Below are positions 1 to 64,000 of a stretch of 64,000 bases of DNA, in pieces. Where the stretch lies: assembly GCA_029856045.1 (NCBI GenBank), contig JAHQWG010000046.1:1-64000 (forward strand), read 5' to 3'. The DNA comes from Promethearchaeia archaeon (GTDB taxonomy: Archaea; Asgardarchaeota; Lokiarchaeia; Sigyniarchaeales; SOKP01). The first letter of the stretch is position 1; the number at the start of each line of letters is the position of its first letter. Both the position numbers and the translations under genes were made by a program. The notes beneath the pieces are model-generated. The model worked only from the letters and a program-made list of their open reading frames with translations. It did no database searches and was not told the origin of the DNA.

Positions 1-853
1 AATGTTTTCAAAATTCTTTGACAATATGGACCCAATACCATTTCACTTACATCAGAGTGATGAACTTGCTGCTCTTGTTGGACAAAAAGGAAAACCAGAA
101 AGTTATTATTATCCTAAACAACTAAATAATCATTCTGGATACTTTCCCTATACTTATTTTGGTTTAAATCCAGGAACAACTAAAGATGATGTAAAGTTAT
201 GCTTGAAAAATTGGGACAAAGGTGATAATGGTATATTAAATTTTTCAAAGTCTTATAAGCTTAAACTTGAAACTGGATGGGATGTCCCTCCAGGAGTTTT
301 ACATGCACCAGGATCACTTCTCACTTATGAACTTCAGAAAGCATCAGATGTATATGCAATGTTTCAATCATTAGCAGGGGATAATCTTATTCCTAAAGAA
401 CTACTTGTGAAAGACGTACCTGAAGAATATAAAAAAGATCTTGATTTCATAGTTGATATGATAGATTGGGAACTAAATCTGGATCCAGATTTTCATAATA
501 ATAGATTTTTAGAACCGAAACCTGTTAAGCCTATTGAAGAAATGAGAGAAGAAGGATATGAAGAATATTGGATTGTATATAATTCTGACTTCTTTGCTGC
601 AAAAGAATTAACCATACATCCAAAAAAATCGATTATAATAAAAGAAAAGGGTGCATATGGATTAATCGTGATTCAGGGGCAAGGGAAATTTGGAGTATTG
701 GATATTGAATCGCCTGCAATAATTAGGTTTGGGCAGATGACTAATGATGAATTATTTATTACTTTTAATGCTGCCCTTAGTGGAATTGAAATAAAAAATG
801 AAAGCAATTCAGATGACCTAGTAATTCTTAAACACATAGGACCTGAAGTTTAA
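1..853 (+). CDS. Mannose-6-phosphate isomerase-like cupin protein (5' end probably outside window)
   Basis: The protein looks like the cupin part of a class I phosphomannose isomerase, which interconverts mannose-6-phosphate and fructose-6-phosphate in the cytoplasm. An HLH pair lies at residues 15-17, counted from the ATG at base 2. The family-like stretch PPGVLHAPG is at 96-104, and a second beta-rich cupin half follows around residues 190-280. The zinc and active-site segments usually found before the HLH pair are not in view, and the frame is open to the window edge. I therefore infer that the real start lies upstream and the ATG at base 2 is internal. Full-length relatives are clearly longer. 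The next gene converges on it from the other strand. It could also be a related sugar-binding cupin rather than a true isomerase. Confidence 0.6.
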   Translation, partial: MFSKFFDNMDPIPFHLHQSDELAALVGQKGKPESYYYPKQLNNHSGYFPYTYFGLNPGTTKDDVKLCLKNWDKGDNGILNFSKSYKLKLETGWDVPPGVLHAPGSLLTYELQKASDVYAMFQSLAGDNLIPKELLVKDVPEEYKKDLDFIVDMIDWELNLDPDFHNNRFLEPKPVKPIEEMREEGYEEYWIVYNSDFFAAKELTIHPKKSIIIKEKGAYGLIVIQGQGKFGVLDIESPAIIRFGQMTNDELFITFNAALSGIEIKNESNSDDLVILKHIGPEV

Positions 854-899
854 TTCACTTGAAATATAAAATTTATGACCTTTAATTTTAGAAAATATC

Positions 900-1481
900 T
901 TATTTTATTTTTACAACTACAGTATTCGAAGCATTTTGCATAATTCTAAGTCTATTTCCCTTAATATCATAGTTCGCAATATACCCAACAATTAAATCAA
1001 TTAAAAATAGTAAGGTGCTTCCTCTTAAAAGGTTATTAATTGTATACTTTTCCTTGGATGTTGTTTCAAATGAATTCGCATCTACTGTTCTTAAGCCTAA
1101 AATCCACTTACCAATAGTCTGTCCTTTGTTATATGTTTCAAATAACCAATAATAACTAAAACCAACAATCCAATTAAATAAATCCATAAAGTCTGGAAGA
1201 AAAAAGTCTAATAAAGTCTGATTTCTGTTTATTGGGAATGGTAAAGAGATTATAAATCCAATTATGGTGATAAACATCATATCAACAATAAATGCGATTA
1301 AACGCTCCCAAGATCTAGGAAAAATTATTCCTTTTCCAGGAATTCTAGCACTTTTTTTAATGTTAATATAATATTCTTCTTTCTTTCGACGAATTCTTTC
1401 TTCTTCAGTTATTTCATAACCACAAACACAAAATTCAACTCCAGAATTTAATCGCGCTCCACACTTAGGACAATATTCCAT
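900..1481 (-). CDS. Zinc-ribbon plus RDD-family membrane protein (copy 1)
   Basis: The 193-residue protein opens with a short zinc ribbon (CPKCG at 5-9, then FCVCG about ten residues later). An RDD domain follows, with hydrophobic segments near residues 60-85, 100-120 and 155-175. RDD hallmarks are visible: an R at the start of the first helix (RLIAFIVDMM), and the loop YNKGQTIGKWILGLR. RDD proteins are small integral membrane proteins; some have been linked to ion transport, but the role here is unknown. The next gene upstream (1651-2226) is a paralogue with the same architecture, so the two arose by tandem duplication. The 169-base gap between them is AT-rich and could hold a separate promoter. 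Confidence 0.8.
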   Translation of the reverse strand: MEYCPKCGARLNSGVEFCVCGYEITEEERIRRKKEEYYINIKKSARIPGKGIIFPRSWERLIAFIVDMMFITIIGFIISLPFPINRNQTLLDFFLPDFMDLFNWIVGFSYYWLFETYNKGQTIGKWILGLRTVDANSFETTSKEKYTINNLLRGSTLLFLIDLIVGYIANYDIKGNRLRIMQNASNTVVVKIK

Positions 1482-1650
1482 TACATTTTATTCCTCTTTT
1501 AAAAACCTTATAATAATTCAATTTTATTTGAAATTTTAGTTTTATGATATAAAATTATTTGTAAAGAAATATTCGTCTAAAATTCAATGTCCATATTAAG
1601 TTTTTATTACAAAATCAAAAAAAAGGAAATTATATAAAAAAAAAATTTTT

Positions 1651-2226
1651 TTATTTAACTTTAATAACAACTGTTTTTGAAATATTTTGCATTATTCTTA
1701 AACGCTTTTTTTCATCACCAGAATTCGCTAAGATACCAATTATAAAATCAAATATTTGAAAACCAGTCCCTCTAAGAAGATTATTGATTGCATATTTGTC
1801 TGGTGTTGCTATAGCAAGTGTTTCCTCATCGACCGCCCTTAAACCTAACGCCATTTTTCCAATGGTTTGGCCTTTATTATAAGCTTCTAATAAAAAGAAA
1901 TACACAAACCCAATTAACCAGTTAATTAAATCGTTATATGGTAAATCAAAGGGGATACCCCAGCTCCATCTGGGAATTGGAAGAAAGATACTTATCGGCC
2001 AACCTATAGCGTTAATAATAAGGAGATCAATAATGAATGCAAAAAATCTATCCCAAAACTCTGCATATTTAACTTCTTTTACAGATTGTCCTTCTTGAAT
2101 TTGTGCAACAGTTTGAGAGCGAGATTCTTCTACTTTTTTTATTTTCTCCGAATTTATTTCAGATCCACATTTTGGACAAAATTTGAGATTTTCACGTATT
2201 TTTTCTCCACATTTTGGACATAACAT
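1651..2226 (-). CDS. Zinc-ribbon plus RDD-family membrane protein (copy 2)
   Basis: This 191-residue paralogue of the neighbour at 900-1481 has a complete four-cysteine zinc ribbon at its N-terminus (CPKCGEKIRENLKFCPKCG). A low-complexity Ser/Gln/Glu linker follows to about residue 52. Then comes an RDD domain with three hydrophobic helices and the conserved YNKGQTIGKMALGLR loop. The C-terminal segment (NLLRGTG, then RLRIMQNISKTVV) is nearly the same in both copies, whereas the linkers differ. Function is unknown. A zinc ribbon joined to a membrane domain is a common prokaryotic arrangement for envelope-associated proteins. Confidence 0.8.
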   Translation of the reverse strand: MLCPKCGEKIRENLKFCPKCGSEINSEKIKKVEESRSQTVAQIQEGQSVKEVKYAEFWDRFFAFIIDLLIINAIGWPISIFLPIPRWSWGIPFDLPYNDLINWLIGFVYFFLLEAYNKGQTIGKMALGLRAVDEETLAIATPDKYAINNLLRGTGFQIFDFIIGILANSGDEKKRLRIMQNISKTVVIKVK

Positions 2227-2407
2227 TTTTAATTATCCTCTAAATTCTTATTTGGATAGAAATTATGAAACATATTAAACTTATTATAGTCCAATATTAA
2301 TCAAATTCAAATTTTGTGTATATATTTAACCTTAATAGAGAAATTTTTATTAAAAAATAATCCTTATAAAATAAAATTTTTAAAATATTTTTAATTAGAG
2401 AAGAATT

Positions 2408-2653
2408 ATGATGAGAAAGATTCCCGTATCTATTGTTGGCGTAAGAAATTTATTTTCTAGTTTAATTCAAGGCATATTTAGTGAAGGGAAAGGATTACTT
2501 CATAAAAATTTAGCTGGATATAAATTCTCAGATATAGAGATAGTATCAGCTATCGATATTGATTCAAGAAAAGTAGGGAAGAATCTTTCTAAAGCAATTT
2601 TTGCTGAGCCCAATGTTGCCTTAAAATTTAATTTGGATATATTTAAAATTTGA
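2408..2653 (+). pseudogene. Truncated myo-inositol-1-phosphate synthase (N-terminal fragment)
   Basis: The 81-residue reading frame matches only the N-terminus of inositol-3-phosphate synthase (Ino1), which converts glucose-6-phosphate to inositol-phosphate for archaeal lipids. Recognisable parts are the NAD-binding start VSIVGVRNLFSSLIQGI, then GLLHKNLAGYKFSDIEIVSAIDID, SRKVGKNLSKAIFAEPN and ALKFN. The dinucleotide loop is damaged: relatives have a VGVGNC-type glycine loop and this has VGVRNL. The frame ends at 2653, whereas the family is about 350 residues long. No continuation is seen in the other frames before the convergent gene at 2679. I read it as a decayed remnant. A reused short protein cannot be excluded. 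Confidence 0.65.
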
Positions 2654-2678
2654 GAGCTTTCAACAATAAAATTAAATT

Positions 2679-3809
2679 TTATTTACTAGAGTTATTATTT
2701 AAAGAAGGAACAAATTCAAACGTTTTAAGCAGTATTTTTTTTGCATCATGAAAAGCAGATGTATCAATTGCAGTATTTAAATCCATATAAGATTTTAATT
2801 CATTTTTATATTTCTCAATAAATTGGTCCATGAATAACTGCGTACCTTTTTTAAAAAAATTGGTACTCTTATTCACTGTAAGTAGAATAGCAAATCCATA
2901 TTCTCTATTATATTCTAAAATTATTTCTCGATCTTTTAATATTATCGAAGTAATCTGGTCTTTTGCAGTACTAAATTCTGAGAGAATATGATTTATTCCG
3001 ATAAGAACAGCCCCCTTTATGGTTGAAGTATCTTTTCTCTCTCTTTTTTCAAAATCATAACTAAACAACATTATCCCCGATTTATGAAAAACTACAAATT
3101 CATAAGCAGTATTGAAGAATGTTAAATATTTAGTATAATATTTTAAAAAAACATAGAAACTAAAAAGAACTCCAATCCAATTAAACAAAAGAGAAAAACT
3201 TGAAAATAAATACGGATTTAAATATTGTAGAATTAGATAAGATATTATCATTAAAATAATCATTGTATTAGGAATTACATAATAAACCCTTAATCTTCTC
3301 TTTTTTATTTCAAATTTTAATACAGATAAAAAATTATAATTAAGTTTTAGAAGAATAAAAATTAAGAGAATTAGTCCGCTAATAAGGTAATTAAAACTTA
3401 TTTCTACTTCATAGTATGAAAGTGAATCAAATATTGCTGTAGAAATAATGAAAGTTTCATTCAGAAGAGTAAGTGAAATAATGTAGCCACTTAGGATAAA
3501 AATTATTAAATTAAGAAATATATTAAATCTTTTAAGAGAGAAAGTCTCAATTCCAATAACTATCAAAATTCCAGAACATATAAGTAAATTGGAACTCATT
3601 CTCCATAACAAAAGTGTAAAGTCTTCATTAAAAAATGCTATTAAACTAAGATATTTAAGTAAGGGATAGATAATTCCATAATTAATAAGAAAAATAGTTG
3701 ATACAAAGAGGAATTTAATTTTTAAATTATGAAATCTCTTTATGTGAGAATAAATTGTTATAACTGAGATAACTATACTTAAAATTACTCCGATTAAATA
3801 AATGATCAT
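2679..3809 (-). CDS. Seven-helix membrane protein with longin/roadblock-like cytosolic domain
   Basis: The first 235 or so residues contain seven clear hydrophobic helices, starting directly at the N-terminus. The last about 140 residues are soluble. In the tail, a strand (YEFVVFHKSGIMLFSYDF) is followed by a helix (IKGAVLIGINHILSEF) and then by strands (ITSIILKDREIILEYN, YGFAILLTVN). A long amphipathic helix (GTQLFMDQFIEKYKNELKSY) follows. This order is typical of the longin/roadblock folds that bind small GTPases and are abundant in Asgard archaea. The assignment rests on pattern only. The gene stands alone, with the inositol synthase remnant downstream. It may be a membrane sensor or receptor that passes signals to a GTPase; that is inference. 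Confidence 0.6.
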   Translation of the reverse strand: MIIYLIGVILSIVISVITIYSHIKRFHNLKIKFLFVSTIFLINYGIIYPLLKYLSLIAFFNEDFTLLLWRMSSNLLICSGILIVIGIETFSLKRFNIFLNLIIFILSGYIISLTLLNETFIISTAIFDSLSYYEVEISFNYLISGLILLIFILLKLNYNFLSVLKFEIKKRRLRVYYVIPNTMIILMIISYLILQYLNPYLFSSFSLLFNWIGVLFSFYVFLKYYTKYLTFFNTAYEFVVFHKSGIMLFSYDFEKRERKDTSTIKGAVLIGINHILSEFSTAKDQITSIILKDREIILEYNREYGFAILLTVNKSTNFFKKGTQLFMDQFIEKYKNELKSYMDLNTAIDTSAFHDAKKILLKTFEFVPSLNNNSSK

Positions 3810-4023
3810 CTTTCTTTACGTAATTGGACTACTTTACAATATTATGATAGATTTCTATATATTATTAAGATATATCATATATTTAAATAAATGCATTATA
3901 AATTTTTTTATAGCTTTAATCATTTTTATTCTAAATTGCTAAAAGACAAAAGATTTTTGAGTGTTTTCATTAAAAAAAATATTAAAATTTTAAAATGAAT
4001 TAAAAAAATTAAAAAATTTCATC

Positions 4024-4968
4024 ATGAAAGTTGCAATTACAGGAATATCATCCTTTCTTGCATCAGAATTAGTTCCTTCAATCGAGTCTGATAAAGAAAT
4101 TACTGAGATTTTAGGATTAGACATAATAGTCCCCAAATATACTTCATCAAAGATCAAATTCGTTAAAAGAGATGTCCGAGATAAGAAAATATTTGAAGAT
4201 TTAAAAGGATATGATGCAATCATACATCTAGCGTTTATTGTAAGTCCAATATCTAATAGGAGAGAGATGTATTCCATAAATTTGGATGGAAGTAAAAATG
4301 TTTTCAATTGCGCAATAAAAGCTGGTGTTAAAAAAATTATTCATGCAAGCTCAATTGCTGCCTATGGTGCTTTTCCAGAAAACCCAATTCCTATTACAGA
4401 AGAACATCCAATTAGATTAATGAAAAAACATTTTTATTATAATGAAACAAAATATTATGTAGAAAAATATCTGGATGAGCTTTCAAAAAAATACCCAGAT
4501 GTAATTATTACAAGAATTCGTCCTAGTATTTTTTTAGGTCCCAATATTAACAATTTCTTTCGAACTTATTTTCTTGGTAAAAGAATTTATACATTTTCGC
4601 CAGATGTTTTGGTGCAATTTACTTGGATTAATGATGTTACGGAAGCCTTTTATTTAGCTTTAAAGAAAGATGTCTCTGGAGCATTTAATATTGGAGGTGA
4701 TAACCCTATAAGTTCAAAGCAAATTGCTGAAAGATTAGGTATTAAATGTGTTAAATTCCCATACTATTTTGGATTATTCTTAATAAACACTTTATATAAA
4801 CTTCATATACTAAGAAATTTAACACCTGGTTGGATACGTGCTACAAGATATCCAATAATTGTTGATTCAAGCAGGGCAAAACGAATTTTGGGCTGGACTC
4901 CAAAATATGATACTTATGGATCTGTAAAAGCGTTATATGATGCTCTTAAGGAGAGTGGAGAAATTTAA
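4024..4968 (+). CDS. NAD-dependent epimerase/dehydratase (extended SDR)
   Basis: The 314-residue protein has a Rossmann fold start (MKVAITGISSFLASEL, a variant of TGxxGFxG), the acidic residue after the second strand (GLDI) and DVRD near 50-53. The catalytic elements are a serine in HASSIAAYG (about 108-115) and the YxxxK pair at Y139 and K143. The C-terminal part contains FTWINDVTEAF and GAFNIGGD, typical of sugar-nucleotide epimerases and dehydratases. The substrate cannot be told; UDP-sugars or sterol/isoprenoid-like alcohols are both possible in this superfamily. The ATG start lies shortly after an A-rich stretch with no clear ribosome binding site. It converges on the ferredoxin gene six bases away. 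Confidence 0.85.
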   Translation: MKVAITGISSFLASELVPSIESDKEITEILGLDIIVPKYTSSKIKFVKRDVRDKKIFEDLKGYDAIIHLAFIVSPISNRREMYSINLDGSKNVFNCAIKAGVKKIIHASSIAAYGAFPENPIPITEEHPIRLMKKHFYYNETKYYVEKYLDELSKKYPDVIITRIRPSIFLGPNINNFFRTYFLGKRIYTFSPDVLVQFTWINDVTEAFYLALKKDVSGAFNIGGDNPISSKQIAERLGIKCVKFPYYFGLFLINTLYKLHILRNLTPGWIRATRYPIIVDSSRAKRILGWTPKYDTYGSVKALYDALKESGEI

Positions 4969-4973
4969 AAATT

Positions 4974-6035
4974 TTATTTTGATTTCTTTTTTCCTTCGAG
5001 GATAGCCATTCCCATTTCAATCACCTTGTTATAGGGCTCCTCTCCGTCTTTTCTTAATTGTAAAGTTATCGCTTCCTCAGGACAAACTCTATAACATAGT
5101 CCGCAACCAAGGCATTTTTCTCTATTTACAATAGCAATATCTTCTAGATCGATTGCTCCAACTGGACATCTTTCCACACAGGATCCACAACCAATACATT
5201 TTTCTGGATCAATAATTGATTCAAACATTGCATTCATATATTTATGTTTATCGTGCCCCATTTTTGTTATCCCTTGCATAGATGCGCAACAGCAAGGACA
5301 ACAATTGCATATATTAGATAAATGTTTAGAATTAGCACTAGCATGAACCAAACCAGCCTCATCAGCTTCTTCTATAATTTTTATTGCTTCCTCTGCTGTT
5401 ATTTCTCGACCTATACCATTTTCGATATAATATTCTGCTGCTACTCCGAAGCTAAGGCATGTCTCTATAGGATAATCACAGCCTTCTCCATTTAACCTCG
5501 CTTCCTTACGGCAAATACAATCCGTGACAGAAATTATTCTAGCTTTTTTAATGCTCTCCTTAAGTTTATGATATGGGTAGAGAGTAGTGTTTATAGGGAT
5601 TGTTTCATCTACTGGAATAACTTTAAAACCTGGAACATTGCTAACACCAATTTCATTTAAATATGCAGTATCATAATATTCTTTATACAATTTGGCAAGT
5701 TCCTTATCGATTTTTTTAACGGAGTATTCATATAAACCGATCATGAAAGGTGCAGCATTATAAAGCGTTCTTCCTTCCCGGTGAACTCGAAAGATAAGTC
5801 CTTTTTTCGCCAAATGCTCAAATTTTTCTTCCAATTCTTTTTCTTCCAGATTATGTCGTCGCGTTATTCGAGCAACTGTTTCTGGAATGTGTGTTAACAA
5901 AGGAACCAATTTTGCTTCATTATCTGTAAAAAGTTTCTTTAATATCTTAATTTCTATTCCAGATGGTGTTTTGGGAAAACCTAATGGGAATTGATCTAAA
6001 AATTCTTGTAACTTCTCATAAACTTCTTCATTCAA
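4974..6035 (-). CDS. Iron-sulfur protein with N-terminal winged-helix-like region and two 4Fe-4S ferredoxin motifs
   Basis: The 353-residue protein has an N-terminal region with helix-turn-helix-like character (residues 1-100, ending in GLIFRVHREGRTLYNAAPF). A middle region has unusual cysteine clusters: CICRKEARLNGEGC, then ETCLSFG, then CNCCPCCCASMQG. The C-terminus has two classical 4Fe-4S motifs, CIGCGSCVERCP and CLGCGLCYRVCP. It should carry several iron-sulfur clusters and act as an electron carrier or a regulated Fe-S protein in the cytoplasm. Its ATG overlaps the stop codon of the GH2 gene upstream (ATGA), so the two are probably translated together, though no biochemical link is obvious. 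Similar ferredoxin-like proteins occur in anaerobes, but the partner is unknown. Confidence 0.8.
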   Translation of the reverse strand: MNEEVYEKLQEFLDQFPLGFPKTPSGIEIKILKKLFTDNEAKLVPLLTHIPETVARITRRHNLEEKELEEKFEHLAKKGLIFRVHREGRTLYNAAPFMIGLYEYSVKKIDKELAKLYKEYYDTAYLNEIGVSNVPGFKVIPVDETIPINTTLYPYHKLKESIKKARIISVTDCICRKEARLNGEGCDYPIETCLSFGVAAEYYIENGIGREITAEEAIKIIEEADEAGLVHASANSKHLSNICNCCPCCCASMQGITKMGHDKHKYMNAMFESIIDPEKCIGCGSCVERCPVGAIDLEDIAIVNREKCLGCGLCYRVCPEEAITLQLRKDGEEPYNKVIEMGMAILEGKKKSK

Positions 6036-7843
6036 GCTTTTTTTACACCGCGTTTATATTGTAAATTCATACTATATAAAATAAAAAAATCAAAAATAAA
6101 ATTATAGACAAATAAAAGAGGAAAAAAATAAGCATTCAATAAGAATCCTAATAAAGTTAAATCCCTGACTTTCCTTTTTTCATGAATTATTTTAGGGAAT
6201 AATTTAGTTATCAATTTTTTTTCATTTTTCTCACTAACAATTCCCTTTCGGTTGAATCCTTGTTGATATTGATTTATTCTAACTAAAGAGCGGAAATCTC
6301 TATAAATCCAAATAAACCAGCCAGCTATATAATCTTTTGAATTAAGTGTGCGAATTGTGTATTCAATGGTGTGAACTTGTTTTTCCTCACTAAATTTAAC
6401 TTGTTTATTCCAACCCTGTTTAAATCCATATTTTGCACCAGCTCCAAATTCTGTAAATATCCAGGGTTTTTTTGGTGATAAAGACCTCATAGCGTCTGCC
6501 ATAAAATTAAGTTGATTAACTCTCGCATAATACCATCCAAGATAAACATTTACTGCAGCAATATCAGCCTTCCTATGAGTTAAATCAATGAAAAACTTAT
6601 ATGAAACATAGGTTACAAGTCTTGTATCATCATGCATTCTTACCCATTCCATTAAACGCCTCATGAATCGTGAGCAGTTTGGTTGTTGGATTGGAATTTC
6701 GTTTCCTACACTCCACCAGATAACACTTGGATGATTATAATCCCTCTTAATTAATTTTTTTAACATTTTCGCAGCTAACTTAAATGTCTTAGGATTTCTA
6801 AAATCACAAAAGCCCCAAAGAGGAATTTCCTCTAAAATTAATATCCCTAACTTATCAGCTGCATTCATTAGTTTTTCATCATGAGAGTAATGAGCTGTTC
6901 TTAAAGCATTGAATCCGAAAGATTTCATATTCTTGATATCTTCTTCACGCTTTTCATAAGGAATAGTTCTTCCATACGGTATATATTCCTCGTGTAAGGA
7001 AGCGCCTTTAATTTTAATTCTTTTTTTATTTAAATAAAGATAAATACCCTTGGTTTCGATTTGTCTGATTCCAAATTTGGTTTCAAATAAAATTTCTTTA
7101 TTTTTTCCGTTATCTATTGATTCTAAAACCAATTTATATAATTTTGGTGAATCTGGAGACCATAATTTAGGATTAATTAATGTAATTTCAATAAAATTTT
7201 GATTTGGTTTAATTCCAGAAATTATTGGCATGTTTTCATTTTTCTCATTTGGTTCAATTATAGACCATTTGAAATTTAAAGACCCTTTAATTCTGTAAGA
7301 AATCTGAATTATGGCTTTCTTTCGTGAGGGTAGAAGCGTCTTAATTCTTACTTTCTCTAATCGATTTTTCTTTAAAATAATTAAATTGACATCCCGATAA
7401 ATACCACCCCAATTAAACCAATCAAAAAATAGACCAGGAATTCCATCTTTTCTTCTAATATTATCTACTCTAACTACTAAAAAATTAGATTTAACTTTTA
7501 ATAGAGTTGTTTTTTTAATTTTAAATCTAAAGGGAAGAAAACCTCCTTCATTATCACCAAGAAATTCATTATTTAACCATACTTCAGTGAAATAATTACT
7601 TCCTTCGAATTCAATAAAAACATCCACATCCTTAATCTGTTGATCAAAATCAAATAGAAAATAATGCCAAAAAATACCCTCAAAATTCTCATACGCTTTC
7701 AGAATGTTAAAACTAATAGGGATTTTTATTTCAATTAAACTCTTTTTAGATTCAAAATTTTCATATTTAAACCAATTTTGATTCCTACCAATATCTTCTT
7801 TATCAACTTCACAAAACCAATTCCCATTTAAAGAGATTTTCAT
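6032..7843 (-). CDS. Glycoside hydrolase family 2 (beta-glucuronidase/beta-galactosidase type) with C-terminal membrane segment
   Basis: The domains follow the GH2 order. A jelly-roll sugar-binding domain covers about residues 1-155, an immunoglobulin-like domain about 155-265, and a TIM barrel about 270-540. Catalytic residues are visible: the acid/base E382 in WSVGNE and the nucleophile E465 in WIFTEFG. The barrel signature RTAHYSHDEKLMNAADKLGILILEE is also present. Activity is expected on beta-glucuronides or beta-galactosides; the subclass cannot be fixed. The C-terminus is odd for GH2: a strongly hydrophobic stretch at about 562-590 looks like one membrane helix followed by a positive tail. 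There is no N-terminal signal peptide. The gene overlaps the downstream ferredoxin-type gene. Confidence 0.88.
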   Translation of the reverse strand: MKISLNGNWFCEVDKEDIGRNQNWFKYENFESKKSLIEIKIPISFNILKAYENFEGIFWHYFLFDFDQQIKDVDVFIEFEGSNYFTEVWLNNEFLGDNEGGFLPFRFKIKKTTLLKVKSNFLVVRVDNIRRKDGIPGLFFDWFNWGGIYRDVNLIILKKNRLEKVRIKTLLPSRKKAIIQISYRIKGSLNFKWSIIEPNEKNENMPIISGIKPNQNFIEITLINPKLWSPDSPKLYKLVLESIDNGKNKEILFETKFGIRQIETKGIYLYLNKKRIKIKGASLHEEYIPYGRTIPYEKREEDIKNMKSFGFNALRTAHYSHDEKLMNAADKLGILILEEIPLWGFCDFRNPKTFKLAAKMLKKLIKRDYNHPSVIWWSVGNEIPIQQPNCSRFMRRLMEWVRMHDDTRLVTYVSYKFFIDLTHRKADIAAVNVYLGWYYARVNQLNFMADAMRSLSPKKPWIFTEFGAGAKYGFKQGWNKQVKFSEEKQVHTIEYTIRTLNSKDYIAGWFIWIYRDFRSLVRINQYQQGFNRKGIVSEKNEKKLITKLFPKIIHEKRKVRDLTLLGFLLNAYFFPLLFVYNFIFDFFILYSMNLQYKRGVKKA

Positions 7844-7961
7844 AATTATCTGCTATTGAAAGAAATAAAATTATCAACTTTATATAGAATTAAATATCCT
7901 AAAATTAATTAATATACAATAATATTATTCAACAAAAAAAATTAAATAGAAATTGTTTGTA

Positions 7962-8915
7962 ATGGAAAAAAAAGAAAGGATTTTTTTAACTCAAATCATC
8001 AGTCTTGTAATATTAGTTGTTCTTATTTTGGTAATTTTATCAACCCCTTCTCTTTTTGAATTCACTTGGAACGAAATGTTGAGGGATCTTATACCTGGAG
8101 CAGAATATTTCTTTCGGATTGTCACTGAATTAGGAGGTACTTACGTTTATTTTGCAATCTTTTTCATTGTATTTTGGGGGATTAATAAAAATGGTGCTAA
8201 ATCTTTATTTATTATTTATATATCATCAAATTTTGTGAATTGGTATGCGAAATCAATAATTGCAAATGAAAGACCTCCTCAATCTGAATGGATTCTAATT
8301 GGAGCATCTCATCTAAGCACACCTAGTGGACATGCTATGAGTTCAAGTGTTTTTTGGGGATTCTCTGCCATGCAAATTAAAAAATGGTTAATGTGGATTA
8401 TCTCTGTAATCATAATCATTCTTGTTGGATTATCTAGAATATACCTCGGGGTTCATTGGTTAGGAGATATTCTTACCGGATGGCTTTTTGGTACAATTAT
8501 ACTTATTCTGATCTGGATATTCGATGAACCTCTACGTTCTCGTTTAACAAGATATAAACCATTCATTATTTATCTTGGAATGGCTATTTTTGGTTTTATT
8601 GTAATGATTCTCACTGAAATATTCTTTTCTCAAACATCTAACTTTGGAACTCCCGGTGGACAAATGATTGGTTTAGGAATAGGACTCGCACTTGAAAATA
8701 AATATGTGGATTTTAAAACAAACCACGAATCTGGTGAAAAATGGCGAGTAGCTTTAAGGGTATTGATTGGATTAATTATAATTCTAATCATCTTTTTAGG
8801 TTTAGATGCAATAATTCCATCGGAAATCTTTTGGTTAGTTGCAATTGAATATATAGTGTTGTTTATTGTGGGAATATTCCTCTGGCCATTGATATTTAAA
8901 AAAATTGGCTTGTGA
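7962..8915 (+). CDS. PAP2-superfamily membrane phosphatase
   Basis: This polytopic membrane protein carries all three phosphatidic-acid-phosphatase type 2 motifs: KSIIANERP (KxxxxxxRP), TPSGHAM (PSGH) and SRIYLGVHWLGD (SRxxxxxHxxxD). They place the catalytic histidines on one face of the membrane. The family removes phosphate from lipid phosphates such as phosphatidate or polyprenyl diphosphates. In archaea, recycling of a polyprenyl-phosphate glycan carrier is a likely role, but that is inference. The frame is open from a TTG at 7953; I chose the ATG three codons later because no ribosome binding site favours the TTG. About nine hydrophobic segments are seen, including three to four after the last motif. 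Confidence 0.88.
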   Translation: MEKKERIFLTQIISLVILVVLILVILSTPSLFEFTWNEMLRDLIPGAEYFFRIVTELGGTYVYFAIFFIVFWGINKNGAKSLFIIYISSNFVNWYAKSIIANERPPQSEWILIGASHLSTPSGHAMSSSVFWGFSAMQIKKWLMWIISVIIIILVGLSRIYLGVHWLGDILTGWLFGTIILILIWIFDEPLRSRLTRYKPFIIYLGMAIFGFIVMILTEIFFSQTSNFGTPGGQMIGLGIGLALENKYVDFKTNHESGEKWRVALRVLIGLIIILIIFLGLDAIIPSEIFWLVAIEYIVLFIVGIFLWPLIFKKIGL

Positions 8916-8943
8916 TTTAATAATAATAAAAAAGAAATAAGAG

Positions 8944-9044
8944 GGCCTAGTAGGGGAATTGAACCCCTATCTAAGGATTCACAGTCCTCAATAATAATCA
9001 TTGAGCAATGAATACTCATTTCTAACCGTTGTACAAACTAGGCC
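8944..9044 (-). tRNA. tRNA-His (GTG) with a probable non-canonical intron
   Basis: Read on the minus strand, bases 9044 to 8944 form a tRNA. The acceptor stem is GCCTAGT/ACTAGGC, with an extra G at position -1 opposite C73, the identity mark of tRNA-His. The anticodon arm is GAGGA-CTGTGAA-TCCTT with anticodon GTG. The T arm is AGGGG-TTCAATT-CCCCT. The D loop has the GG pair (CAACGGTTA). The 3' CCA is not encoded. The D stem and anticodon stem are separated by about 28 extra bases (9021-8994). Removing them restores the D stem (GTAC with GTAT) and a normal-length tRNA, which points to an intron near position 22/23 rather than the usual 37/38. Confidence 0.88.
8994..9021 (-). other. Probable intron in tRNA-His, near position 22/23
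   Basis: These 28 bases lie between the D-loop strand GGTTAG and the segment TATTGAGGA that starts the rest of the D and anticodon stems. They contain TGAG and CTCA, which can pair around a short loop, as expected for a small archaeal intron. Archaeal introns are cut by the splicing endonuclease at a bulge-helix-bulge. The exact borders are uncertain by a few bases because TAT and ATT repeats flank the 3' side. Confidence 0.6.
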
Positions 9045-9182
9045 ATTTTTTGAAAAGTAATGGATGAAAGCTAGGATTTTTAATCTTTCATTCTAAAAAA
9101 AATTTGCGTGAAAATTTAAAGAAAAAAATAAAATTAAAAATATAAGATTATTATTTTCCTTCTTCAAAAAGAAAAAAAAATA

Positions 9183-10040
9183 TTAATAGTTCCTTGGAAG
9201 TTGCATAATTTCTTTGGCTTCATCCAAATCTGCGATTTCCCGATCCAATTCTTTTGCTAGGCGAACACATTTTTCTACCATTTGTTTATTACTCTCAGCA
9301 AGTATCCCCTTCGAAATATAAATATTATCTTCTAAACCACATCTTACATTACCTCCTAAAAGGATAGCTTGAGTAATTAACCGCCATTGATGTCTGCCAA
9401 TCCCAGTGATACACCATGTAGCCCTTGGAATCTTTTCGATAAGATTCTTCATATACATGAGATTTTCCATTGTTGGAGCCGCTCCTCCTAACACGCCTAG
9501 TACAATATTATAATTTAAAGGATCATGGAAATGTCCTTGGTCCCTTACAAAGAGGATATTATTTATTTGTCCAACGTCATATACTTCAAATTCAGGGGCG
9601 GTTCCCGCTTCTTTAAATGTATCTCCAAAATGTCCCAAAGTTTCAAATTTATTTGGAAATATAATTTCCTTTAAAATTGTTGTTCCTCTTGCAAGAGCAA
9701 AATTCATTGATCCAGAATTTAGGGAACCCATATCAGGTTTGCATATAGGTATATGTCCCAGTCTTTGCTCAAGAGTCATGCCTGGAGCCCCCCCAGTAGA
9801 TAAACATAGAAGTACATCACATTTTTCTTTTACTCTTTTGACAATGTCCTGAAACACTTCAGGAGAAGCAGTTGGTGTGCCATCAGGCATTCTAGCATGT
9901 ATATGGACCATTGTAGCCCCAGCTTCATAACAAGCATAAGCGTCATTTGCTAATTCTTCCGGAGTATGTGGAAGCGCTGGATTTTGTGCTCGCGAAGTGA
10001 GTGAACCAGTCAAAGCGCAAGTTATAACTAATTTTTCCAA
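9183..10040 (-). CDS. Beta-keto acid cleavage enzyme family protein (BKACE, DUF849)
   Basis: The family condenses a beta-keto acid with acetyl-CoA and releases a new CoA ester plus acetoacetate, as known for 3-keto-5-aminohexanoate cleavage enzyme in lysine fermentation. Family marks are the start VITCALTGS, the zinc ligands in MVHIHAR, CLSTGGAPG after the next strand, GSMNFA, and the C-terminal GGNVRCGLEDNIY (Glu and Asp near the zinc). The substrate cannot be read. A frame opens at GTG 10049, but AAGGTGAT is a good ribosome binding site six bases before TTG 10040, so I use that start. The gene follows the thiolase-like/DUF35 operon on the same strand after about 200 bases and may act on its products. 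Confidence 0.85.
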   Translation of the reverse strand: MEKLVITCALTGSLTSRAQNPALPHTPEELANDAYACYEAGATMVHIHARMPDGTPTASPEVFQDIVKRVKEKCDVLLCLSTGGAPGMTLEQRLGHIPICKPDMGSLNSGSMNFALARGTTILKEIIFPNKFETLGHFGDTFKEAGTAPEFEVYDVGQINNILFVRDQGHFHDPLNYNIVLGVLGGAAPTMENLMYMKNLIEKIPRATWCITGIGRHQWRLITQAILLGGNVRCGLEDNIYISKGILAESNKQMVEKCVRLAKELDREIADLDEAKEIMQLPRNY

Positions 10041-10253
10041 TATTATCACCTTATGATTTCAAATTTTTTGAGTTAAATTTCGTTATTTAAATTAAGAATT
10101 TTTTGTTGTTAGATTTATTTTTTCTTTTATTTCATATAAATATTGTCTTGTTTTATCTGGTTAAAATTAAGGTTGCATTAAAATTCTGTTTATTAGGCAC
10201 TCAACTTTTTACTAGATAACAGAACTAATTAAAAATAAAAAATAAAAAAACAA

Positions 10254-11204
10254 TTATATTGGTCTGAAATATTCAATATCCGTAATTCTCTTTCTTGGTT
10301 TATCTTTAAAAACAGCTTCAACTCTCATTCCCGGTTTCAACTTTTTTGGATCGCTTTCTTTTATTATGTGCACTATTTCTGTGTTAGAGCCATCAAGTGT
10401 GATTAATGCATAAGCAAAGGGTGGTTCTAAAGGCATAACGGGAGTAGAATGTGATACAACTGTAAAACCCTTAACTGAGCCTTGATTACTAACTTCAACC
10501 CACTCATCCATTTTTTCAAAGCAATTAAAGCATATCATCTTGGGCGGAACATAGACCTTACCACACTTTGGGCACTTAACCCCCATGATTTTATTATTTT
10601 TACCAATTTCAGTTATAAATTTTTCAACATAAGCTCCAGCGACATGCTTATAAGGAACCTTTATTCTGCCTCTAAATACTTTCTCTTCAATATCTTCAAC
10701 CATTTTTTCAACCTTTTTTGGTTTTGGCTTTTCTCTAATTATTTTATAATATGGAATATCTCCTAAATTACCTTCTCTTACTTCTTTGAAAACTGCTTTA
10801 ACTCGCATCCCAACCCTTAATTTTGTATGATCTACCTCATCAATGAAATGCATAGTATAAGTATCGACACCATCTAATTTAAACAATCCATATCCGTAAG
10901 GAAAAGGTCTTAATCCCCCTGTTTGAGGATCTACAAAAGGATAATTAACCACAGTAAATCCTACTAAAGTTCCAGTGTCATATAATTCAATAAGTCGTGT
11001 CATTTCCACCATACAATCCGCGCAGACTGCTCGAGGTGGGAAATATACTTTTCCACATTGTGGGCATTTACTTCCGTGTAATTTTTTATTCTCCTTTAGT
11101 TCTTTAAAAAATTGAACTGATAATTTCCCCATAGAATATCTGTAAGGAAGGTCAGTTTTCCACTTAATTTGAAATACTTTTTCTTTATCTTTACCTCTAC
11201 TCAT
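10254..11204 (-). CDS. Tandem DUF35 (zinc ribbon plus OB-fold) acyl-CoA-associated protein
   Basis: Two DUF35 units are fused. The first (about residues 20-150) has the zinc ribbon CPQCGKVYFPPRAVCADC followed by an OB fold. The second (about 175-315) has CPKCGKVYVPPKMICFNC and the OB-fold segment GSVKGFTVVSHSTP. DUF35 proteins usually partner with thiolase-like enzymes, for example acetoacetyl-CoA thiolase/HMG-CoA synthase complexes in archaea and the steroid aldolase ChsH2-Ltp2. Two thiolase-like genes lie directly upstream, so one tandem protein may serve a heteromeric pair. The frame extends to a GTG at 11213, but GAGGTG sits six bases before ATG 11204, which I take as the start; that site overlaps the thiolase stop codon. 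Confidence 0.85.
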   Translation of the reverse strand: MSRGKDKEKVFQIKWKTDLPYRYSMGKLSVQFFKELKENKKLHGSKCPQCGKVYFPPRAVCADCMVEMTRLIELYDTGTLVGFTVVNYPFVDPQTGGLRPFPYGYGLFKLDGVDTYTMHFIDEVDHTKLRVGMRVKAVFKEVREGNLGDIPYYKIIREKPKPKKVEKMVEDIEEKVFRGRIKVPYKHVAGAYVEKFITEIGKNNKIMGVKCPKCGKVYVPPKMICFNCFEKMDEWVEVSNQGSVKGFTVVSHSTPVMPLEPPFAYALITLDGSNTEIVHIIKESDPKKLKPGMRVEAVFKDKPRKRITDIEYFRPI

Positions 11205-11214
11205 GATAATCACC

Positions 11215-12381
11215 TCAAAGATTCCTTTCCTTGGAAAGAATCATTATTTCAGTCCATAAACTCCCACCAAATCCCATTCCTAAAGCTTTTTCTACATCAG
11301 GAACTTGTCGTTTTTCTCCTCGACCCATAACTTGGATTGCAGCCTCTGCAACACGGATTAATGCCGTTGCACCAATGGGATTAGTACTCAATACACCTCC
11401 TGATGGATTAACAGGTAATTCTCCACTCATTTGAGTAATACCCTCATCCAGTAATTTTCCACCTTCTCCAAATTTGCAAAAACCTAATGCTTCAGTCCAA
11501 GCAAGCTCACTCCAAGAAGTGGGTTCATATATTTCTGCAACATCCAAATCTTTTACCGGATCTGTGATTCCAACCTTTTTATAAGCTTTTTTAGATGCAA
11601 TTGTTGCAGTTGGAAGATCGAACATTGCTTCATCAGTACCATAAGTGTAATAATGGGCAGTTTCTACAGCCTGAATCCATGCAGGATTATCGGTAATGTT
11701 TCTAGTTTCTTCTTCGTTGGCATAAATAACTGCACATGCACCCTCGCTCTGCGGACAACAATCATGAAGCCTTAATGGATACGAAATAGTTTGGGATTTC
11801 ATAACATCTTCGACTGTAAGATTAGGCATTTTTAAATGAGCAAATGGATTATTCGCAGCGTTTCGACGATTTTTTACGGTAACCCTTGCAGCTTGTTCAG
11901 GAGTTATTCCGTATTTATGTTGATACATACTGGCCATAAGAGCCAGAGGACCTAAGGCTCCTGCTAAAGAGGGTCTTTCCCATACTGGATCGAAAGCTGT
12001 GATTATTCCTGTTGTTGCTCCGCCTTCTTGTAACTTCTCCCAGCCTATAATTAATACTTTATTATATATTCCTGATGCCACATTATGGTATCCGCATATT
12101 GCTAATGATGATCCTGTAGTTCCTCCTGTTGCAACCTTAACAACTGGTTTTAAATAGCCTGGTGCCGCATCTATTCCACACCACATCTCCGAAAAGTTAA
12201 TTCCTTCAAAATGATCCATATTTCCGATTATTACTGCATCTATATCAGCAGGCATAAGTTGAGCATCATCAAGAGCCATTCTTACGGCCTCATATATCAT
12301 TTCAGGGATATTAACATCCCTTCTTTTGCTTCTATGCTTTGTTTGTCCTATACCTACTATTGCAACATCATGTTTTCCCAT
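11215..12381 (-). CDS. Thiolase-like protein lacking the nucleophilic cysteine (SCP-x/archaeal type), A
   Basis: The 388-residue protein has the thiolase fold of the archaeal/SCP-x group: AIVGIGQTKH at the start, GWEKLQEGG, and GGVLSTNPIGATALIRVAE near the C-terminus. Two features differ from working thiolases. The segment that should carry the acyl-accepting cysteine reads GGTTGSS (86-92) with no cysteine. The usual HPxGATG motif reads NPIGATA, without the histidine. The HDxF motif is replaced by IYEPTS. This suggests a non-thiolytic reaction, such as the retro-aldol cleavage done by Ltp2-type proteins, or a structural subunit. It lies three bases after its paralogue and directly before the tandem DUF35 gene, so a complex of all three is likely. 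Confidence 0.82.
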   Translation of the reverse strand: MGKHDVAIVGIGQTKHRSKRRDVNIPEMIYEAVRMALDDAQLMPADIDAVIIGNMDHFEGINFSEMWCGIDAAPGYLKPVVKVATGGTTGSSLAICGYHNVASGIYNKVLIIGWEKLQEGGATTGIITAFDPVWERPSLAGALGPLALMASMYQHKYGITPEQAARVTVKNRRNAANNPFAHLKMPNLTVEDVMKSQTISYPLRLHDCCPQSEGACAVIYANEEETRNITDNPAWIQAVETAHYYTYGTDEAMFDLPTATIASKKAYKKVGITDPVKDLDVAEIYEPTSWSELAWTEALGFCKFGEGGKLLDEGITQMSGELPVNPSGGVLSTNPIGATALIRVAEAAIQVMGRGEKRQVPDVEKALGMGFGGSLWTEIMILSKERNL

Positions 12382-12384
12382 ATT

Positions 12385-13536
12385 CTATACACCTCCATCA
12401 TTTCCAAATATTAGAACACAGTTTCCTTGGGAACAAATTCCATTCATTCCATTTGCTAATCCAATTTTAGCATTCGGGATCTGTCTTTTATCTGCTTTAC
12501 CCATTAATTGCAGAGCAATTTCAGCTACCCGAATTAAACCATTTGCCATGGTTGGATTACTTGATAGAACACCTCCCGAAGGATTAACAGGTATATTTCC
12601 AGTCATTTCAGTTTCACCACTTTCAATAAATTTTCCACCTTCTCCTTTCCCACAGAATCCTAATGCTTCGTAACTCATCAATTCATGATATGAAAACATA
12701 TCATAGACTTCTGCTACATCAATTTCTCTGATTGGATCAGTAATTCCAGCCATTTTATAAGCTTCTTTAGCAGCTAATTCTAGTCCAATTAGATCCGTCA
12801 TTGTTCTATGCCCTAAATAATAAGCATCAGTACAACTACCGTATCCCATAAGCCAAACAGGTGAGTCTGTAAATTTTTTAGCAATCTCTTCTTTTGTTAA
12901 AAGCATTGCAACTGCACCATCAGAGAGTGGTGGTAAATCAAGTTCTTTTAAAGGATATGCTATCATTGGAGAGAAAAGGACATCTTCAATAGTAATTGCT
13001 TCTTGTAAATGTGCATATGGGTTATTGAGTGCATTTTTTCGATTCTTTATAACAACCTTAGCTGCTTGCTCCTCTGTAATTCCATACTTATTTACATACA
13101 TATTAGCCATTAAACCGGCAGCAGATATTTGATCTAATCCTAAAGCTCTTTGATAAAATGGATCAAAAATGGAATTATTTATAAGATATTGATCTCCTTC
13201 AGAACATTTGCAGTGGGATACAACCATAACTGTATCATAATACTCTGAAAGAATTCTCATAGCTCCATATATATATGCAAAAGCTCCATCTCCCGAAACT
13301 CTTGATTCTGATTTTCCAATAGCTCCCACTGCATCTATAATCGCCATATTAGCGATGGTCCTTCCATCGTTGAAATCGTTAGAGCTTGTTATAATGCTTC
13401 CAATATCATCTTTTGTGATCCCTAGATCATCCATAAGCTTCTTAACAACCTCAAAAACAAGTTCTGAATATGTCTGATCGATTTTATCTGCTTCATATTT
13501 TGTTTGGGCAATTCCTACAATTGCTACTTTATCCAT
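12385..13536 (-). CDS. Thiolase-like protein lacking the nucleophilic cysteine (SCP-x/archaeal type), B
   Basis: The 383-residue paralogue of the downstream gene is first in the operon. It has the family start KVAIVGIAQTKYEA, then CSEGDQY, and GGVLSSNPTMANGLIRVAEIAL. The cysteine segment reads SGDGAFA (81-87), and the C-terminal histidine motif reads NPTMANG. Both normal catalytic residues are therefore missing. HDxF is replaced by VYDMFS. The tyrosine at this place is shared with copy A and may matter. The two proteins probably form a heterodimer with the tandem DUF35 protein. The 345 bases upstream separate it from a divergent acyl-CoA gene cluster and should contain promoters for both directions. 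Confidence 0.82.
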   Translation of the reverse strand: MDKVAIVGIAQTKYEADKIDQTYSELVFEVVKKLMDDLGITKDDIGSIITSSNDFNDGRTIANMAIIDAVGAIGKSESRVSGDGAFAYIYGAMRILSEYYDTVMVVSHCKCSEGDQYLINNSIFDPFYQRALGLDQISAAGLMANMYVNKYGITEEQAAKVVIKNRKNALNNPYAHLQEAITIEDVLFSPMIAYPLKELDLPPLSDGAVAMLLTKEEIAKKFTDSPVWLMGYGSCTDAYYLGHRTMTDLIGLELAAKEAYKMAGITDPIREIDVAEVYDMFSYHELMSYEALGFCGKGEGGKFIESGETEMTGNIPVNPSGGVLSSNPTMANGLIRVAEIALQLMGKADKRQIPNAKIGLANGMNGICSQGNCVLIFGNDGGV

Positions 13537-13881
13537 ATATTATAACCTCTATTTGGATTTGAAATTTAATATATCAAATCATAGAAATTTCAATTTCTAT
13601 GAGTTTCAAATAATTTGTAGTGATTAGAATTTTCATTTATCCAAGTCGAAATTAATTTTAATATATTATTTTAAAATTAAATAATTAGATAAGAGTTAAA
13701 AAATTTATAAAGTTTTCAACTTAAGCATAATGAATTTTTAACATTTTTAAAATAACATTAGTTTAAATAAAAAAATATCTAAATTCAGCCTTTTATTATA
13801 TTCTTAAAAAAAAGAAAAATAGAAGTAATAAAAAATAAAATAGATATTAGAAAATAAGGAAAGAAACCAAGTAAATTTAAA
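13537..13881. other. Divergent intergenic region, probable promoters for both flanking operons
   Basis: These 345 AT-rich bases separate the minus-strand thiolase-like operon from the plus-strand crotonase operon. No open frame with coding character is seen. Several TATA-like A/T stretches occur, but none can be singled out. Promoters for both operons should lie here by position. Confidence 0.4.
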
Positions 13882-14703
13882 ATGAATGAATTTAATTTTC
13901 AAGATATCCTTTATGAGAAGGAGGATAACGGTATTTGCACGGTTACTTTTAACAGACCTGAAAGAAGAAATGCAGTGACTTACTTAACCTTTTTCGAAAT
14001 TCATAAGGTATTAGAAGATATGGAAAAGGATAAAAATGCTAAGGTCTTAATAGTAACTGGAAACGAAGAGGGTAATGCCTTCACATCAGGTGGTTATTTT
14101 GACCCAAAAATTTTTAAAAATCTAAAGGATGAAATTAAGCAAGAAATCGATTTAATGGATATTGCTCAAAAAAAATTATGTATGAAACTATGGAAATTTG
14201 ATAAGCCAGTCATTGCAGCAATTAATGGATTAGCCATAGGAGGAGGAATAACAATGCCCTTAGCAGGTGCTGATCTAATTTTTATGGCTGAAGATGCATG
14301 GTTAGGATTTTATTTTGGAAAGAGAGCCATTATACCCGAATTTGGAGCCAATTTTATTTTACCATTTTATTTAGGGTTTCAAAAAGCAAAAGAAATTGTA
14401 TATTTTGGCGAAAAAATATATGCTCAAGAAGCTTATGAACTTGGACTTGTAAATAAAGTCTTACCTAAGGAGAAACTAATTCCCTACACTCGAGAACAAG
14501 CTTTACGACTGATTCCTCCCAAGGGTCCATGTTTATCAATAAAATTAATGAAAAAAACCATGCATTCTTATTTCCTTGAGATCATAGATAAGACTTTAGA
14601 TTTAGAAAATAGAGGACTTAGAAAAGCTTTTACTTCATATGATTTTAGAGAATCGATGAACGCACTTAAAGAAAAAAGAGAACCAGCATTTAAAGGGAAA
14701 TAA
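13882..14703 (+). CDS. Enoyl-CoA hydratase/isomerase family protein (crotonase fold)
   Basis: The protein has the crotonase signatures: the N-terminal strand NGICTVTFNRPERRNAV, then DKPVIAAINGLAIGGGITMPLAGADL for the oxyanion hole, and AYELGLVNKVLP in the C-terminal trimerisation part. Of the two glutamates used by hydratases, only the second position keeps one (IIPEFGANF). The first site reads FGKRAI, so simple hydration is uncertain and an isomerase or other crotonase reaction is possible. It is the first gene of a plus-strand cluster reaching the acyl-CoA synthetase at 21236. This supports work on a CoA thioester in the cytoplasm. The ATG start has no strong ribosome binding site. Confidence 0.87.
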   Translation: MNEFNFQDILYEKEDNGICTVTFNRPERRNAVTYLTFFEIHKVLEDMEKDKNAKVLIVTGNEEGNAFTSGGYFDPKIFKNLKDEIKQEIDLMDIAQKKLCMKLWKFDKPVIAAINGLAIGGGITMPLAGADLIFMAEDAWLGFYFGKRAIIPEFGANFILPFYLGFQKAKEIVYFGEKIYAQEAYELGLVNKVLPKEKLIPYTREQALRLIPPKGPCLSIKLMKKTMHSYFLEIIDKTLDLENRGLRKAFTSYDFRESMNALKEKREPAFKGK

Positions 14704-14862
14704 ATTAATTCAATTGAAAACTTAAAATTTTTATTTCTAATTATTGAATTCTATAAATATAAAATGGAAATGCGATCGAATTTTGGAAAAAAAGTTCATT
14801 TATTTGGATTTTTTAAAAAAAATATTAAAATGAGAATTAATTAAAAAGTATTAAAATTAAGA

Positions 14863-15273
14863 GTGAAAAAAATGAAAATATTGACTGAAGAATGGGTTGA
14901 AGCTTTTGGTAAAGCAATTAATGATAATCCAAATTATAAACCGTCGGCGCTTACCTGGGAAGGTGATATGCTTCTTATAATTGAACCTAGTGGGAAATTG
15001 GATCATGAAGTCAGGGTATTTATTGGACTCTACCATGGTGAATGTACAGGGACTAGACTATTAAAAGAAGGAGAAGAGGTAGACACTCCATATATTCTAT
15101 CTGGTCCTTATGATAATTTTGTGAGAGTTATGAATAAAGAATTTGATCCTATTCAAGGAGTCATGTCTGGTAAGCTAAAACTAACTGGTGATATGGCAAA
15201 ATTGATGAGACATGTTCAAGCAGCTAAAGAAATTGTGAACAGTCTCCAAATGTTCGAAACAGAATTTTTATAA
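14863..15273 (+). CDS. SCP2 sterol-carrier-domain protein
   Basis: The 136-residue single-domain protein fits the SCP2 fold. A strand-rich first half contains LTWEGDMLLIIEPSGKL. The typical C-terminal helix pattern is IQGVMSGKLKLTGDMAKLMRHVQAAKEIVNSL, matching the family's GxxxGKLKxxGDxxxAxKL-type signature. SCP2 domains hold a lipid or fatty acyl-CoA in a hydrophobic tunnel. Here it probably carries the substrate for neighbouring crotonase, dehydrogenase and flavoprotein genes, which is inference. Two starts are possible, GTG 14863 or ATG 14872; neither has a clear ribosome binding site. Free-standing SCP2 proteins are known in other archaea and bacteria. Confidence 0.82.
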   Translation: MKKMKILTEEWVEAFGKAINDNPNYKPSALTWEGDMLLIIEPSGKLDHEVRVFIGLYHGECTGTRLLKEGEEVDTPYILSGPYDNFVRVMNKEFDPIQGVMSGKLKLTGDMAKLMRHVQAAKEIVNSLQMFETEFL

Positions 15274-15344
15274 AAAACAAAAGAATTTTCATTTAACGTT
15301 TTATTTTTTTAATAGAACAAAAAAAAACCTCATAGGTAAAAAAG

Positions 15345-16544
15345 ATGTGGTACTTTTATAGTCCTAATATTATATATGGTGAGGATGCACTAAATTTTTT
15401 AGAAAATATTCCGGGAGATAAATGTTTTATTGTCACTGATAAAGTAATGGAGGAGTTGGGTTATTTAAAAATTTTAACAGATAAACTGGAAAAATACGGA
15501 AAACAGTATAATGTATATAATGGAGTACTCCCTGATCCTCGAGAAACTTACGTAGCAGAAGCAAGAGAAATGTGCAATTCTTATACTCCCGATTTAATTC
15601 TTGCTTTAGGAGGAGGTTCGGTTATGGATGTTGCAAAAATGGTTTGGTGCTTCTATGAATTTCCAGAGCTTTCACTTGATGATATCCATCCATTTAGACC
15701 CGACCTTCATAATATAGGCAAAAAAGCAAAATTAATAGCCATACCAACAACTTCAGGAACTGGAGCAGAAACAACATATGCCGCACTTATATCAAAATTT
15801 GAAAATGATCTCTGGAAAAAGTTTTTATATGCTCATAAAGGAATAGTTCCTACATATGCTATATTAGATCCAGTTTTTCCCGTAGGAATGCCTTCTAATT
15901 TAACTGCTGATACAGGTTTTGATGCATTAGCCCATGCGATTGAAGGAATGGTCTCTGTTTGGAGAAATGAGTTCAGTGATGCATTAGGAGTTAAAGCTAT
16001 TGAATTGGTTTTTAAATATCTGCCAATTGCCATTAGAGAAGGTAAGAATATGGAAGCTAGAGATTACATGCATCAAGCTGCAACTATGGCTGGATTAGCC
16101 TTTGGTAATGGAAATCTTCATATAGGACATGGAATGGGTCATAGTTTGGGAGCAATTTTTCATATTCCTCATGGAAGGGCAGTTGGTGTTGTGCTTAGTT
16201 ATGTTACACAATTCTGTTTAAATAATCCTGATGAAAAAGATAAATCTTTAGAAATTTATGCAAAATTAGCGAAACAGTTAGGATGGTCAAACTGGGATGA
16301 AGATAATAAAAAGGCAGCCTTTACTGTAATCGAGAAAATTAAAGAACTCCAAAAAGAAGTCGGAATTCCGAATAATATTCAAGATTTAGGAATTTCTCGT
16401 GAAGATTTTGATAAGAATTTAGATATGCTAATAACTTTATGTTATGAAGATGCAACTATTGGAATGGTCCCAAGAAGCGTAAATCCAGAGATATTTAAAA
16501 ATTTATTTACATATGCTTATAACGGGAAAGATATCGATTTTTAA
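15345..16544 (+). CDS. Iron-containing alcohol dehydrogenase
   Basis: The 399-residue protein is a group III alcohol dehydrogenase. The NAD(P)-binding part shows ALGGGSVMDVAKM, and PTTSGTGAETTYAA follows. Metal ligands are in the typical places: the Asp in DTGFDALAHAIEG, the first His in the same segment, and two more in HGMGHSLGAIFHIPHGRAVG. It interconverts an alcohol and an aldehyde or ketone in the cytoplasm. The gene is about 70 bases after the SCP2 gene and 92 before the flavoprotein gene, on the same strand, so it likely belongs to the same pathway. The substrate is unknown; a lipid-derived alcohol fits the context. Confidence 0.9.
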   Translation: MWYFYSPNIIYGEDALNFLENIPGDKCFIVTDKVMEELGYLKILTDKLEKYGKQYNVYNGVLPDPRETYVAEAREMCNSYTPDLILALGGGSVMDVAKMVWCFYEFPELSLDDIHPFRPDLHNIGKKAKLIAIPTTSGTGAETTYAALISKFENDLWKKFLYAHKGIVPTYAILDPVFPVGMPSNLTADTGFDALAHAIEGMVSVWRNEFSDALGVKAIELVFKYLPIAIREGKNMEARDYMHQAATMAGLAFGNGNLHIGHGMGHSLGAIFHIPHGRAVGVVLSYVTQFCLNNPDEKDKSLEIYAKLAKQLGWSNWDEDNKKAAFTVIEKIKELQKEVGIPNNIQDLGISREDFDKNLDMLITLCYEDATIGMVPRSVNPEIFKNLFTYAYNGKDIDF

Positions 16545-16548
16545 ATAA

Positions 16549-16572
16549 TTTTATTTTATTTTTTCCTTTTTT
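16549..16572 (+). terminator. Oligo-T stretch after alcohol dehydrogenase gene
   Basis: A T-rich run with few interruptions starts shortly after the stop codon. Archaeal RNA polymerase often terminates at such runs. No hairpin is present. Confidence 0.35.
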
Positions 16573-16636
16573 ATCCATAATTGTAAATTCCCATCAAAAA
16601 GACAAAAAATAAAAATTAAAACAGAAATATCTTTTT

Positions 16637-18190
16637 ATGCAAGAAAAAATTTTTGATGAGAACCGAGATATTTCTACTTATGAAGTTATTGTGATTGGTG
16701 CTGGGCTTGGTGGACTCGGTGCTGCTTGTCAACTTGCTCTTTTAGATAAAAAAGTTTTGTTGCTCGAAAAGCACAATGTACCTGGAGGATTCGCAACTTC
16801 TTTTGTTAGGGGTCGATTTGAGTTTGAAGGAGCCTTACATGAATTAAGTGATATTGGGAATGAAACCAATAAAGGAGGTCTTTATAGATATTTAGAGAAA
16901 ATTGGGATACTCCCCGAGAAACTTAAGTTCAATTATGTTCCAGAGTTTTATCGCAGTGTGTTTTACGATGGATATGATGTTACCATTCCATTCGGTGTTG
17001 AGGAATATACTAATAAATTGATAGAACTATTTCCTGCCGAAAAGAAGGGAATAGAAGAATTTATGGAAATGGTTCAAGCAGTGTTAGCGGGGATTCAGTA
17101 TGTTGCATCTAAAGGTGGTAAATTTTCACAAGGTGAAATCCTTAAAGAACATCCATGGCTTGCACGCGTCTCAGGTATCACGCTTCAAGAACTTTTCGAT
17201 AAATTCTTCAAAGACCAAAAATTAAAGTGTTTAATAGCTCAACTATGGGGATATCTTGGTTTACCAGCGAATAGAATAAATGCATATGCATATATTGCAA
17301 TGTTAATATTTTATTTGAAATGGGGAGCAGCCTTTCCCATAGGACGATCTCATGCATTAACAAGTGCTATGATAAAATCCTTTGAAGATTTAGGAGGAAA
17401 AGCAAGGTTCAATGCCTTGGTGAATCGTATCCTTGTGGAAAATGGACGAGTTGCTGGTGTTGAACTCCTTAATGGAGAAATTTATCACAGTAAGGCAGTT
17501 ATATCAAATGTCAATCCGATATGCACAGCAATGAAAATGATACCACAAGAAATTGTGCCAGAAAGTTATAAAAAGAGAATTTACGCTCCAGAAATCGGAG
17601 TCTCTGGATTTTCAGTTTATATTGGATTAAATGCATCGCATAAAGAATTGGGATTTAATACTCATGAAACTTTTATTAATGAAACCTACGATACGGTACA
17701 AGCTTTCGAGACCTTCAGAAAATTAGAATCACCACAATATTTGGTTGCAGCATGCTATAATCACATTGATGAAACTATATCTCCTCCTGGAACAACACAA
17801 CTTGTTCTCACCACTCTCCAAATGGGCAAAATTTGGCAGAGTGTTTCTCCCGATCAATACCACAATATTAAAGATGATCTCGCGGATAAAATGATTGCGA
17901 TGGTGGAAAAATATCTCTGCTCAGATATACGCGATTACATTGAAGTAGCAGAAGCAGCAACCCCTCTTACATATTATCGATACTCAAAAAATATAGAAGG
18001 TGCTATTTATGGATATACTCAAGACATCATGAATGGTCCAATGCTTCGATTAAAAAGCAGAGGAGCCATTCCCGGACTATATCAAGCAGGTGCTTGGACA
18101 AACTTTGGTGGAGGATATTCAACTACAATTATGGGTGGCAGAATTGCCGCTGGAATGTATCTAAATGATATTAGGGAGGGAAAGTGGTAA
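16637..18190 (+). CDS. Phytoene-desaturase/carotenoid-isomerase-like FAD oxidoreductase
   Basis: The 517-residue protein begins with the FAD-binding fold VIVIGAGLGGLGAACQLA, then the conserved NVPGGFATSFVRGRFEFEGALHEL typical of the phytoene desaturase and retinol saturase group. The C-terminus has the second FAD segment GLYQAGAWTNFGGGYSTTIMGGRIAA. Members saturate, desaturate or isomerise isoprenoid chains. In this cluster it may reduce or oxidise a prenyl or lipid chain, with electrons from the adjacent ferredoxin-reductase-like protein. That coupling is inference from the four-base gap. Codon choice here seems less AT-biased than in the neighbours (many CGA/CGC), hinting at transfer, but I could not measure it. 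Confidence 0.83.
   Translation: MQEKIFDENRDISTYEVIVIGAGLGGLGAACQLALLDKKVLLLEKHNVPGGFATSFVRGRFEFEGALHELSDIGNETNKGGLYRYLEKIGILPEKLKFNYVPEFYRSVFYDGYDVTIPFGVEEYTNKLIELFPAEKKGIEEFMEMVQAVLAGIQYVASKGGKFSQGEILKEHPWLARVSGITLQELFDKFFKDQKLKCLIAQLWGYLGLPANRINAYAYIAMLIFYLKWGAAFPIGRSHALTSAMIKSFEDLGGKARFNALVNRILVENGRVAGVELLNGEIYHSKAVISNVNPICTAMKMIPQEIVPESYKKRIYAPEIGVSGFSVYIGLNASHKELGFNTHETFINETYDTVQAFETFRKLESPQYLVAACYNHIDETISPPGTTQLVLTTLQMGKIWQSVSPDQYHNIKDDLADKMIAMVEKYLCSDIRDYIEVAEAATPLTYYRYSKNIEGAIYGYTQDIMNGPMLRLKSRGAIPGLYQAGAWTNFGGGYSTTIMGGRIAAGMYLNDIREGKW
18174..18180 (+). promoter_or_regulatory. Purine-rich ribosome binding site for the ferredoxin-reductase gene
   Basis: GGGAGGG lies within the last codons of the flavoprotein gene, 14 bases before ATG 18195. 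The spacing is longer than ideal. It supports the ATG start over the upstream in-frame ATG 18165, which lies inside the previous gene. Confidence 0.4.
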
Positions 18191-18194
18191 AATC

Positions 18195-19382
18195 ATGATG
18201 GAAGATATTAAAAAATATCAAAAAGCCGAAAAATTAAAAAAATGGCGAGATCAAGTCGAACCAATACCTTGGTATTACGATGGGCTAGAAAATCTGTGCA
18301 ACCGACTCCATCCCCAGCAACAACTGCTAAAAATCACCGACATAGAACAACTCTCAAGAGATACTAAATTGTTTCGATTAGTTTCCGCAAATCCTAAGCA
18401 ATTAATAGCACCATTTCGTGCCGGTCAATATATTGGTCTTACAATAGAAATAAATGGTGTCCGAACAAGTCGCCCATATTCGCTTGTATCATCCCCGAAT
18501 CAATTAGCATACTATGAATTGGGTATTAAAAAAAAAGAGGAAGGATTTGTAAGCCCATACTTATTTGAAAATATTAAAATTGGAGATATTCTTGAAGCCA
18601 CCGAACCCTTGGGAAACCTTTACTATAATCGACTCTTCCATGGGATAAACTTAGTATTTATTGCAGGTGGTTCCGGTTGTACACCTTTTATCTCAATGTT
18701 GCGAGATATTTCAGAGCGAGAGATTCCTCTTAATGTCTGGATGTTATTCGGGTGCTTAACTGAGGAAGATATTTTATTTCGAAATGTATTAGAAGATATC
18801 CAAAAACGACGATCAAATATCAAAGTTGTAAATATTCTATCGGAAGCATGTTCTGAATGGACCGGAGAATCCGGATTTATCTCTAAAGACAAGATTTTAA
18901 AAGTAATTGGCTCCATCGAGAAAAAATTCTTTTATATTGTTGGGAATCGACCAATGTATCATTTTGTTTTAGATGAATTAAAAGAATTGGGTGTCCCACA
19001 ACATCGTATCGCACATGAGGCGTTCGGAGTGCCAGATGACATAACTCAGATTATGGGATGGCCAGCAGAGATTGATACATCTAAAAAAGTTCAAATTACT
19101 ATTGATTTTAGGCGATATGGAAAGATCGAACAAAAAGTATTTGAAGCATCATGTACAGAGCCCATATTAAACAGTCTCGAACGCGCAGAACTAAAAGAAC
19201 TCGAAATTAAAAGTGGGTGTCGTTCTGGGGAATGTGCTCTCTGCAGGACAAAACTTGTATCCGGTAAAATTTTTATACCACCTGAAGTAACAACCAGAGA
19301 GGCCGATAAAGACTATAATTTTATCCACCCATGTATATCTTATCCACTCACCGACATTCACTTAAATTTAAATGAAACCTAA
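18195..19382 (+). CDS. Ferredoxin-NADP-reductase-like protein with C-terminal 2Fe-2S domain
   Basis: The domains are in the phthalate-dioxygenase-reductase/Class-I-reductase order. An FAD-binding barrel carries SRPYSLVSS. An NAD(P)-binding part carries FIAGGSGCTPFISML. A plant-type 2Fe-2S domain carries the cysteines of GCRSGECALCRTK plus the distal HPC. About 50 extra N-terminal residues have no clear fold. It moves electrons between NAD(P)H and an acceptor. Overlapping spacing with the flavoprotein upstream suggests that protein is its partner. A frame opens at ATG 18165 inside the upstream gene. I chose ATG 18195, four bases after the upstream stop. Such reductases usually serve oxygenases; in an otherwise anaerobic gene set the acceptor is unclear. 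Confidence 0.87.
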   Translation: MMEDIKKYQKAEKLKKWRDQVEPIPWYYDGLENLCNRLHPQQQLLKITDIEQLSRDTKLFRLVSANPKQLIAPFRAGQYIGLTIEINGVRTSRPYSLVSSPNQLAYYELGIKKKEEGFVSPYLFENIKIGDILEATEPLGNLYYNRLFHGINLVFIAGGSGCTPFISMLRDISEREIPLNVWMLFGCLTEEDILFRNVLEDIQKRRSNIKVVNILSEACSEWTGESGFISKDKILKVIGSIEKKFFYIVGNRPMYHFVLDELKELGVPQHRIAHEAFGVPDDITQIMGWPAEIDTSKKVQITIDFRRYGKIEQKVFEASCTEPILNSLERAELKELEIKSGCRSGECALCRTKLVSGKIFIPPEVTTREADKDYNFIHPCISYPLTDIHLNLNET

Positions 19383-19384
19383 AG

Positions 19385-19408
19385 CTTTTCTTTTTTATTT
19401 CTTTTTTT
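19385..19408 (+). terminator. Oligo-T stretch after the ferredoxin-reductase-like gene
   Basis: T-runs follow the stop within a few bases. This is typical of archaeal termination sites. No hairpin is seen. Confidence 0.35.
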
Positions 19409-19538
19409 AATCGTTTTTCAATTGAGATCAAAATTAAGAAAAAAGTGATTCAAATTATCAAGTTTTAAATTTAATTTGATCTAATAATATAGTATTATCT
19501 TTTTTTAATTACTAAAAATAAAAAATGATGATTTAAAA

Positions 19539-21236
19539 GTGAGTGTAGAAAAATTTTGGTTAAAATCATATGATAAACATGTCCCTGAAACCCTAACCTA
19601 TTCAAATGATGATGTCGGAACCGCTTTGAGCAAAGCGATGAATAGATTTCCAGATAGAATTGCTTGTCATTTCATGGATTATGCGATGACTTATAAAGAA
19701 TTAATGGAATTATCTCAAATATTTGCCTCGTTTTTGCAAAAAAATGGTTTAAAAAAGGGTGATGTTGTTTCTGTAAATCTTGCTAATATGCCCCAATACT
19801 TAATCGCTGTTTTTGGGACTTATCTAGCAGGTGGTACTGTTGCTGGATGCTCTCCCCTCTTAAGTGCTGATGAAATGGCTTTTCAATTAAACGATAGTAG
19901 TGCAAAATTTCTAGTCACTATGGATATTATTTACGCAAAAAGAATGCCCCAAATTCTGGATAATTTACCAAAACTCGAAGTTATCATTCCTACAAATATT
20001 TCGGAATATATGGGGTTCTCTAGTTTTAAAGTATTTATGGGCAAGTTAATAAAAAAAATCCCAAAGGGGAAAATGAACCCATGGCCAGGAAAAAAAATTG
20101 TTCCTTTTCAAGAAGTAATGACCACTCCAATCGATATAAAAAAAGTTGAAATTGACCCTAAAAAAGATTTAGCGTTAATTCAATATACAGGTGGGACCAC
20201 TGGAACTCCCAAAGGAACTGAAATTACACATTTTAATTGGATAGCGAATATGCATCAATTTGATGTATGGCTCAAGAGAGAAATAGGAACTGATGTTGTT
20301 CTTTGTGCTTTTCCTTATTTCCATATCGCCGGATTCTTTGTTGGGTTATTCTTAACGTATATTTCAGCCTCATCTATTATTATAGCAAATCCACGTGACA
20401 CAGATCACATTATACATGAAATGATTGATAAAAAAATTACTGTTTTTGGAAATGTGCCTACTTTATTTTTAATGGTTCAAAGTAATCCAAAATCTAAGGA
20501 AATCCCAGATGAAATATTAGATAACATTACTTTATATGTCTCTGGAGCTGCACCCTTTCCAGCTGAAGCAGTTAGAGATTTTGAAAAAGATTTTCATTCG
20601 GCAAATAAATTCGTAGAGGTTTATGGTATGACCGAAACTGCAGTTTTGGCTACGGTAAATCCTGCATTAGGAAAGAAGAAGATTGGAAGTGTTGGACTCC
20701 CATTACCCGATACAGAGATAAAACTTGTGGATGTAGAAACTGGAGAACAGGTTGAACTCGGTAACCCTGGTGAAGTATTGATAAAAGGACCACAAGTAGC
20801 ACGAGGATATCATAATAAACCTGATGCTACAGCAGTAACTTTCACTGAGGGTTGGATTCACACGGGAGATGTTGGTATTTTTGATGAAGAAGGATATTTA
20901 AGAATAGTTGACCGCACAAAAGACATGCTGAGTGTAAGTGGATTTAAGGTTTATAGTGTGCACGTTGAAGATGTAATGACTAAACATCCAGACATACAAT
21001 TAATGGCAATTATTGGACTCCCTGATAAAGACAGACCTGGAAGCGAAATTGTGAAAGCTGTAATTCAATTAAAAGAAGGAATTGAAGCAAGCGATAAAGT
21101 GAAAGAAAATATTAAGAAATTTGCACAGGAGAATCTGGCAAAGTATGAAGTTCCAAAACAATGGGATTTCCGTGATGAACTCCCATTAACATCAATTGGT
21201 AAAGTGCTGAAAAGAGCACTTAGAGAAGAAAAGTAA
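19539..21236 (+). CDS. AMP-forming acyl-CoA synthetase
   Basis: The 565-residue protein is a long- or medium-chain acyl-CoA ligase of the adenylate-forming superfamily. Motifs in order are the phosphate loop YTGGTTGTPKGTE, the A5 motif VYGMTETA, the A7/A8 hinge HTGDVGIFDEEGYLRIVDRTKDM, and the C-terminal lysine in SIGKVLKRAL. It activates a carboxylic acid to its CoA ester using ATP. The start is GTG 19539, giving a terminus like that of the paralogues at 31799 and 34777 (VEKFWLKSYD against EKQFWRKSWD). It closes the crotonase-SCP2-dehydrogenase-flavoprotein cluster and could load that pathway's substrate. Confidence 0.92.
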   Translation: MSVEKFWLKSYDKHVPETLTYSNDDVGTALSKAMNRFPDRIACHFMDYAMTYKELMELSQIFASFLQKNGLKKGDVVSVNLANMPQYLIAVFGTYLAGGTVAGCSPLLSADEMAFQLNDSSAKFLVTMDIIYAKRMPQILDNLPKLEVIIPTNISEYMGFSSFKVFMGKLIKKIPKGKMNPWPGKKIVPFQEVMTTPIDIKKVEIDPKKDLALIQYTGGTTGTPKGTEITHFNWIANMHQFDVWLKREIGTDVVLCAFPYFHIAGFFVGLFLTYISASSIIIANPRDTDHIIHEMIDKKITVFGNVPTLFLMVQSNPKSKEIPDEILDNITLYVSGAAPFPAEAVRDFEKDFHSANKFVEVYGMTETAVLATVNPALGKKKIGSVGLPLPDTEIKLVDVETGEQVELGNPGEVLIKGPQVARGYHNKPDATAVTFTEGWIHTGDVGIFDEEGYLRIVDRTKDMLSVSGFKVYSVHVEDVMTKHPDIQLMAIIGLPDKDRPGSEIVKAVIQLKEGIEASDKVKENIKKFAQENLAKYEVPKQWDFRDELPLTSIGKVLKRALREEK

Positions 21237-21240
21237 TAAT

Positions 21241-21278
21241 ATTTTATTTCTTTAATTTCTTTCTTTTTTTTTTTAATT
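21241..21278 (+). terminator. Oligo-T stretch after acyl-CoA synthetase
   Basis: Long T-runs, including about eleven consecutive T, follow the stop codon of the synthetase. They probably end the plus-strand cluster. No hairpin is seen. Confidence 0.45.
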
Positions 21279-21425
21279 CTTTATTTTGTTATTTACAAAG
21301 CAAATTTTTTTTATTTAGCCCTCTTATACTTTAAAAAAGAGAGCACTTATTTGTAATCATAAAAAATTAAAAAATCTATAAAAAACACAATTATTTGAAA
21401 AATTCTGCTAAATCTTAAAGAAATT

Positions 21426-21758
21426 TTGAAAAAAAAAGCTGAAAGAAAAAGAAAATTACTTTCATCTTTGGAGTCTCTAATAGATCAATTAAAAAATCTT
21501 GGAGCATTAAAAATCATTCTTTTTGGTTCACTTGTAAGAGATGAAATAGATGTAGATAGTGATCTCGATTTATTTGTAATCATGCCTTCAAATATGACCG
21601 GAAAGAAATGGATGAATTTAATATACAGTGAAGTTGAAAGGGGAATTTCATCAGATATAATTGTGTTTAATCTTGAAGAATTTAATAAAAATTTACCTTA
21701 TAGTTCTTTTTTGGAGAACATTATTAACTCAGGAAGAGTTGTATATGAAAAAACCTAA
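21426..21758 (+). CDS. MNT-type minimal nucleotidyltransferase (antitoxin-like)
   Basis: The 110-residue protein has the nucleotidyltransferase signature: G34-S35 followed by DVDSDLDLFVI, with catalytic aspartates D46 and D48. Such minimal nucleotidyltransferases (MNT) are usually encoded just before a HEPN protein. In characterised pairs the MNT adenylylates or polyphosphorylates HEPN tyrosines, neutralising an RNase. The frame starts with TTG 21426 and ends 14 bases inside the HEPN gene, so the two are translated together. A TTG start is common in this window. It may be a toxin-antitoxin module or a housekeeping nucleotide-binding pair. Confidence 0.85.
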   Translation: MKKKAERKRKLLSSLESLIDQLKNLGALKIILFGSLVRDEIDVDSDLDLFVIMPSNMTGKKWMNLIYSEVERGISSDIIVFNLEEFNKNLPYSSFLENIINSGRVVYEKT

Positions 21759-22161
21759 TAAAGAAGAAGCATTGAGATGGTTTACTCAAGCAAAGGATGA
21801 ATTTATTGATGCAGATGATTTGAGAAAAAGAGAGCGTTTTTATCTTGCCCTATTTCATTTCCAACAGGCAGCAGAAAAGGCAGTTAAAGCTTTTTTATAT
21901 TTAAAAGTGAAATCCATAGAAGTTTTTTTTACAAATTCCATTAATGATTTACTAAAAGTAGCAATTGAAATCGACACAGAATTCAAGGAAATCGAATCCG
22001 TGAAGAAGTTAGACCAATACTATATCCCAACACGATATCCAAACGGACTTCCCGGGGGAATACCTTCTAGATATTTCGATGATCCTAAAGAAGCAAAGAA
22101 TGCAATGCTACTGGCTAAGAAATTGATTGATCTGGTTGAAAAAAAAATGAAACAAGAATAG
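21745..22161 (+). CDS. HEPN-domain protein paired with MNT
   Basis: The 138-residue protein has the HEPN helix pattern, with LALFHFQQAAEKAVKAFLYLK in helix two. It also has the COG2250-type ending DQYYIPTRYPNGLPGG, then a helix rich in Ala/Lys. An ATG at 21745 has GGAAGAG a few bases upstream; the longer frame from 21661 would lie mostly inside the MNT gene and is rejected. The typical RNase motif of active HEPN toxins (R, four to six residues, H) is not seen near the TRYPNGLPG loop. Either it has another role or the toxin uses other residues. Overlap with the MNT gene is 14 bases. Confidence 0.85.
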   Translation: MKKPNKEEALRWFTQAKDEFIDADDLRKRERFYLALFHFQQAAEKAVKAFLYLKVKSIEVFFTNSINDLLKVAIEIDTEFKEIESVKKLDQYYIPTRYPNGLPGGIPSRYFDDPKEAKNAMLLAKKLIDLVEKKMKQE

Positions 22162-22247
22162 AGGGATATTTCGAATGTGTATTAATATTGATAAAAAGGA
22201 AAAAAAGAAATGATTAAATTAATAATCATTTAATGAATCTTTAAACT

Positions 22248-23687
22248 TTAACTATTAATTTCTTCTTGTTTTTTAGCAATAGAAAGTTTGAATCCTTCAG
22301 GAAATGGAGATTTATAAGGACTATCTTTAGTAACTTCCTCAAATTCCAATTTTGCTTGATCAACTAATTCGAGATTGCTCATGAATTCTATAGCAGATAA
22401 TGCTAATATTTTTGCTGCTGTTAACATACCCTTATGACCAATACTCATACCTGACGTGCAAACATTTTGCCAAGAGTGTTGTGGAGAACCCATAATTTGA
22501 CAAGTTGTAGCAAATTCACCCAATGGCGTGACTCTTGATACATCAGAAACATCTGAAGAGCCAGGCATAATTTTTCCTTTGCCGATTCCAGGAATTATAA
22601 ATGTGTTTAAGGGTTGACTAAAAATTTGTTGAGCCATTTTTTGAAAATTCGGAGGAATTAAACTTTTAAAAGCATCCATTGAACCAGACGGTAACGTTTT
22701 TTTGAGCTTCTCTGCAAATTCTCTATCTTTCTCATCAAATTTAGGACTACCAACCTTTTTCATTTTAGAAAGAATTACAGCTCCAACTGCATCATTACGT
22801 AAAGGATTGTATGTTCCTCCTAAAAAATCTATTTCCATTTTAGTTTCTGTCATTAATGCCGCACCTTCAGCTATTTTAATTACGCGTTTATAAAGTTTCT
22901 CAACCGAATGACGCTCAGGTGCTCTGATAAAGTAATACACTTCTGCTTCATCCGGTACAACATTTGGGGCTTTACCTCCATTTGTAATTACATAATGAAC
23001 TCTAGCTTCAGGTATCATATGTTCTCGCATATAATTAACACCAACATTCATAAGTTCTACAGCATCTAATGCACTGCGCCCATTTTGTGGATCAAAAGCT
23101 GCATGAGCTGTACGACCGTGGAATCTAAATTTTACATAATTTATTGCCAAAAGTGACACATCAGTTAATGCATTCATAAAAGCAGGATGCCATGTTAGAG
23201 AAATATCTACGTCTTTAAATGCTCCTGCATTTATCATATAACCCTTGCTGTTAAATTTTTCCTCCGCGGGACAGCCATAATATCTAATAGTTCCTTCAGC
23301 ATCTCCAGCAATAATTGCATTTTTTACTGCTAAAACGGCTCCCAAAGAACCTGTTCCTAGTAAATTATGCCCGCAACCATGGCCCGGTGCTCCTTCCTTA
23401 AATGGTTTTTTTATTGGTTCAGTAATTTGACTTAAACCTGGTAAAGCATCATATTCGCCTAAAATAGCAATCACAGGCTTCTTATTACCATAGCTAGCAA
23501 TAAATGCTGTAGGCATACCTGCTACATTTTTTTCAACTGAAAAACCCTCCTCTTCTAATGTTTTAATTAAAAGATTTGTGGATTTAAATTCTTGAAATCC
23601 TACTTCTGCAAATTCCCAAATTCGATTACTAATATCTATTAATCTTTGCCGATTTTCTTCAATCCAATTAGCATATTTTTTTGACAA
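22248..23687 (-). CDS. M20-family amidohydrolase, aminobenzoyl-glutamate utilisation (AbgB) type
   Basis: The 479-residue protein resembles the B subunit of p-aminobenzoyl-glutamate hydrolase, a zinc-dependent M20 peptidase. Visible metal and active-site segments are GEYDALPGLS, PGHGCGHNLLGTGSLG, YGCPAEEKFNSKGYM and SLTWHPAF. The dimerisation-domain histidine lies in HGRTAHAAFDPQNGRSALDAVELMN. The last helix region has GSSDVSDVSRVTP and HSWQNVCTSGMSIGHKG. It removes an acyl or amino-acid group from an amide in the cytoplasm. The MFS transporter upstream on the same strand could import its substrate. Substrate is not readable; folate breakdown products and N-acyl amino acids are options. Confidence 0.88.
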   Translation of the reverse strand: MSKKYANWIEENRQRLIDISNRIWEFAEVGFQEFKSTNLLIKTLEEEGFSVEKNVAGMPTAFIASYGNKKPVIAILGEYDALPGLSQITEPIKKPFKEGAPGHGCGHNLLGTGSLGAVLAVKNAIIAGDAEGTIRYYGCPAEEKFNSKGYMINAGAFKDVDISLTWHPAFMNALTDVSLLAINYVKFRFHGRTAHAAFDPQNGRSALDAVELMNVGVNYMREHMIPEARVHYVITNGGKAPNVVPDEAEVYYFIRAPERHSVEKLYKRVIKIAEGAALMTETKMEIDFLGGTYNPLRNDAVGAVILSKMKKVGSPKFDEKDREFAEKLKKTLPSGSMDAFKSLIPPNFQKMAQQIFSQPLNTFIIPGIGKGKIMPGSSDVSDVSRVTPLGEFATTCQIMGSPQHSWQNVCTSGMSIGHKGMLTAAKILALSAIEFMSNLELVDQAKLEFEEVTKDSPYKSPFPEGFKLSIAKKQEEINS

Positions 23688-23772
23688 ATTTATTCCTTTT
23701 TTTTTTTAAGTGCTTTTCTAATAAAAAAAAAATTAAAAAAAATATATATATTTTTTATTAAATTGAATTTTA

Positions 23773-25077
23773 CTATTCTTTCTTAGTTTTATGCTCGTAA
23801 ATTTTTGGATCAAGTGTTAAAAACGGTATTATTCCTACCATTGAAAGGATTGCCATAAATATAAAAACAACTGAATAAATAAGATAAGTATCTGAAGTAA
23901 TCCCTGACATTGAGTCTAATATTATTCCAGTGAGAGATAACCCTAATATTGTCCCCATATTAACAAACGAAGCACTTAGAGCAAAGTAAGAACTCCGCAA
24001 CTCTTTATATTCTCTTGAATATCCACTAGCAATTGAACCAAAACTCGAGTGAATCATACCACTCCCAAGTCCTACTATAAATACAAAAATTAATAGTACT
24101 ACTACAGGAACAGGAATTATTAATAAAATTAAAGAACCTGTTACAACGGCTAATGCTAAATAATAAGAAAGTTTTCTTGTTTTTAAATCAGCAATGTAAC
24201 CTCCTAGTAAAGCCCCCGATAGAATGCCTACTCCTACAATTGAGGATATGAAAGCTTGTGGTTCATATAAATTAATATCCGCTTCTAACATTTCAAGTGT
24301 AGCACCTTCAGCCCCAACCAAACCGCCACGGATTAAAATAAAAAGGGAAATAACCGAAAATAAAACACCATCAATAATCGCCATAAAAAACGAAAAACTA
24401 AATAGTCTCCAGTTTTCTCCTTTAACGAGTATTAATTTAAGATTCCTAAAGAAATTTACTTCTTTCGGTTTCTCAACATGTTCAATATAAAGAACAAATA
24501 TTCCAAAGAGTATAGTTAAAATTCCTATTAAAATAAATATTAGATTTAATGGCATTATTAACATAAGAACTAAAATTACTGGACCACCAAGCACAATTCC
24601 TGCAGATCTAAATCCCCATGTAAACCCTTGAGTACGACCTAATTGTTCTTTAGGAGTAATATCGAGAATAAATCCATCTATCACAGTATCTGACATAGCT
24701 ATTCCGAACATAGAAAAAAAGCCCACTATTGAAATAATTACAATAGATGAGCTAGGATTCGCAGTAATAAGAAAAGGCATTAATATCCAAACTAATCCAG
24801 CAAAAGTTAATCCTGCAATAATCCAAGGTTTCCTTCTTCCTAATTTTTTAATACCATACTTATCAGTTAAACCACCAAAAATTATTTTGAGTATGAAAGG
24901 GATCCCAACTATTGATCCTATGAATGCAATAGTAGAAGCTTCTACCGAACCTAGTATTGTTAGTATATAAATAGGAATAATAACTGCTAAAACACTTTGG
25001 GTTATTCCTTGTATCAAATAAAGCAGCGAGAAAATTAGAATATAACTGTTTTTAAATTGATATTCTTGTTTTTCCAT
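23773..25077 (-). CDS. Major facilitator superfamily transporter
   Basis: The protein has about twelve hydrophobic helices and the MFS loop between helices 2 and 3 (FGGLTDKYGIKKLGRRKPWIIAG). A long central loop with charged residues precedes helix 7. It resembles the GPH/PucC-like sections of the family, but a substrate cannot be assigned. The frame extends three codons further to a GTG (25086); I chose ATG 25077 since no ribosome binding site favours the GTG. The amidohydrolase gene lies 85 bases downstream on the same strand. Co-transport of its substrate is possible. No regulator is adjacent. Confidence 0.85.
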   Translation of the reverse strand: MEKQEYQFKNSYILIFSLLYLIQGITQSVLAVIIPIYILTILGSVEASTIAFIGSIVGIPFILKIIFGGLTDKYGIKKLGRRKPWIIAGLTFAGLVWILMPFLITANPSSSIVIISIVGFFSMFGIAMSDTVIDGFILDITPKEQLGRTQGFTWGFRSAGIVLGGPVILVLMLIMPLNLIFILIGILTILFGIFVLYIEHVEKPKEVNFFRNLKLILVKGENWRLFSFSFFMAIIDGVLFSVISLFILIRGGLVGAEGATLEMLEADINLYEPQAFISSIVGVGILSGALLGGYIADLKTRKLSYYLALAVVTGSLILLIIPVPVVVLLIFVFIVGLGSGMIHSSFGSIASGYSREYKELRSSYFALSASFVNMGTILGLSLTGIILDSMSGITSDTYLIYSVVFIFMAILSMVGIIPFLTLDPKIYEHKTKKE

Positions 25078-25086
25078 AATATACAC

Positions 25087-25668
25087 TTATTTTTTTGATA
25101 AAACTTTTAAAATGTTATTAAAATCTCATCTCGATTAAATTTAAGTATTTTGTTTATTAGTGTGTACTAGATTTACCTTTATACAAAAAAGTAAAAGATT
25201 ATTTGTTGAAACTATCAATTAATTGTTATTCTTGGAAAAAGCATAAGAAGTCCAAGCAGTAAAATTAAAAAAAGGAATACCATAATCTCCATTAGAATAT
25301 GAAAGTCAACCGTTTGGTTACCCAATTGATGAGCCAGAACGCACATATCGTCTCCCAGCTACACGAAAACCATTAGATAAATTAGTTTCATATTAGACGT
25401 CTAAATTTAATATATATAAATTAAAAAAAATAGAAAGTTGTGAATTAGTTTCTCATTTTTATTCAATGCTAAAATTATATAATTATATTCAATCAATTTT
25501 TAGATAGTTTAATTAAAAAAAAATGTGTAAATCAAATGCAATATGTGAAAAAACTTTCTAAAACTTCTGAATTATTATAAAATTTTTTTCAAATTAACCC
25601 AATAACTTTAATTTCAAATTTAAATATTTAAATAATGCAATTCTATGTATTCTCTCGATAACTTTTTT
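25087..25668. other. AT-rich intergenic region holding a short gene remnant
   Basis: The region between the MFS and CCG-protein genes carries no full gene. It is strongly AT-rich except around 25286-25396, where the composition changes and a short coding-like frame appears. No tRNA, repeat or hairpin is seen. Confidence 0.4.
25286..25396 (+). pseudogene. Possible short gene remnant (C-terminal fragment)
   Basis: A frame without start codon runs from a TAA at 25283 to TAG at 25394. It translates to about 36 residues with a balanced, non-AT-driven composition (for example PFGYPIDEPERTYRLPATR). The surrounding sequence gives only Lys/Asn/Ile-rich frames. It looks like the tail of a former gene on the plus strand. 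I do not recognise the family. Confidence 0.25.
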
Positions 25669-26814
25669 TCAATCAATAATATTATTTATAACAAGAGTTG
25701 ATATATGCTGAATTTTTTTATCTAAATTTATTTTATGCGCTATATAACGAAGATTAAAAATACAGAAAGGACAAGAAGACATGATATTTTCACTTTTTGA
25801 TTCCTTAATGATTTCTGCACCAATTTTTCGAGATAAATCTTTATCAATTGAGCGAACTCCCGATCCCGCCCCACAACAATAGGCATTTTCTCGATTTTGG
25901 GAAAGTTCATCAATAATAATTCCACATTCGCTCAAAATGTCTCTTGGTTCCTTATATAGCCCAGCTTTTCTTCCCAATCGACAAGAATCATGAAAGGTAA
26001 AAGTGTCGCCAACCTTTTTTAATTTTATTTTACCTTCTCCTATGAGAGCATGAATTATCTGAACAATATGAAATACTTCAAAATCCATTTCGCCAAACAA
26101 TCTGGGATAATATGTTGAAAAACAACGATAACAACCAGCACATGGTACAATAATTCTTTTTATTCCCAATTTTTTAAATTTGTTAATATTTTCCTCGAAA
26201 ATTCTTTTTGCAATATCAATTTTCCCACAATTATAAGGATAAATTCCACAACAGAACTCATCTTTTAATATCATAAAATCTTCGCCAGCTTTTTTCAACA
26301 ACTTATAGGAATCACTGGCACTCTCTTTAACCAAAAAAGAGGGAAGGCAACCAACATATAAAAGTGTATCAGAAGGATGGTCCTCAAATTTTTCTGAATC
26401 TCTAAATTCCTCCGGTATCCATTCAAGTCGCTTCTCTGGATCTCCATTAACAGAATTTCTCTTTTCGAGAATTCCATTAATAATAACATTATGCTTATCT
26501 AAAGGTCCCAAATTCTTATTTACCAATTCGATCTTTGAATCCGCAATAATATCAGAGATTTTTATTTCCTCTGGACAAACTTCTTCACATCGACCGCATT
26601 CCGTACAATAATAAATACTTTGGATTTCATCTTGTAATATTTCCTTTTCATTAAGTAATTTATTGATAATTTGCAGCCTTGTTAATGGAGAATACAAGCG
26701 ATTTTCAGTAGAATAATAAGTGCAACAAACTTCTAAACACGCTTCACACTCCGTACAGGTTGAAATATCTTCCAACATTTGTTTTTTATTTATTATATTT
26801 TCCTTTTCAGACAT
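25669..26814 (-). CDS. CCG-domain iron-sulfur protein (heterodisulfide-reductase subunit D/GlpC-like)
   Basis: Two 4Fe-4S motifs lie in the first third (CTECEACLEVCC and CTECGRCEEVCP). Two cysteine-rich CCG domains follow. The first has FCCGIYPYNCG and PCAGCYRCFSTYYP. The second has FHDSCRLGRKAGLY, YCCGAGSGVRS and SSCPFC. This order fits HdrD-like and glycolate/glycerol-3-phosphate dehydrogenase C-like electron carriers. In anaerobes these link flavin enzymes to thiol or quinone pools. The frame extends to 26889, but ATG 26814 has GAGG about ten bases upstream and overlaps the kinase stop by eight bases, so I use it. Its co-translation with the PhnN-like kinase is unexpected. Confidence 0.85.
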   Translation of the reverse strand: MSEKENIINKKQMLEDISTCTECEACLEVCCTYYSTENRLYSPLTRLQIINKLLNEKEILQDEIQSIYYCTECGRCEEVCPEEIKISDIIADSKIELVNKNLGPLDKHNVIINGILEKRNSVNGDPEKRLEWIPEEFRDSEKFEDHPSDTLLYVGCLPSFLVKESASDSYKLLKKAGEDFMILKDEFCCGIYPYNCGKIDIAKRIFEENINKFKKLGIKRIIVPCAGCYRCFSTYYPRLFGEMDFEVFHIVQIIHALIGEGKIKLKKVGDTFTFHDSCRLGRKAGLYKEPRDILSECGIIIDELSQNRENAYCCGAGSGVRSIDKDLSRKIGAEIIKESKSENIMSSCPFCIFNLRYIAHKINLDKKIQHISTLVINNIID

Positions 26815-27379
26815 TACTTTTAACCTCTTTAACAATATAATCCAAGAGTTTTTTTCCTGCTGTTTGCAAATCACCTGAATTATCAACATTAGAATCGGCT
26901 ATATCTAAATATTGGTTTTTCCGGGCTCTTTCAAGCCTTTCTTGAAGCTCTTTAGAATCCTCCCTCTCACGTTCCTTAATTCTCTGAGCAGTAATCTCAA
27001 AAGGAACATACACAAATATTATTCTCAAAAAATTATATTTCTTTTTTGCCTCTTCTAAAATTCTCCGACTAACATTCACAAAAACTGAATATCCCGCTTC
27101 AATCTTCTCCATTATATCCTTTTGCACCCCATAAGACTTATTATACGTTCTCCAATGAAAAACAAACTCCCCTCTGTTTAACATATCTAAAAATTCATCC
27201 TCAGTTATTGAAATGAAATCTTCTGTGTCGGGAGATGGAGGGCGGGTAATATATCTCTTAGGAACAATAAGTGGAGTTAATTCTTTTGGGTAATTATTCA
27301 ACACTTCTTTTATTAAAGAATCTTTACCAGAACCAGAATTTCCAACTATAAAAAAGAGTTTACCGCCGATTTCACACAC
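26807..27379 (-). CDS. PhnN/guanylate-kinase-like P-loop kinase
   Basis: The 190-residue protein has the P-loop GNSGSGKDSLIKEVL; the KDS ending is characteristic of ribose 1,5-bisphosphokinase (PhnN) rather than of guanylate kinase, which has KST. It also has YITRPPSPDTEDFISIT and FHWRTYNKSYGV, which match the PhnN pattern RxxxxxxxxxE and HW. In bacteria PhnN makes PRPP from ribose 1,5-bisphosphate during phosphonate use; in archaea a kinase of this type could link to AMP recycling. No other phosphonate gene is seen. The start appears to be GTG 27379 near the end of a 91-base repeat. The stop overlaps the CCG-protein gene. Confidence 0.75.
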   Translation of the reverse strand: MCEIGGKLFFIVGNSGSGKDSLIKEVLNNYPKELTPLIVPKRYITRPPSPDTEDFISITEDEFLDMLNRGEFVFHWRTYNKSYGVQKDIMEKIEAGYSVFVNVSRRILEEAKKKYNFLRIIFVYVPFEITAQRIKEREREDSKELQERLERARKNQYLDIADSNVDNSGDLQTAGKKLLDYIVKEVKSNV

Positions 27380-27464
27380 CTATTTATTATTAGTATTAGA
27401 ATAAAATAATGATTTCTAAAGAAAATATAATGAACTATACCTTATTTATATTTCAAAACATAAG
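27374..27464. repeat. 91-base direct repeat, copy A
   Basis: These bases recur at 31612-31702 with three differences by eye (about 97 percent identical). The element begins ACACACCTATT and ends CATAAG. It is non-coding and AT-rich. In this copy the minus-strand GTG of the PhnN-like gene lies within the element, so the repeat supplies its leader. Confidence 0.85.
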
Positions 27465-27785
27465 TATTATTCGCTGAAATATTAAATTTTATTCAAGAAA
27501 TTTTAAAATAATTTTAAATTTCATCATTTTTTTGATACAAATCAGTTTTCAAGAGTTTTAGAGTCTTTACAAATTGGATGTTCTACTATTTTATTTTGAA
27601 CTTCCTTAAAAATATAATTTTTTTTTTTTTTACCCATTAGACAGTTTAAAGAGGACTTTTCAATCTTTTCTGGAGAATTTTTTAAAATTTTGTGGAGAAT
27701 AGGGTTGAATTTCCGATAATTACTTATTTATGTAATTTTTTGAAATTTCTTTAATTGACTTCTCTTTATCCTCATTTTGATTTTT
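27465..27785. other. Intergenic region with a possible short minus-strand frame
   Basis: The region between copy A of the repeat and the methyltransferase cluster is AT-rich. A 61-codon minus-strand frame without start codon spans 27542-27727, with a plausible but unrecognised composition. A run of 14 T lies near 27618-27631. Nothing else is seen. Confidence 0.3.
27542..27727 (-). other. Possible decayed or very short reading frame
   Basis: The frame opens after TAA and ends at TGA 27542-27544. The translation is Lys/Asn/Ile-rich but includes HPICKDSKTLEN and SPEKIEKSSLNCLMG. No ATG start precedes it, and I recognise no family. It may be chance in AT-rich DNA or a gene fragment. Confidence 0.15.
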
Positions 27786-29057
27786 TTATTTAATTCCGTA
27801 AAGTACTACTGCTTTATTAAATTCTGATTTTATTAATTTGGGTATTTCAATTTTCTCTATTAGATTTTCAAAATTTATTTCTTGAACGTTCCAGTTTTTT
27901 ATTTTCTTAATTAATGAATCAAACGTTCCAAATTTCTTTTTATTTTTAAATGTATCTTGTAACGCAAATACTCCACCCTTTTTCAATACTCGGAAAGATT
28001 CTTTTAATACTTTTGTTTTATCTTTAATGTCTCGTACTTCATGAAATACGAAATTACTTACAATTGCATCAAATTCTCCATCATTAAAAGGTAAATTTGA
28101 TGCACTTGCTTTTTGAAAAATAATATCTCCTGCAACTCCTTCAATCTTCGCATTCCTTTCACATATAAGTTTCGAATAATTCCAACCCTTCCCCCAGTAA
28201 TCAATTCCATACAATTTTGATTCAGGATGATTTTTCGCTAATCTTATCGCAAGCGCTCCATTTCCAGTGCCAATATCAAGTGCTTTACCTATACCATTCC
28301 AAAGTAATTTTTCAATAACGAGGTCCCAAATTTTATATTGTAATTCTTTATCATTCTTTGAGAACTGGTAATACAAGTAAAACAGATAGAGAAATGCCAA
28401 GAAAAATATTGCTGTTAATACCCATAAAATTATTCTTACAATTAAAAATAATGGAAATATGGATATAATAAAAAGAACTAACATAATCACTAAAATTGGA
28501 TATAATAAGTTCCTTGGTACCCAATTTCCATAATCTACCGATTCCTTAATCATTGTATGTTTATTATATTTTTTAATTTTGGGAAAGATCGCATTTACTC
28601 TCATTTTATAATCGATATATTCTTCTCCAAATTTCTTAATACAATAATCCTCTTCTTTTTTTATCATTATTTTAAAAATAATATAATAAAATAGTGGAAT
28701 AAAAAATAAAATCCAACTATTAAAAAGACAAACTATACCAGGAATGATGAATAATATAAATCCAGAATATAATGGATGTCTCACATATGCAAAAGTTCCG
28801 GTTGTCACTAATTTACCTGAATTATATGCTTTATTAATTACAAATAGAGTCTTAAAATAGATAATTAATCCAATAATAATAAGACAAAGTCCAATTATTA
28901 TCATTATAATACCATTTATTGGAAGTAGAAAAGCGGGATAAAAGTAAAAATGAATAAAAACAAACAAAATAATAAACGGAATTAAAAATAATAACATCTG
29001 AAAACTTACTCCCCAAACAGTCATTTCTTTGTTTATTTCTTTGGACTTATTGCTCAA
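27786..29057 (-). CDS. Fusion of ICMT/PEMT-type membrane methyltransferase and soluble SAM methyltransferase
   Basis: Residues 1 to about 175 form an isoprenylcysteine carboxyl/phospholipid methyltransferase-type membrane domain. It has several helices, then TGTFAYVRHPLYSGFI and the signature EEDYCIKKFGEEYIDYKMRV followed by FP. Two more helices follow at about 185-235. The last 185 residues are a class I SAM methyltransferase with motif I KALDIGTGNGALAIRLA, then YGIDYW, AIVSNFVFHEV and LKESFRVLKKGGVFALQD. Both parts could bind S-adenosylmethionine, so two methyl transfers on a membrane substrate are conceivable. It is the first of four minus-strand genes here in genome order but the last in transcription order after 29087 and 29760. 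Substrate is unknown; isoprenoid lipids or prenylated molecules fit. Confidence 0.8.
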   Translation of the reverse strand: MSNKSKEINKEMTVWGVSFQMLLFLIPFIILFVFIHFYFYPAFLLPINGIIMIIIGLCLIIIGLIIYFKTLFVINKAYNSGKLVTTGTFAYVRHPLYSGFILFIIPGIVCLFNSWILFFIPLFYYIIFKIMIKKEEDYCIKKFGEEYIDYKMRVNAIFPKIKKYNKHTMIKESVDYGNWVPRNLLYPILVIMLVLFIISIFPLFLIVRIILWVLTAIFFLAFLYLFYLYYQFSKNDKELQYKIWDLVIEKLLWNGIGKALDIGTGNGALAIRLAKNHPESKLYGIDYWGKGWNYSKLICERNAKIEGVAGDIIFQKASASNLPFNDGEFDAIVSNFVFHEVRDIKDKTKVLKESFRVLKKGGVFALQDTFKNKKKFGTFDSLIKKIKNWNVQEINFENLIEKIEIPKLIKSEFNKAVVLYGIK

Positions 29058-29086
29058 AATTATTATAACCCTAAAAAATTGCTATT

Positions 29087-29746
29087 TTACTTTAATTTTT
29101 TACCTTCTATTGCTAACAAATTTCTTTTAGTAAATTCCGTCTTTCTAATTATAAAAGGAAGATATCTTCCAACTCTTTTTTTATATTCTTCATATTCCTT
29201 ACCAAATGTCTTTAAAAGAAATTTTTCCTCATCTCTAGCTTTTGAATCGAAAGTAATTATGTTTACCACAGCAATAAATAGATTTAGAAAATTTGGAATT
29301 ACTAGAAAATATCCAATTAAAATCAAAAAGACTCCAAATACGATAGGATTTCTCATAACTGTATAAATTCCAGAAGTAATCAGCTGCGTTTCTTCCTTAG
29401 GGAATTCAATTCTAAAATTAATACCAAGCGCGATTAATCCCAATGTTCCAAAAATGAGCGATATTATTAAGAGAACCATCCCAATTATAACAAACAAATC
29501 TTGGAAGAAAAACTCAATCATCAAAAAATTTTTTATGTAATCATCAAAAATAAAATATAAAATAACGTAAATTAGCCAAATCATTATTGAAACTGAAGTG
29601 AGTCTAGTTAATAACGATGCCTCTTCATGGGTGCCATGTGGATCCATACCTTTTCTATTAACTAAAACCATGGGAACTATCATCCCAAGTAAGAATAATG
29701 CAATTACAATAATAAAAAATATTTTTATAAAAATTTTATCAATCAT
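29087..29746 (-). CDS. ICMT/PEMT-family membrane methyltransferase
   Basis: The 219-residue protein has four to five hydrophobic helices. The conserved C-terminal catalytic region is TSGIYTVMRNPIVFGVFLILIG, later EEKFLLKTFGKEYEEYKKRVGRYLPF. This pattern binds S-adenosylmethionine in isoprenylcysteine carboxyl methyltransferases and in phosphatidylethanolamine N-methyltransferases. It lies 13 bases after the 29760 gene and 29 bases before the fusion gene, so the three are likely one operon. In eukaryotes ICMT methylates prenylated small GTPases. Asgard archaea carry many small GTPases, but no prenylated target is visible in this window. The activity may instead be on lipid. Confidence 0.83.
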   Translation of the reverse strand: MIDKIFIKIFFIIVIALFLLGMIVPMVLVNRKGMDPHGTHEEASLLTRLTSVSIMIWLIYVILYFIFDDYIKNFLMIEFFFQDLFVIIGMVLLIISLIFGTLGLIALGINFRIEFPKEETQLITSGIYTVMRNPIVFGVFLILIGYFLVIPNFLNLFIAVVNIITFDSKARDEEKFLLKTFGKEYEEYKKRVGRYLPFIIRKTEFTKRNLLAIEGKKLK

Positions 29747-29759
29747 TAATCTATCTCTT

Positions 29760-30320
29760 TTAAAAAAATATAAGATATCTCGGCACTTTTTTTTTATATT
29801 CTAAATAAGACTCCCCATATTGCTCTTTAAGCCTTTTTTCTTCTCCCAATATACCAAAATGCGCACACGTAACAGAAATCATAAGAATAATTATTGATAG
29901 CCATGATCCTATCATAAAACAGAGCCCTAAAAACATAATATCTAAAGAGAGTTGCTGAGGATTACGAGAAACTTTATATAATCCCGTAGTAATTGGTTTC
30001 CCAAGAGGAACCCTTTTAAAATTGTATATTGCGACGTGCAATAAAACTTGGCTTATTGAGAATAATATCACTCCAATTATAAATTCAATAGCCCCAATTT
30101 TTAATGGTGTGAGAAATATTAATATGATATTAACAAGTCCAAAAATTTTCCCAGAAACAGTAAAAATTATTTGTTTTCTCATCCAATCTGATCTATCGAA
30201 GAGTCTTTTAACAACTTCTTTTGGACACAATTTTAAGTGAATCATCTGTAACATTACATGTAAAATAAAAAATAACCATCCATTTAAAAAACCTATTTGA
30301 AGGATAGGAAAAAATTCCAT
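29760..30320 (-). CDS. ICMT/PEMT-like membrane protein, shorter
   Basis: The 186-residue protein has about five hydrophobic helices and the family signature in the last 75 residues: TTGLYKVSRNPQQLSLDIMF and EEKRLKEQYGESYLEYKKKVPRYLIFF. The RNP and EE-YG-Y-Y pattern resembles the PEMT group. It is the first gene of the three-gene methyltransferase set in transcription order. A G replaced by S in the helix after RNPQQ differs from the other two copies (RHPLYSG, RNPIVFG). The substrate may therefore differ. The 438 AT-rich bases upstream carry its promoter. Confidence 0.8.
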   Translation of the reverse strand: MEFFPILQIGFLNGWLFFILHVMLQMIHLKLCPKEVVKRLFDRSDWMRKQIIFTVSGKIFGLVNIILIFLTPLKIGAIEFIIGVILFSISQVLLHVAIYNFKRVPLGKPITTGLYKVSRNPQQLSLDIMFLGLCFMIGSWLSIIILMISVTCAHFGILGEEKRLKEQYGESYLEYKKKVPRYLIFF

Positions 30321-30758
30321 TATAATAAAACCTTATTAATCTTATTTAATATATAAAGACAAAAAATATTGCTCAGCAATATCTTTTATTTAATCTAATT
30401 TATTAAATATCTTTTAAATTATTTAAATATTTAGACTCAACTAATTTGTTTAAAATAAAATTAAAGGATATAGGCCTTAAATATAATTCTATTAAAATAT
30501 GAGATTAAATTTCTAATTATTATATTAAAAATATGAGAATTATCCAAAAAGATTAAAGAAAATGAATTATGTTTTTTCCAGTTTATTTTTAAAAATTTCC
30601 AATTTATTCTTAAAAGTTGCTAAAATCTTTAAGATCCCTAATTTCTGAGATTTTATTATTAATTTATACTTTATTCAATTTTGAATTATACAAAGATATA
30701 AATCGATTTATACAAATGTATAAACTTGTGAAAAATGATAAAAACCCATTTTAAAGAG
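30321..30758. other. AT-rich intergenic region between methyltransferase operon and LRR gene
   Basis: No gene is seen in these 438 bases. A short frame near 30580-30690 on the minus strand has some coding character but no start. The 3' end, from 30705, is part of the LRR duplication and holds a perfect palindrome (30707-30724). Confidence 0.4.
30707..30724. promoter_or_regulatory. Palindrome TTTATACA-AA-TGTATAAA, copy 1
   Basis: Eight-base arms pair perfectly around two bases. The element is downstream of the LRR stop codon at 30759 and recurs at the same place behind the second LRR gene. It could be a transcription terminator, an operator or the duplication border. Confidence 0.4.
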
Positions 30759-31562
30759 TCAAAAATAAATAAATTTACCTAAATCCTCTTCAATTAAATA
30801 ACTACGATTTTTGCCCGGCGGAAGCTTATTATACGCCAAATACAAGGTTGTTAATCCGTGCAAATTCTTAAGCCCCTTTATTTCAGTAATTTGATTACCG
30901 GCTAATAATATTTCTCTTATGCTCTTGAGCTCGCTTAACCCTTCCATTTCGGTAATTTGATTGCCTGAAAGTTCCAACTCCCACAAACTCTTCAGATTAT
31001 CAAGACCTTCAATCTTTGAAATCCGGTTGTCAAAAAGATTTAATTGTATTAGATTTTCTAAAGAGTCCAGCCCTTTAATCTCGGTAATTTGGTTTCCGCT
31101 GAGATCTAAATTTGTTAAATTTTTTAGGTTATCTAGCCCTTTAATCTCGGTAATCTGGTTACCGCCAAGATGTAAAACCCTCAGATTGGTGAGAGCATCA
31201 AGCCCCTCAATCTCGGTAATTTTATTTACTGAAAGGTTCAGCTTTCTTAAATTCCCTAGATTTTCCAGTCCCGTAATTTTAGTTATAGAATTGCCAGTTA
31301 ATTGTAAATAGTTGAGGTTTTTTAAAGAATTCAGCTCCTCTATAGATTCTATTCGATCAGAAGCCAGCCATAATTCTTCAAGACTTTCCAACTCGGCCAG
31401 ACCCTTTATTTTCGAAATGTTCCTAATCCGCTCCCTCGATATTGCCAGTTCACGACCGTTTCTTTTGGTCATAAATCGTTTTCCATTTACAATAACAAAT
31501 TGCTCATTTTGCTCTATACTTTTCAAATTTTTCTCACTAAGATATAATATATTATTTCCCAA
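30759..31562 (-). CDS. SDS22-like leucine-rich repeat protein (copy 1)
   Basis: The 267-residue protein is built of about eight repeats of 22 residues of the form LxxLxNLxxLxLxxNxITEIKGL, characteristic of SDS22-like leucine-rich repeats, plus a C-terminal cap. Examples are DNLKNLTNLDLSGNQITEIKGL and DALTNLRVLHLGGNQITEIKGL. A short N-terminal region (FVIVNGKRFMTKRNGREL) precedes the repeats. SDS22 itself targets protein phosphatase 1 in eukaryotes; here it is only a structural match. LRR proteins of this kind are frequent in Asgard archaea and some bacteria. It has no signal peptide or membrane helix, so it is cytoplasmic. A second copy is at 33629-34396. Confidence 0.85.
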   Translation of the reverse strand: MGNNILYLSEKNLKSIEQNEQFVIVNGKRFMTKRNGRELAISRERIRNISKIKGLAELESLEELWLASDRIESIEELNSLKNLNYLQLTGNSITKITGLENLGNLRKLNLSVNKITEIEGLDALTNLRVLHLGGNQITEIKGLDNLKNLTNLDLSGNQITEIKGLDSLENLIQLNLFDNRISKIEGLDNLKSLWELELSGNQITEMEGLSELKSIREILLAGNQITEIKGLKNLHGLTTLYLAYNKLPPGKNRSYLIEEDLGKFIYF

Positions 31563-31611
31563 ATATAAATAATTAAAGACAGAGAGATTATTGATGTTTA
31601 AATTCCAATAT

Positions 31612-31702
31612 ACACACCTATTTAATATTAATATTAGAATAAAATAATGATTTTTAAAGAAAATATAATGAACTATACCTTATTTATATTTCAAAACATA
31701 AG
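31612..31702. repeat. 91-base direct repeat, copy B
   Basis: This is about 97 percent identical to 27374-27464, in the same orientation, with three substitutions by eye. It lies upstream of the minus-strand LRR gene as copy A lies upstream of the minus-strand PhnN-like gene. The high identity of a non-coding sequence suggests recent copying or conservation. Confidence 0.85.
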
Positions 31703-31798
31703 ACTCATTTTTAGAAAACTTAAACTTTAAAAAATAACATGTTGATTTATAATAATACAATTTAATTAAATTGTTAAAATCAATAAGTGATGAAATAA

Positions 31799-33517
31799 AT
31801 GAGTGAAAAACAGTTTTGGCGTAAAAGTTGGGATCCAGGCGTAACTGATTTAGACCCAAAAGTCTGGGAAATTTCATACCCTGAAGCCATTAGACCAGTT
31901 TTCGAACTTTACCCTAATCAATTAGCCTTAGAATTTTTAGGCATAGAAATAACATTTAAAGAATTAGATGAATATTCAAATCAATTTGCTAATATGCTCA
32001 TTGAACATGGTTTTAAAGTAGGTGATATCGTCGGACTTAATCTAGTGAATACTCCGCAATATGTTATAGCATGGCTTGGAACATTGAAGGCGGGTTGTGT
32101 TGTCTCAGGAGTAAGCCCTTTATTATCATCGGAACAGATGGAGTACCAAATTAATGATTTAGGTTCAGCAGGGAATAAAGTTGCATTAGTCACTCTTGAT
32201 GCTATTTTTGAACATCGTTTAAAGCCAATTTCTTCTAAACTGCCACAATTGGAATTAGTAATAGCAACAAACGTAGCAGATTTCTTACCAAAAATCAAAC
32301 AAGTCTTAGGAAAATTATTGAAAAAGGTTCCAAAAGGTAAGGTGACGCCTCTTGAAGGTAAAAAAGTCATCAATTTTATGGATGTCCTAGATACTTACTC
32401 CACAGAATTGCCTGACGTTAAAATAACTCCAGATGACTTAGCTTACATCCAATATACCGGAGGAACTACGGGTCCTCCTAAAGGTGCTATGTTAACTTAT
32501 CGTAGCTCTATGGCTGATTTATTAATCGTTCAGCACTGGCTCAACTGGGATGATACGAGAGGTACAGGCATTGCCGTGTCAGGATTCCCTTTCTTTCATA
32601 TAGCGGGCTTATTTTTTTGCTTGAATTGCGTCTATCTTGGCTGGACTCAACTATTGATACCAAATCCAAGAGATACAAATCACATATGCAAAGTTATTGA
32701 AAAATATAAGCCAACTGCCTATGTAAATGTGCCTTCCTTGTATCAAATTTTATTAAAAAATCCAAAATTTAAACAGTTAGATCATTCAAATTGCGAAGCT
32801 TGTATTTCCGCTGCTGCTCCATTTCCAGTTGAAAGCCAAAAAGAATTTGAATCAATAGTTGGGAAAGGTAAATTAATTGAGGCATATGGAATGACAGAAT
32901 GCTCGCCTTTAACAACAATGAATCCCTCAAAAGGTAAGAAAAAGTTAGGATCAATTGGTTTACCTTACCAGAATTTGGATCTTAAATTGGTGGATCCATC
33001 TACAGGAAAAGAAGTGCCTTTAGGTGAGCCAGGAGAGATTCTTGTAAAAGGACCTATGGTGATGAAAGGATATTTAAACAAACCTGAAGAAACTAAAAAA
33101 GCAATTGATTCTGATGGGTACATACACACCGGGGATGTTGCAGTCTTCGATGAAGAGGGATATCTAAGGATTGTGGACAGAACTAAAGACATGATAATTG
33201 TAGGTGGGTTTAAAGTATTTAGTACTAAGTTAGAGGATACATTGATGAAACATCCAGCTATTGGAATGATCGCTACGATTGGTATTCCGAATCCTGAACG
33301 ACCAGGTTCCGAATTAGTTAAAGCCTATATACAACTTGACCCTGATTATCCATATGATGGCAATGAAGAAAAATTAAAGGAAGATATTACCAAATTTGCG
33401 AAGGAAAAATGTGCCCCTTATGAAGTCCCAAAAATTATAGAAATCTCCGAGGAATTGCCACTTACAGTTATTGGTAAGGTAGATAAAAAGCGATTGCGAA
33501 AAGAAGTAAAAGGATAA
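31799..33517 (+). CDS. AMP-forming acyl-CoA synthetase (duplicated unit, copy 1)
   Basis: This 572-residue ligase shows the adenylate-forming motifs YTGGTTGPPKGAM, AYGMTECS, HTGDVAVFDEEGYLRIVDRTKDM and the C-terminal lysine in TVIGKVDKKRLRKE. It should make an acyl-CoA from a carboxylate, ATP and CoA. Start at ATG 31799. A close paralogue at 34777-36501 shares most of the sequence, with nearly identical 3' ends. Its more distant relative at 19539 has the same N-terminal pattern. The minus-strand LRR genes sit before each of the two copies, forming a tandem unit. The chain length of the substrate cannot be read; specificity may differ between copies. Confidence 0.93.
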   Translation: MSEKQFWRKSWDPGVTDLDPKVWEISYPEAIRPVFELYPNQLALEFLGIEITFKELDEYSNQFANMLIEHGFKVGDIVGLNLVNTPQYVIAWLGTLKAGCVVSGVSPLLSSEQMEYQINDLGSAGNKVALVTLDAIFEHRLKPISSKLPQLELVIATNVADFLPKIKQVLGKLLKKVPKGKVTPLEGKKVINFMDVLDTYSTELPDVKITPDDLAYIQYTGGTTGPPKGAMLTYRSSMADLLIVQHWLNWDDTRGTGIAVSGFPFFHIAGLFFCLNCVYLGWTQLLIPNPRDTNHICKVIEKYKPTAYVNVPSLYQILLKNPKFKQLDHSNCEACISAAAPFPVESQKEFESIVGKGKLIEAYGMTECSPLTTMNPSKGKKKLGSIGLPYQNLDLKLVDPSTGKEVPLGEPGEILVKGPMVMKGYLNKPEETKKAIDSDGYIHTGDVAVFDEEGYLRIVDRTKDMIIVGGFKVFSTKLEDTLMKHPAIGMIATIGIPNPERPGSELVKAYIQLDPDYPYDGNEEKLKEDITKFAKEKCAPYEVPKIIEISEELPLTVIGKVDKKRLRKEVKG

Positions 33518-33519
33518 AA

Positions 33520-33560
33520 ATAAAATATTAAATTATTTTTTCAAATATTCTTTTTTTTAT
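33520..33560 (+). terminator. T-rich stretch after acyl-CoA synthetase copy 1
   Basis: The stretch contains several T-runs up to eight bases directly after the stop. It probably ends transcription of the synthetase gene before the convergent LRR gene. No hairpin is seen. Confidence 0.3.
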
Positions 33561-33576
33561 TTTTATTGGTAATTGA

Positions 33577-33594
33577 TTTATACAAATGTATAAA
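33577..33594. promoter_or_regulatory. Palindrome TTTATACA-AA-TGTATAAA, copy 2
   Basis: The same 18 bases as at 30707-30724, at the same distance behind the second LRR gene. Both copies are exact while the coding regions have diverged, which hints at a retained function or at a recent exchange. Confidence 0.4.
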
Positions 33595-33628
33595 CTTGTG
33601 AAAAATGATAGAAACCCATTTTAAAGAG

Positions 33629-34396
33629 TCAAAAATAAATAAATTTACCTAAATCCTCTTCAATTAAATAAATACGATTTTCTTCTCGCGGAAGCTTATT
33701 ATACATCAATCCCAAGGTTGTTAATCCGTGCAAATTCTTAAGCCCCTTTATTTCAGTAATTTGGTTATGGGTTAGTATTATTTCTCTTATGCTCTTGAGC
33801 TCGCTTAACCCTTCCATTTCGGTAATTTGATTGCCTGAAAGATCTAACTCCCATAAATTCTTCAGATTATCAAGCCCTTCAATCTTAGAAATTCGGTTGT
33901 CAGAAAGATTTAACACATCCAGATTTTTTAAAGAGTTCAGTCCCTTAATCTCGGTAATCTGGTTGCCGTCAAGGTATAGGTTCTCCAATTTTCTGAGAGC
34001 GTCAAGCCCTTTAATCTCGGTAATTCGGTTGTTGCCAAGGTTTAAAATCTTTAAATTGGTGAGAGAATCCAGCCCATCAATCTCGGTAATTCTATTTGAG
34101 ACCCACAAATATGTTAAATTTTGAAGGTGTTCCAGCCCCGTGATTCTTGTCACAGGATTGCCCGTTAATCGTAAAGATTTAAGATTTCTTAAAGAATCCA
34201 GCCCCTCAATAACTTTTATCTCATCAGAATTCAACAATAACTCTTCAAGATTTTCTAATTCAGTCAGACCCTTTATCTTCGAGGTGCTCGTAATCCGTTG
34301 ATCCGATATTGCCAATTTGCGACCGTTTTTCTTGGTCATGAATCGTTTTCCATTTACAATAACAAATTGTTCGGAGCTCATGTTTTGCAAATTCAT
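33629..34396 (-). CDS. SDS22-like leucine-rich repeat protein (copy 2)
   Basis: The 255-residue protein has the same design as copy 1: the N-terminal motif FVIVNGKRFMTKKNGR, about eight 22-residue SDS22-type repeats such as NSLKNLDVLNLSDNRISKIEGL, and the same cap ending LIEEDLGKFIYF. One repeat (EHLQNLTYLWVSNRITEIDGL) is a residue short. Repeats 6 to 8 and the C-terminus are almost identical to copy 1, whereas the first repeats differ more, so internal exchange or selection on the binding face is possible. Non-coding flanks on both sides are also copied. It is probably cytoplasmic and binds a protein partner. Confidence 0.85.
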   Translation of the reverse strand: MNLQNMSSEQFVIVNGKRFMTKKNGRKLAISDQRITSTSKIKGLTELENLEELLLNSDEIKVIEGLDSLRNLKSLRLTGNPVTRITGLEHLQNLTYLWVSNRITEIDGLDSLTNLKILNLGNNRITEIKGLDALRKLENLYLDGNQITEIKGLNSLKNLDVLNLSDNRISKIEGLDNLKNLWELDLSGNQITEMEGLSELKSIREIILTHNQITEIKGLKNLHGLTTLGLMYNKLPREENRIYLIEEDLGKFIYF

Positions 34397-34776
34397 CTCA
34401 CTATATATATAATATATTATTTCACAAATATAAATAATTTAAGACAGAAAGATTACTGATGTAATATTTATTGAGCCTAGTCTTCGTCTTCGCGTTCGGA
34501 TAAATATAAATACCCTCCAACCCACGGGATATGGAGCATATCGCAAGATTTTTTTCTCTTTTACAATTTTTCAGTCTTTCCTCAATTGTATAATCTTTAT
34601 TAATTAATATCTTTTATGTGTTGTTTGAACACAAGATAGTGAGATTTGGATATTTTAAATGAAATATATCGTGAAAAATTAGTCCTAATATTGCAAATAT
34701 AAAGATTTATAAAATAATTAGATGCAATAATATTATACAAAAATTTAATAAAAAATATTATACAAAAGTGTTAAAG
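34397..34776. other. Intergenic region with a short GC-richer patch
   Basis: The first 66 bases repeat the upstream flank of LRR copy 1. Bases about 34475-34545 are clearly richer in G and C (CGTCTTCGCGTTCGG, then CCCACGGGATATGGAGC) than the surroundings. On the minus strand they give a short open frame without a family match. They could be part of a small RNA or a gene fragment. The rest is AT-rich and should hold the promoter of the synthetase gene. Confidence 0.35.
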
Positions 34777-36501
34777 ATGTCAGAAACTTATAAATCGAGA
34801 TTTTGGAAGAAAAATTGGGATCCCGGTATGGAAGATATAGACCCCAAAGAATTTGAGACGACTTTTGTTGCTATGATGAAAACAGCATTTGATGATTATC
34901 CAGATAACATTGCTTTAGGGTTTTTGGGAGTAGACATAACTTTCAGAGAGTTGGATAAATATACTAATCAATTTGCCAACATGCTAATTGAGAATGGCTT
35001 TAAAAAAGGTGATGTTGTTGGTATATGTTTACCAAATACACCAGAATATATAATAAGTTTACTTGGAACATTGAAAGCAGGGTGTATCGTTTCTGGAGTA
35101 TCTCCGCTTCTTTCAGCGGCACAAATACAATATCAACTAAATGATTTAGGATCGGGTGGAAAAAAAGTAGCACTTGTCACGCTAGACGCCATATTCGCTG
35201 GGCATATAGTCAAGATTGCCTCAAAAATACCGCAACTGAAATTAATTATAACAACAAGTGTGGCTGGTTTTTTACCAAAAATTAAACAGGTTTTAGGAAA
35301 ATTGCTTGGTAAGGTACCTAAAGGTAAAGTAACTCCTTTACCTGAAAAGATTGTTATTGGTATGCACAAAGATGTTCTAATGAATTATTCTATTGATCCA
35401 ATACATGTTAAATTAACTCCTGATGATATAGGTTGGATTCAATATACAGGTGGGACAACGGGTCCTCCAAAAGGAGCTATTTTAACTCATAGAAATTGCG
35501 CTTCGAATATTTTATGCATTATACGATGGCTAGATTGGGAGTTGGGAAAAGGTGTCCTATTAAGTGGTTTTCCAATGTTCCATATTGCCGGTCTTACAGT
35601 TGCTGAAGGTGCGCTGTGTTATGGTTTTGGTCAAGTATTAATTCCAAATCCAAGAGACACAGATCATATAGTAAAAGAAATGGGTAAGTATAAACCAACC
35701 AACTTAGTAAATGTGCCTTCTTTATTTCAGATGTTAATTAAAAATCCGAAATTTAAAGAAATTGACCATTCAGCTTTAGGAACCTGTATATCTGCCGCTG
35801 CTCCCTTTCCTGCCGCTAGTGCGGAAGAACTAGAAAGCGTCATAGGAAAAGGAAAGCTGCTTGAGCTTTATGGTATGACTGAAACTTCACCAGTTTCAAC
35901 TATGAATCCTTCTAAAGGTAATAAGAAATTGGGGACAGTTGGAATGCCGTTTTTAAATGTAGACTTAAAGCTGGTGGATCCGGCAACTGGAGAGGAAGTT
36001 CCTTTGGGAGAACCTGGCGAAATTTGTGTTAAAGGTCCTTTAGTAATGCAAGGTTATTACAACAAACCAGAAGAGACTAAAAAAGCAATTGACAAAGATC
36101 AATATATGCATACGGGGGATGTTGGATTAATGGATACGGATGGTTATATTAGGATTGTTGATCGTACGAAAGATATGATCATTGTGGGCGGCTTTAAAGT
36201 ATTTTCTAGCAAAGTTGAGGACATATTAGTTAAACATCCAGCAATCAATACTCTTGCGTTAATTGGAATGTCCAATCCGGAGCGACCCGGTTCAGAGATA
36301 GTAAAAGCATTTATTCAACTCAACCCTGATTATACATATGATGGCAATGAAGAAGCATTGAAGGAAGATATTACGAAATTTGCAAAAGAAAAATTAAGTC
36401 CCTATGAGGTCCCAAAAGTTATTGAGATTTCCAAGGAATTACCACTTACAGTTATTGGAAAGGTAGATAAAAAGCGATTGCGAAAAGAAGCAAAAGAATA
36501 G
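34777..36501 (+). CDS. AMP-forming acyl-CoA synthetase (duplicated unit, copy 2)
   Basis: This 574-residue paralogue of the gene at 31799 has the motifs YTGGTTGPPKGAI, LYGMTETS, HTGDVGLMDTDGYIRIVDRTKDM and the lysine in TVIGKVDKKRLRKE. Compared with copy 1 the binding-pocket side differs in several places (for example LTVAEGALCYGFGQVLI against LFFCLNCVYLGWTQLLI), so the acyl specificity has probably shifted. A GTG three codons earlier (34768) is possible, but ATG 34777 aligns with the start of copy 1. The product is a cytoplasmic CoA ligase. The downstream amidohydrolase gene converges on it. Confidence 0.92.
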   Translation: MSETYKSRFWKKNWDPGMEDIDPKEFETTFVAMMKTAFDDYPDNIALGFLGVDITFRELDKYTNQFANMLIENGFKKGDVVGICLPNTPEYIISLLGTLKAGCIVSGVSPLLSAAQIQYQLNDLGSGGKKVALVTLDAIFAGHIVKIASKIPQLKLIITTSVAGFLPKIKQVLGKLLGKVPKGKVTPLPEKIVIGMHKDVLMNYSIDPIHVKLTPDDIGWIQYTGGTTGPPKGAILTHRNCASNILCIIRWLDWELGKGVLLSGFPMFHIAGLTVAEGALCYGFGQVLIPNPRDTDHIVKEMGKYKPTNLVNVPSLFQMLIKNPKFKEIDHSALGTCISAAAPFPAASAEELESVIGKGKLLELYGMTETSPVSTMNPSKGNKKLGTVGMPFLNVDLKLVDPATGEEVPLGEPGEICVKGPLVMQGYYNKPEETKKAIDKDQYMHTGDVGLMDTDGYIRIVDRTKDMIIVGGFKVFSSKVEDILVKHPAINTLALIGMSNPERPGSEIVKAFIQLNPDYTYDGNEEALKEDITKFAKEKLSPYEVPKVIEISKELPLTVIGKVDKKRLRKEAKE

Positions 36502-36578
36502 AAAATATAAAATTTAATTATTTTTCAAAAAATTTTTTTTTTATTATTACCAAATTTTAATCAAAAATAGGTTTCACT

Positions 36579-37463
36579 CTATTTTATTTTCTCCAAGAGG
36601 TTTTCTGTATTGTTATATAAAATATCTTGTTTTTGTTCATTAGAGATTGGTAGAGTTAATATCTTATCGATTTCGATTTGAATTGGGGATGTTATGGGTG
36701 CGTCAGAGCCAAATAGAAGTCGTTTATGACCGACTGTTCGAATTAAACTTAATATTGCAAAACTGACTGAACATGAAGTTTCAAAAAAGATATTTCTATA
36801 TTGTTTTAAGCTTATACCTACATCTATAGCATATTCCATGCAAAATCCGGCATGCCCAACGATAATTCTTAAATTTGGAAATTGTTTTGCAAGTTTTGCC
36901 ATATCCCTAGTGGATATTCCGCTAAAAAAGGGTGTTTTGGGAGTGGAGTGAATATAAAAGATCAATTTTTTATCATATTCTTGCATAAATGAAACTAATT
37001 TAATTATATCTTTAGGGATCTTTATTAAGTGAATACCTGAATGTATTTTTACGCCACAAAACCCTTTTTTAAAATGGTCTTCTAAAATTTTATAATCGGT
37101 GTCTTCTTCTTTAGGTTGAATTTTTGGATTGAACCAAAATACTTTAAAAAATCTCTCTGGAGCTTTCTTAGCAATGTCTATAATATCTTGATGATCTAAT
37201 TGACCTCCCTCTGCAAGACTTTTGCGAAATTCAAGCATCTTCTCGAGTTTTTGTTCTTCATTTAATTCGTTTGATTCACTATCAGCTAATTTTAAGTGAG
37301 CTGTTGGTCTAGCTCTCCTATTAGTTGTTGTGATTAATGCTTTTTCCACTTGAAATCGATCCATATATTCAATTATATCCTTGCTAGGTTTCATAAATGT
37401 TCCGTAGCTATGGAGGTGTGCATCAAATATTTTAAAAGATGTGGGATTTATCAAATAATACAA
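36579..37463 (-). CDS. Amidohydrolase-2 family metal-dependent hydrolase
   Basis: This 294-residue TIM-barrel protein has the metal-binding start FDAHLHSYG (HxH on strand 1), a histidine after strand 5 (FYIHSTPKTP), GHAGFCMEYAI on strand 6, and the last Asp in LLFGSDAPI. All key ligands are present. The family includes decarboxylases such as ACMSD and hydrolases. The reaction is C-C or C-N bond cleavage on a small organic acid. The divergent gene at 37603 encodes a second, degenerate member, so the two may act in one pathway or as a complex. Start ATG 37463; upstream is the 140-base divergent promoter region. Confidence 0.87.
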   Translation of the reverse strand: MYYLINPTSFKIFDAHLHSYGTFMKPSKDIIEYMDRFQVEKALITTTNRRARPTAHLKLADSESNELNEEQKLEKMLEFRKSLAEGGQLDHQDIIDIAKKAPERFFKVFWFNPKIQPKEEDTDYKILEDHFKKGFCGVKIHSGIHLIKIPKDIIKLVSFMQEYDKKLIFYIHSTPKTPFFSGISTRDMAKLAKQFPNLRIIVGHAGFCMEYAIDVGISLKQYRNIFFETSCSVSFAILSLIRTVGHKRLLFGSDAPITSPIQIEIDKILTLPISNEQKQDILYNNTENLLEKIK

Positions 37464-37602
37464 CTTTTTTCTTAGATGGTATTATTTCTTAAAAATTAGC
37501 CTAGTTAATTAAATTTTTTGAACAATTAAGGAGATTTGAAAATTTAAGTTTTAATTAATTTTTTTTATTAATAAGTTTTTTATTTTAAATAGAAATTAAT
37601 CA

Positions 37603-38592
37603 GTGAAAAGTATGAATGACGTTAAGTATAAGATAATCGATTCTTTGTGTTATGTCCCAACTGAAGAAGTTTTTGTTGATCTTTTAGTGTCATTGCCACC
37701 TCAGATGGCAAGATATTTAAGAGATGTTTTTGGTCCAAGGGTTGCTCCTTTGTTGGGTATTTCAGCTGAAGAACTCTACAATTTGAAGACATCAAAGAAT
37801 GCATTTGAACTTAAAAACGCCCTTAAGCCTTATTTACCGAAAATAAGGAAATTAACTTCAACTTTAAATGATTTTGTCGTGCAGCTCGATAAAATGGGAG
37901 TTGAAAAAGCGGTTATTTTTAATCTAGATGAAGAAACACCAAGTGGAATTGCTGGTCTTCCTAATGATTATTATGCTGGGATTGTTAAAGAGTATCCAAA
38001 TAAATTCATTGGATTTGCTGGTATTGATCCTTTAAAAGGAATGGATGCTGTAAGAGAGATTAAAAGATCTTATGATTTGGGTCTTAGAGGTGTGGCTGTT
38101 CGGCCATTTATGTTCCAAATACCACCGACTCATGCGAAAATGTATCCAATTTATTCTACATGCGTAGAGCTTGATATACCTATTTGGTTTCATCTTTCTA
38201 TAAATTTTTCGACTAATTCGATGGAAGTTGAGAGACCAATCTATTTAGATATAGTTTGTCAGGATTTTCCTGAATTAAAAATTATTGCAGGACATGGTGG
38301 TTGGCCTTGGGTGAATGAACTGGTTGCCGTTGCATGGCGCAATCCAAATATGTATATTGACATTGCTTCTTACGTTCCTAAGTATCTAGGAATGAAAGGG
38401 ACGGGATGGGAACCACTTATTAATTTAGGAAATTCAATTCTACAAGATAAAATTTTGTTTGGTTCAACTTGGCTTTTTATGGGCTTATCAATTAAACAGT
38501 TAGCGGATGGTGTTATGGAATTACCTCTAAAGGAAGAGGTTAAAAAGAAATGGTTATATAGCAATGCTGCGAAACTTTTAGGCATTGAGTAA
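37603..38592 (+). CDS. Amidohydrolase-2 family protein with lost metal ligands
   Basis: The 329-residue protein has the fold-typical segments VEKAVIFNLDEE, KFIGFAGIDP, LRGVAVRPFM, IPIWFHLSINF and LKIIAGHGGWPWVNELV. Two metal-binding motifs are missing. The first strand reads IIDSLCYVPT where active members have an HxH motif. The last reads ILFGSTWLF where others have GSD. Only the histidines in WFHL and GHGGW remain. It may be catalytically inactive, use metal differently, or be a regulatory subunit of the neighbour at 36579. The start is GTG 37603 or ATG 37612; no ribosome binding site decides. It lies between two minus-strand genes. Confidence 0.8.
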   Translation: MKSMNDVKYKIIDSLCYVPTEEVFVDLLVSLPPQMARYLRDVFGPRVAPLLGISAEELYNLKTSKNAFELKNALKPYLPKIRKLTSTLNDFVVQLDKMGVEKAVIFNLDEETPSGIAGLPNDYYAGIVKEYPNKFIGFAGIDPLKGMDAVREIKRSYDLGLRGVAVRPFMFQIPPTHAKMYPIYSTCVELDIPIWFHLSINFSTNSMEVERPIYLDIVCQDFPELKIIAGHGGWPWVNELVAVAWRNPNMYIDIASYVPKYLGMKGTGWEPLINLGNSILQDKILFGSTWLFMGLSIKQLADGVMELPLKEEVKKKWLYSNAAKLLGIE

Positions 38593-38659
38593 TAGATTCT
38601 TTTAAAATTTTTTTAAAAAAATAAAAATTAATAATAAAAAAATCAATTTAGAGTTTATT

Positions 38660-40705
38660 TTATACTAGGTATTCTATTTCGGTTTGAACACGAATATCTC
38701 TAGATGAGCTTCCAACAAGAATTTTAAATATTCCCCCCTCTGCTTTCCACGAGTTGTTTATCTCGTCAAAAAAAGAAAGATCTTTCTTTTCTAGTACAAA
38801 TATAACTGTCTGTTTTTCACCTGCCTCCAGTTGAATTTTCTTAAACCCTTTTAATTCTTTTAACGGTCTTTCTACACTACACTCAACATCTTGAACATAT
38901 AATTGAACAACTTCTGCTCCAGCGCGATCACCCGAGTTAGTAATATCGACTAATACCGTAAATTTTTCATCTCCTGATACTGTTTCTTTGCTGATCTTAA
39001 GATTCTCATAGCTAAAAGTTGTATATGATAAACCATGACCAAAAGGAAAGAGGGGATCAATCTTTTTTGTGTCAAAATGTCGGTATCCAACAAAAATACC
39101 TTCATCATAATAAACTTTTTCATTGCCAGGATAAGTTCTTTTTGAAACATGTGCTGGTGAATCTGAAAGTTTTTTTGGGAATGTTATTGGAAGTTTTCCT
39201 GATGGATTAATGTCTCCAAATATGATATCTGCGATAGCATTTCCTGCTTCTTGTCCTGCATACCAAGCTTCAACAACGGCAGGTACATTTTCTATCCAGC
39301 CATCCATAGCGATAGGGCTACCATTGATTAGAAAAACTATTGTTTTGGGATTTTCTTGAGCAGTCTTGTTAATAAGTTCAATTTGCTCAGGAGAGAGTTC
39401 AAGCTTAATTTTGTCCTTACCTTCTCTATCTCCATATTTTTTATGATTGAGTCCCGCAAAAACAATGGCTACATCTGCCTCTGATGGTAGATCTATAATT
39501 TCCACTTTATTACTACATTTTTCCTTCAGTCCTTGAAACGGTGTGATTTCATAAAATGTTCGAATCATTGAACTACCGCCTCCAAAAGCCATTTTCTTAT
39601 CTGCATTAGGTCCTAGAACAGCCAATTTTTTGATTTTCTCGATATCTAAGGGCAATAGATTTTCTTTGTTCTTTAGAAGCACTATTCCTTCTTCAGATAT
39701 TTTTCGGGCTACAATCTGATGTTCAGGGGTATTTCTACTGCCCGGTGGGATTAAACTCTCATCATCAAGAAGACCGGTAAGAAACATTACTCTTAATAAT
39801 CTTTTCACATTCTCATCAAGTGAATCTTCCATAAAATTTCCTGCTATAAGCGCCTCTCTTAATCTTTTTACCTTATATTTGATGGGGTATGGCATCTCGA
39901 GTGTCATCCCAGCGTTTATACAACTTTCGGTTTTTAAAATATGTCTAGTTGCAAGCCAGTCACTTACTACAAAACCTCTAAAACCCCATTCTTCCATCAG
40001 CCTTTCTTTTAATATGTTTTTATTTTCGCAGCCAAATATACCATTAACTTTGTTATAGCAAGCCATAATAGACCATACATCCGCTTCCCGAACAACAGCC
40101 TCAAATCCGGGAAGATATATCTCTTGAAGCGCCCTTTCACTTACTTCAGCACTGACTTTAAATCTATTTAATTCTTGATTATTACATACATAATGTTTCA
40201 CACATGCCGCAATTCTCTGACTTTGAATTCCTTTAACAACGGGAACGGCCGTTTTTATGTTTAAATGAGGATCTTCTGTTTGATATTCAAAAGTTCTTCC
40301 ATTGAGCGGAGTTCTATCAATATTTATACCTGGGGCAAGGAGCATATGATATCCGACATCTCTTACTTCTTGCGCTATAGCTACTCCGAATTGCTCAGAT
40401 AACTCTGGGTTCCAAGTGGCAGTCCTACAAATAGCAGTAGGGAAGTAAGTAGTTTTTTTTATAAAAAAAGTCCCTAAAGCTCCCACACCATGGGGTCCAT
40501 CAGTCATTTTGAATTTTGGGAGATTTAATCTTTTTATTCGTTTAGTAAAAAAAAGTCTTGTTCCAGAACATATCTTGAACTTTTCTTCTAAAGTTAATCG
40601 TCCTAAAAGATCTTCCACTCTTTTTTCCAGATCCAGGTTGCTATCCATAAATGGTAGTTTTGCAATATCTTCCTTAAATAAATCTTTATCCATATTTATT
40701 TTCAC
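38660..40705 (-). CDS. Glycoside hydrolase family 3 beta-glucosidase-type enzyme (copy 1)
   Basis: The 681-residue protein has the three-part GH3 order. An N-terminal TIM barrel (about 25-310) carries the nucleophile D249 in GFRGFVVSDW and the substrate-binding CVKHYVCNNQELNR and TDGPHG. An alpha/beta sandwich follows with EGIVLLKNKENLLPL, VLGPNAD and SGKLPITFPKKLSD. A fibronectin-like C-terminal domain follows with LFPFGHGLSYTTF, SGDRAGAEVVQLYV and ELKGFKKIQL. No signal peptide is seen, so it acts in the cytoplasm on imported beta-linked sugars. A close paralogue starts 18 bases upstream of it on the same strand. The pair is a tandem duplication likely read from one transcript. Confidence 0.93.
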   Translation of the reverse strand: MKINMDKDLFKEDIAKLPFMDSNLDLEKRVEDLLGRLTLEEKFKICSGTRLFFTKRIKRLNLPKFKMTDGPHGVGALGTFFIKKTTYFPTAICRTATWNPELSEQFGVAIAQEVRDVGYHMLLAPGINIDRTPLNGRTFEYQTEDPHLNIKTAVPVVKGIQSQRIAACVKHYVCNNQELNRFKVSAEVSERALQEIYLPGFEAVVREADVWSIMACYNKVNGIFGCENKNILKERLMEEWGFRGFVVSDWLATRHILKTESCINAGMTLEMPYPIKYKVKRLREALIAGNFMEDSLDENVKRLLRVMFLTGLLDDESLIPPGSRNTPEHQIVARKISEEGIVLLKNKENLLPLDIEKIKKLAVLGPNADKKMAFGGGSSMIRTFYEITPFQGLKEKCSNKVEIIDLPSEADVAIVFAGLNHKKYGDREGKDKIKLELSPEQIELINKTAQENPKTIVFLINGSPIAMDGWIENVPAVVEAWYAGQEAGNAIADIIFGDINPSGKLPITFPKKLSDSPAHVSKRTYPGNEKVYYDEGIFVGYRHFDTKKIDPLFPFGHGLSYTTFSYENLKISKETVSGDEKFTVLVDITNSGDRAGAEVVQLYVQDVECSVERPLKELKGFKKIQLEAGEKQTVIFVLEKKDLSFFDEINNSWKAEGGIFKILVGSSSRDIRVQTEIEYLV

Positions 40706-40723
40706 CTAAATTTAAGATTTCAT

Positions 40724-42754
40724 TTAATCTTTATATTCAATTTCTCCTTTTTGATGAATATTTCTTGACGAACTTCCAATGAGAATGTTAAAAAATCCCT
40801 TCTCAACTGTCCAGCAGGAAGTTTTTTCATTAAAAAAGGAGAGATCGCTTTTTTCTATTTCAAATTCAATGGTCTTTTTTTCGCTAGAGTTCAATTGAAC
40901 CTTTTTAAAACCTTTTAGTTCTTTTAATGACCTTTCTACACTGCACTCAACATCTTGAACATATAATTGGACAACTTCTGCTCCGGTGCGATTACCAGAG
41001 TTTGTGATATCGACTGACACGGTGAATTTATCATCTCCGGATATCGTTTTCTTGTCGATTTTAAGATTATCATATGCAAAAGTAGTATAGGATAAACCAT
41101 AACCAAAAGGAAAGAGAGGTTCAATATTCTTCGTATCAAAATGGCGATATCCAACAAAAATACCTTCATCATAATAAACTTTTTCATTACCGGGATAAGT
41201 TCTTGTTGATACATGCGCTGGCGAATCTGATAATTTCTTAGGAAATGTTATTGGTAATTTTCCTGAGGGGTTTACATCTCCAAAAAGAATATTTGCAATA
41301 GCGTTTCCTGCTTCCTGTCCAGCATACCAGGCTTCAATAACTGCAGGTATATTTTCTATCCAACCAACCATATTAACAGGGCTGCCACTAATAAGAACAA
41401 CTATTGTTTTGGGATTTTCTTGCACAGTTTTTTTAATCAATTCAATTTGTTCTGAAGGAAGATCAAATGAATCCCTATCAAAATGTTCGCTATCCATCCC
41501 TTCTTCATGATTAAGTCCAGCAAAAACAATAACTAAATCCGCTTCTGATGGTGAATTAATTATATCAACCTTATCTCTACATTTATTTTTCAATCCCTGA
41601 AGAGGCGTAATTTCATAAGGGGGTCGAATCTGTGAGCTGCCACCACCCTCTGCCATTTCTTTATCTGCATTTGGTCCGATTACTGCAATTTTTTTGAGTG
41701 TGTTTATATTTAAAGGAAGCAGATTATCTTTATTTTTTAAAAGAACAATTCCCTCTTCAGCTATTTTACGAGATATAGTTTGATGTTCGGGAGTATTTCT
41801 ACTACCCGGTGGGATTAAACTCTCATCATCAAGAAGACTGGTAAGAAGCATCACACGTAGTAATCTTTTTATGTTCTCATTAAGTGTTTCTTCAGTATAT
41901 TTTCCTTCTAATAAAGCTTGATTTAATTTTTTTTTTTTATATTTTATTTGTACAGGCATCTCGAGAGTTAATCCGGCGTTTATACAGCTTTCAGTGCTCG
42001 TTATTTTAGCTGTTGCGATCCAATCTGAAACAACGAAACCTCTAAAACCCCATTCTTCCATTAACCTTTCTTTTATTAAATTTTTATTTTCACACCCGTA
42101 AATGCCATTAACCTTGTTATAACAACCCATAAAGGACCATGCATCAGCTTCGCGAACCGTCGCCTCAAAAGCAGGAAGATAGATCTCTTGAAGAGCTCTT
42201 TCACTTACTTCAGAACTGACTGTGAATCTATTTATTTCTTGATTATTGCATATATAATGCTTCACACACGCCGCAATTTTCTGACTCTGAACACCTCTTA
42301 CAACGGGAACTGCCATTTTTTTATTAAGATATGGATCTTCAGTTTGATATTCAAAATTTCTTCCACAGAGTGGAGTTCTATGAATATTTACGCCAGGTCC
42401 GAGAATCATATGGTATCCAATTTCTCTTACTTCTTGAGCTAAAGCCACTCCGAATTGTTCAGATAACTCCGGGTTCCAGGTTGCAGCCCTACAAATGGCT
42501 GTAGGGAAATAAGTGCATTCCGCATTATTTGAGCTATGAGGCCCAATACCATGAGGTCCATCTGTCATTTTGAAAGATTTTATTCCAAGTCTCTTTATTG
42601 GTCTAGTAAAAAAATTTTTGGTTCCTGAACAGAGAGAAAATTTTTCTTTCAGTGTCAATCTTCCTAAAAGATCTTCAACTCTTTTTTCTAGATCCAGATT
42701 ACTATCCATAAAAGGCAGTGTTTTCAGTTCATTATTAAGAATTTTCTCATTCAT
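40724..42754 (-). CDS. Glycoside hydrolase family 3 beta-glucosidase-type enzyme (copy 2)
   Basis: This 676-residue paralogue is first in transcription order. It shares FMDSNLDLEKRVEDLLGRL, the nucleophile D244 in GFRGFVVSDW, CVKHYICNNQEINRF and the C-terminal FPFGYGLSYTTFAYD with its neighbour. Loops near the active site differ: GPHSSNNAECTYFP against GALGTFFIKKTTYFP, and HEEGMDSEHFDRDSF against HKKYGDREGKDKI. So different oligosaccharides may be used. Long stretches of near-identity may cause assembly errors or gene conversion. No signal peptide. The promoter lies in the 238 bases towards the divergent acyl-CoA synthetase-type gene. Confidence 0.93.
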   Translation of the reverse strand: MNEKILNNELKTLPFMDSNLDLEKRVEDLLGRLTLKEKFSLCSGTKNFFTRPIKRLGIKSFKMTDGPHGIGPHSSNNAECTYFPTAICRAATWNPELSEQFGVALAQEVREIGYHMILGPGVNIHRTPLCGRNFEYQTEDPYLNKKMAVPVVRGVQSQKIAACVKHYICNNQEINRFTVSSEVSERALQEIYLPAFEATVREADAWSFMGCYNKVNGIYGCENKNLIKERLMEEWGFRGFVVSDWIATAKITSTESCINAGLTLEMPVQIKYKKKKLNQALLEGKYTEETLNENIKRLLRVMLLTSLLDDESLIPPGSRNTPEHQTISRKIAEEGIVLLKNKDNLLPLNINTLKKIAVIGPNADKEMAEGGGSSQIRPPYEITPLQGLKNKCRDKVDIINSPSEADLVIVFAGLNHEEGMDSEHFDRDSFDLPSEQIELIKKTVQENPKTIVVLISGSPVNMVGWIENIPAVIEAWYAGQEAGNAIANILFGDVNPSGKLPITFPKKLSDSPAHVSTRTYPGNEKVYYDEGIFVGYRHFDTKNIEPLFPFGYGLSYTTFAYDNLKIDKKTISGDDKFTVSVDITNSGNRTGAEVVQLYVQDVECSVERSLKELKGFKKVQLNSSEKKTIEFEIEKSDLSFFNEKTSCWTVEKGFFNILIGSSSRNIHQKGEIEYKD

Positions 42755-42992
42755 ATAATTATACTCAAGTCTTTAAGCATATTAAATTAATAATATATTT
42801 AATTCAATAAACAAATAAAATATTCTTAAATTTCATCTTTATATTTGGTTAATCTGGTTTGTTATTATATTGGAAAAAAGGGATTTTAACAAAATCTCCG
42901 AGATTATAGAAATTTCTGAGAAATTTGCAAATTTTATTTGATATTAATTATTTTAGTTGTATAAGGAAATTATAATGACTCCGTTTTGAAAA

Positions 42993-44483
42993 ATGACTGT
43001 AAATAATGTTGAAGATCCATCAAAAGAACATTTTTTGTATTCAATTTTAAATCCGAAAAGCTTATGCTTTTTTGGTGCGAATAATAATTTACTTAAGACG
43101 ATGGGCTCATTTCAATTATGGAATATTATTACTGAAGGTTTTAAAGGAAATATATATCCAATTCATCTGAGAGAAGAGAGAGTTTTAGGATTAAAAGCAT
43201 ATAAATCAGTATTAGACTTACCAGAGATTCCAGATTTGGCAATGATTGTTATACCTACGAGTCATATTCCTAAAGTAATGGAAGAATGTGGTCAAAAGGG
43301 CATAAAGCAATTGATAATAACATCTGGAGGTTTTCGTGAAATTGGTCCCGAGGGGAAGAGGTTTTCTCAACAAATAGATGAAATTGCTGGAAAATATAAT
43401 ATGAGGTTTATTGGTCCTAATTGTTTAGGAGTCTATAATGGTTGGTATCAACCAGAAAATGATAAAAACAAACTTAATACATTTTGGATTTATAAATTAC
43501 CAGAAAGAGGGACAATTTCAATAGCCAGTCAATCCGGTACTGTAGCATCTCATTTATTCTGGTATGCTGAAGACATTGGGACTAAAATAGGTCAATCAAT
43601 TTCTTTAGGGAATTCAAATAATATTGATATCGTGGATTGCTTAGAATATTTCAAAAATGACCCTCATACAGATGTGATAGGGTTATATATTGAAGAGATA
43701 AAGCATGGTAAAGAGTTTATAAGTATAGCAAAAGAAATAACTCCAAAAAAGCCAATTGTTGCAATTTATGCGGGTGGGACTGAAGCAGCATTTAGAGCGA
43801 TTGGTAGTCATACGGGGTCAATTGCTGGTAATGATATTATTTATGAAACTGTGTTCAAAGAAACTGGAATTATATCAACAACTTCGGTAACAAATTTCTT
43901 GCACTATTTAAGAGTGTTATCTCATGGTATATTTCCAAAAGGGAATAGAATTGCTATTATTTCAGATTCTGGGGGTGCCAGTGCAATGATGGCAAAATCT
44001 ACAGAAAGATATGGATTACAAGTTCCTGAATTTTCGAATAAATTACAATCTGAAATAAGCAAGGTTTTAAGTGATATCTCATATCCAAATAATCCTGTAG
44101 ATTTAACATTTAATTTAAATCAATATAATCTATACATTAAAGTACCAAAATTACTGATGAAATCTGGAGAAATCGATGGGATTATGATTTACGGTGCATT
44201 TGGTATTGATGAATTTATTGAAGTTATGGAAAAAGCGGGATTTAACACGGATTTTTTTTCGGAATTGGGAACTTCTATGTCGGGAGTTTATTTAAAACCA
44301 ATTCGGAAATTATCGCGTAAATATTCTATTCCTATATTTTATGTGGGACCACAAGGTTATTCCGACCGTTGGATAAGAGAATTTATTGCTTTAGATATGC
44401 CAATATTTGATTTATGGGATCTTCCTGCAAAATGCATGAAAATTCTCTGTCAATATTCCCAATATCGTCAAAAAGTTGTTTGA
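42993..44483 (+). CDS. ADP-forming acyl-CoA synthetase alpha-type protein (CoA-binding and ligase domains)
   Basis: The 496-residue protein has the CoA-binding domain (FFGANNNLLKTMGS, YPIHLREERVLGLKAYKSV), the succinyl-CoA-ligase fold segments LIITSGGFREIGPEG, RFIGPNCLGVYNG, SQSGTVASHLFWYA, and the phospho-histidine H273 in SHTGSIAGND. This is the alpha side of archaeal ADP-forming acetyl/acyl-CoA synthetase, which makes ATP from an acyl-CoA. The ATP-grasp beta part is neither fused nor next to it, so it needs a partner elsewhere or has a different role. It may act with the AMP-forming ligase directly downstream. Start ATG 42993. Confidence 0.87.
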   Translation: MTVNNVEDPSKEHFLYSILNPKSLCFFGANNNLLKTMGSFQLWNIITEGFKGNIYPIHLREERVLGLKAYKSVLDLPEIPDLAMIVIPTSHIPKVMEECGQKGIKQLIITSGGFREIGPEGKRFSQQIDEIAGKYNMRFIGPNCLGVYNGWYQPENDKNKLNTFWIYKLPERGTISIASQSGTVASHLFWYAEDIGTKIGQSISLGNSNNIDIVDCLEYFKNDPHTDVIGLYIEEIKHGKEFISIAKEITPKKPIVAIYAGGTEAAFRAIGSHTGSIAGNDIIYETVFKETGIISTTSVTNFLHYLRVLSHGIFPKGNRIAIISDSGGASAMMAKSTERYGLQVPEFSNKLQSEISKVLSDISYPNNPVDLTFNLNQYNLYIKVPKLLMKSGEIDGIMIYGAFGIDEFIEVMEKAGFNTDFFSELGTSMSGVYLKPIRKLSRKYSIPIFYVGPQGYSDRWIREFIALDMPIFDLWDLPAKCMKILCQYSQYRQKVV

Positions 44484-44590
44484 TTTGATTTTCAATTTGA
44501 TTAATTTGTTCAATAATTAATTAAATTTTTAAATATAAGTTGTGTAAAATTATTAATATTAATTTTAATTATTAACAAATTTGATAAACA

Positions 44591-46381
44591 ATGAGTGATG
44601 AAATTAAAGAATATTGGATGGAAAATTGGCCAAAAGAAGTGCCAAGACATATAGATTATGACGAGATTTCATTAGGAGAACTCCTAAGAAGAACATCTAC
44701 TAAATATCCCGATTCAAATGCAATATATTTTGAAGGTTTCCGAATGACATATAAAGAACTTGATGAGGCAGTTGATAAATTCGCAACTGGTTTATCTAAA
44801 TTAGGTATTAAGGAAGATGATGTGGTGCTTATCGATTTGCCAAATATGCCCCAATTTGTGATATGTTTTTACGCAGTTGCTCGTCTTGGTGCTATAGCAA
44901 ATCCCATAATTCCATTAAACCGTTTTACAGAGATTTTACATCAGGCAAATGATTCAAAAGGAAAAGTATTGATAATACTTGATATATTATTTGAAGAGCA
45001 TCTTGAAGGTAAAGATTTAAGCAAAATGGAAAATTTAGAACATATAATTATTACAGGAGTAGCAGAATATCTGCCAAAAATTAAGGCAAAATTAGGAACT
45101 CTGTTAGGAAAAGTGCCAAGAATGAAAAATTGGCCTGAGCAAGTTGAAGATATTAAATGTCATAAATTTCAGGACATTTTACAAAATGGTACTCCAATAA
45201 ATATACCCGCAATAAAAATAAATCCAAAGGAGGATATTGGTGTTTTAATTTATACTGGTGGAACTACTGGTTTACCCAAAGGTGTGATGTTATCTCATTA
45301 CAATCTAACAGTAAATGCTGAACAAGGAAATACTTGGGCGACAAAACAATTACCAGAATTAGAGGACACTCCTGGAATAGGTGGTATGGTTGTTATTTTA
45401 CCCCTAGCACATCTTTTTGCTTTATCAGTTGCAATGAATATTGGTATTTTTATGGGATACCAATTAATTCTTTTTATAACGCCACCAAAGGAAAAAATGT
45501 CAAAGATATTGGATATTATCAAAAAAGAAAAAGCTACATTTATCCCGGGAGTCCCAACTCTTTGGAACGCAATTAATTTAGACCCGAACTCTAGTAATTA
45601 TAAAAATAAGCTCACTTCATTTATTGCATGTTTGAGTGGGGCAGCGCCTTTACCTGCTGAAGTTAAACATAAATTTGAAGAATTAACAGGTTCCTTAATA
45701 ATTGAAGGATTCGGCATGAGTGAAACGAGTCCCATATTAACTGTCACCCCTTTTCCCCCATTATATCGCACGAATACAGTCGGCTTTCCTGTGAGTGATA
45801 CATTAATAAAGATTGTCGACGTTGAAACTGGCACTAAAATATTGCCTCAATGTCCTCATACAGAGCCATATTGTACAGAGAAGTGCGGAATTGAAGAATC
45901 AGAGAGATATATTGGTGAAATATGTGGTAATGGTCCACAAGTTATGTTGGGTTATTATAATCGAGAAGAAGCAACTAAAAATGCACTTCGAAAAGATTCG
46001 AAAGATAGAGTATGGTATTTCACGAGCGATATTGGTTGCATAGACGGAGAAGGACACCTACGTATTAAGGATCGAAAACGGGATATGATAAAATATAAAG
46101 GACATGCTGTTTTCCCAAGAGAAGTAGAGGATATACTTTACATGAATCCCGCTGTGAATGAAGTTGGAGTTGTTGGAGTTCCAGACCCTGATGTGGGTGA
46201 AAATATCAAGGCATTTATATCTTTAAAAGAAGAATATGTTGGCAAGGTTACAAAAGAAGATTTAATGGAATGGGCTAAGGAAAATATCTCAGCCTTTAAA
46301 TATCCAAGGATTATAGAAGTTGTAGAAGAATTGCCAAAATCGGTAGTAGGCAAAATTCTCAGAAGAGAATTAAGAGAATAA
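44591..46381 (+). CDS. AMP-forming acyl-CoA synthetase with cysteine-bearing insertion
   Basis: The 596-residue ligase has YTGGTTGLPKGVM, GFGMSETSP, the hinge FTSDIGCIDGEGHLRIKDRKRDM and the lysine in SVVGKILRREL. It is most distant from the three other AMP-forming ligases of this window. Between motifs A5 and A7 it has an inserted stretch with four cysteines and a histidine (CPHTEPYCTEKCGIEESERYIGEICG), where the paralogues have only a short TGEEV-type loop. A metal site or a disulfide is possible. It lies 107 bases after the ADP-forming alpha-type gene, same strand. Start ATG 44591. Confidence 0.92.
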   Translation: MSDEIKEYWMENWPKEVPRHIDYDEISLGELLRRTSTKYPDSNAIYFEGFRMTYKELDEAVDKFATGLSKLGIKEDDVVLIDLPNMPQFVICFYAVARLGAIANPIIPLNRFTEILHQANDSKGKVLIILDILFEEHLEGKDLSKMENLEHIIITGVAEYLPKIKAKLGTLLGKVPRMKNWPEQVEDIKCHKFQDILQNGTPINIPAIKINPKEDIGVLIYTGGTTGLPKGVMLSHYNLTVNAEQGNTWATKQLPELEDTPGIGGMVVILPLAHLFALSVAMNIGIFMGYQLILFITPPKEKMSKILDIIKKEKATFIPGVPTLWNAINLDPNSSNYKNKLTSFIACLSGAAPLPAEVKHKFEELTGSLIIEGFGMSETSPILTVTPFPPLYRTNTVGFPVSDTLIKIVDVETGTKILPQCPHTEPYCTEKCGIEESERYIGEICGNGPQVMLGYYNREEATKNALRKDSKDRVWYFTSDIGCIDGEGHLRIKDRKRDMIKYKGHAVFPREVEDILYMNPAVNEVGVVGVPDPDVGENIKAFISLKEEYVGKVTKEDLMEWAKENISAFKYPRIIEVVEELPKSVVGKILRRELRE

Positions 46382-46384
46382 CAA

Positions 46385-46411
46385 CTTTATTTTTTCCTTT
46401 TTTTTATTTTT
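46385..46411 (+). terminator. Oligo-T stretch after acyl-CoA synthetase
   Basis: T-runs up to ten bases follow the stop codon. They probably end transcription before the feo operon. No hairpin is seen. Confidence 0.4.
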
Positions 46412-46722
46412 AACGCTTTTGTAAAAGTCATAATTCTCTTTTACAATATTCACATATTTTATTTAATATAAGTAGTTTATTTATTCTTAACATAAATATT
46501 TCTAAAATAAGATTCTTTTACGGTCTTTACAATAATTATAATTGAGTTAAGATAACATATAATGTTTGGATAAAATTTATTAAAGAAAAAATCGAATTAT
46601 TAAAGCTTTTAAATAACAATTAAACTTAAATTTTCTATAATACACATCAGTCTTGGAATTTTAACTATACATATTAATTTTAAATAAAGAGTTATTTTTT
46701 TTTATTAGATATAACTAAAAGT

Positions 46723-46733
46723 TTTAAATACTA
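46723..46733 (+). promoter_or_regulatory. TATA-like box TTTAAATACTA before feoA
   Basis: The motif ends 28 bases before the TTG start of feoA, which fits an archaeal promoter with a short leader. The same eleven bases recur at 49608-49618, after dtxR and before the next gene, so they may mark promoters under common control. That is inference. Confidence 0.4.
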
Positions 46734-46761
46734 GAAAAATTAAATATTAAATGGAGATACA

Positions 46762-47001
46762 TTGAATAAGATGATTACTTTAGATATTTTACAAAATAAT
46801 AAAGAAATTATTGTTCGCATGGTTCATGCTGGTTGGCGTGCAAAGACAAGATTAGCGAATCTTGGAATAGTCCCTGGTACTAAAGTGAAAAAATTAAGAT
46901 CCGCGCCGTTATTTGGTCCCGTTCAAATTAAAGTGAAAGGATCTGATTTAGTTATTGGAAGAGGATTAGCTAGAAAAATTTTAGGAGAACTGGTTTCATA
47001 A
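46762..47001 (+). CDS. feoA: FeoA-domain protein
   Basis: The 79-residue protein has the SH3-like FeoA pattern (VRMVHAGWRAKTRLANLGIVPGTKVKKL, then FGPVQIKVKGSDLVIGRGLARKIL). FeoA helps the ferrous iron transporter FeoB, whose gene follows after 137 bases. The start TTG 46762 has GGAG five bases upstream, better placed than the in-frame ATG 46771. The order feoA-feoB-dtxR is common in archaea and bacteria. The DtxR-like protein encoded last is the probable regulator in response to ferrous iron. Confidence 0.9.
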   Translation: MNKMITLDILQNNKEIIVRMVHAGWRAKTRLANLGIVPGTKVKKLRSAPLFGPVQIKVKGSDLVIGRGLARKILGELVS

Positions 47002-47138
47002 TTTAATGAGTATTAGATTAATAAAATAATCCATTTTTCCGTATCATATTTATAATATTAAATTCAAATTGATCTCCACTATATGAGTAATTTTAAAATA
47101 ATTTAAGTTAATTTTAGAAAAAAATAACATGATAAGAT

Positions 47139-49118
47139 TTGACAGAAAGAAAAATAATAAATATTGCATTAGCTGGAAATGCAAATGTAGGAAAATCGGT
47201 AATTTTTAATCAACTTACTGGAATGAAGCAGTGTATTGGAAATTGGCCAGGAAAGACTGTAGAGAAATGTGAAGGAAATCTAACTTTTTTAAATTATAAT
47301 TTTAATATAGTTGATCTTCCTGGAATTTACTCATTATCTACTTATTCAATCGAAGAGATTATTTCGAGGGAATTTTTAATTGGTGAAAATGTTGATTTAA
47401 TTATAAATGTAATAGATGGTACAAATCTAGAGAGAAATTTGTTTTTTACAGCCCAGCTGATTGGTTTAAAATTACCTATGATTATTGCGGTTAATCAAAT
47501 GGATTTAGTTAGAAAAAGAGACATAATGATAGACTTCAAAAAGCTAGAAGAATTATTCAAAGTACCAGTTATGCCTGTTATTGCGGTTCATGGTCGAGGG
47601 ATCCATGAATTATTAGAGAAAGCCATTATAATGTATGAAAATAGACTTCTAATACCTAATGAAGATATTTTTAAATTTGGCAAAGAAGTAGAAGATAAAG
47701 TTGAACAATTAATAAAAGAAATTGAAAATAACCAAAAGGAGTTAAGAAGTATAAAATATCCAACTAGGTTCTTGGCTGTTAAGATTTTAGAGGGAGATGA
47801 AGATTTAGTTAATAAAGTTAAGAAATTCAAACCAGAGATTATTCATCTTTCAAAGCAAGGTAGAAGCGAGCTTGAAGATTTACACGGAGAAGATATTACT
47901 ACGATTATTTCAGCAGAAATATACAATAAAATTCATGATATCATGCACCAATCGGTGATTAAAAGTCAAATACCGAAAAAAGTAACTTGGGCAGATAAAT
48001 TGGATCATATTACAACGCATTCGATATTTGGATATGCTATATTATTCCTTATTTTAATTTGTTCAATTTGGATAGTATTTACTATAGCTGAAATTTTAGG
48101 AGGATTAATTGACGGAATTTATGATTTTCTAACACCAATAGTATATGATTTATTTGGTGACACTATATGGACAAACATCTTCTGGGACGGAGGAATAGCA
48201 AGTTTATTTGGAGGGATAAGTGGAGTACTAATTATAGTTATACCTTTTTTCTTAATTATTGAGATTCTCCAAGACTCAGGTTATTTACCAAGAGCCGCTT
48301 TTATGATGGATAAAATGATGCATCAGCTAGGTGTGCACGGGAAAGCAATAATTCCATTAATTCTCGGTTTTGGATGTAATGTTCCGGCTTGCACCGGTTG
48401 TAGAATAATGGAAACTGAGAGAGAGAAAAGAATTACTGCATTTTTAACAACAATGATTCCTTGTGCAGCAGTTATGACCGTAGTCTTAGGATTGGTTGGC
48501 AGATATCTTGGATTTCAATATGTTGCAATTTTGTATGGAATAAATTTTGCAGTTATAATTTTATTTGGAAAAATTGCATCAAAAAAATTACCTGGAGAAA
48601 GTACTGAATTAATTATGGAGATGCATGAATTTAGAACGCCAAATGTAAAAGTTATTTTATTGCAAACATGGGTTAGAACTAAGGATTTTGTTTATACAGC
48701 GATGCCTTTAATAATTGTGCTTGGAATAATTATGGAGATCATGATAATGTTTAATTTATTAGTAACAATTAATGTAATTCTTTGGCCAATAACTGTATTA
48801 TGGTTAGGATTGCCAATAGAAACTGGTATTTTTTTAATTTATGGAATAGCAAGAAAAGAATTAACCCTTGTATTACTCGAAACTTTTGCACTTGAGATTT
48901 CAGGAATTCCATTAATTGAATTTATGACACAAATTCAAATGTTTGTATTTTCTCTAGTAACTATGTTATATATTCCATGTATTGCAACAATAATAGTATT
49001 AAAAAAAGAAACAGGTTGGAAATTTGCACTTAAAGTTGCACTCGCAGAAATCGGATTTGCAATTTTATTAGGAGGTATTGTTAATTGGGGGTACATTTTT
49101 ATAACCGGAGGAGGTTAA
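47139..49118 (+). CDS. feoB: Ferrous iron transport protein B
   Basis: The 659-residue protein starts with a GTPase domain: GNANVGKS at 13-20, the G3 motif DLPGIYSL and the G4 motif NQMD. The membrane part follows from about residue 285 with about nine helices. It includes the FeoB signature segments LPRAAFMMDKMMHQLGVHGKAIIPLILGFGCNVPACTGCRIMETEREK and FLTTMIPCAAVM, given here only in part. It imports ferrous iron across the cytoplasmic membrane with GTP hydrolysis. The start is TTG 47139, which gives the expected FeoB N-terminus. It lies between feoA and the dtxR-type gene, with the ribosome binding site of the latter inside its own 3' end. Confidence 0.95.
   Translation: MTERKIINIALAGNANVGKSVIFNQLTGMKQCIGNWPGKTVEKCEGNLTFLNYNFNIVDLPGIYSLSTYSIEEIISREFLIGENVDLIINVIDGTNLERNLFFTAQLIGLKLPMIIAVNQMDLVRKRDIMIDFKKLEELFKVPVMPVIAVHGRGIHELLEKAIIMYENRLLIPNEDIFKFGKEVEDKVEQLIKEIENNQKELRSIKYPTRFLAVKILEGDEDLVNKVKKFKPEIIHLSKQGRSELEDLHGEDITTIISAEIYNKIHDIMHQSVIKSQIPKKVTWADKLDHITTHSIFGYAILFLILICSIWIVFTIAEILGGLIDGIYDFLTPIVYDLFGDTIWTNIFWDGGIASLFGGISGVLIIVIPFFLIIEILQDSGYLPRAAFMMDKMMHQLGVHGKAIIPLILGFGCNVPACTGCRIMETEREKRITAFLTTMIPCAAVMTVVLGLVGRYLGFQYVAILYGINFAVIILFGKIASKKLPGESTELIMEMHEFRTPNVKVILLQTWVRTKDFVYTAMPLIIVLGIIMEIMIMFNLLVTINVILWPITVLWLGLPIETGIFLIYGIARKELTLVLLETFALEISGIPLIEFMTQIQMFVFSLVTMLYIPCIATIIVLKKETGWKFALKVALAEIGFAILLGGIVNWGYIFITGGG
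49107..49114 (+). promoter_or_regulatory. Strong ribosome binding site for the dtxR-type gene
   Basis: GGAGGAGG sits eight bases before TTG 49123 and overlaps the last codons of feoB. It decides the non-ATG start and suggests coupled translation. Confidence 0.7.
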
Positions 49119-49122
49119 TAAA

Positions 49123-49575
49123 TTGGAAAAAGTTGATAATCGGTTAAAAAAAATACCGGAGAGTCAGCAAAGATATCTCGACGGAATTTATCTAATTTCA
49201 AAGACCAAGAAGGCAGGTTGGGTTTCAAACAAAGAGATTAAAGAATTTTTAAAGGTGCAACCATCATCCGTAACAAATATGCTGCGTCAGTTAAAAGAAG
49301 GTGGGTATATATCATGGACACCAAGAAAAGGGATCAGACTTACTAAAGAGGGTAAAAAAGTCGCAATGAGATTAGAACAGATCGATTCTCTTTTAAGGGA
49401 TTTCTTTTCAACGATTTTAAAAATAAAAGATGAGGAATTAGTAAATTCTTTATCCTGCGATATTGAACACCATATCTTTGAGCAGGAGGAAATGGTTTAT
49501 CAAAACTTAAAAAAATTTATAGAAAATAAAGAAAAAATCCTTAAATTTTTGGAAGAATTAGATGACTCAGAGTAA
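49123..49575 (+). CDS. DtxR/MntR-family metal-dependent transcriptional regulator
   Basis: The 150-residue protein has a winged helix (about 10-75; VSNKEIKEFLKVQPSSVTNMLRQLKEGGYISW is the recognition part) and a dimerisation helix region. The metal-binding elements CDIEHHIFEQEE match the family's (C/M)xxEH and later Glu ligands. The SH3-like third domain is absent, as in MntR-type and many archaeal members. It should bind DNA when loaded with ferrous iron or manganese and repress the feo genes. The TTG start is supported by a strong ribosome binding site. Its last position in the feo operon suggests autoregulation. Confidence 0.9.
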   Translation: MEKVDNRLKKIPESQQRYLDGIYLISKTKKAGWVSNKEIKEFLKVQPSSVTNMLRQLKEGGYISWTPRKGIRLTKEGKKVAMRLEQIDSLLRDFFSTILKIKDEELVNSLSCDIEHHIFEQEEMVYQNLKKFIENKEKILKFLEELDDSE

Positions 49576-49607
49576 TTCCTCCAATTTAGGATTCTATTAA
49601 ATTAAGA

Positions 49608-49618
49608 TTTAAATACTA
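49608..49618 (+). promoter_or_regulatory. TATA-like box TTTAAATACTA before the 49661 gene
   Basis: Identical to the motif before feoA. It ends 42 bases before the ATG of the next gene. It may be its promoter. Confidence 0.3.
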
Positions 49619-49660
49619 AATTACAATTTAAATATTTATGAAATTAAAAGGAAGATCTGT

Positions 49661-50419
49661 ATGACAGTAAATTTAGAAAAAAAGATTGAATATATAAAAA
49701 ATGCTTTTAAAAATTTTAAAAATTATATCGAGTTAGAAGATTTTAAGAATTATCTTTTTTTTACTCTAAATGCTCCAACAGGAATTATAATTACACCAAC
49801 TATGAATTTTGGGAAAAATCCGAATGTAACACTTGGGTACGATCCATTCAGAAAGATATATTTCACAAAACTCCAGACGAACTTATTTGTCAATTCTGAA
49901 ATAATTATTTATTATGCAAGCAAACCACTAACAGATAAATTAATTTTGAAAAAAGAGGACAAATTTTTTGATAATTATTTGACAGCAAATGAAAAAGAAA
50001 TTGCTTTCGCTGGGAGAGAAAAGTTTCTATTTATAAAAAAATCAACAGGAATCGAGAATGATAAAGAAAAAAGTAAAATTGAATTTGAAATAGATAATTA
50101 CTTTGATGAAATGGAAAGTTTTATTAGCTCAACCTCCCTTCCATTCATTTTTCTTTTAGAAGGAAGCACCAATGACGACCCAGATCTATTATTTACATTT
50201 AATATTAAACCATCTCTAAATTTATCAAATAAAATTGTATATTATATTGATTGCTTTTTAGATAAAGAGCAAAAATTAAGAGAGATTAATTATATCAAAC
50301 AAGATGAGAATTTGGAATTAACATTTATGAAGGATTTTAAAGATATTGGGCACTCTGAGCTATTTAAATCTATATTTGATTTGTTGCTTAAAATCAAATC
50401 TTTTAATATTCCAAGTTAA
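49661..50419 (+). CDS. Protein of unknown function, 252 residues
   Basis: I do not recognise a family. The composition is rich in Lys, Phe, Ile and Asn, without signal peptide or clear membrane helix. Alternating strand-like segments (LFFTLNAPTGIIITPT, SEIIIYYASKPL, FIFLLEGS, KIVYYIDCFLD) suggest an alpha/beta or mostly beta soluble protein. A helix-rich C-terminus follows. The ATG 49661 has AAGGAAGAT upstream (about eight bases), a good ribosome binding site. It follows the dtxR-type gene on the same strand after 85 bases and may share iron-dependent control, but no metal motif is visible. Confidence 0.6.
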   Translation: MTVNLEKKIEYIKNAFKNFKNYIELEDFKNYLFFTLNAPTGIIITPTMNFGKNPNVTLGYDPFRKIYFTKLQTNLFVNSEIIIYYASKPLTDKLILKKEDKFFDNYLTANEKEIAFAGREKFLFIKKSTGIENDKEKSKIEFEIDNYFDEMESFISSTSLPFIFLLEGSTNDDPDLLFTFNIKPSLNLSNKIVYYIDCFLDKEQKLREINYIKQDENLELTFMKDFKDIGHSELFKSIFDLLLKIKSFNIPS

Positions 50420-50661
50420 TTTCAGTTTTCATCATATTTTTTCAAAAAATTTTTAATATATTAAATGGTTAATTTGGAAATATTTATGTGTTATTTATCA
50501 GACATGATTTATTCTTTAAAATTAGGAATTTTATTATTAATTTCTCATCTTCTATTAACCAATTAAGGTATATCGACATAAATATTTATATTAAATTAGG
50601 ATTTTAATAATATTTATATTAATTTCATTACAATAGTTGTTAAAATAACAGAGGTATGTGA

Positions 50662-50871
50662 ATGAGGATTATAACAATTAACCTTCCACACAGATATTTA
50701 GATGCTATTCAATGTTTAATAAAGCTAGGTTATTATCCCTCGCGAAGTGAAGCTATAAGAATAGCACTTCGTGAATTTTTGGGTAATGAGATAGAAATGT
50801 TTTCGAAACTAGAGAAAGGTTATTTTGAAAAGATGAAAAGAGCTCAATTGCAATCAATGATTGAATTATAA
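50662..50871 (+). CDS. Ribbon-helix-helix transcriptional regulator (CopG/NikR N-terminal type)
   Basis: The 69-residue protein has the RHH pattern: a strand RIITINLPHRYL, then helix DAIQCLIKLG, the turn YYPSRSEAIRIALREFL. It binds DNA as a dimer through the N-terminal strand. The C-terminal 20 residues form a short helical tail without the metal-binding ACT domain of NikR. It is a lone regulator with no obvious antitoxin partner; the convergent gene 50911 and upstream gene are unrelated. The start is ATG with AGAGG nine bases upstream. Confidence 0.85.
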   Translation: MRIITINLPHRYLDAIQCLIKLGYYPSRSEAIRIALREFLGNEIEMFSKLEKGYFEKMKRAQLQSMIEL

Positions 50872-50910
50872 GAACAGCAAAATTAATCATTTTTTATTTT
50901 ATTTTTTATT

Positions 50911-51771
50911 TTATAAGAATTGCAAAAATTCTCCTACTTTATTTTTAATTTTTTTAACAATCTTTGGATCATATTTTCTGGCGATATATTCCCTTAATGC
51001 GGTAAGATGATCGTTTGAAATTTTCGGTTGCATTAGTTCATCTGAGAGTTTGGCAATTAAATCGACATCATAAATATTTTTTACTTGTTTTAAAAGATCG
51101 ACAATTTTATTTGCTTGAATAAGAAATTTTTCAATTTCCTTTTTAATAATAATGTTTTGACCTTGAACATCTATAATGTCAAGAGCCTTTTTGACAATTT
51201 CCTCTTCAAATTTTAATTTACTTCTCCATGGACTCTGAATAACAATGCCTGATGGATCAATTAATAGTGATTTATCTTCTGTTAATTCTATCGCATCATA
51301 AGTCTTAAATTCAATAGAAGATATATTACCTGTCTTATTTAATTGAGTAGGTATGAATTTAGGAAATAATTCATTTATAGAGTCTGTTAAATCAGGAATT
51401 TCTTTTCGTATTAAAATATATATTGGATAATTAAAAATATACCCATGAAGGAGATTATAAAGAATATATGTACCCCATTTCTTAAGAATATCATTTATTG
51501 AAAATTTTGTAATAATTTCTTCAGTAATTTCTACTTCTTCCTCCTCAATAGGCATATCGAATTGAAAATCAATTTTTTCATACCCTTTAACTATGGCATT
51601 ATTATCTAGAAATAGAATAAATGGATGTTTATCGCATACCAATCCCTTAGAAACTTGGACTTTTATGTTTCCAAATTTTTTTTGTTGAAATAATGTTTGA
51701 GGGAGTTTTATTATTTTTTCGGAAGAACACATAGGACATTTAACATTAATTTCTTTATACTGTCCAGACAT
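50911..51771 (-). CDS. Zinc-binding protein of unknown function
   Basis: The 286-residue protein begins with a two-part zinc site (CPMCSS near residue 11, then CDKHPF near 47) followed by LFLDNNAIVKGYEKIDFQFD. This CxxC plus CxH plus GYxKIDF pattern appears, from memory, in many Asgard archaeal proteins, but the function is unknown. The middle part is helical with aromatic residues, and the last 100 residues form long helices. No membrane segment is seen. It may belong to a regulatory or GTPase-linked set, which is speculation. The gene converges with the RHH regulator and is read away from 51961. Confidence 0.55.
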   Translation of the reverse strand: MSGQYKEINVKCPMCSSEKIIKLPQTLFQQKKFGNIKVQVSKGLVCDKHPFILFLDNNAIVKGYEKIDFQFDMPIEEEEVEITEEIITKFSINDILKKWGTYILYNLLHGYIFNYPIYILIRKEIPDLTDSINELFPKFIPTQLNKTGNISSIEFKTYDAIELTEDKSLLIDPSGIVIQSPWRSKLKFEEEIVKKALDIIDVQGQNIIIKKEIEKFLIQANKIVDLLKQVKNIYDVDLIAKLSDELMQPKISNDHLTALREYIARKYDPKIVKKIKNKVGEFLQFL

Positions 51772-51960
51772 AATTTAGGATTTGTATTTTAAAATAAAAT
51801 ACAATTTATATTAACTAGTAGAATAAATAATTATTTATTGATTTTGAAATAAAATTATTATTATTTCAAATATGAATATAATCATGAGGATCTCTAACTT
51901 AAGTATTAAAGAGTTAATAATTCCATATTTGCTATTTGAGATTAAAAAAGAGGGTAGAAA

Positions 51961-52857
51961 TTGAGGTTTGGAATCCAACCAGTTAGTTTTCATAGTGTTA
52001 TTGGACAAATGAAAGATTCGAGAAATGTTTTGAAATTCGATTTTACTAAGATTGTTATAGATGCAGTCAAACGAGGTTATAGACATATTGAACTTACTCT
52101 TGACATGCATTACGTGTTACCCGAAGTATTTCAGAAAAAAGATATTGAAAATTTAATAGAAATCAAAGAAGAGCATAATATATCTTATTCGGTGCATCTT
52201 CCACTTTGGTCGATTGAACCAAGTAGTCCAAATCGTTATATTAGAAAAGGATCAACTGACTGTTTGATAGATGCAGTAAAGATGGCTGAACCATTAGATC
52301 CGGAAGTATATGTTTTACATGCAACTGGGGCATTAGCAGCAGAATTTTCACGTATAGAAATACCTGAACGATATAAAAAAATTGTATTAAACATGATTTC
52401 TGATTATGGAGTGAGTGCAATAAATCGTATGATTAAAGAAACGAATTTGGATCCAAGTAAACTTGCCCTTGAAACGATAGAATTCCCTCTTGAAAATACA
52501 CTTGACCAAATCAAGAAGATTAAAGGTGTAAAATTATGTATTGATACGGGACATGTTTTAGCGAAATATCCTGGTGATTATGACTTATTTGAACTCACTA
52601 AAAAATATATAGATATTACCAGTGAATTTCATTTACATGATGGATATAATTTTCCTAACAGAATAAAGGGTAAAAAAATAGAAGATCATATTGCTTTGGG
52701 TGAAGGAGAATTGCCAATAAAATTTTTAAAACTGTTATATGAGAAGCATTTTCAAGGACCCATTGTTTTTGAATTAAATTTTAATCAAGCAAGAAAGTCT
52801 TTAGAATTTATAAGAAAACATGTACCAGAAATTGATATTGATTTTAATGACCAATAA
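51961..52857 (+). CDS. Sugar phosphate isomerase/epimerase-like TIM-barrel protein
   Basis: The 298-residue protein has the AP-endonuclease-2/xylose-isomerase-like barrel: GYRHIELTLDM, YSVHLPLWSIEP, VYVLHATGA, LALETIEFPLEN, VKLCIDTGHVLAKYP, EFHLHDGY and a C-terminal glutamate strand GPIVFELNF. These carry the His, Glu and Asp metal ligands. It probably isomerises or hydrolyses a sugar or inositol-type compound. The start is TTG 51961 (RFGIQPVSFH is a natural first strand). The MFS transporter gene follows after 22 bases, so transport and conversion may be coupled. Confidence 0.82.
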   Translation: MRFGIQPVSFHSVIGQMKDSRNVLKFDFTKIVIDAVKRGYRHIELTLDMHYVLPEVFQKKDIENLIEIKEEHNISYSVHLPLWSIEPSSPNRYIRKGSTDCLIDAVKMAEPLDPEVYVLHATGALAAEFSRIEIPERYKKIVLNMISDYGVSAINRMIKETNLDPSKLALETIEFPLENTLDQIKKIKGVKLCIDTGHVLAKYPGDYDLFELTKKYIDITSEFHLHDGYNFPNRIKGKKIEDHIALGEGELPIKFLKLLYEKHFQGPIVFELNFNQARKSLEFIRKHVPEIDIDFNDQ

Positions 52858-52878
52858 AAAAAGAATTAAGATGTTATT

Positions 52879-54387
52879 ATGTGTAGTTCAAAATCAAAAT
52901 TAAAAGGATTATTTTCAATATTATTATTCTTACCATTAATTATCTTTTTAAATACTGATATTGCTATTTTTAATATTAATCTAGTCTTAATTGCGGCAGA
53001 ATTTGATTTAGGCGCAAAATTTGCAGTTCCTGGATTAATTTCGGGATTATATTACATAGTTCTTGCTGTTTTTACATTAATTGCTGGTTATTTTTCTGAT
53101 ATATTTAAGCGAAAATGGCTACTAATTACTGCAGGTGGAATTTGGGCAGTTTCAGAAATTTTTACAGCCTTTTCAATCAATATTGTTATGTTAAGTATTT
53201 TTAGAATAACTGCTGCAATTGGAATTGGAGCAGCAAGCCCAATTTCGATAAGTTTATTGGCAGATATATTTTCTTCCGAGAAGAGAGGGACTTCATTTGC
53301 TTGGTGGAGCCTTGCAACAACTTTTGGTGGACTTCTTGGGGGTGTCTTTTCATTAGTAGTTAATGTTATTCCGTATGATTTCCCCGAAAATTGGTCTTTA
53401 GTGCAAAAAATTAGTTTTATTAAGTTGAATTACCCAGTAGAAATGACCTATTGGCGTTTACCTTTTTTATGGGCAGGATTGATTGGGGTTTGCTTAGTTT
53501 TTCTTTGTTTTTTAATTAAAGAACCGAAAAGAGCCAGTAAAGAAAGTATATTAAAAGGGATATTATCGGACGAGAAAATTGATTATTCTCGCTCTTATCG
53601 AATAAAGATAAATGATTTGAAAAAAATTTTTACTAAACGTTCTAATTTCTGGTTGATTATAAATTTTGTAGATACGATTTTATATGGATTTTTATTAACA
53701 TATATCATAACATACATAACGATTGAGGTTGGATTTTCTCTAACAGATATTACTTCAATTGTAATGTTATTAGTTTTTCTTTTACCAATCATAATTTCAA
53801 TGTTTGCTGGACAGTTTTATTTTGCTAGATTAGGTGATAAAAAAGTATCTAAAGGAGATCCGGCAGGTCGAGTTAAAGTTGCTATTATATGTGGTTTAGT
53901 TCATATTCCATTTTTATTTTTTGGGTTTTTATTTTATCCTAATGTATCGCATTTAACTTTTTTTAAGGGAACTCTAGATCTATCTAATGTGTTGCCACTA
54001 TTTTGGATAGTACTCATAATAATGAGTCTAACAATTGGAGTAGGCATGTTTTTCGAATTTGGGATAGGTCCCTGTTGGTTTTCCAGTATGGTGGATGTAA
54101 ATTTACCGGAACATCGAGGTACTGCATATGCTATGGCAGCTATGATGGATGCAATTGGAAGGGCTTTAGGACCAATAATAGGTGGGTTATTGGTTGATCA
54201 CTACACAAGTATTGGAGAGATCTATCCTTTCGGCACGACTATAGTAATTTCTATATTATCTTTTGGTATAATTTCGGGGCTCTTATGGCTTCCCATCTAT
54301 AAATATTGTAATAAAGATTTTGCTGAAATTGGGGCAATATTAGAACAAAGGGCTGAAGAACTTAAAAAACAATCAGTTACAAAGTAA
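52879..54387 (+). CDS. Major facilitator superfamily transporter
   Basis: The 502-residue protein has about twelve hydrophobic helices. The helix 2-3 loop GYFSDIFKRKWLLITAGG, the helix 4-5 pattern ITAAIGIGAASPISISLLADIFSSEKRG, and the late MVDVNLPEHRGTAYAMAAMMDAIGRALGP are typical of sugar or spinster-like members. Because it is coupled to the TIM-barrel isomerase-type gene (22-base gap), a sugar or polyol substrate is a reasonable guess. The ATG is preceded by AAAAGAATTAAG without a strong ribosome binding site. Confidence 0.87.
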   Translation: MCSSKSKLKGLFSILLFLPLIIFLNTDIAIFNINLVLIAAEFDLGAKFAVPGLISGLYYIVLAVFTLIAGYFSDIFKRKWLLITAGGIWAVSEIFTAFSINIVMLSIFRITAAIGIGAASPISISLLADIFSSEKRGTSFAWWSLATTFGGLLGGVFSLVVNVIPYDFPENWSLVQKISFIKLNYPVEMTYWRLPFLWAGLIGVCLVFLCFLIKEPKRASKESILKGILSDEKIDYSRSYRIKINDLKKIFTKRSNFWLIINFVDTILYGFLLTYIITYITIEVGFSLTDITSIVMLLVFLLPIIISMFAGQFYFARLGDKKVSKGDPAGRVKVAIICGLVHIPFLFFGFLFYPNVSHLTFFKGTLDLSNVLPLFWIVLIIMSLTIGVGMFFEFGIGPCWFSSMVDVNLPEHRGTAYAMAAMMDAIGRALGPIIGGLLVDHYTSIGEIYPFGTTIVISILSFGIISGLLWLPIYKYCNKDFAEIGAILEQRAEELKKQSVTK

Positions 54388-54518
54388 AAATCTTTGAATT
54401 TGTTGATAAAATTGAGAGATATCTTAAAGCCAAACTCCCAAGATATCGATAATTTCTAAAATCAATAAATATCATACGGAATAATAACAAAACCATAAGA
54501 TTTTAGATATAATTATTA

Positions 54519-55328
54519 TTAAATTCCTTTCGAAAAAAGATTCTTATGACATGAACAACATGGAATTCCAATTTTTATTTCATTTTGTAAATTATTGTCA
54601 ATTACTTTAGATTTTTTAATTATTTCTAACAAGTTTTCCCTTATTTTTATCAGATCAGGGTTATTACTTAAATAAAACTTTTTTAAATATGAAATATGAT
54701 TTTCTCTCTTACAAATTGGGCAGATTAAAAATAAATTTAAAAACTTTTGATAATATTTTCTTTTTTTACCTCTTAGTTTTTTCTCTAACTTAATAAAACT
54801 TGATTCTGAACCGAGGTTTTCAAGAATTTTACTTGCTAATTGGGTTAGTATAATTTTCTTTTTGATTCCAATATGAGAGGATAATAGAAAAAATTTTTCA
54901 ATTTGGTTGTCCTCAACAAATAGATTGATTTTATTATATAGTTCATCATGGATTATATCAGATTTATATCCTACTAAAAAGATTGGAATGTTATTGGTAT
55001 TATTTTTAATAATTCTTATCCAATAATACAAATTATTGAATAAATCATCTTCTGAAGCATCAAAAAACAGTAAGCACCCTTTAGCACCTCTGAAAAAGTT
55101 GGGGTATATTGAACGAAATCTATAGCTTCCATTTATATCCCAAATAGTCATTTTTAAGATATCTTCGTGTTCATTTGAACATTTTACAACTTTAATTGAA
55201 ACACCTATGGTTAAAGAAGATGTGTTATCAAAAGAATTTGAATATTGATCTATACTATTAAAAAAATCAAATTTACCAGAATTATATGATCCAACTGCTA
55301 TAACTTTAGAAATATATAATCCTGGCAT
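54519..55328 (-). CDS. Degenerate Ras/Rab-like small GTPase with C-terminal zinc-finger-like tail
   Basis: The first 170 residues fit a small GTPase. The P-loop is GSYNSGKF (13-20, with Phe where Ser/Thr binds magnesium). Switch I has LTIGVSIK (T40), G3 reads WDINGSYRF (W63, D64, Ser68 where Gln/Glu is usual), and G4 reads YKSD (121-124, with Tyr for Asn). G5 is close to SSH. So the magnesium Ser/Thr, catalytic Gln and guanine-specificity Asn are all changed; GTP hydrolysis is doubtful. The tail (about 190-265) holds CPIC and CCSCH, which could bind zinc. The Rab-like switch pattern agrees with an Asgard origin. The fusion of a GTPase domain to a zinc-binding tail is unusual. Confidence 0.75.
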   Translation of the reverse strand: MPGLYISKVIAVGSYNSGKFDFFNSIDQYSNSFDNTSSLTIGVSIKVVKCSNEHEDILKMTIWDINGSYRFRSIYPNFFRGAKGCLLFFDASEDDLFNNLYYWIRIIKNNTNNIPIFLVGYKSDIIHDELYNKINLFVEDNQIEKFFLLSSHIGIKKKIILTQLASKILENLGSESSFIKLEKKLRGKKRKYYQKFLNLFLICPICKRENHISYLKKFYLSNNPDLIKIRENLLEIIKKSKVIDNNLQNEIKIGIPCCSCHKNLFSKGI

Positions 55329-55537
55329 ATTATATCCACGCGAATTAACTTAAAACATTTATAATACTTAACTCCAATCAAATTAATAAACATTTAACTA
55401 TAAAAATTTTAAGATTTTATTCATTTAATTGTTATCTTTGAAGTAATTCCTAATTTAATTGATTTTAATCATTAACAATTATTAATTTATATTCAAAAAT
55501 AATTTTTAAGCAATTTAATATAATAAAAAAAATAAGT

Positions 55538-56869
55538 TTAAAATTCAATTTTTGGAAAAATATGTTCTTCTTTACGTAATGGTTTGTACTTGAAGAATCG
55601 ACGTGATTCGCTATCTTCCAGCACTAGATTAGACCCACCGCCATGGACCATACAGTAAGGGTCAAGTATACCTATAGGGACGCTATACTGCCTAATGAAT
55701 CCACGGCCACCCATAGTTCGAAAACAGTGCACAGCCGCCTCAAAAGCTAATTCTGACGCAGCAACTTTTAAACCCATTGTTTGCTGAGCCATTAATTTTC
55801 CGCTTCCCAATTCTGGATATTTATCTATTTCTCTCGCGTAATTAATTAATGCTGCAATTAATAAATTTAGTTCCCGAATATTTTTAGAAATTGGGAATCT
55901 AATAACTTGATATTGGTGTAACTTTTTCTCAAATTGTTTTCTCTGAAGAGCATATGTGTGTGAATATAATAGTTTCTTCATTGCGTCACCAAGCGCTTCT
56001 GCACTAATGACAAGGCGTTCTTCTGTGAGCTGGTGGAACATTATATCCATACCTGAACCTTTTAGCATATTCTCTATAGGAATTTCTACTTTATCAAATA
56101 TTAAACGACTTACAAATGCATCTGTCATTCCGTAGGTTCTAACTCTACTCGCTTTAAAATTCTCTAACTGTTGATTTTCAGTGTCAACAATAATTGCTCC
56201 GATTGAGCCTTTATTAACTCGACCGTATAAAATTAAATATTTACAAATCATACCATTTGTTATAAAGACTTTTTTACCTTTTGCAATAACTTTATCTCCT
56301 TGGGTTTGGAGATTTAATTCCATTCTTGCGATATCACTACCTGCGTTAAATTCAGTCATAGCGGACGCACCAACTTCTCCATCCCCTGCAACAGGAACTA
56401 AGAATGTTTCCCATTGATATTCATTTGCTTTATAAGAAACGGGATTGCAATAAAGTGTACCTCCCGCTAAACGTCCCATTTCAATACTCCAATTCCCAGC
56501 TATATATCTTTCGCTTTTTTCTGACCATCTTCCACCGCATAGAGCAAAAGCGATGAGGATATTCCTCATTATTCTCCCAACTTCGTATTTTTCAGGATAA
56601 AGAACCGTGCTATAATATCCTTTCTCTGCCAATTTTTTCATTATTTTAATTACAATATCTTTTTTTTTATCTTGAGTTGGTTCCTCCACAAGATAATTTA
56701 ATTCTTCCAAAGTCCTCAAATCTTTATCAAGTTCTTTTTCTAAGAAATCATAAAAAGTAGCCAAAAATTCCTTTTCTTGCACGTTTAATAATGGGTTATT
56801 TAATAAGTCTAATTCTGGAACATATTTTTGTATTTGAATTGGTTTAAAGTCTCTTAATCTTGTATCCAT
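55538..56869 (-). CDS. Acyl-CoA dehydrogenase family protein
   Basis: The 443-residue protein shows the ACAD N-terminal helical domain, the middle beta domain with GDGEVGASAMTEFNAGSDIARME and KVIAKGKKVFITNGMICKYLILYGR, and the C-terminal helical domain ending FRTMGGRGFIRQYSVPIGILD and HGGGSNLVLEDSESRRF. It oxidises an acyl-CoA to an enoyl-CoA with FAD, in the cytoplasm. The last region departs from the usual GGxGY and GTxEI segments, so the catalytic base position is not clear and the reaction may be special. A glycyl radical enzyme gene lies upstream on the same strand, 136 bases away. Confidence 0.83.
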   Translation of the reverse strand: MDTRLRDFKPIQIQKYVPELDLLNNPLLNVQEKEFLATFYDFLEKELDKDLRTLEELNYLVEEPTQDKKKDIVIKIMKKLAEKGYYSTVLYPEKYEVGRIMRNILIAFALCGGRWSEKSERYIAGNWSIEMGRLAGGTLYCNPVSYKANEYQWETFLVPVAGDGEVGASAMTEFNAGSDIARMELNLQTQGDKVIAKGKKVFITNGMICKYLILYGRVNKGSIGAIIVDTENQQLENFKASRVRTYGMTDAFVSRLIFDKVEIPIENMLKGSGMDIMFHQLTEERLVISAEALGDAMKKLLYSHTYALQRKQFEKKLHQYQVIRFPISKNIRELNLLIAALINYAREIDKYPELGSGKLMAQQTMGLKVAASELAFEAAVHCFRTMGGRGFIRQYSVPIGILDPYCMVHGGGSNLVLEDSESRRFFKYKPLRKEEHIFPKIEF

Positions 56870-57005
56870 AATGATTTACACGTTTTTTATTAATTATAAA
56901 TAAATAAGGTTGATTTTAAGATACCATTATATAAAACGTATATAAAAATTAAAATTTAATTCTAAAAAGAAAAGTTGAATGAAAGAAAGAAGAATAAATT
57001 TATTA

Positions 57006-59402
57006 TTATAATGAACACTCTGTTCGGGCAATAATATCGTCTTGTGCATTTTGCGATAATTCGGTAAACAAAACAGAATAACCTGCAATTCTTACAACCA
57101 AACCTCTATATTCATCTGGATTTTTTTGAGCATCAAGGAGAATTTTTTTTCCAACAACATTGAATTGTACCTGGAAACCACCATCAGGTCCAAAAAATGT
57201 TCTTATCAGAGCCGGAAATAATTCTAGCTTTAAAGAATTCGGATGAAATGTCAAAATAAGCGAATTTCCGTTAGTCATTAAATGATTCTGAAGTTTACTG
57301 ACCGAATTAAGAATAGCTGTGGGACCATTTTTATCCATGCCATTTGAAGGGCAGAGACTAGTTGAAAGGACATCCCTTGATTTTCTTCCATTAGCAGAAG
57401 CACCTGTAAAGAAACCAAAAGCTAAATGAAATGATGTTGAGTAGAAACCAGGATTAAATTTTCCACCTCGATAATTTGTATGCTTTGTAATTTCATCACA
57501 ATATACTTTTACCACATCCATAGCAATTTGGTCAACATAATCATCATCATTGCCAAATTTTGGAACTTTATTAATAAATAACTGCCTCCATTCTTCTCCT
57601 TTTCTTCCTTGATAGGTTCCTCTATAATTCTTTCTGAGCATTTCCACTAAATCTTCAAATGGGAGAATATTTTCTTCAAAAACAAATTTCTTAATTACTG
57701 CAAGACTATCCACTACCGTAGCAAAGCCAACTAATTGTGGTCCAGTAAAGTCATATACTGCACCACCATTTGTTATATCAAGTCCTCGTTCAATACAATC
57801 ATCTGTAGTTGCAGATAAAAATGGCTGAGGATTAAGTTCGGAAATTGCTTTATCAAGGGCATTCATAGTTGAAACCATAAAATTAACAAAATATTTCATT
57901 TGATTAACAAATGCATCCCAAAGATCATCATAACTAGCAATTTTTTTATCATTTTTATATCCATATTCCCTTCTAGTAAACATATCAATTCCATTTGCTA
58001 ATGCTAATTCTAAACATTTTACGACATTAATTTGGTTTGCATTGGTTGACCCAAATGATTTATGTGGATGTTGCGGTTCAACACAGCCGATTGGCGCATA
58101 TTCACGAGCATCTTCAAGTGTAAAACCAAGATTTACAAGTCCTTTTATCATTACTTGATCATTAAATAAAGCAATACTTGCGCCCGATTTTATGGATTCT
58201 CCAACTTTAAAAAGAAAATCTTCTGGTGTCTCTTTATGAATTCGAACGGAAAAAGTTGGTTGAACAGTTTTTAAATTAGTATATGCGTCTAATAAGAGGT
58301 ATGATAATTCATTTGTTGCATCGTTTCCCTCACTGTCAACTCCTCCTATCGTTAAATTTTCTGCTATTGGGGGTCCTTCAGCAGCAACAATACCTTTACT
58401 TAGAAGATAATTCCACAATGTTGTTAATTTTAAAAAAAATAATTCAATTAGAAATTGTACTTCATCATTTGAAATTTCTCTTTCGCTTGTATCTTTTAAA
58501 TAATATGGGTATAAATATTGATCTAATCGGCCAATACTTATTGCAAAGCCACCATCTTCCAAGCCAGATATTAAATGAGTAAAATAAATAAGTTGAAGAG
58601 CCTCTTTAAATGACTTTGGTGGATTTTCAGAAATATTGTAACAAATTTCAGAAATTTCAAGAAGTTCTTCTTGACGTTTAGAATTTAATTCATTTTTCGC
58701 TAAATCTTTAGCTAAATTTGAAAATCTTTGAATAAAAGATCTTACTGTATTACAAACAATTATAACAGACTGTAAAAAAATTCTTTTTTTGGTATTTTCT
58801 GGAGTCGAATCAGAAAAATTCTTCATTTTTTCCTCAGCTTTTTGAATTAGACCATTTATTCCATATTTCAAAACATTTTCATGTCCAGGAAAAAAATGAC
58901 CAATGCCATTGGAAAGTTCGGTATCAACAATAAAAACAAGTTTTTCCATCATATCTATTTCATCAGAATTTAAATAAGTTAGAAACCTTGCTCGAACAGT
59001 ATGTTCTTCATTTTTCCAATAAGGAATTATCTCTTCCTTTAGGAATTTTCTCTCTTCATTCGATATGATAAGTGGTTGTACAGGACGACTCTCATAAGTA
59101 TCACAATCTTGTTCAATTGTATCAACTCGAATTTCGGGATATAATGGAGTTCCTACAAATTTAGTCGTTCGGTTACCAACAATAAATTCATTATCCCAAA
59201 TAATTATAGTCATATTAGATAAATAATGTTCCATAGCTTTTGCGAATCGAATTATTGGATTTTCTCCTTTTGTTTTTTTATATGATTCCGTGATTAATTT
59301 AGCTCTTTCCATACAAATTTCTTTCGATTGCTTCACAACTTTTTTTCTCATTTCTAGAGTTCTTTGCTTATAATTTAAATGGGAAACTTGTTCTAACTGC
59401 AA
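57006..59402 (-). CDS. Glycyl radical enzyme (pyruvate-formate-lyase-like family)
   Basis: The 798-residue protein has the two marks of the family. The active-site cysteine is C440 in APIGCVEPQHPHKS; GCVEP is the form seen in eliminases such as glycerol/diol dehydratases and choline lyase. The glycyl radical is G774 in VRIAGYSVLFTEL, near the C-terminus. It is oxygen-sensitive and needs a radical-SAM activating enzyme, which is absent from this window. It may eliminate water or an amine from a small molecule, producing an aldehyde. The start reads TTG 59402. An acyl-CoA dehydrogenase gene lies downstream. The substrate is not readable. Confidence 0.9.
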   Translation of the reverse strand: MQLEQVSHLNYKQRTLEMRKKVVKQSKEICMERAKLITESYKKTKGENPIIRFAKAMEHYLSNMTIIIWDNEFIVGNRTTKFVGTPLYPEIRVDTIEQDCDTYESRPVQPLIISNEERKFLKEEIIPYWKNEEHTVRARFLTYLNSDEIDMMEKLVFIVDTELSNGIGHFFPGHENVLKYGINGLIQKAEEKMKNFSDSTPENTKKRIFLQSVIIVCNTVRSFIQRFSNLAKDLAKNELNSKRQEELLEISEICYNISENPPKSFKEALQLIYFTHLISGLEDGGFAISIGRLDQYLYPYYLKDTSEREISNDEVQFLIELFFLKLTTLWNYLLSKGIVAAEGPPIAENLTIGGVDSEGNDATNELSYLLLDAYTNLKTVQPTFSVRIHKETPEDFLFKVGESIKSGASIALFNDQVMIKGLVNLGFTLEDAREYAPIGCVEPQHPHKSFGSTNANQINVVKCLELALANGIDMFTRREYGYKNDKKIASYDDLWDAFVNQMKYFVNFMVSTMNALDKAISELNPQPFLSATTDDCIERGLDITNGGAVYDFTGPQLVGFATVVDSLAVIKKFVFEENILPFEDLVEMLRKNYRGTYQGRKGEEWRQLFINKVPKFGNDDDYVDQIAMDVVKVYCDEITKHTNYRGGKFNPGFYSTSFHLAFGFFTGASANGRKSRDVLSTSLCPSNGMDKNGPTAILNSVSKLQNHLMTNGNSLILTFHPNSLKLELFPALIRTFFGPDGGFQVQFNVVGKKILLDAQKNPDEYRGLVVRIAGYSVLFTELSQNAQDDIIARTECSL

Positions 59403-59638
59403 TTTAAATCACTAAAAATCGTCAAATTTTTATTTTAATTTAATAGATTAAATAAAACTATATAATTAATTGAATAAATAATTCTCGAAGATAAATATAT
59501 TTAATATATATATCAAAAATTGGTTGAAGATAAAAGAGTTTTTCACTAAAAATTTTAAAAATTTGATTAGTAGAAATATAACTGCTAATGTGAAAGGAAA
59601 GGGAAAAAAAAAGAGATTAAATAAATTTATTAATTTAA

Positions 59639-60232
59639 CTATAAAGTAAATCCTTCAGGTAATTCTGATTCGGGTGTTCCTACTGGGACCCACGAGATAT
59701 CCATAATAGTGTATGTTGGTTTTTTTGTTTGAAAGATTGGTAATACTCGCATACCAATCTTTGGTTCACCTACTGAAAGATAACCCATAAAGATTGTGCA
59801 TACATCTTTGAATTCCACATTAATAAATTTAATTGGCTTTTTTAATGTATTAAAGGCGCCTGATCGTTCAGTAATTATAAAAGAGTGTATCATTGCCGTT
59901 TTCTTTGCTATATCAGTTATATCTATTACCGTATTTTTTCTAAGACAATCAGGACAATAAATTCTGAATGGCATAAATATGGAATCTTTTGATTCACATT
60001 TAGGATTATCACATCTTGAAGCCATTAATTTTCCTTTACTAAGTGATTCAAAAAATATTGCTTCTCCGCCATAGCTATGAATATAAGTCATGTCTCGTGG
60101 ATTAGTTATTCCACATAGTTTTCCATTATCATCAAATATAGGTGTGTTAGGCTCTATTATATGAAATTTACCTTTAATTTTGTATCTGCCATTTTTTACG
60201 GAAACCCGTCCAACATCATTTTCGCTTTTCAT
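59639..60232 (-). CDS. DUF35 OB-fold protein paired with thiolase-like gene
   Basis: The 197-residue protein has a zinc ribbon variant (CDNPKCESKDSIFMPFRIYCPDCL) at about 70-95, then an OB-fold (MIHSFIITERSGAF, FINVEFKDVCTIFMGYL, GMRVLPIF). An N-terminal extension of about 65 residues precedes it. The thiolase-like gene ends six bases upstream, so the two are translated together and form a probable enzyme complex. The pair repeats the arrangement at 10.2-13.5 kb, but here with one thiolase-like and one DUF35 protein. It probably handles a CoA thioester at the thiolase-like active site. Confidence 0.82.
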   Translation of the reverse strand: MKSENDVGRVSVKNGRYKIKGKFHIIEPNTPIFDDNGKLCGITNPRDMTYIHSYGGEAIFFESLSKGKLMASRCDNPKCESKDSIFMPFRIYCPDCLRKNTVIDITDIAKKTAMIHSFIITERSGAFNTLKKPIKFINVEFKDVCTIFMGYLSVGEPKIGMRVLPIFQTKKPTYTIMDISWVPVGTPESELPEGFTL

Positions 60233-60238
60233 GATTTT

Positions 60239-61660
60239 TTAATCCTCCTTTAGTAGATGATTTGGATGCATTAAAATTGTAGCAGTAACATGGGACCCGA
60301 CACCAGCGTGACTGATAGCTAATCCACGTTTAGCACCCTTAACTTGTAAATCAGTCCAGTCCTTAGGTTTTTCTCGACCAAATTTCTTCCATTTCTTTTC
60401 ATCACCGTGTATTTCAGCCCATCGATTCCATATATGATATCCGATTTCAGCAATTTGCATTAAGCCCGTTGCACCAACAGCATGCATACATCCAATTAAA
60501 CCTCCGGAAAGGTTGCTTGGTAAACGCCCAGGTTTGCCAGTTTTAGGATTTGTATGATAACCATCTCCAGATTCAATATAATCACGACCTTCACCATATG
60601 GACGAAGTCCCACATCTTCATATGATTGAATATCACTAATTGTAAATGCATCATGTAGTTCAATTACGTCCAGATCTTCGCATGGATCAACAACTCCTGT
60701 CATATTATATGCATAGTAAGATGCAATACGTGCAGCCAAAAAGCTAGAAAAACCGGGATATCGATCTCCTCCTGGAAATCTCTTTCCTAAATCATCATAT
60801 AGTCCAGGTTCCTCATTGGGTAATAGTGGTATTTTCATATCTCGCCGATCTGCTACACGTAGAGTATGACTTCCTGCACCTATCCAAATTCGTAAAGGAT
60901 TATCTGTAAGTTCATAAGCTGTTTTTTCATCACAAACAACTCCACAAGCAGCTCCTACGCTCATTAAACAACAATCTAAAACTCGAAGCGGATATGCTAC
61001 AACTGGCGAGTTAATTACATCTTCAACAGTAATTTTCATACCACCATGTGCATAGGGATTCATCCTTCCATACCCGCGATTTTTTACAGCAATTTCAGCC
61101 ATAGTTTTTCGAAAAGAATCTTCAGCTTTCCCAAATATTTGCCAATATCTCTGTGCCATAACAGCGTAATAACCTGTATATATATGACCGAGTGGTGTCT
61201 CCCAATCTTTATCTGCTGCACATGCAATCAGGTGATTTCCTTCATCAGTAGGAACTTCATCCATTCTTTCCCATCCCATAGCTAGAGCACAATCGCTGTA
61301 ACCAGAAGCTACTGCTTTAATAGCTTCCCAAATAGTTGAACCCCCTGTAGCTCCCCCTGTTTTTACTCCAATAGTACCAAGAGGATCTAGACCAAGCCGA
61401 TCATGAATAACTGCTTCTCCTAAAAGTTGATCTCCGAAATGATCCGCAAAATGCCCGTAATATGCAGTATGTATATATTGTTTTAATTCAGCAGGAGTCA
61501 TTTTTATAAAATCTGCCGCTGCAGTAAATGCTTCAATACATAGTTCTTCAGTTCGTAAAGTGGGAAAGGCACGACCAAATCTTGACATACCTGATGTTGC
61601 TAAATATACTGGTCGCGCCATTTTTGGAATCTTAAGTTGTTTATCACTAAATTTAATCAT
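60239..61660 (-). CDS. Thiolase-like protein lacking the nucleophilic cysteine, C
   Basis: The 473-residue protein is longer than the other two because of extra loops (for example PLLPNEEPGLYDDLGKRFPGG and VRGDEKKW-type C-terminal part). The segment normally carrying the cysteine reads TGGATGGST (101-109). In contrast to the copies at 11-13.5 kb it keeps the HD motif (VIELHDAFTISD) and the C-terminal HAVGATG. It may thus keep an acid-base function but no acyl-enzyme. The DUF35 partner is immediately downstream, and an acyl-CoA dehydrogenase is divergent. An activity such as an aldolase or HMG-CoA-type condensation is possible. Confidence 0.82.
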   Translation of the reverse strand: MIKFSDKQLKIPKMARPVYLATSGMSRFGRAFPTLRTEELCIEAFTAAADFIKMTPAELKQYIHTAYYGHFADHFGDQLLGEAVIHDRLGLDPLGTIGVKTGGATGGSTIWEAIKAVASGYSDCALAMGWERMDEVPTDEGNHLIACAADKDWETPLGHIYTGYYAVMAQRYWQIFGKAEDSFRKTMAEIAVKNRGYGRMNPYAHGGMKITVEDVINSPVVAYPLRVLDCCLMSVGAACGVVCDEKTAYELTDNPLRIWIGAGSHTLRVADRRDMKIPLLPNEEPGLYDDLGKRFPGGDRYPGFSSFLAARIASYYAYNMTGVVDPCEDLDVIELHDAFTISDIQSYEDVGLRPYGEGRDYIESGDGYHTNPKTGKPGRLPSNLSGGLIGCMHAVGATGLMQIAEIGYHIWNRWAEIHGDEKKWKKFGREKPKDWTDLQVKGAKRGLAISHAGVGSHVTATILMHPNHLLKED

Positions 61661-61812
61661 TTAAACTCATCTTTTGTAGTTAGTTTGAATTTTTTTTAAA
61701 GTATGTAGTAAAATTAATGATTATATTAAAATTAAGTTAAAGAATTAGATTAATTATTCTTTGAATATTTAACTAATTATCTTTAAATCTTTTAAAAAGT
61801 TGAAAAGTTAAA

Positions 61813-63348
61813 ATGGTTGAAGTAGACACTTTTTTTTGGTGGAGTGATGAACAGAAAGAATTTGCGAAAAAAGTTGCTCAATTTGTAGAGGATAATTTAG
61901 AGGAAGCAGAATATTATTTTTGGAAGCAAAAATTCCCTCATTCAATAGTGAAAAAAGTTGCAAAAGAAGGCTTTTTTGGACCTGGCGTTCCAAAACAGTA
62001 TGGAGGATTGGGATTAGGAGCCACGGGAGGATGCATTGCAGCCGAACATTTAGGGAGTTTATATGCAGTTGGACATGTTTTTACAGTATCAATGTTGGCA
62101 GGATTAGAACAAATTTTAAGATTCGGTACCGAAGAACAAAAGGAGACATGGTTTCCCTCTGTTGCAAATGGCTCGGAGATAGGGGCAGTATGTATTACGG
62201 AACCATTTGCAGGGTCGGACGCGGCAAATGTTATGACAACGGCAACTAAAGATGGAGACGAGTGGGTTTTAAACGGTAAAAAGAGAATGATAACTGGTGC
62301 TGGAGTTGCTGATAGATATTTTGTATACGCTAAAACAAGCGACGATCCGGCAATCCGAAAGCAGTACGCACATATAACCAGTTTTGTGGTCAAAAAAGGC
62401 ACTCCAGGATTTAGTCTCGAAAAGATAAATCCTCTTATAGGTTTTGATAATGCTCCTAATGGTTATCTAGATTTTGATAACGTTAGGATCCCCGATTTCA
62501 ATAGGGTTGGTGAAGTAGGGAAAGGATGGGCTGTTATGATGGCAGCTTTAAATTTTGAGCGGTTGATTGGCTCTGCAGTTTTAATAGGCGGAGTTAAGGA
62601 TATCATCCAATTTATCTTCCACTATACTAAACGCAGAATTCAATTTAATAGGCCCATTAATCGTATTAGAAACATTCAGTTTGACATTGCTGATATCATC
62701 ACTAAATATAAAATGGCGAGGCTATACTCATATCACACTGCACATCAACTCGATTCTGGTATGGAGCCGATGATTGAAGCGTCAATTGCGAAGCTAATGA
62801 ACACTGAGTATCTTGTAGAAATAACAAGAAAAGCCATACAGATTTGCGGTGGTGACGCTCTTACCAAATTTTATCCCCTTGAAAGAATGTATAGAGAAGC
62901 GAAAATAGGTGAAATAGTCGCTGGAACTTCTGAAATCCAAAGATTGATTATATATCGCTTTTCGACAATGCTTCCGACGTGGAATAAATCTTTAAAATTC
63001 AGATGGAACGATGAGGTAAATGCTCCTTTAATATCAAAGAGAGATTCCAGGTTTAAAGGTTTAGAAATTAACGAAGAAAATTTATTAAAAGTTATTGCGC
63101 ATGATTATAAGATAAACCCTGGAATTTACATGACTTTAGATGATGTCAGAGAAGATATCGGGGGAAGTAGAGTGAAAATAAAGCAGGGTATTGAATCTCT
63201 TGAAAATCAAGGACTGATTGTTTGTCATCGGGATCGAAGCGGAAAGATTGGTCTTGTTAAGGCAACATATAAAGGACTTTCAAAAGCCTTTCCAAAAGAG
63301 TATTATAGATGGTTTCCTCCTTGGTATGATGAAGCAGACAAGTTTTAA
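61813..63348 (+). CDS. Acyl-CoA dehydrogenase with C-terminal winged-helix-like extension
   Basis: Residues 1 to about 395 are an acyl-CoA dehydrogenase with the signatures AVCITEPFAGSDAANVMTTA and WVLNGKKRMITGAG, and the C-terminal AKIGEIVAGTSEIQRLIIYRF. The place of the medium-chain type catalytic Glu (YEGT) reads VAGT. A glutamate is instead present in ALNFERL near 250, the position used by isovaleryl- and long-chain-type enzymes. The last 100 residues form an extension with winged-helix character (DVREDIGGSRVKIKQGIESLENQGLIVCHRDRSGKIGLVKAT). That is unusual for the family and could bind DNA or a partner. It is divergent from the thiolase-like/DUF35 pair. Confidence 0.88.
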   Translation: MVEVDTFFWWSDEQKEFAKKVAQFVEDNLEEAEYYFWKQKFPHSIVKKVAKEGFFGPGVPKQYGGLGLGATGGCIAAEHLGSLYAVGHVFTVSMLAGLEQILRFGTEEQKETWFPSVANGSEIGAVCITEPFAGSDAANVMTTATKDGDEWVLNGKKRMITGAGVADRYFVYAKTSDDPAIRKQYAHITSFVVKKGTPGFSLEKINPLIGFDNAPNGYLDFDNVRIPDFNRVGEVGKGWAVMMAALNFERLIGSAVLIGGVKDIIQFIFHYTKRRIQFNRPINRIRNIQFDIADIITKYKMARLYSYHTAHQLDSGMEPMIEASIAKLMNTEYLVEITRKAIQICGGDALTKFYPLERMYREAKIGEIVAGTSEIQRLIIYRFSTMLPTWNKSLKFRWNDEVNAPLISKRDSRFKGLEINEENLLKVIAHDYKINPGIYMTLDDVREDIGGSRVKIKQGIESLENQGLIVCHRDRSGKIGLVKATYKGLSKAFPKEYYRWFPPWYDEADKF

Positions 63349-63353
63349 ACATT

Positions 63354-63378
63354 ACTTTTTATCTTTTTTTTTATTTTT
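63354..63378 (+). terminator. T-rich stretch after acyl-CoA dehydrogenase
   Basis: T-runs up to eleven bases follow the stop codon closely. No hairpin. Probable archaeal termination site. Confidence 0.4.
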
Positions 63379-63502
63379 AGTATATATATTATAATTTTCA
63401 AATATATTAAAAGAGCTTTAAAACCTTTTTAATTCATAAAAAATTTATAAAATAAATCAATATATTCTAATTATTCCTTTTATCAATAAGTTTTTCATTT
63501 GA

Positions 63503-64000
63503 GTGAATGATTTGGAACATAACGTTGAAAAAAAAACCGAAGATAAGAAAAGATATCTTAGCGTAGATGTATTTAAAGGATTGACCATTGCTTTAATGGT
63601 TTTTGTAAATTCAGTCCAATTATTTGATAGTGTTCCTGCTTGGACTAAACACGCAGGAGATTATGGGCTTACCTATGCAGATCTTATTGCTCCATTCTTT
63701 GTTTTCATGATGGCACTCAATTTTAAAACATCATTTCAGCGTCGATTAGAACAAAAAGGAAGGTCAAAAACCTATATTCACTTTATACGGAGATATTTAA
63801 TACTTATTGGAGTTGGACTTCTAATAAGCATTAATGAGGATATGGGAGTTATTTATTTTAGATGGGGCACACTGCAAGTGCTTGGTATATCGGGTCTTAT
63901 ATTATTACCATTAATCGAATTAAAACCAGAGATAAGGTTGATTTTTGCATGTGTAGGTCTGGTTTTTTATCAAATTCTAATAGAAACCGAAGTGAGTGAA
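63503..64000 (+). CDS. Membrane acyltransferase-like protein (HGSNAT/DUF5009 type), 3' end outside window
   Basis: The open frame runs to the window edge (166 codons). After a short charged N-terminus it reads RYLSVDVFKGLTIALMVFVNS, the start typical of heparan-alpha-glucosaminide N-acetyltransferase-like and DUF5009 membrane proteins. TYADLIAPFFVFMMALNF matches their second helix, and the charged loop QRRLEQKGR and helix YLILIGVGLL follow. Members transfer acetyl groups across the membrane to sugars. It is a candidate for envelope glycan modification. The start is GTG 63503, right after an in-frame TGA, or TTG 63512; no ribosome binding site decides. Confidence 0.7.
   Translation, partial: MNDLEHNVEKKTEDKKRYLSVDVFKGLTIALMVFVNSVQLFDSVPAWTKHAGDYGLTYADLIAPFFVFMMALNFKTSFQRRLEQKGRSKTYIHFIRRYLILIGVGLLISINEDMGVIYFRWGTLQVLGISGLILLPLIELKPEIRLIFACVGLVFYQILIETEVSE

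What the first reader, a model, noticed from the sequence alone, without database searches (positions are those of the whole stretch)
9183..13536. Two cysteine-less thiolase-like proteins, a tandem DUF35 protein and a beta-keto acid cleavage enzyme
Both thiolase-like proteins lack the acyl-accepting cysteine (GGTTGSS, SGDGAFA) and the C-terminal histidine, and each has a tyrosine where HDxF usually starts. The steroid aldolase Ltp2 is a cysteine-less thiolase-like enzyme that works with DUF35 protein ChsH2. A heterodimer with a two-unit DUF35 protein would be a new variant, perhaps an acyl-CoA aldolase whose product goes to the BKACE enzyme.
Basis: partly seen in the sequence, partly recalled or inferred. 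Interest (0 to 1): 0.75.

Follow-up and report, generated by a model that had tools for sequence, protein, structure and literature searches.

The report
Archaeal two-part thiolase-like aldolase module
A Loki-type Asgard archaeon carries a tightly packed gene set for a two-subunit enzyme that looks like a thiolase but has lost its key cysteine and probably cuts carbon chains the way a bacterial sterol-degrading aldolase does; the kind is already known from bacteria, but its spread through archaea and anaerobes and its repeated pairing with a beta-keto acid cleaving enzyme are not described in the papers I could search.

Summary
TL1 (12385-13536) and TL2 (11215-12381) lack the nucleophilic cysteine (Gly in its column) and the GHP histidine (Asn), and each has Tyr in place of the His of HDxF. 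They are followed, 3 nt and 1 nt apart, by a tandem DUF35 protein with two intact zinc ribbons, then a BKACE gene. In trees the pair groups with Ltp2-type aldolases, away from Cys-containing thiolases. But a Cys-less heteromer with two DUF35 units is not new: it is the layout of the actinobacterial Ltp3-Ltp4 'heteromeric aldol-lyase', and 70 of 80 relatives of TL2 from bacteria and archaea have the pair. The two subunits are unequal: Tyr285 of TL2 is kept in 35 of 38 homologues found without using that motif, Tyr278 of TL1 in only 8 of 37. So I propose TL2 is catalytic and TL1 a degenerate partner. Ltp2's second tyrosine and its YDHF histidine are missing. BKACE recurs near the pair in 29 of 80 relatives, so a shared pathway is likely; the substrate is unknown. 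Best reading: an archaeal, BKACE-linked relative of the Ltp3-Ltp4 aldol-lyase. No activity has been shown for these proteins.

The parts
12385..13536 (-). TL1: Cys-less thiolase-like subunit, Ltp4-like partner (YDMF at residues 278-281; three residues shorter than TL2 after the nucleophile site)
   Evidence: three-residue gap in 92/92 clade members; Tyr278 in 27/92 (8/37 in the motif-independent set)
11215..12381 (-). TL2: Cys-less thiolase-like subunit, Ltp3-like, proposed catalytic subunit (Y285-E-P-T, N334, G87)
   Evidence: AlphaFold2 pLDDT 91.4, thiolase fold
11527..11529 (-). codon of TL2 Tyr285, proposed catalytic base (aligns with Tyr294 of TcLtp2 YDHF)
   Evidence: Ltp2 numbering from PMC12329534
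12121..12123 (-). codon of TL2 Gly87, the column of the thiolase nucleophilic Cys
   Evidence: Gly in 106/106 TL2-clade sequences
11380..11382 (-). codon of TL2 Asn334, in place of the thiolase GHP histidine
   Evidence: Asn in 106/106; 38/38
12703..12705 (-). codon of TL1 Tyr278, not conserved in TL1 orthologues
10254..11213 (-). tandem DUF35 (two zinc ribbon + OB-fold units), proposed to cap the thiolase-like subunits
   Evidence: ribbons CPQC..CADC (residues 50-67) and CPKC..CFNC (214-231); fused only in window, L048, L049
9183..10049 (-). BKACE family enzyme (beta-keto acid cleavage)
   Evidence: PF05853 344 bits; kept in L049; another BKACE subfamily lies beside the pair in most Loki relatives
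13882..14703 (+). enoyl-CoA hydratase/isomerase, divergent neighbour
   Evidence: PF00378; in 11 of 20 Loki loci compared
14863..15273 (+). SCP2-like sterol/acyl-CoA carrier domain protein
   Evidence: PF02036; in 9 loci
15345..16544 (+). iron-containing alcohol dehydrogenase, candidate for handling an aldehyde product
   Evidence: PF00465; in 10 loci
16637..18190 (+). CrtI-type FAD oxidoreductase
   Evidence: TIGR02734 below cut-off; in 8 loci
18165..19382 (+). FAD/NAD/2Fe-2S reductase
   Evidence: in 11 loci
55538..56869 (-). acyl-CoA dehydrogenase; its family (F6) lies near the TL pair in relatives
   Evidence: Pfam scan of the L050 family member; 9 loci; same family as the window protein by similarity
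60239..61660 (-). third Cys-less thiolase-like protein (GGATGG, LHDAF), with its own DUF35 at 59639-60232; its family lies beside the pair in 8 relatives

Best explanation
The operon makes a heteromeric C-C lyase of the Ltp3-Ltp4 kind. TL1 and TL2 pair as a thiolase-type dimer capped by two DUF35 units on one chain. TL2 is the catalytic half: Tyr285 takes the proton from the beta-hydroxyl of a 3-hydroxyacyl-CoA, the C2-C3 bond breaks (retro-aldol), and acetyl-CoA (or propionyl-CoA) plus an aldehyde, ketone or keto acid leave. Backbone NH at Gly87 and the side chain of Asn334 are candidates for the oxyanion pocket. TL1 keeps the fold but has a degenerate active site and mainly completes the dimer and substrate channel. 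BKACE and the nearby ligase, dehydrogenase, hydratase and Fe-alcohol dehydrogenase belong to the same acyl-CoA breakdown pathway. Shown by sequence: Cys loss, the gene module, clade membership, subunit asymmetry, recurrent BKACE. Inferred: dimer make-up, reaction type, direction, residue roles, substrate.
For: Cys and GHP His absent, Tyr at the HDxF His. Both trees place TL1+TL2 with Ltp2-like and other Cys-less proteins and leave the Cys-containing thiolases outside: TL1+TL2 90 and +Ltp2 94 ultrafast bootstrap, 0.948 and 0.993. TL2 groups with Tsukamurella Ltp3 at 97. Tsukamurella genes score 593 and 734 bits against NF005924 and NF006180, over cut-off, and sit after a tandem DUF35 gene on a plasmid that also carries KstR, Mce-type genes and a steroid thiolase, the layout of Rv3521-ltp4-ltp3. 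Ltp3-Ltp4 is described as a heteromeric aldol-lyase (PMC6678751; PMC6593523). TcLtp2 Tyr294 and CtSal Tyr302 are the catalytic base in the same column (PMC12329534). Asymmetry: Tyr285 35/38 and Asn334 38/38 in TL2 versus Tyr278 8/37 in TL1 (motif-independent set). AlphaFold2 models of both have the thiolase fold. BKACE in 29/80 loci; both TL pairs in this genome have a BKACE within about 3 kb although the genome has only five near-full-length BKACEs. AOR and Fe-ADH near the operon in relatives.
Against: TL2 lacks Ltp2's general acid (Tyr344), the YDHF His and CtSal's Cys304 (Pro287 in their place), so no general acid is identified. Scores are below the Ltp3 and Ltp4 family cut-offs (380 of 514; 199 of 419 bits). 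Two haloarchaeal and one Rhodococcus homologue have Phe at 285. TL1 grouping with Ltp4 proper is weakly supported (26; TL1 clade as a whole 82). The proposed activity of Ltp3-Ltp4 rests on genetics in the papers read here. No complex was modelled.
Confidence: 0.6

Rival explanations
1. It is a Claisen-type acyltransferase or thiolase complex like PhlABC or BbsAB (DUF35-bound thiolase superfamily) that works through another nucleophile.
For: Same overall make-up: thiolase-fold proteins plus DUF35; PhlABC even has an inactive thiolase-superfamily partner (PMC2954200). Foldseek finds PhlABC, BbsAB and the archaeal acetoacetyl-CoA thiolase complex among the matches.
Against: Gly replaces the nucleophilic Cys in 106/106 TL2 homologues and the GHP His is Asn; no displaced Cys here. 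Both trees leave the Cys-containing thiolases outside the clade that holds TL1, TL2 and Ltp2.
Confidence: 0.12
2. Both thiolase-like proteins are catalytically dead and serve as a CoA-binding scaffold or channel between the neighbouring hydratase and BKACE.
For: Loss of canonical residues; DUF35 proteins act as staples between enzymes in Ltp2-ChsH2 and Sal-Shy (PMC12329534; PMC10398937).
Against: Near-invariant Tyr285, Asn334, Gly87, Ser327-Gly-Gly in TL2 and strong purifying selection are more than a scaffold needs; TL1, the better scaffold candidate, has lost the Tyr.
Confidence: 0.15
3. The complex runs in the synthetic direction: aldol addition of acetyl-CoA (or another acyl-CoA) to an aldehyde, ketone or keto acid, for biosynthesis.
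For: Aldol reactions are reversible; acyl-CoA ligases and reductases nearby could serve either direction.
Against: Neighbour families (acyl-CoA ligase, acyl-CoA dehydrogenase, enoyl-CoA hydratase, aldehyde:ferredoxin oxidoreductase, BKACE) look catabolic; the characterised relatives Ltp2 and Sal cleave (PMC12329534).
Confidence: 0.13

Closest known systems
Ltp3-Ltp4 heteromeric aldol-lyase with its tandem DUF35 gene (Rv3521-Rv3522-Rv3523 layout; actinobacterial sterol C24-branch removal)
   Same: Two adjacent Cys-less thiolase-like genes plus two DUF35 units; YxP and SNPIGA motifs in the Ltp3-like subunit; three-residue gap after the nucleophile site in the Ltp4-like subunit
   Different: Archaeal and anaerobic setting; BKACE nearby; no steroid-uptake or P450 genes noticed among the listed ORFs; TL1 is 383 aa versus 359 aa in Tsukamurella, and has YDMF where Ltp4 has HAPF; both below the family cut-offs
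Ltp2-ChsH2(DUF35) aldolase (6ok1) and Sal-Shy(DUF35) (9myr)
   Same: Cys-less thiolase fold, base Tyr at the HDxF position, DUF35 partner
   Different: Single type of thiolase-like subunit; Ltp2 also needs Tyr344 and uses the YDHF His, Sal uses Cys304; TL2 has Gly337 and Pro287 there
PhlABC-type multicomponent acyltransferase
   Same: One active plus one inactive thiolase-superfamily protein plus a DUF35-family protein (PMC2954200)
   Different: PhlC is described as the catalytically active, acyl-condensing subunit; here no subunit has the nucleophilic Cys
ST0096 thiolase-like protein (4yzo), Sulfolobus tokodaii
   Same: Best PDB sequence match for both TLs; no Cys at the nucleophile site in the alignment (TSGSGGS), HDMA where thiolases have HDxF
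   Different: Not included in the trees made here; function unknown to me
3-keto-5-aminohexanoate cleavage enzyme and other BKACE enzymes
   Same: PF05853 over full length, 302 bits to NF052387
   Different: Below every BKACE equivalog cut-off (382 for NF052387), so substrate not assigned

Membership tests
Ltp3-Ltp4 heteromeric aldol-lyase | Two adjacent Cys-less thiolase-like genes with two DUF35 units | tested here: met
   layout as in Tsukamurella
Ltp3-Ltp4 heteromeric aldol-lyase | TL2 scores over the cut-off of the Ltp3 family model NF006180 | tested here: not met
   380.5 bits, cut-off 514; Tsukamurella Ltp3 734
Ltp3-Ltp4 heteromeric aldol-lyase | TL1 scores over the cut-off of the Ltp4 family model NF005924 | tested here: not met
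   198.7 bits, cut-off 419; Tsukamurella Ltp4 593
Ltp3-Ltp4 heteromeric aldol-lyase | TL2 groups with Ltp3 in a tree | tested here: met
   bootstrap 97; 0.98 for the TL2/Ltp3 clade
Ltp3-Ltp4 heteromeric aldol-lyase | TL1 groups with Ltp4 in a tree | tested here: inconclusive
   TL1/Ltp4 clade 82, but node joining window TL1 and Tsukamurella Ltp4 26; shared three-residue gap 92/92
Ltp3-Ltp4 heteromeric aldol-lyase | Aldol cleavage of C24-branched sterol side chains | not testable with these tools
   needs protein and substrate
Ltp2 aldolase | Base Tyr of YDHF (Tyr294) | tested here: met
   Y285 in TL2, Y278 in TL1
Ltp2 aldolase | General acid Tyr344 (GEAYIHG) and YDHF His | tested here: not met
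   Gly337 and Pro287 in TL2; Met in both places in TL1
Ltp2 aldolase | Over cut-off of NF005892 | tested here: not met
   156 (TL1) and 167 (TL2) bits, cut-off 469
SCP2-type / acetoacetyl-CoA thiolase | Nucleophilic Cys, HDxF His, GHP His | tested here: not met
   Gly, Tyr, Asn
Thiolase superfamily | Thiolase fold | tested here: met
   AF2 pLDDT 91.4 and 89.1; TM-score 0.92-0.93 to 6esq/6et9
BKACE | PF05853 over full length | tested here: met
   344 bits, cut-off 24.8
BKACE, 3-keto-5-aminohexanoate cleavage enzyme | Over cut-off of NF052387 | tested here: not met
   302 bits, cut-off 382

The most novel reading that the evidence does not exclude
The complex and BKACE form a two-step module: TL1-TL2-DUF35 splits a 3-hydroxyacyl-CoA that carries a carboxymethyl branch (of the 3-hydroxy-3-alkylglutaryl-CoA type), releasing acetyl-CoA and a free beta-keto acid, and BKACE then converts that beta-keto acid with acetyl-CoA into a shortened acyl-CoA plus acetoacetate. 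This would be an anaerobic route through branched or isoprenoid chains shared by Asgard archaea and anaerobic bacteria. It fits the sterol proposal that Ltp3-Ltp4 leaves a free carboxylate (PMC6678751), the BKACE recurrence and the glutaconate-CoA-transferase-like genes near 12 of 74 non-Loki modules. Against it: no biotin carboxyltransferase to make the branch was found in this genome, and AOR/Fe-ADH neighbours suggest an aldehyde product instead.
Probability: 0.18. Interest if true: 0.7.

Novelty: new variant of a known kind. Interest (0 to 1): 0.5.

Why it matters
Cys-less thiolase-like proteins are widely annotated as acetyl-CoA acetyltransferase, lipid-transfer protein or thiolase. This set shows that a large heteromeric branch, in Asgard archaea, anaerobic bacteria and haloarchaea, is probably a C-C lyase with one worn-out subunit, and it narrows the tests to one Tyr in one subunit. 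The repeated pairing with BKACE gives two enzymes of unknown substrate a common pathway, and would bear on what Lokiarchaeia eat.

Tried and rejected
(1) IpdAB/IpdC-like steroid ring cleavage for the CoA-transferase pair and nitronate-monooxygenase-like gene downstream (L013): the CoA-transferase is closer to glutaconate CoA-transferase (169 vs 82 bits) and keeps an aligned Glu in the beta subunit, so a steroid reading was dropped. (2) Geranyl-CoA-type carboxylation upstream of the aldolase: no PF01039 carboxyltransferase in the genome. (3) Conservation counts from the genome-contig scan for Tyr285/Pro287 were set aside because the search pattern itself contained YxP; a motif-independent set was fetched instead. 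(5) The primary Ltp2 paper is not held; its residue roles are taken from PMC12329534. (6) No paper in the library was found that describes the heteromeric module in archaea or anaerobes; that is absence in this library only.
Full report
What is there. The window lies on contig C46 of a 3.34 Mb genome of the Loki group: close orthologues come from records titled Candidatus Lokiarchaeota/Lokiarchaeia. The four genes of the finding are all on the minus strand and tightly packed: TL1 12385-13536, TL2 11215-12381, tandem DUF35 10254-11213, BKACE 9183-10049. The DUF35 protein has two complete zinc ribbons, CPQC-x10-CADC and CPKC-x10-CFNC.

Active sites. Aligned with Cys-containing thiolases from the same genome and elsewhere, both proteins have Gly in the column of the nucleophilic cysteine, Asn in the column of the GHP histidine, and Tyr in the column of the HDxF histidine. 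No cysteine lies within several residues of the nucleophile site in either protein. Two Ltp2 proteins over the NF005892 cut-off (from Nocardia farcinica and Rhodococcus rhodochrous plasmids) show YDHF and GGQLGEAYIHG; by position the latter holds TcLtp2 Tyr344. TL2 has Tyr285 for the base Tyr294, but Pro287 for the YDHF His and Gly337 for Tyr344. The roles of Tyr294, His296 and Tyr344, and of CtSal Tyr302 and Cys304, are from PMC12329534. So only one of the known catalytic residues is shared, and the general acid of TL2 is not identified.

The two subunits are unequal. In the TL2 clade of 106 sequences Gly87 and Asn334 are invariant and Tyr285 is present in 103; in the TL1 clade of 92, Tyr278 is present in 27 and the rest have S, C, F, H and others, and all 92 are three residues shorter after the nucleophile site. 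Because the scan that fetched many of these used a YxP pattern, I repeated the count on sequences found by similarity to TL1 or by plasmid tblastn: Tyr285 35/38, Asn334 38/38, against Tyr278 8/37 (counts read from the table). Even among close Loki orthologues TL1 has Y, S or F there. I infer that TL2 is catalytic and TL1 a degenerate partner.

Relationships. FastTree on 225 sequences gives TL1+TL2 0.948 and TL1+TL2+Ltp2-like 0.993. IQ-TREE on 84 representatives gives a TL2 clade 91, TL1 clade 82, both together 90, and 94 for the node that adds Ltp2-like proteins and the single Cys-less proteins at window 60239-61660 and L013; the Cys-containing thiolases are all outside. TL2 joins Tsukamurella Ltp3 at 97. 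The rooting is on one Cys thiolase and is arbitrary, and reference structures were not in the tree. AlphaFold2 models (33 and 31 sequences; pLDDT 91.4 and 89.1) have the thiolase fold, with TM-scores of 0.92-0.93 to the archaeal acetoacetyl-CoA thiolase of the DUF35-containing HMG-CoA synthase complex and 0.83-0.85 to Ltp2.

The known counterpart. On a Tsukamurella plasmid that carries KstR, Mce-type genes and a steroid thiolase, a 309-aa tandem DUF35 gene is followed by two thiolase-like genes that score over the cut-offs of NF005924 and NF006180. The same order Rv3520c (F420 oxidoreductase), Rv3521, ltp4 (Rv3522), ltp3 (Rv3523) is listed for M. tuberculosis in PMC6429209; that Rv3521 is a tandem DUF35 protein is from my own knowledge. 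PMC6678751 describes Ltp3-Ltp4 as a heteromeric aldol-lyase that removes C24 branches of sterols; the underlying work cited is genetics in Rhodococcus. The window's TL2 scores best to NF006180 and both TLs stay below the cut-offs (380/514 and 199/419 bits). I therefore say it works like Ltp3-Ltp4 but do not file it as Ltp3-Ltp4.

Spread and neighbours. In the Asgard phylum 190 of 228 genomes have some TL1 relative at 1e-40, and about 30 Loki-family and related genomes have close orthologues. In genome contigs, 70 of 80 loci have TL1 next to TL2 and 77 have DUF35 nearby; titles include Deltaproteobacteria, Anaerolineae, Dehalococcoidia, Blastocatellia, Acidimicrobiia, Jordarchaeia, Bathyarchaeota and Methanolliviera. 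Those 80 are the best-scoring loci of a capped list, not a random sample. Haloarchaeal and Cupriavidus plasmids have it too. The tandem DUF35 is fused in the window and two sister species; other Lokis have two genes. A BKACE is in 29 of 80 loci (20 of 42 that are at least 15 kb). In this genome there are five near-full-length BKACEs, and both TL pairs (this one, and 76004-78336 on the same contig) have one within about 3 kb. In Lokis the module also sits with enoyl-CoA hydratases, acyl-CoA dehydrogenase, ligase, SCP2, Fe-alcohol dehydrogenase, a CrtI-type oxidase, a 2Fe-2S reductase and, in five loci, an aldehyde:ferredoxin oxidoreductase. These look like an acyl-CoA breakdown pathway that makes a carbonyl product. 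The window BKACE itself is of a different subfamily from the one beside the pair in most relatives, so the BKACE link is at family level.

Mechanism and confidence. Best reading (0.6): TL2 Tyr285 starts a retro-aldol cleavage of a 3-hydroxyacyl-CoA; TL1 and the DUF35 units complete the complex. Without a cysteine a ping-pong Claisen reaction is unlikely. What leaves, and whether BKACE takes it, is open: a keto acid would suit BKACE, an aldehyde would suit AOR and Fe-ADH. Without a biotin carboxyltransferase the classical carboxylation route to a beta-carboxymethyl branch is not available in this genome.

Verdict. The aldolase idea is the best reading, but the claimed new variant (heterodimer plus two-unit DUF35) is already known in outline. 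What is added here is the subunit asymmetry, the archaeal and anaerobic spread, and the BKACE association.

Noticed in passing
TL2 orthologues in L023/L052/L089, L024/L053, L031/L060, L034/L063, L036/L065, L179 (not in the window): Six Loki-family genomes carry a 30-nt insert with in-frame stops at one identical site of the TL2 gene (after ...GGTAAY, before ATGGAYCA). Removing exactly 30 nt restores the frame IGN/MDHFEG seen in all uninterrupted homologues compared. The insert forms an 11-bp hairpin with a 5-nt loop, 98.5% of stem cells paired and three pairs changed on both sides; it was found once per genome. It resembles an archaeal pre-mRNA intron as in cbf5 (PMC2738675), but no bulge-helix-bulge fits all six; split gene with reinitiation is the alternative. 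RNA-seq would decide.
   Followed up: partly
G000:C46:75544-78920 (L013 12544-15920): A second TL1-TL2 pair in the same genome, flanked by two single DUF35 genes, with its own BKACE (L013 9860-10774) and a glutaconate-CoA-transferase-like pair (L013 7947-9737) upstream.
   Followed up: partly
window 60239-61660 and L013 1629-2861: Two further Cys-less thiolase-like proteins with a single DUF35 neighbour; they keep HDAF and a His in the GHP-like motif, unlike TL1 and TL2.
   Followed up: partly
L116, L118, L097, L100, L151 and seven more loci: Glutaconate-CoA-transferase-like subunits recur near the TL1-TL2 module in 12 of 74 non-Loki loci, five of them also with BKACE.
   Followed up: partly
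window 57006-59402 (-): Glycyl radical enzyme of the PFL2-3 / glycerol dehydratase family (TIGR01774, 752.6 bits over cut-off), next to the acyl-CoA dehydrogenase and the third thiolase-like protein.
   Followed up: no
window 19539-21236, 31799-33517, 34768-36501, 44591-46381: Four AMP-forming acyl-CoA ligase-like genes within 27 kb, which suggests that this region is an acyl-CoA metabolism island (identified by reading).
   Followed up: no
window 36579-37463 and 37603-38592: Two neighbouring divergent amidohydrolase-2 family genes (PF04909); a similar gene also occurs near modules in other organisms (L114 4289-5146, identified by reading).
   Followed up: no
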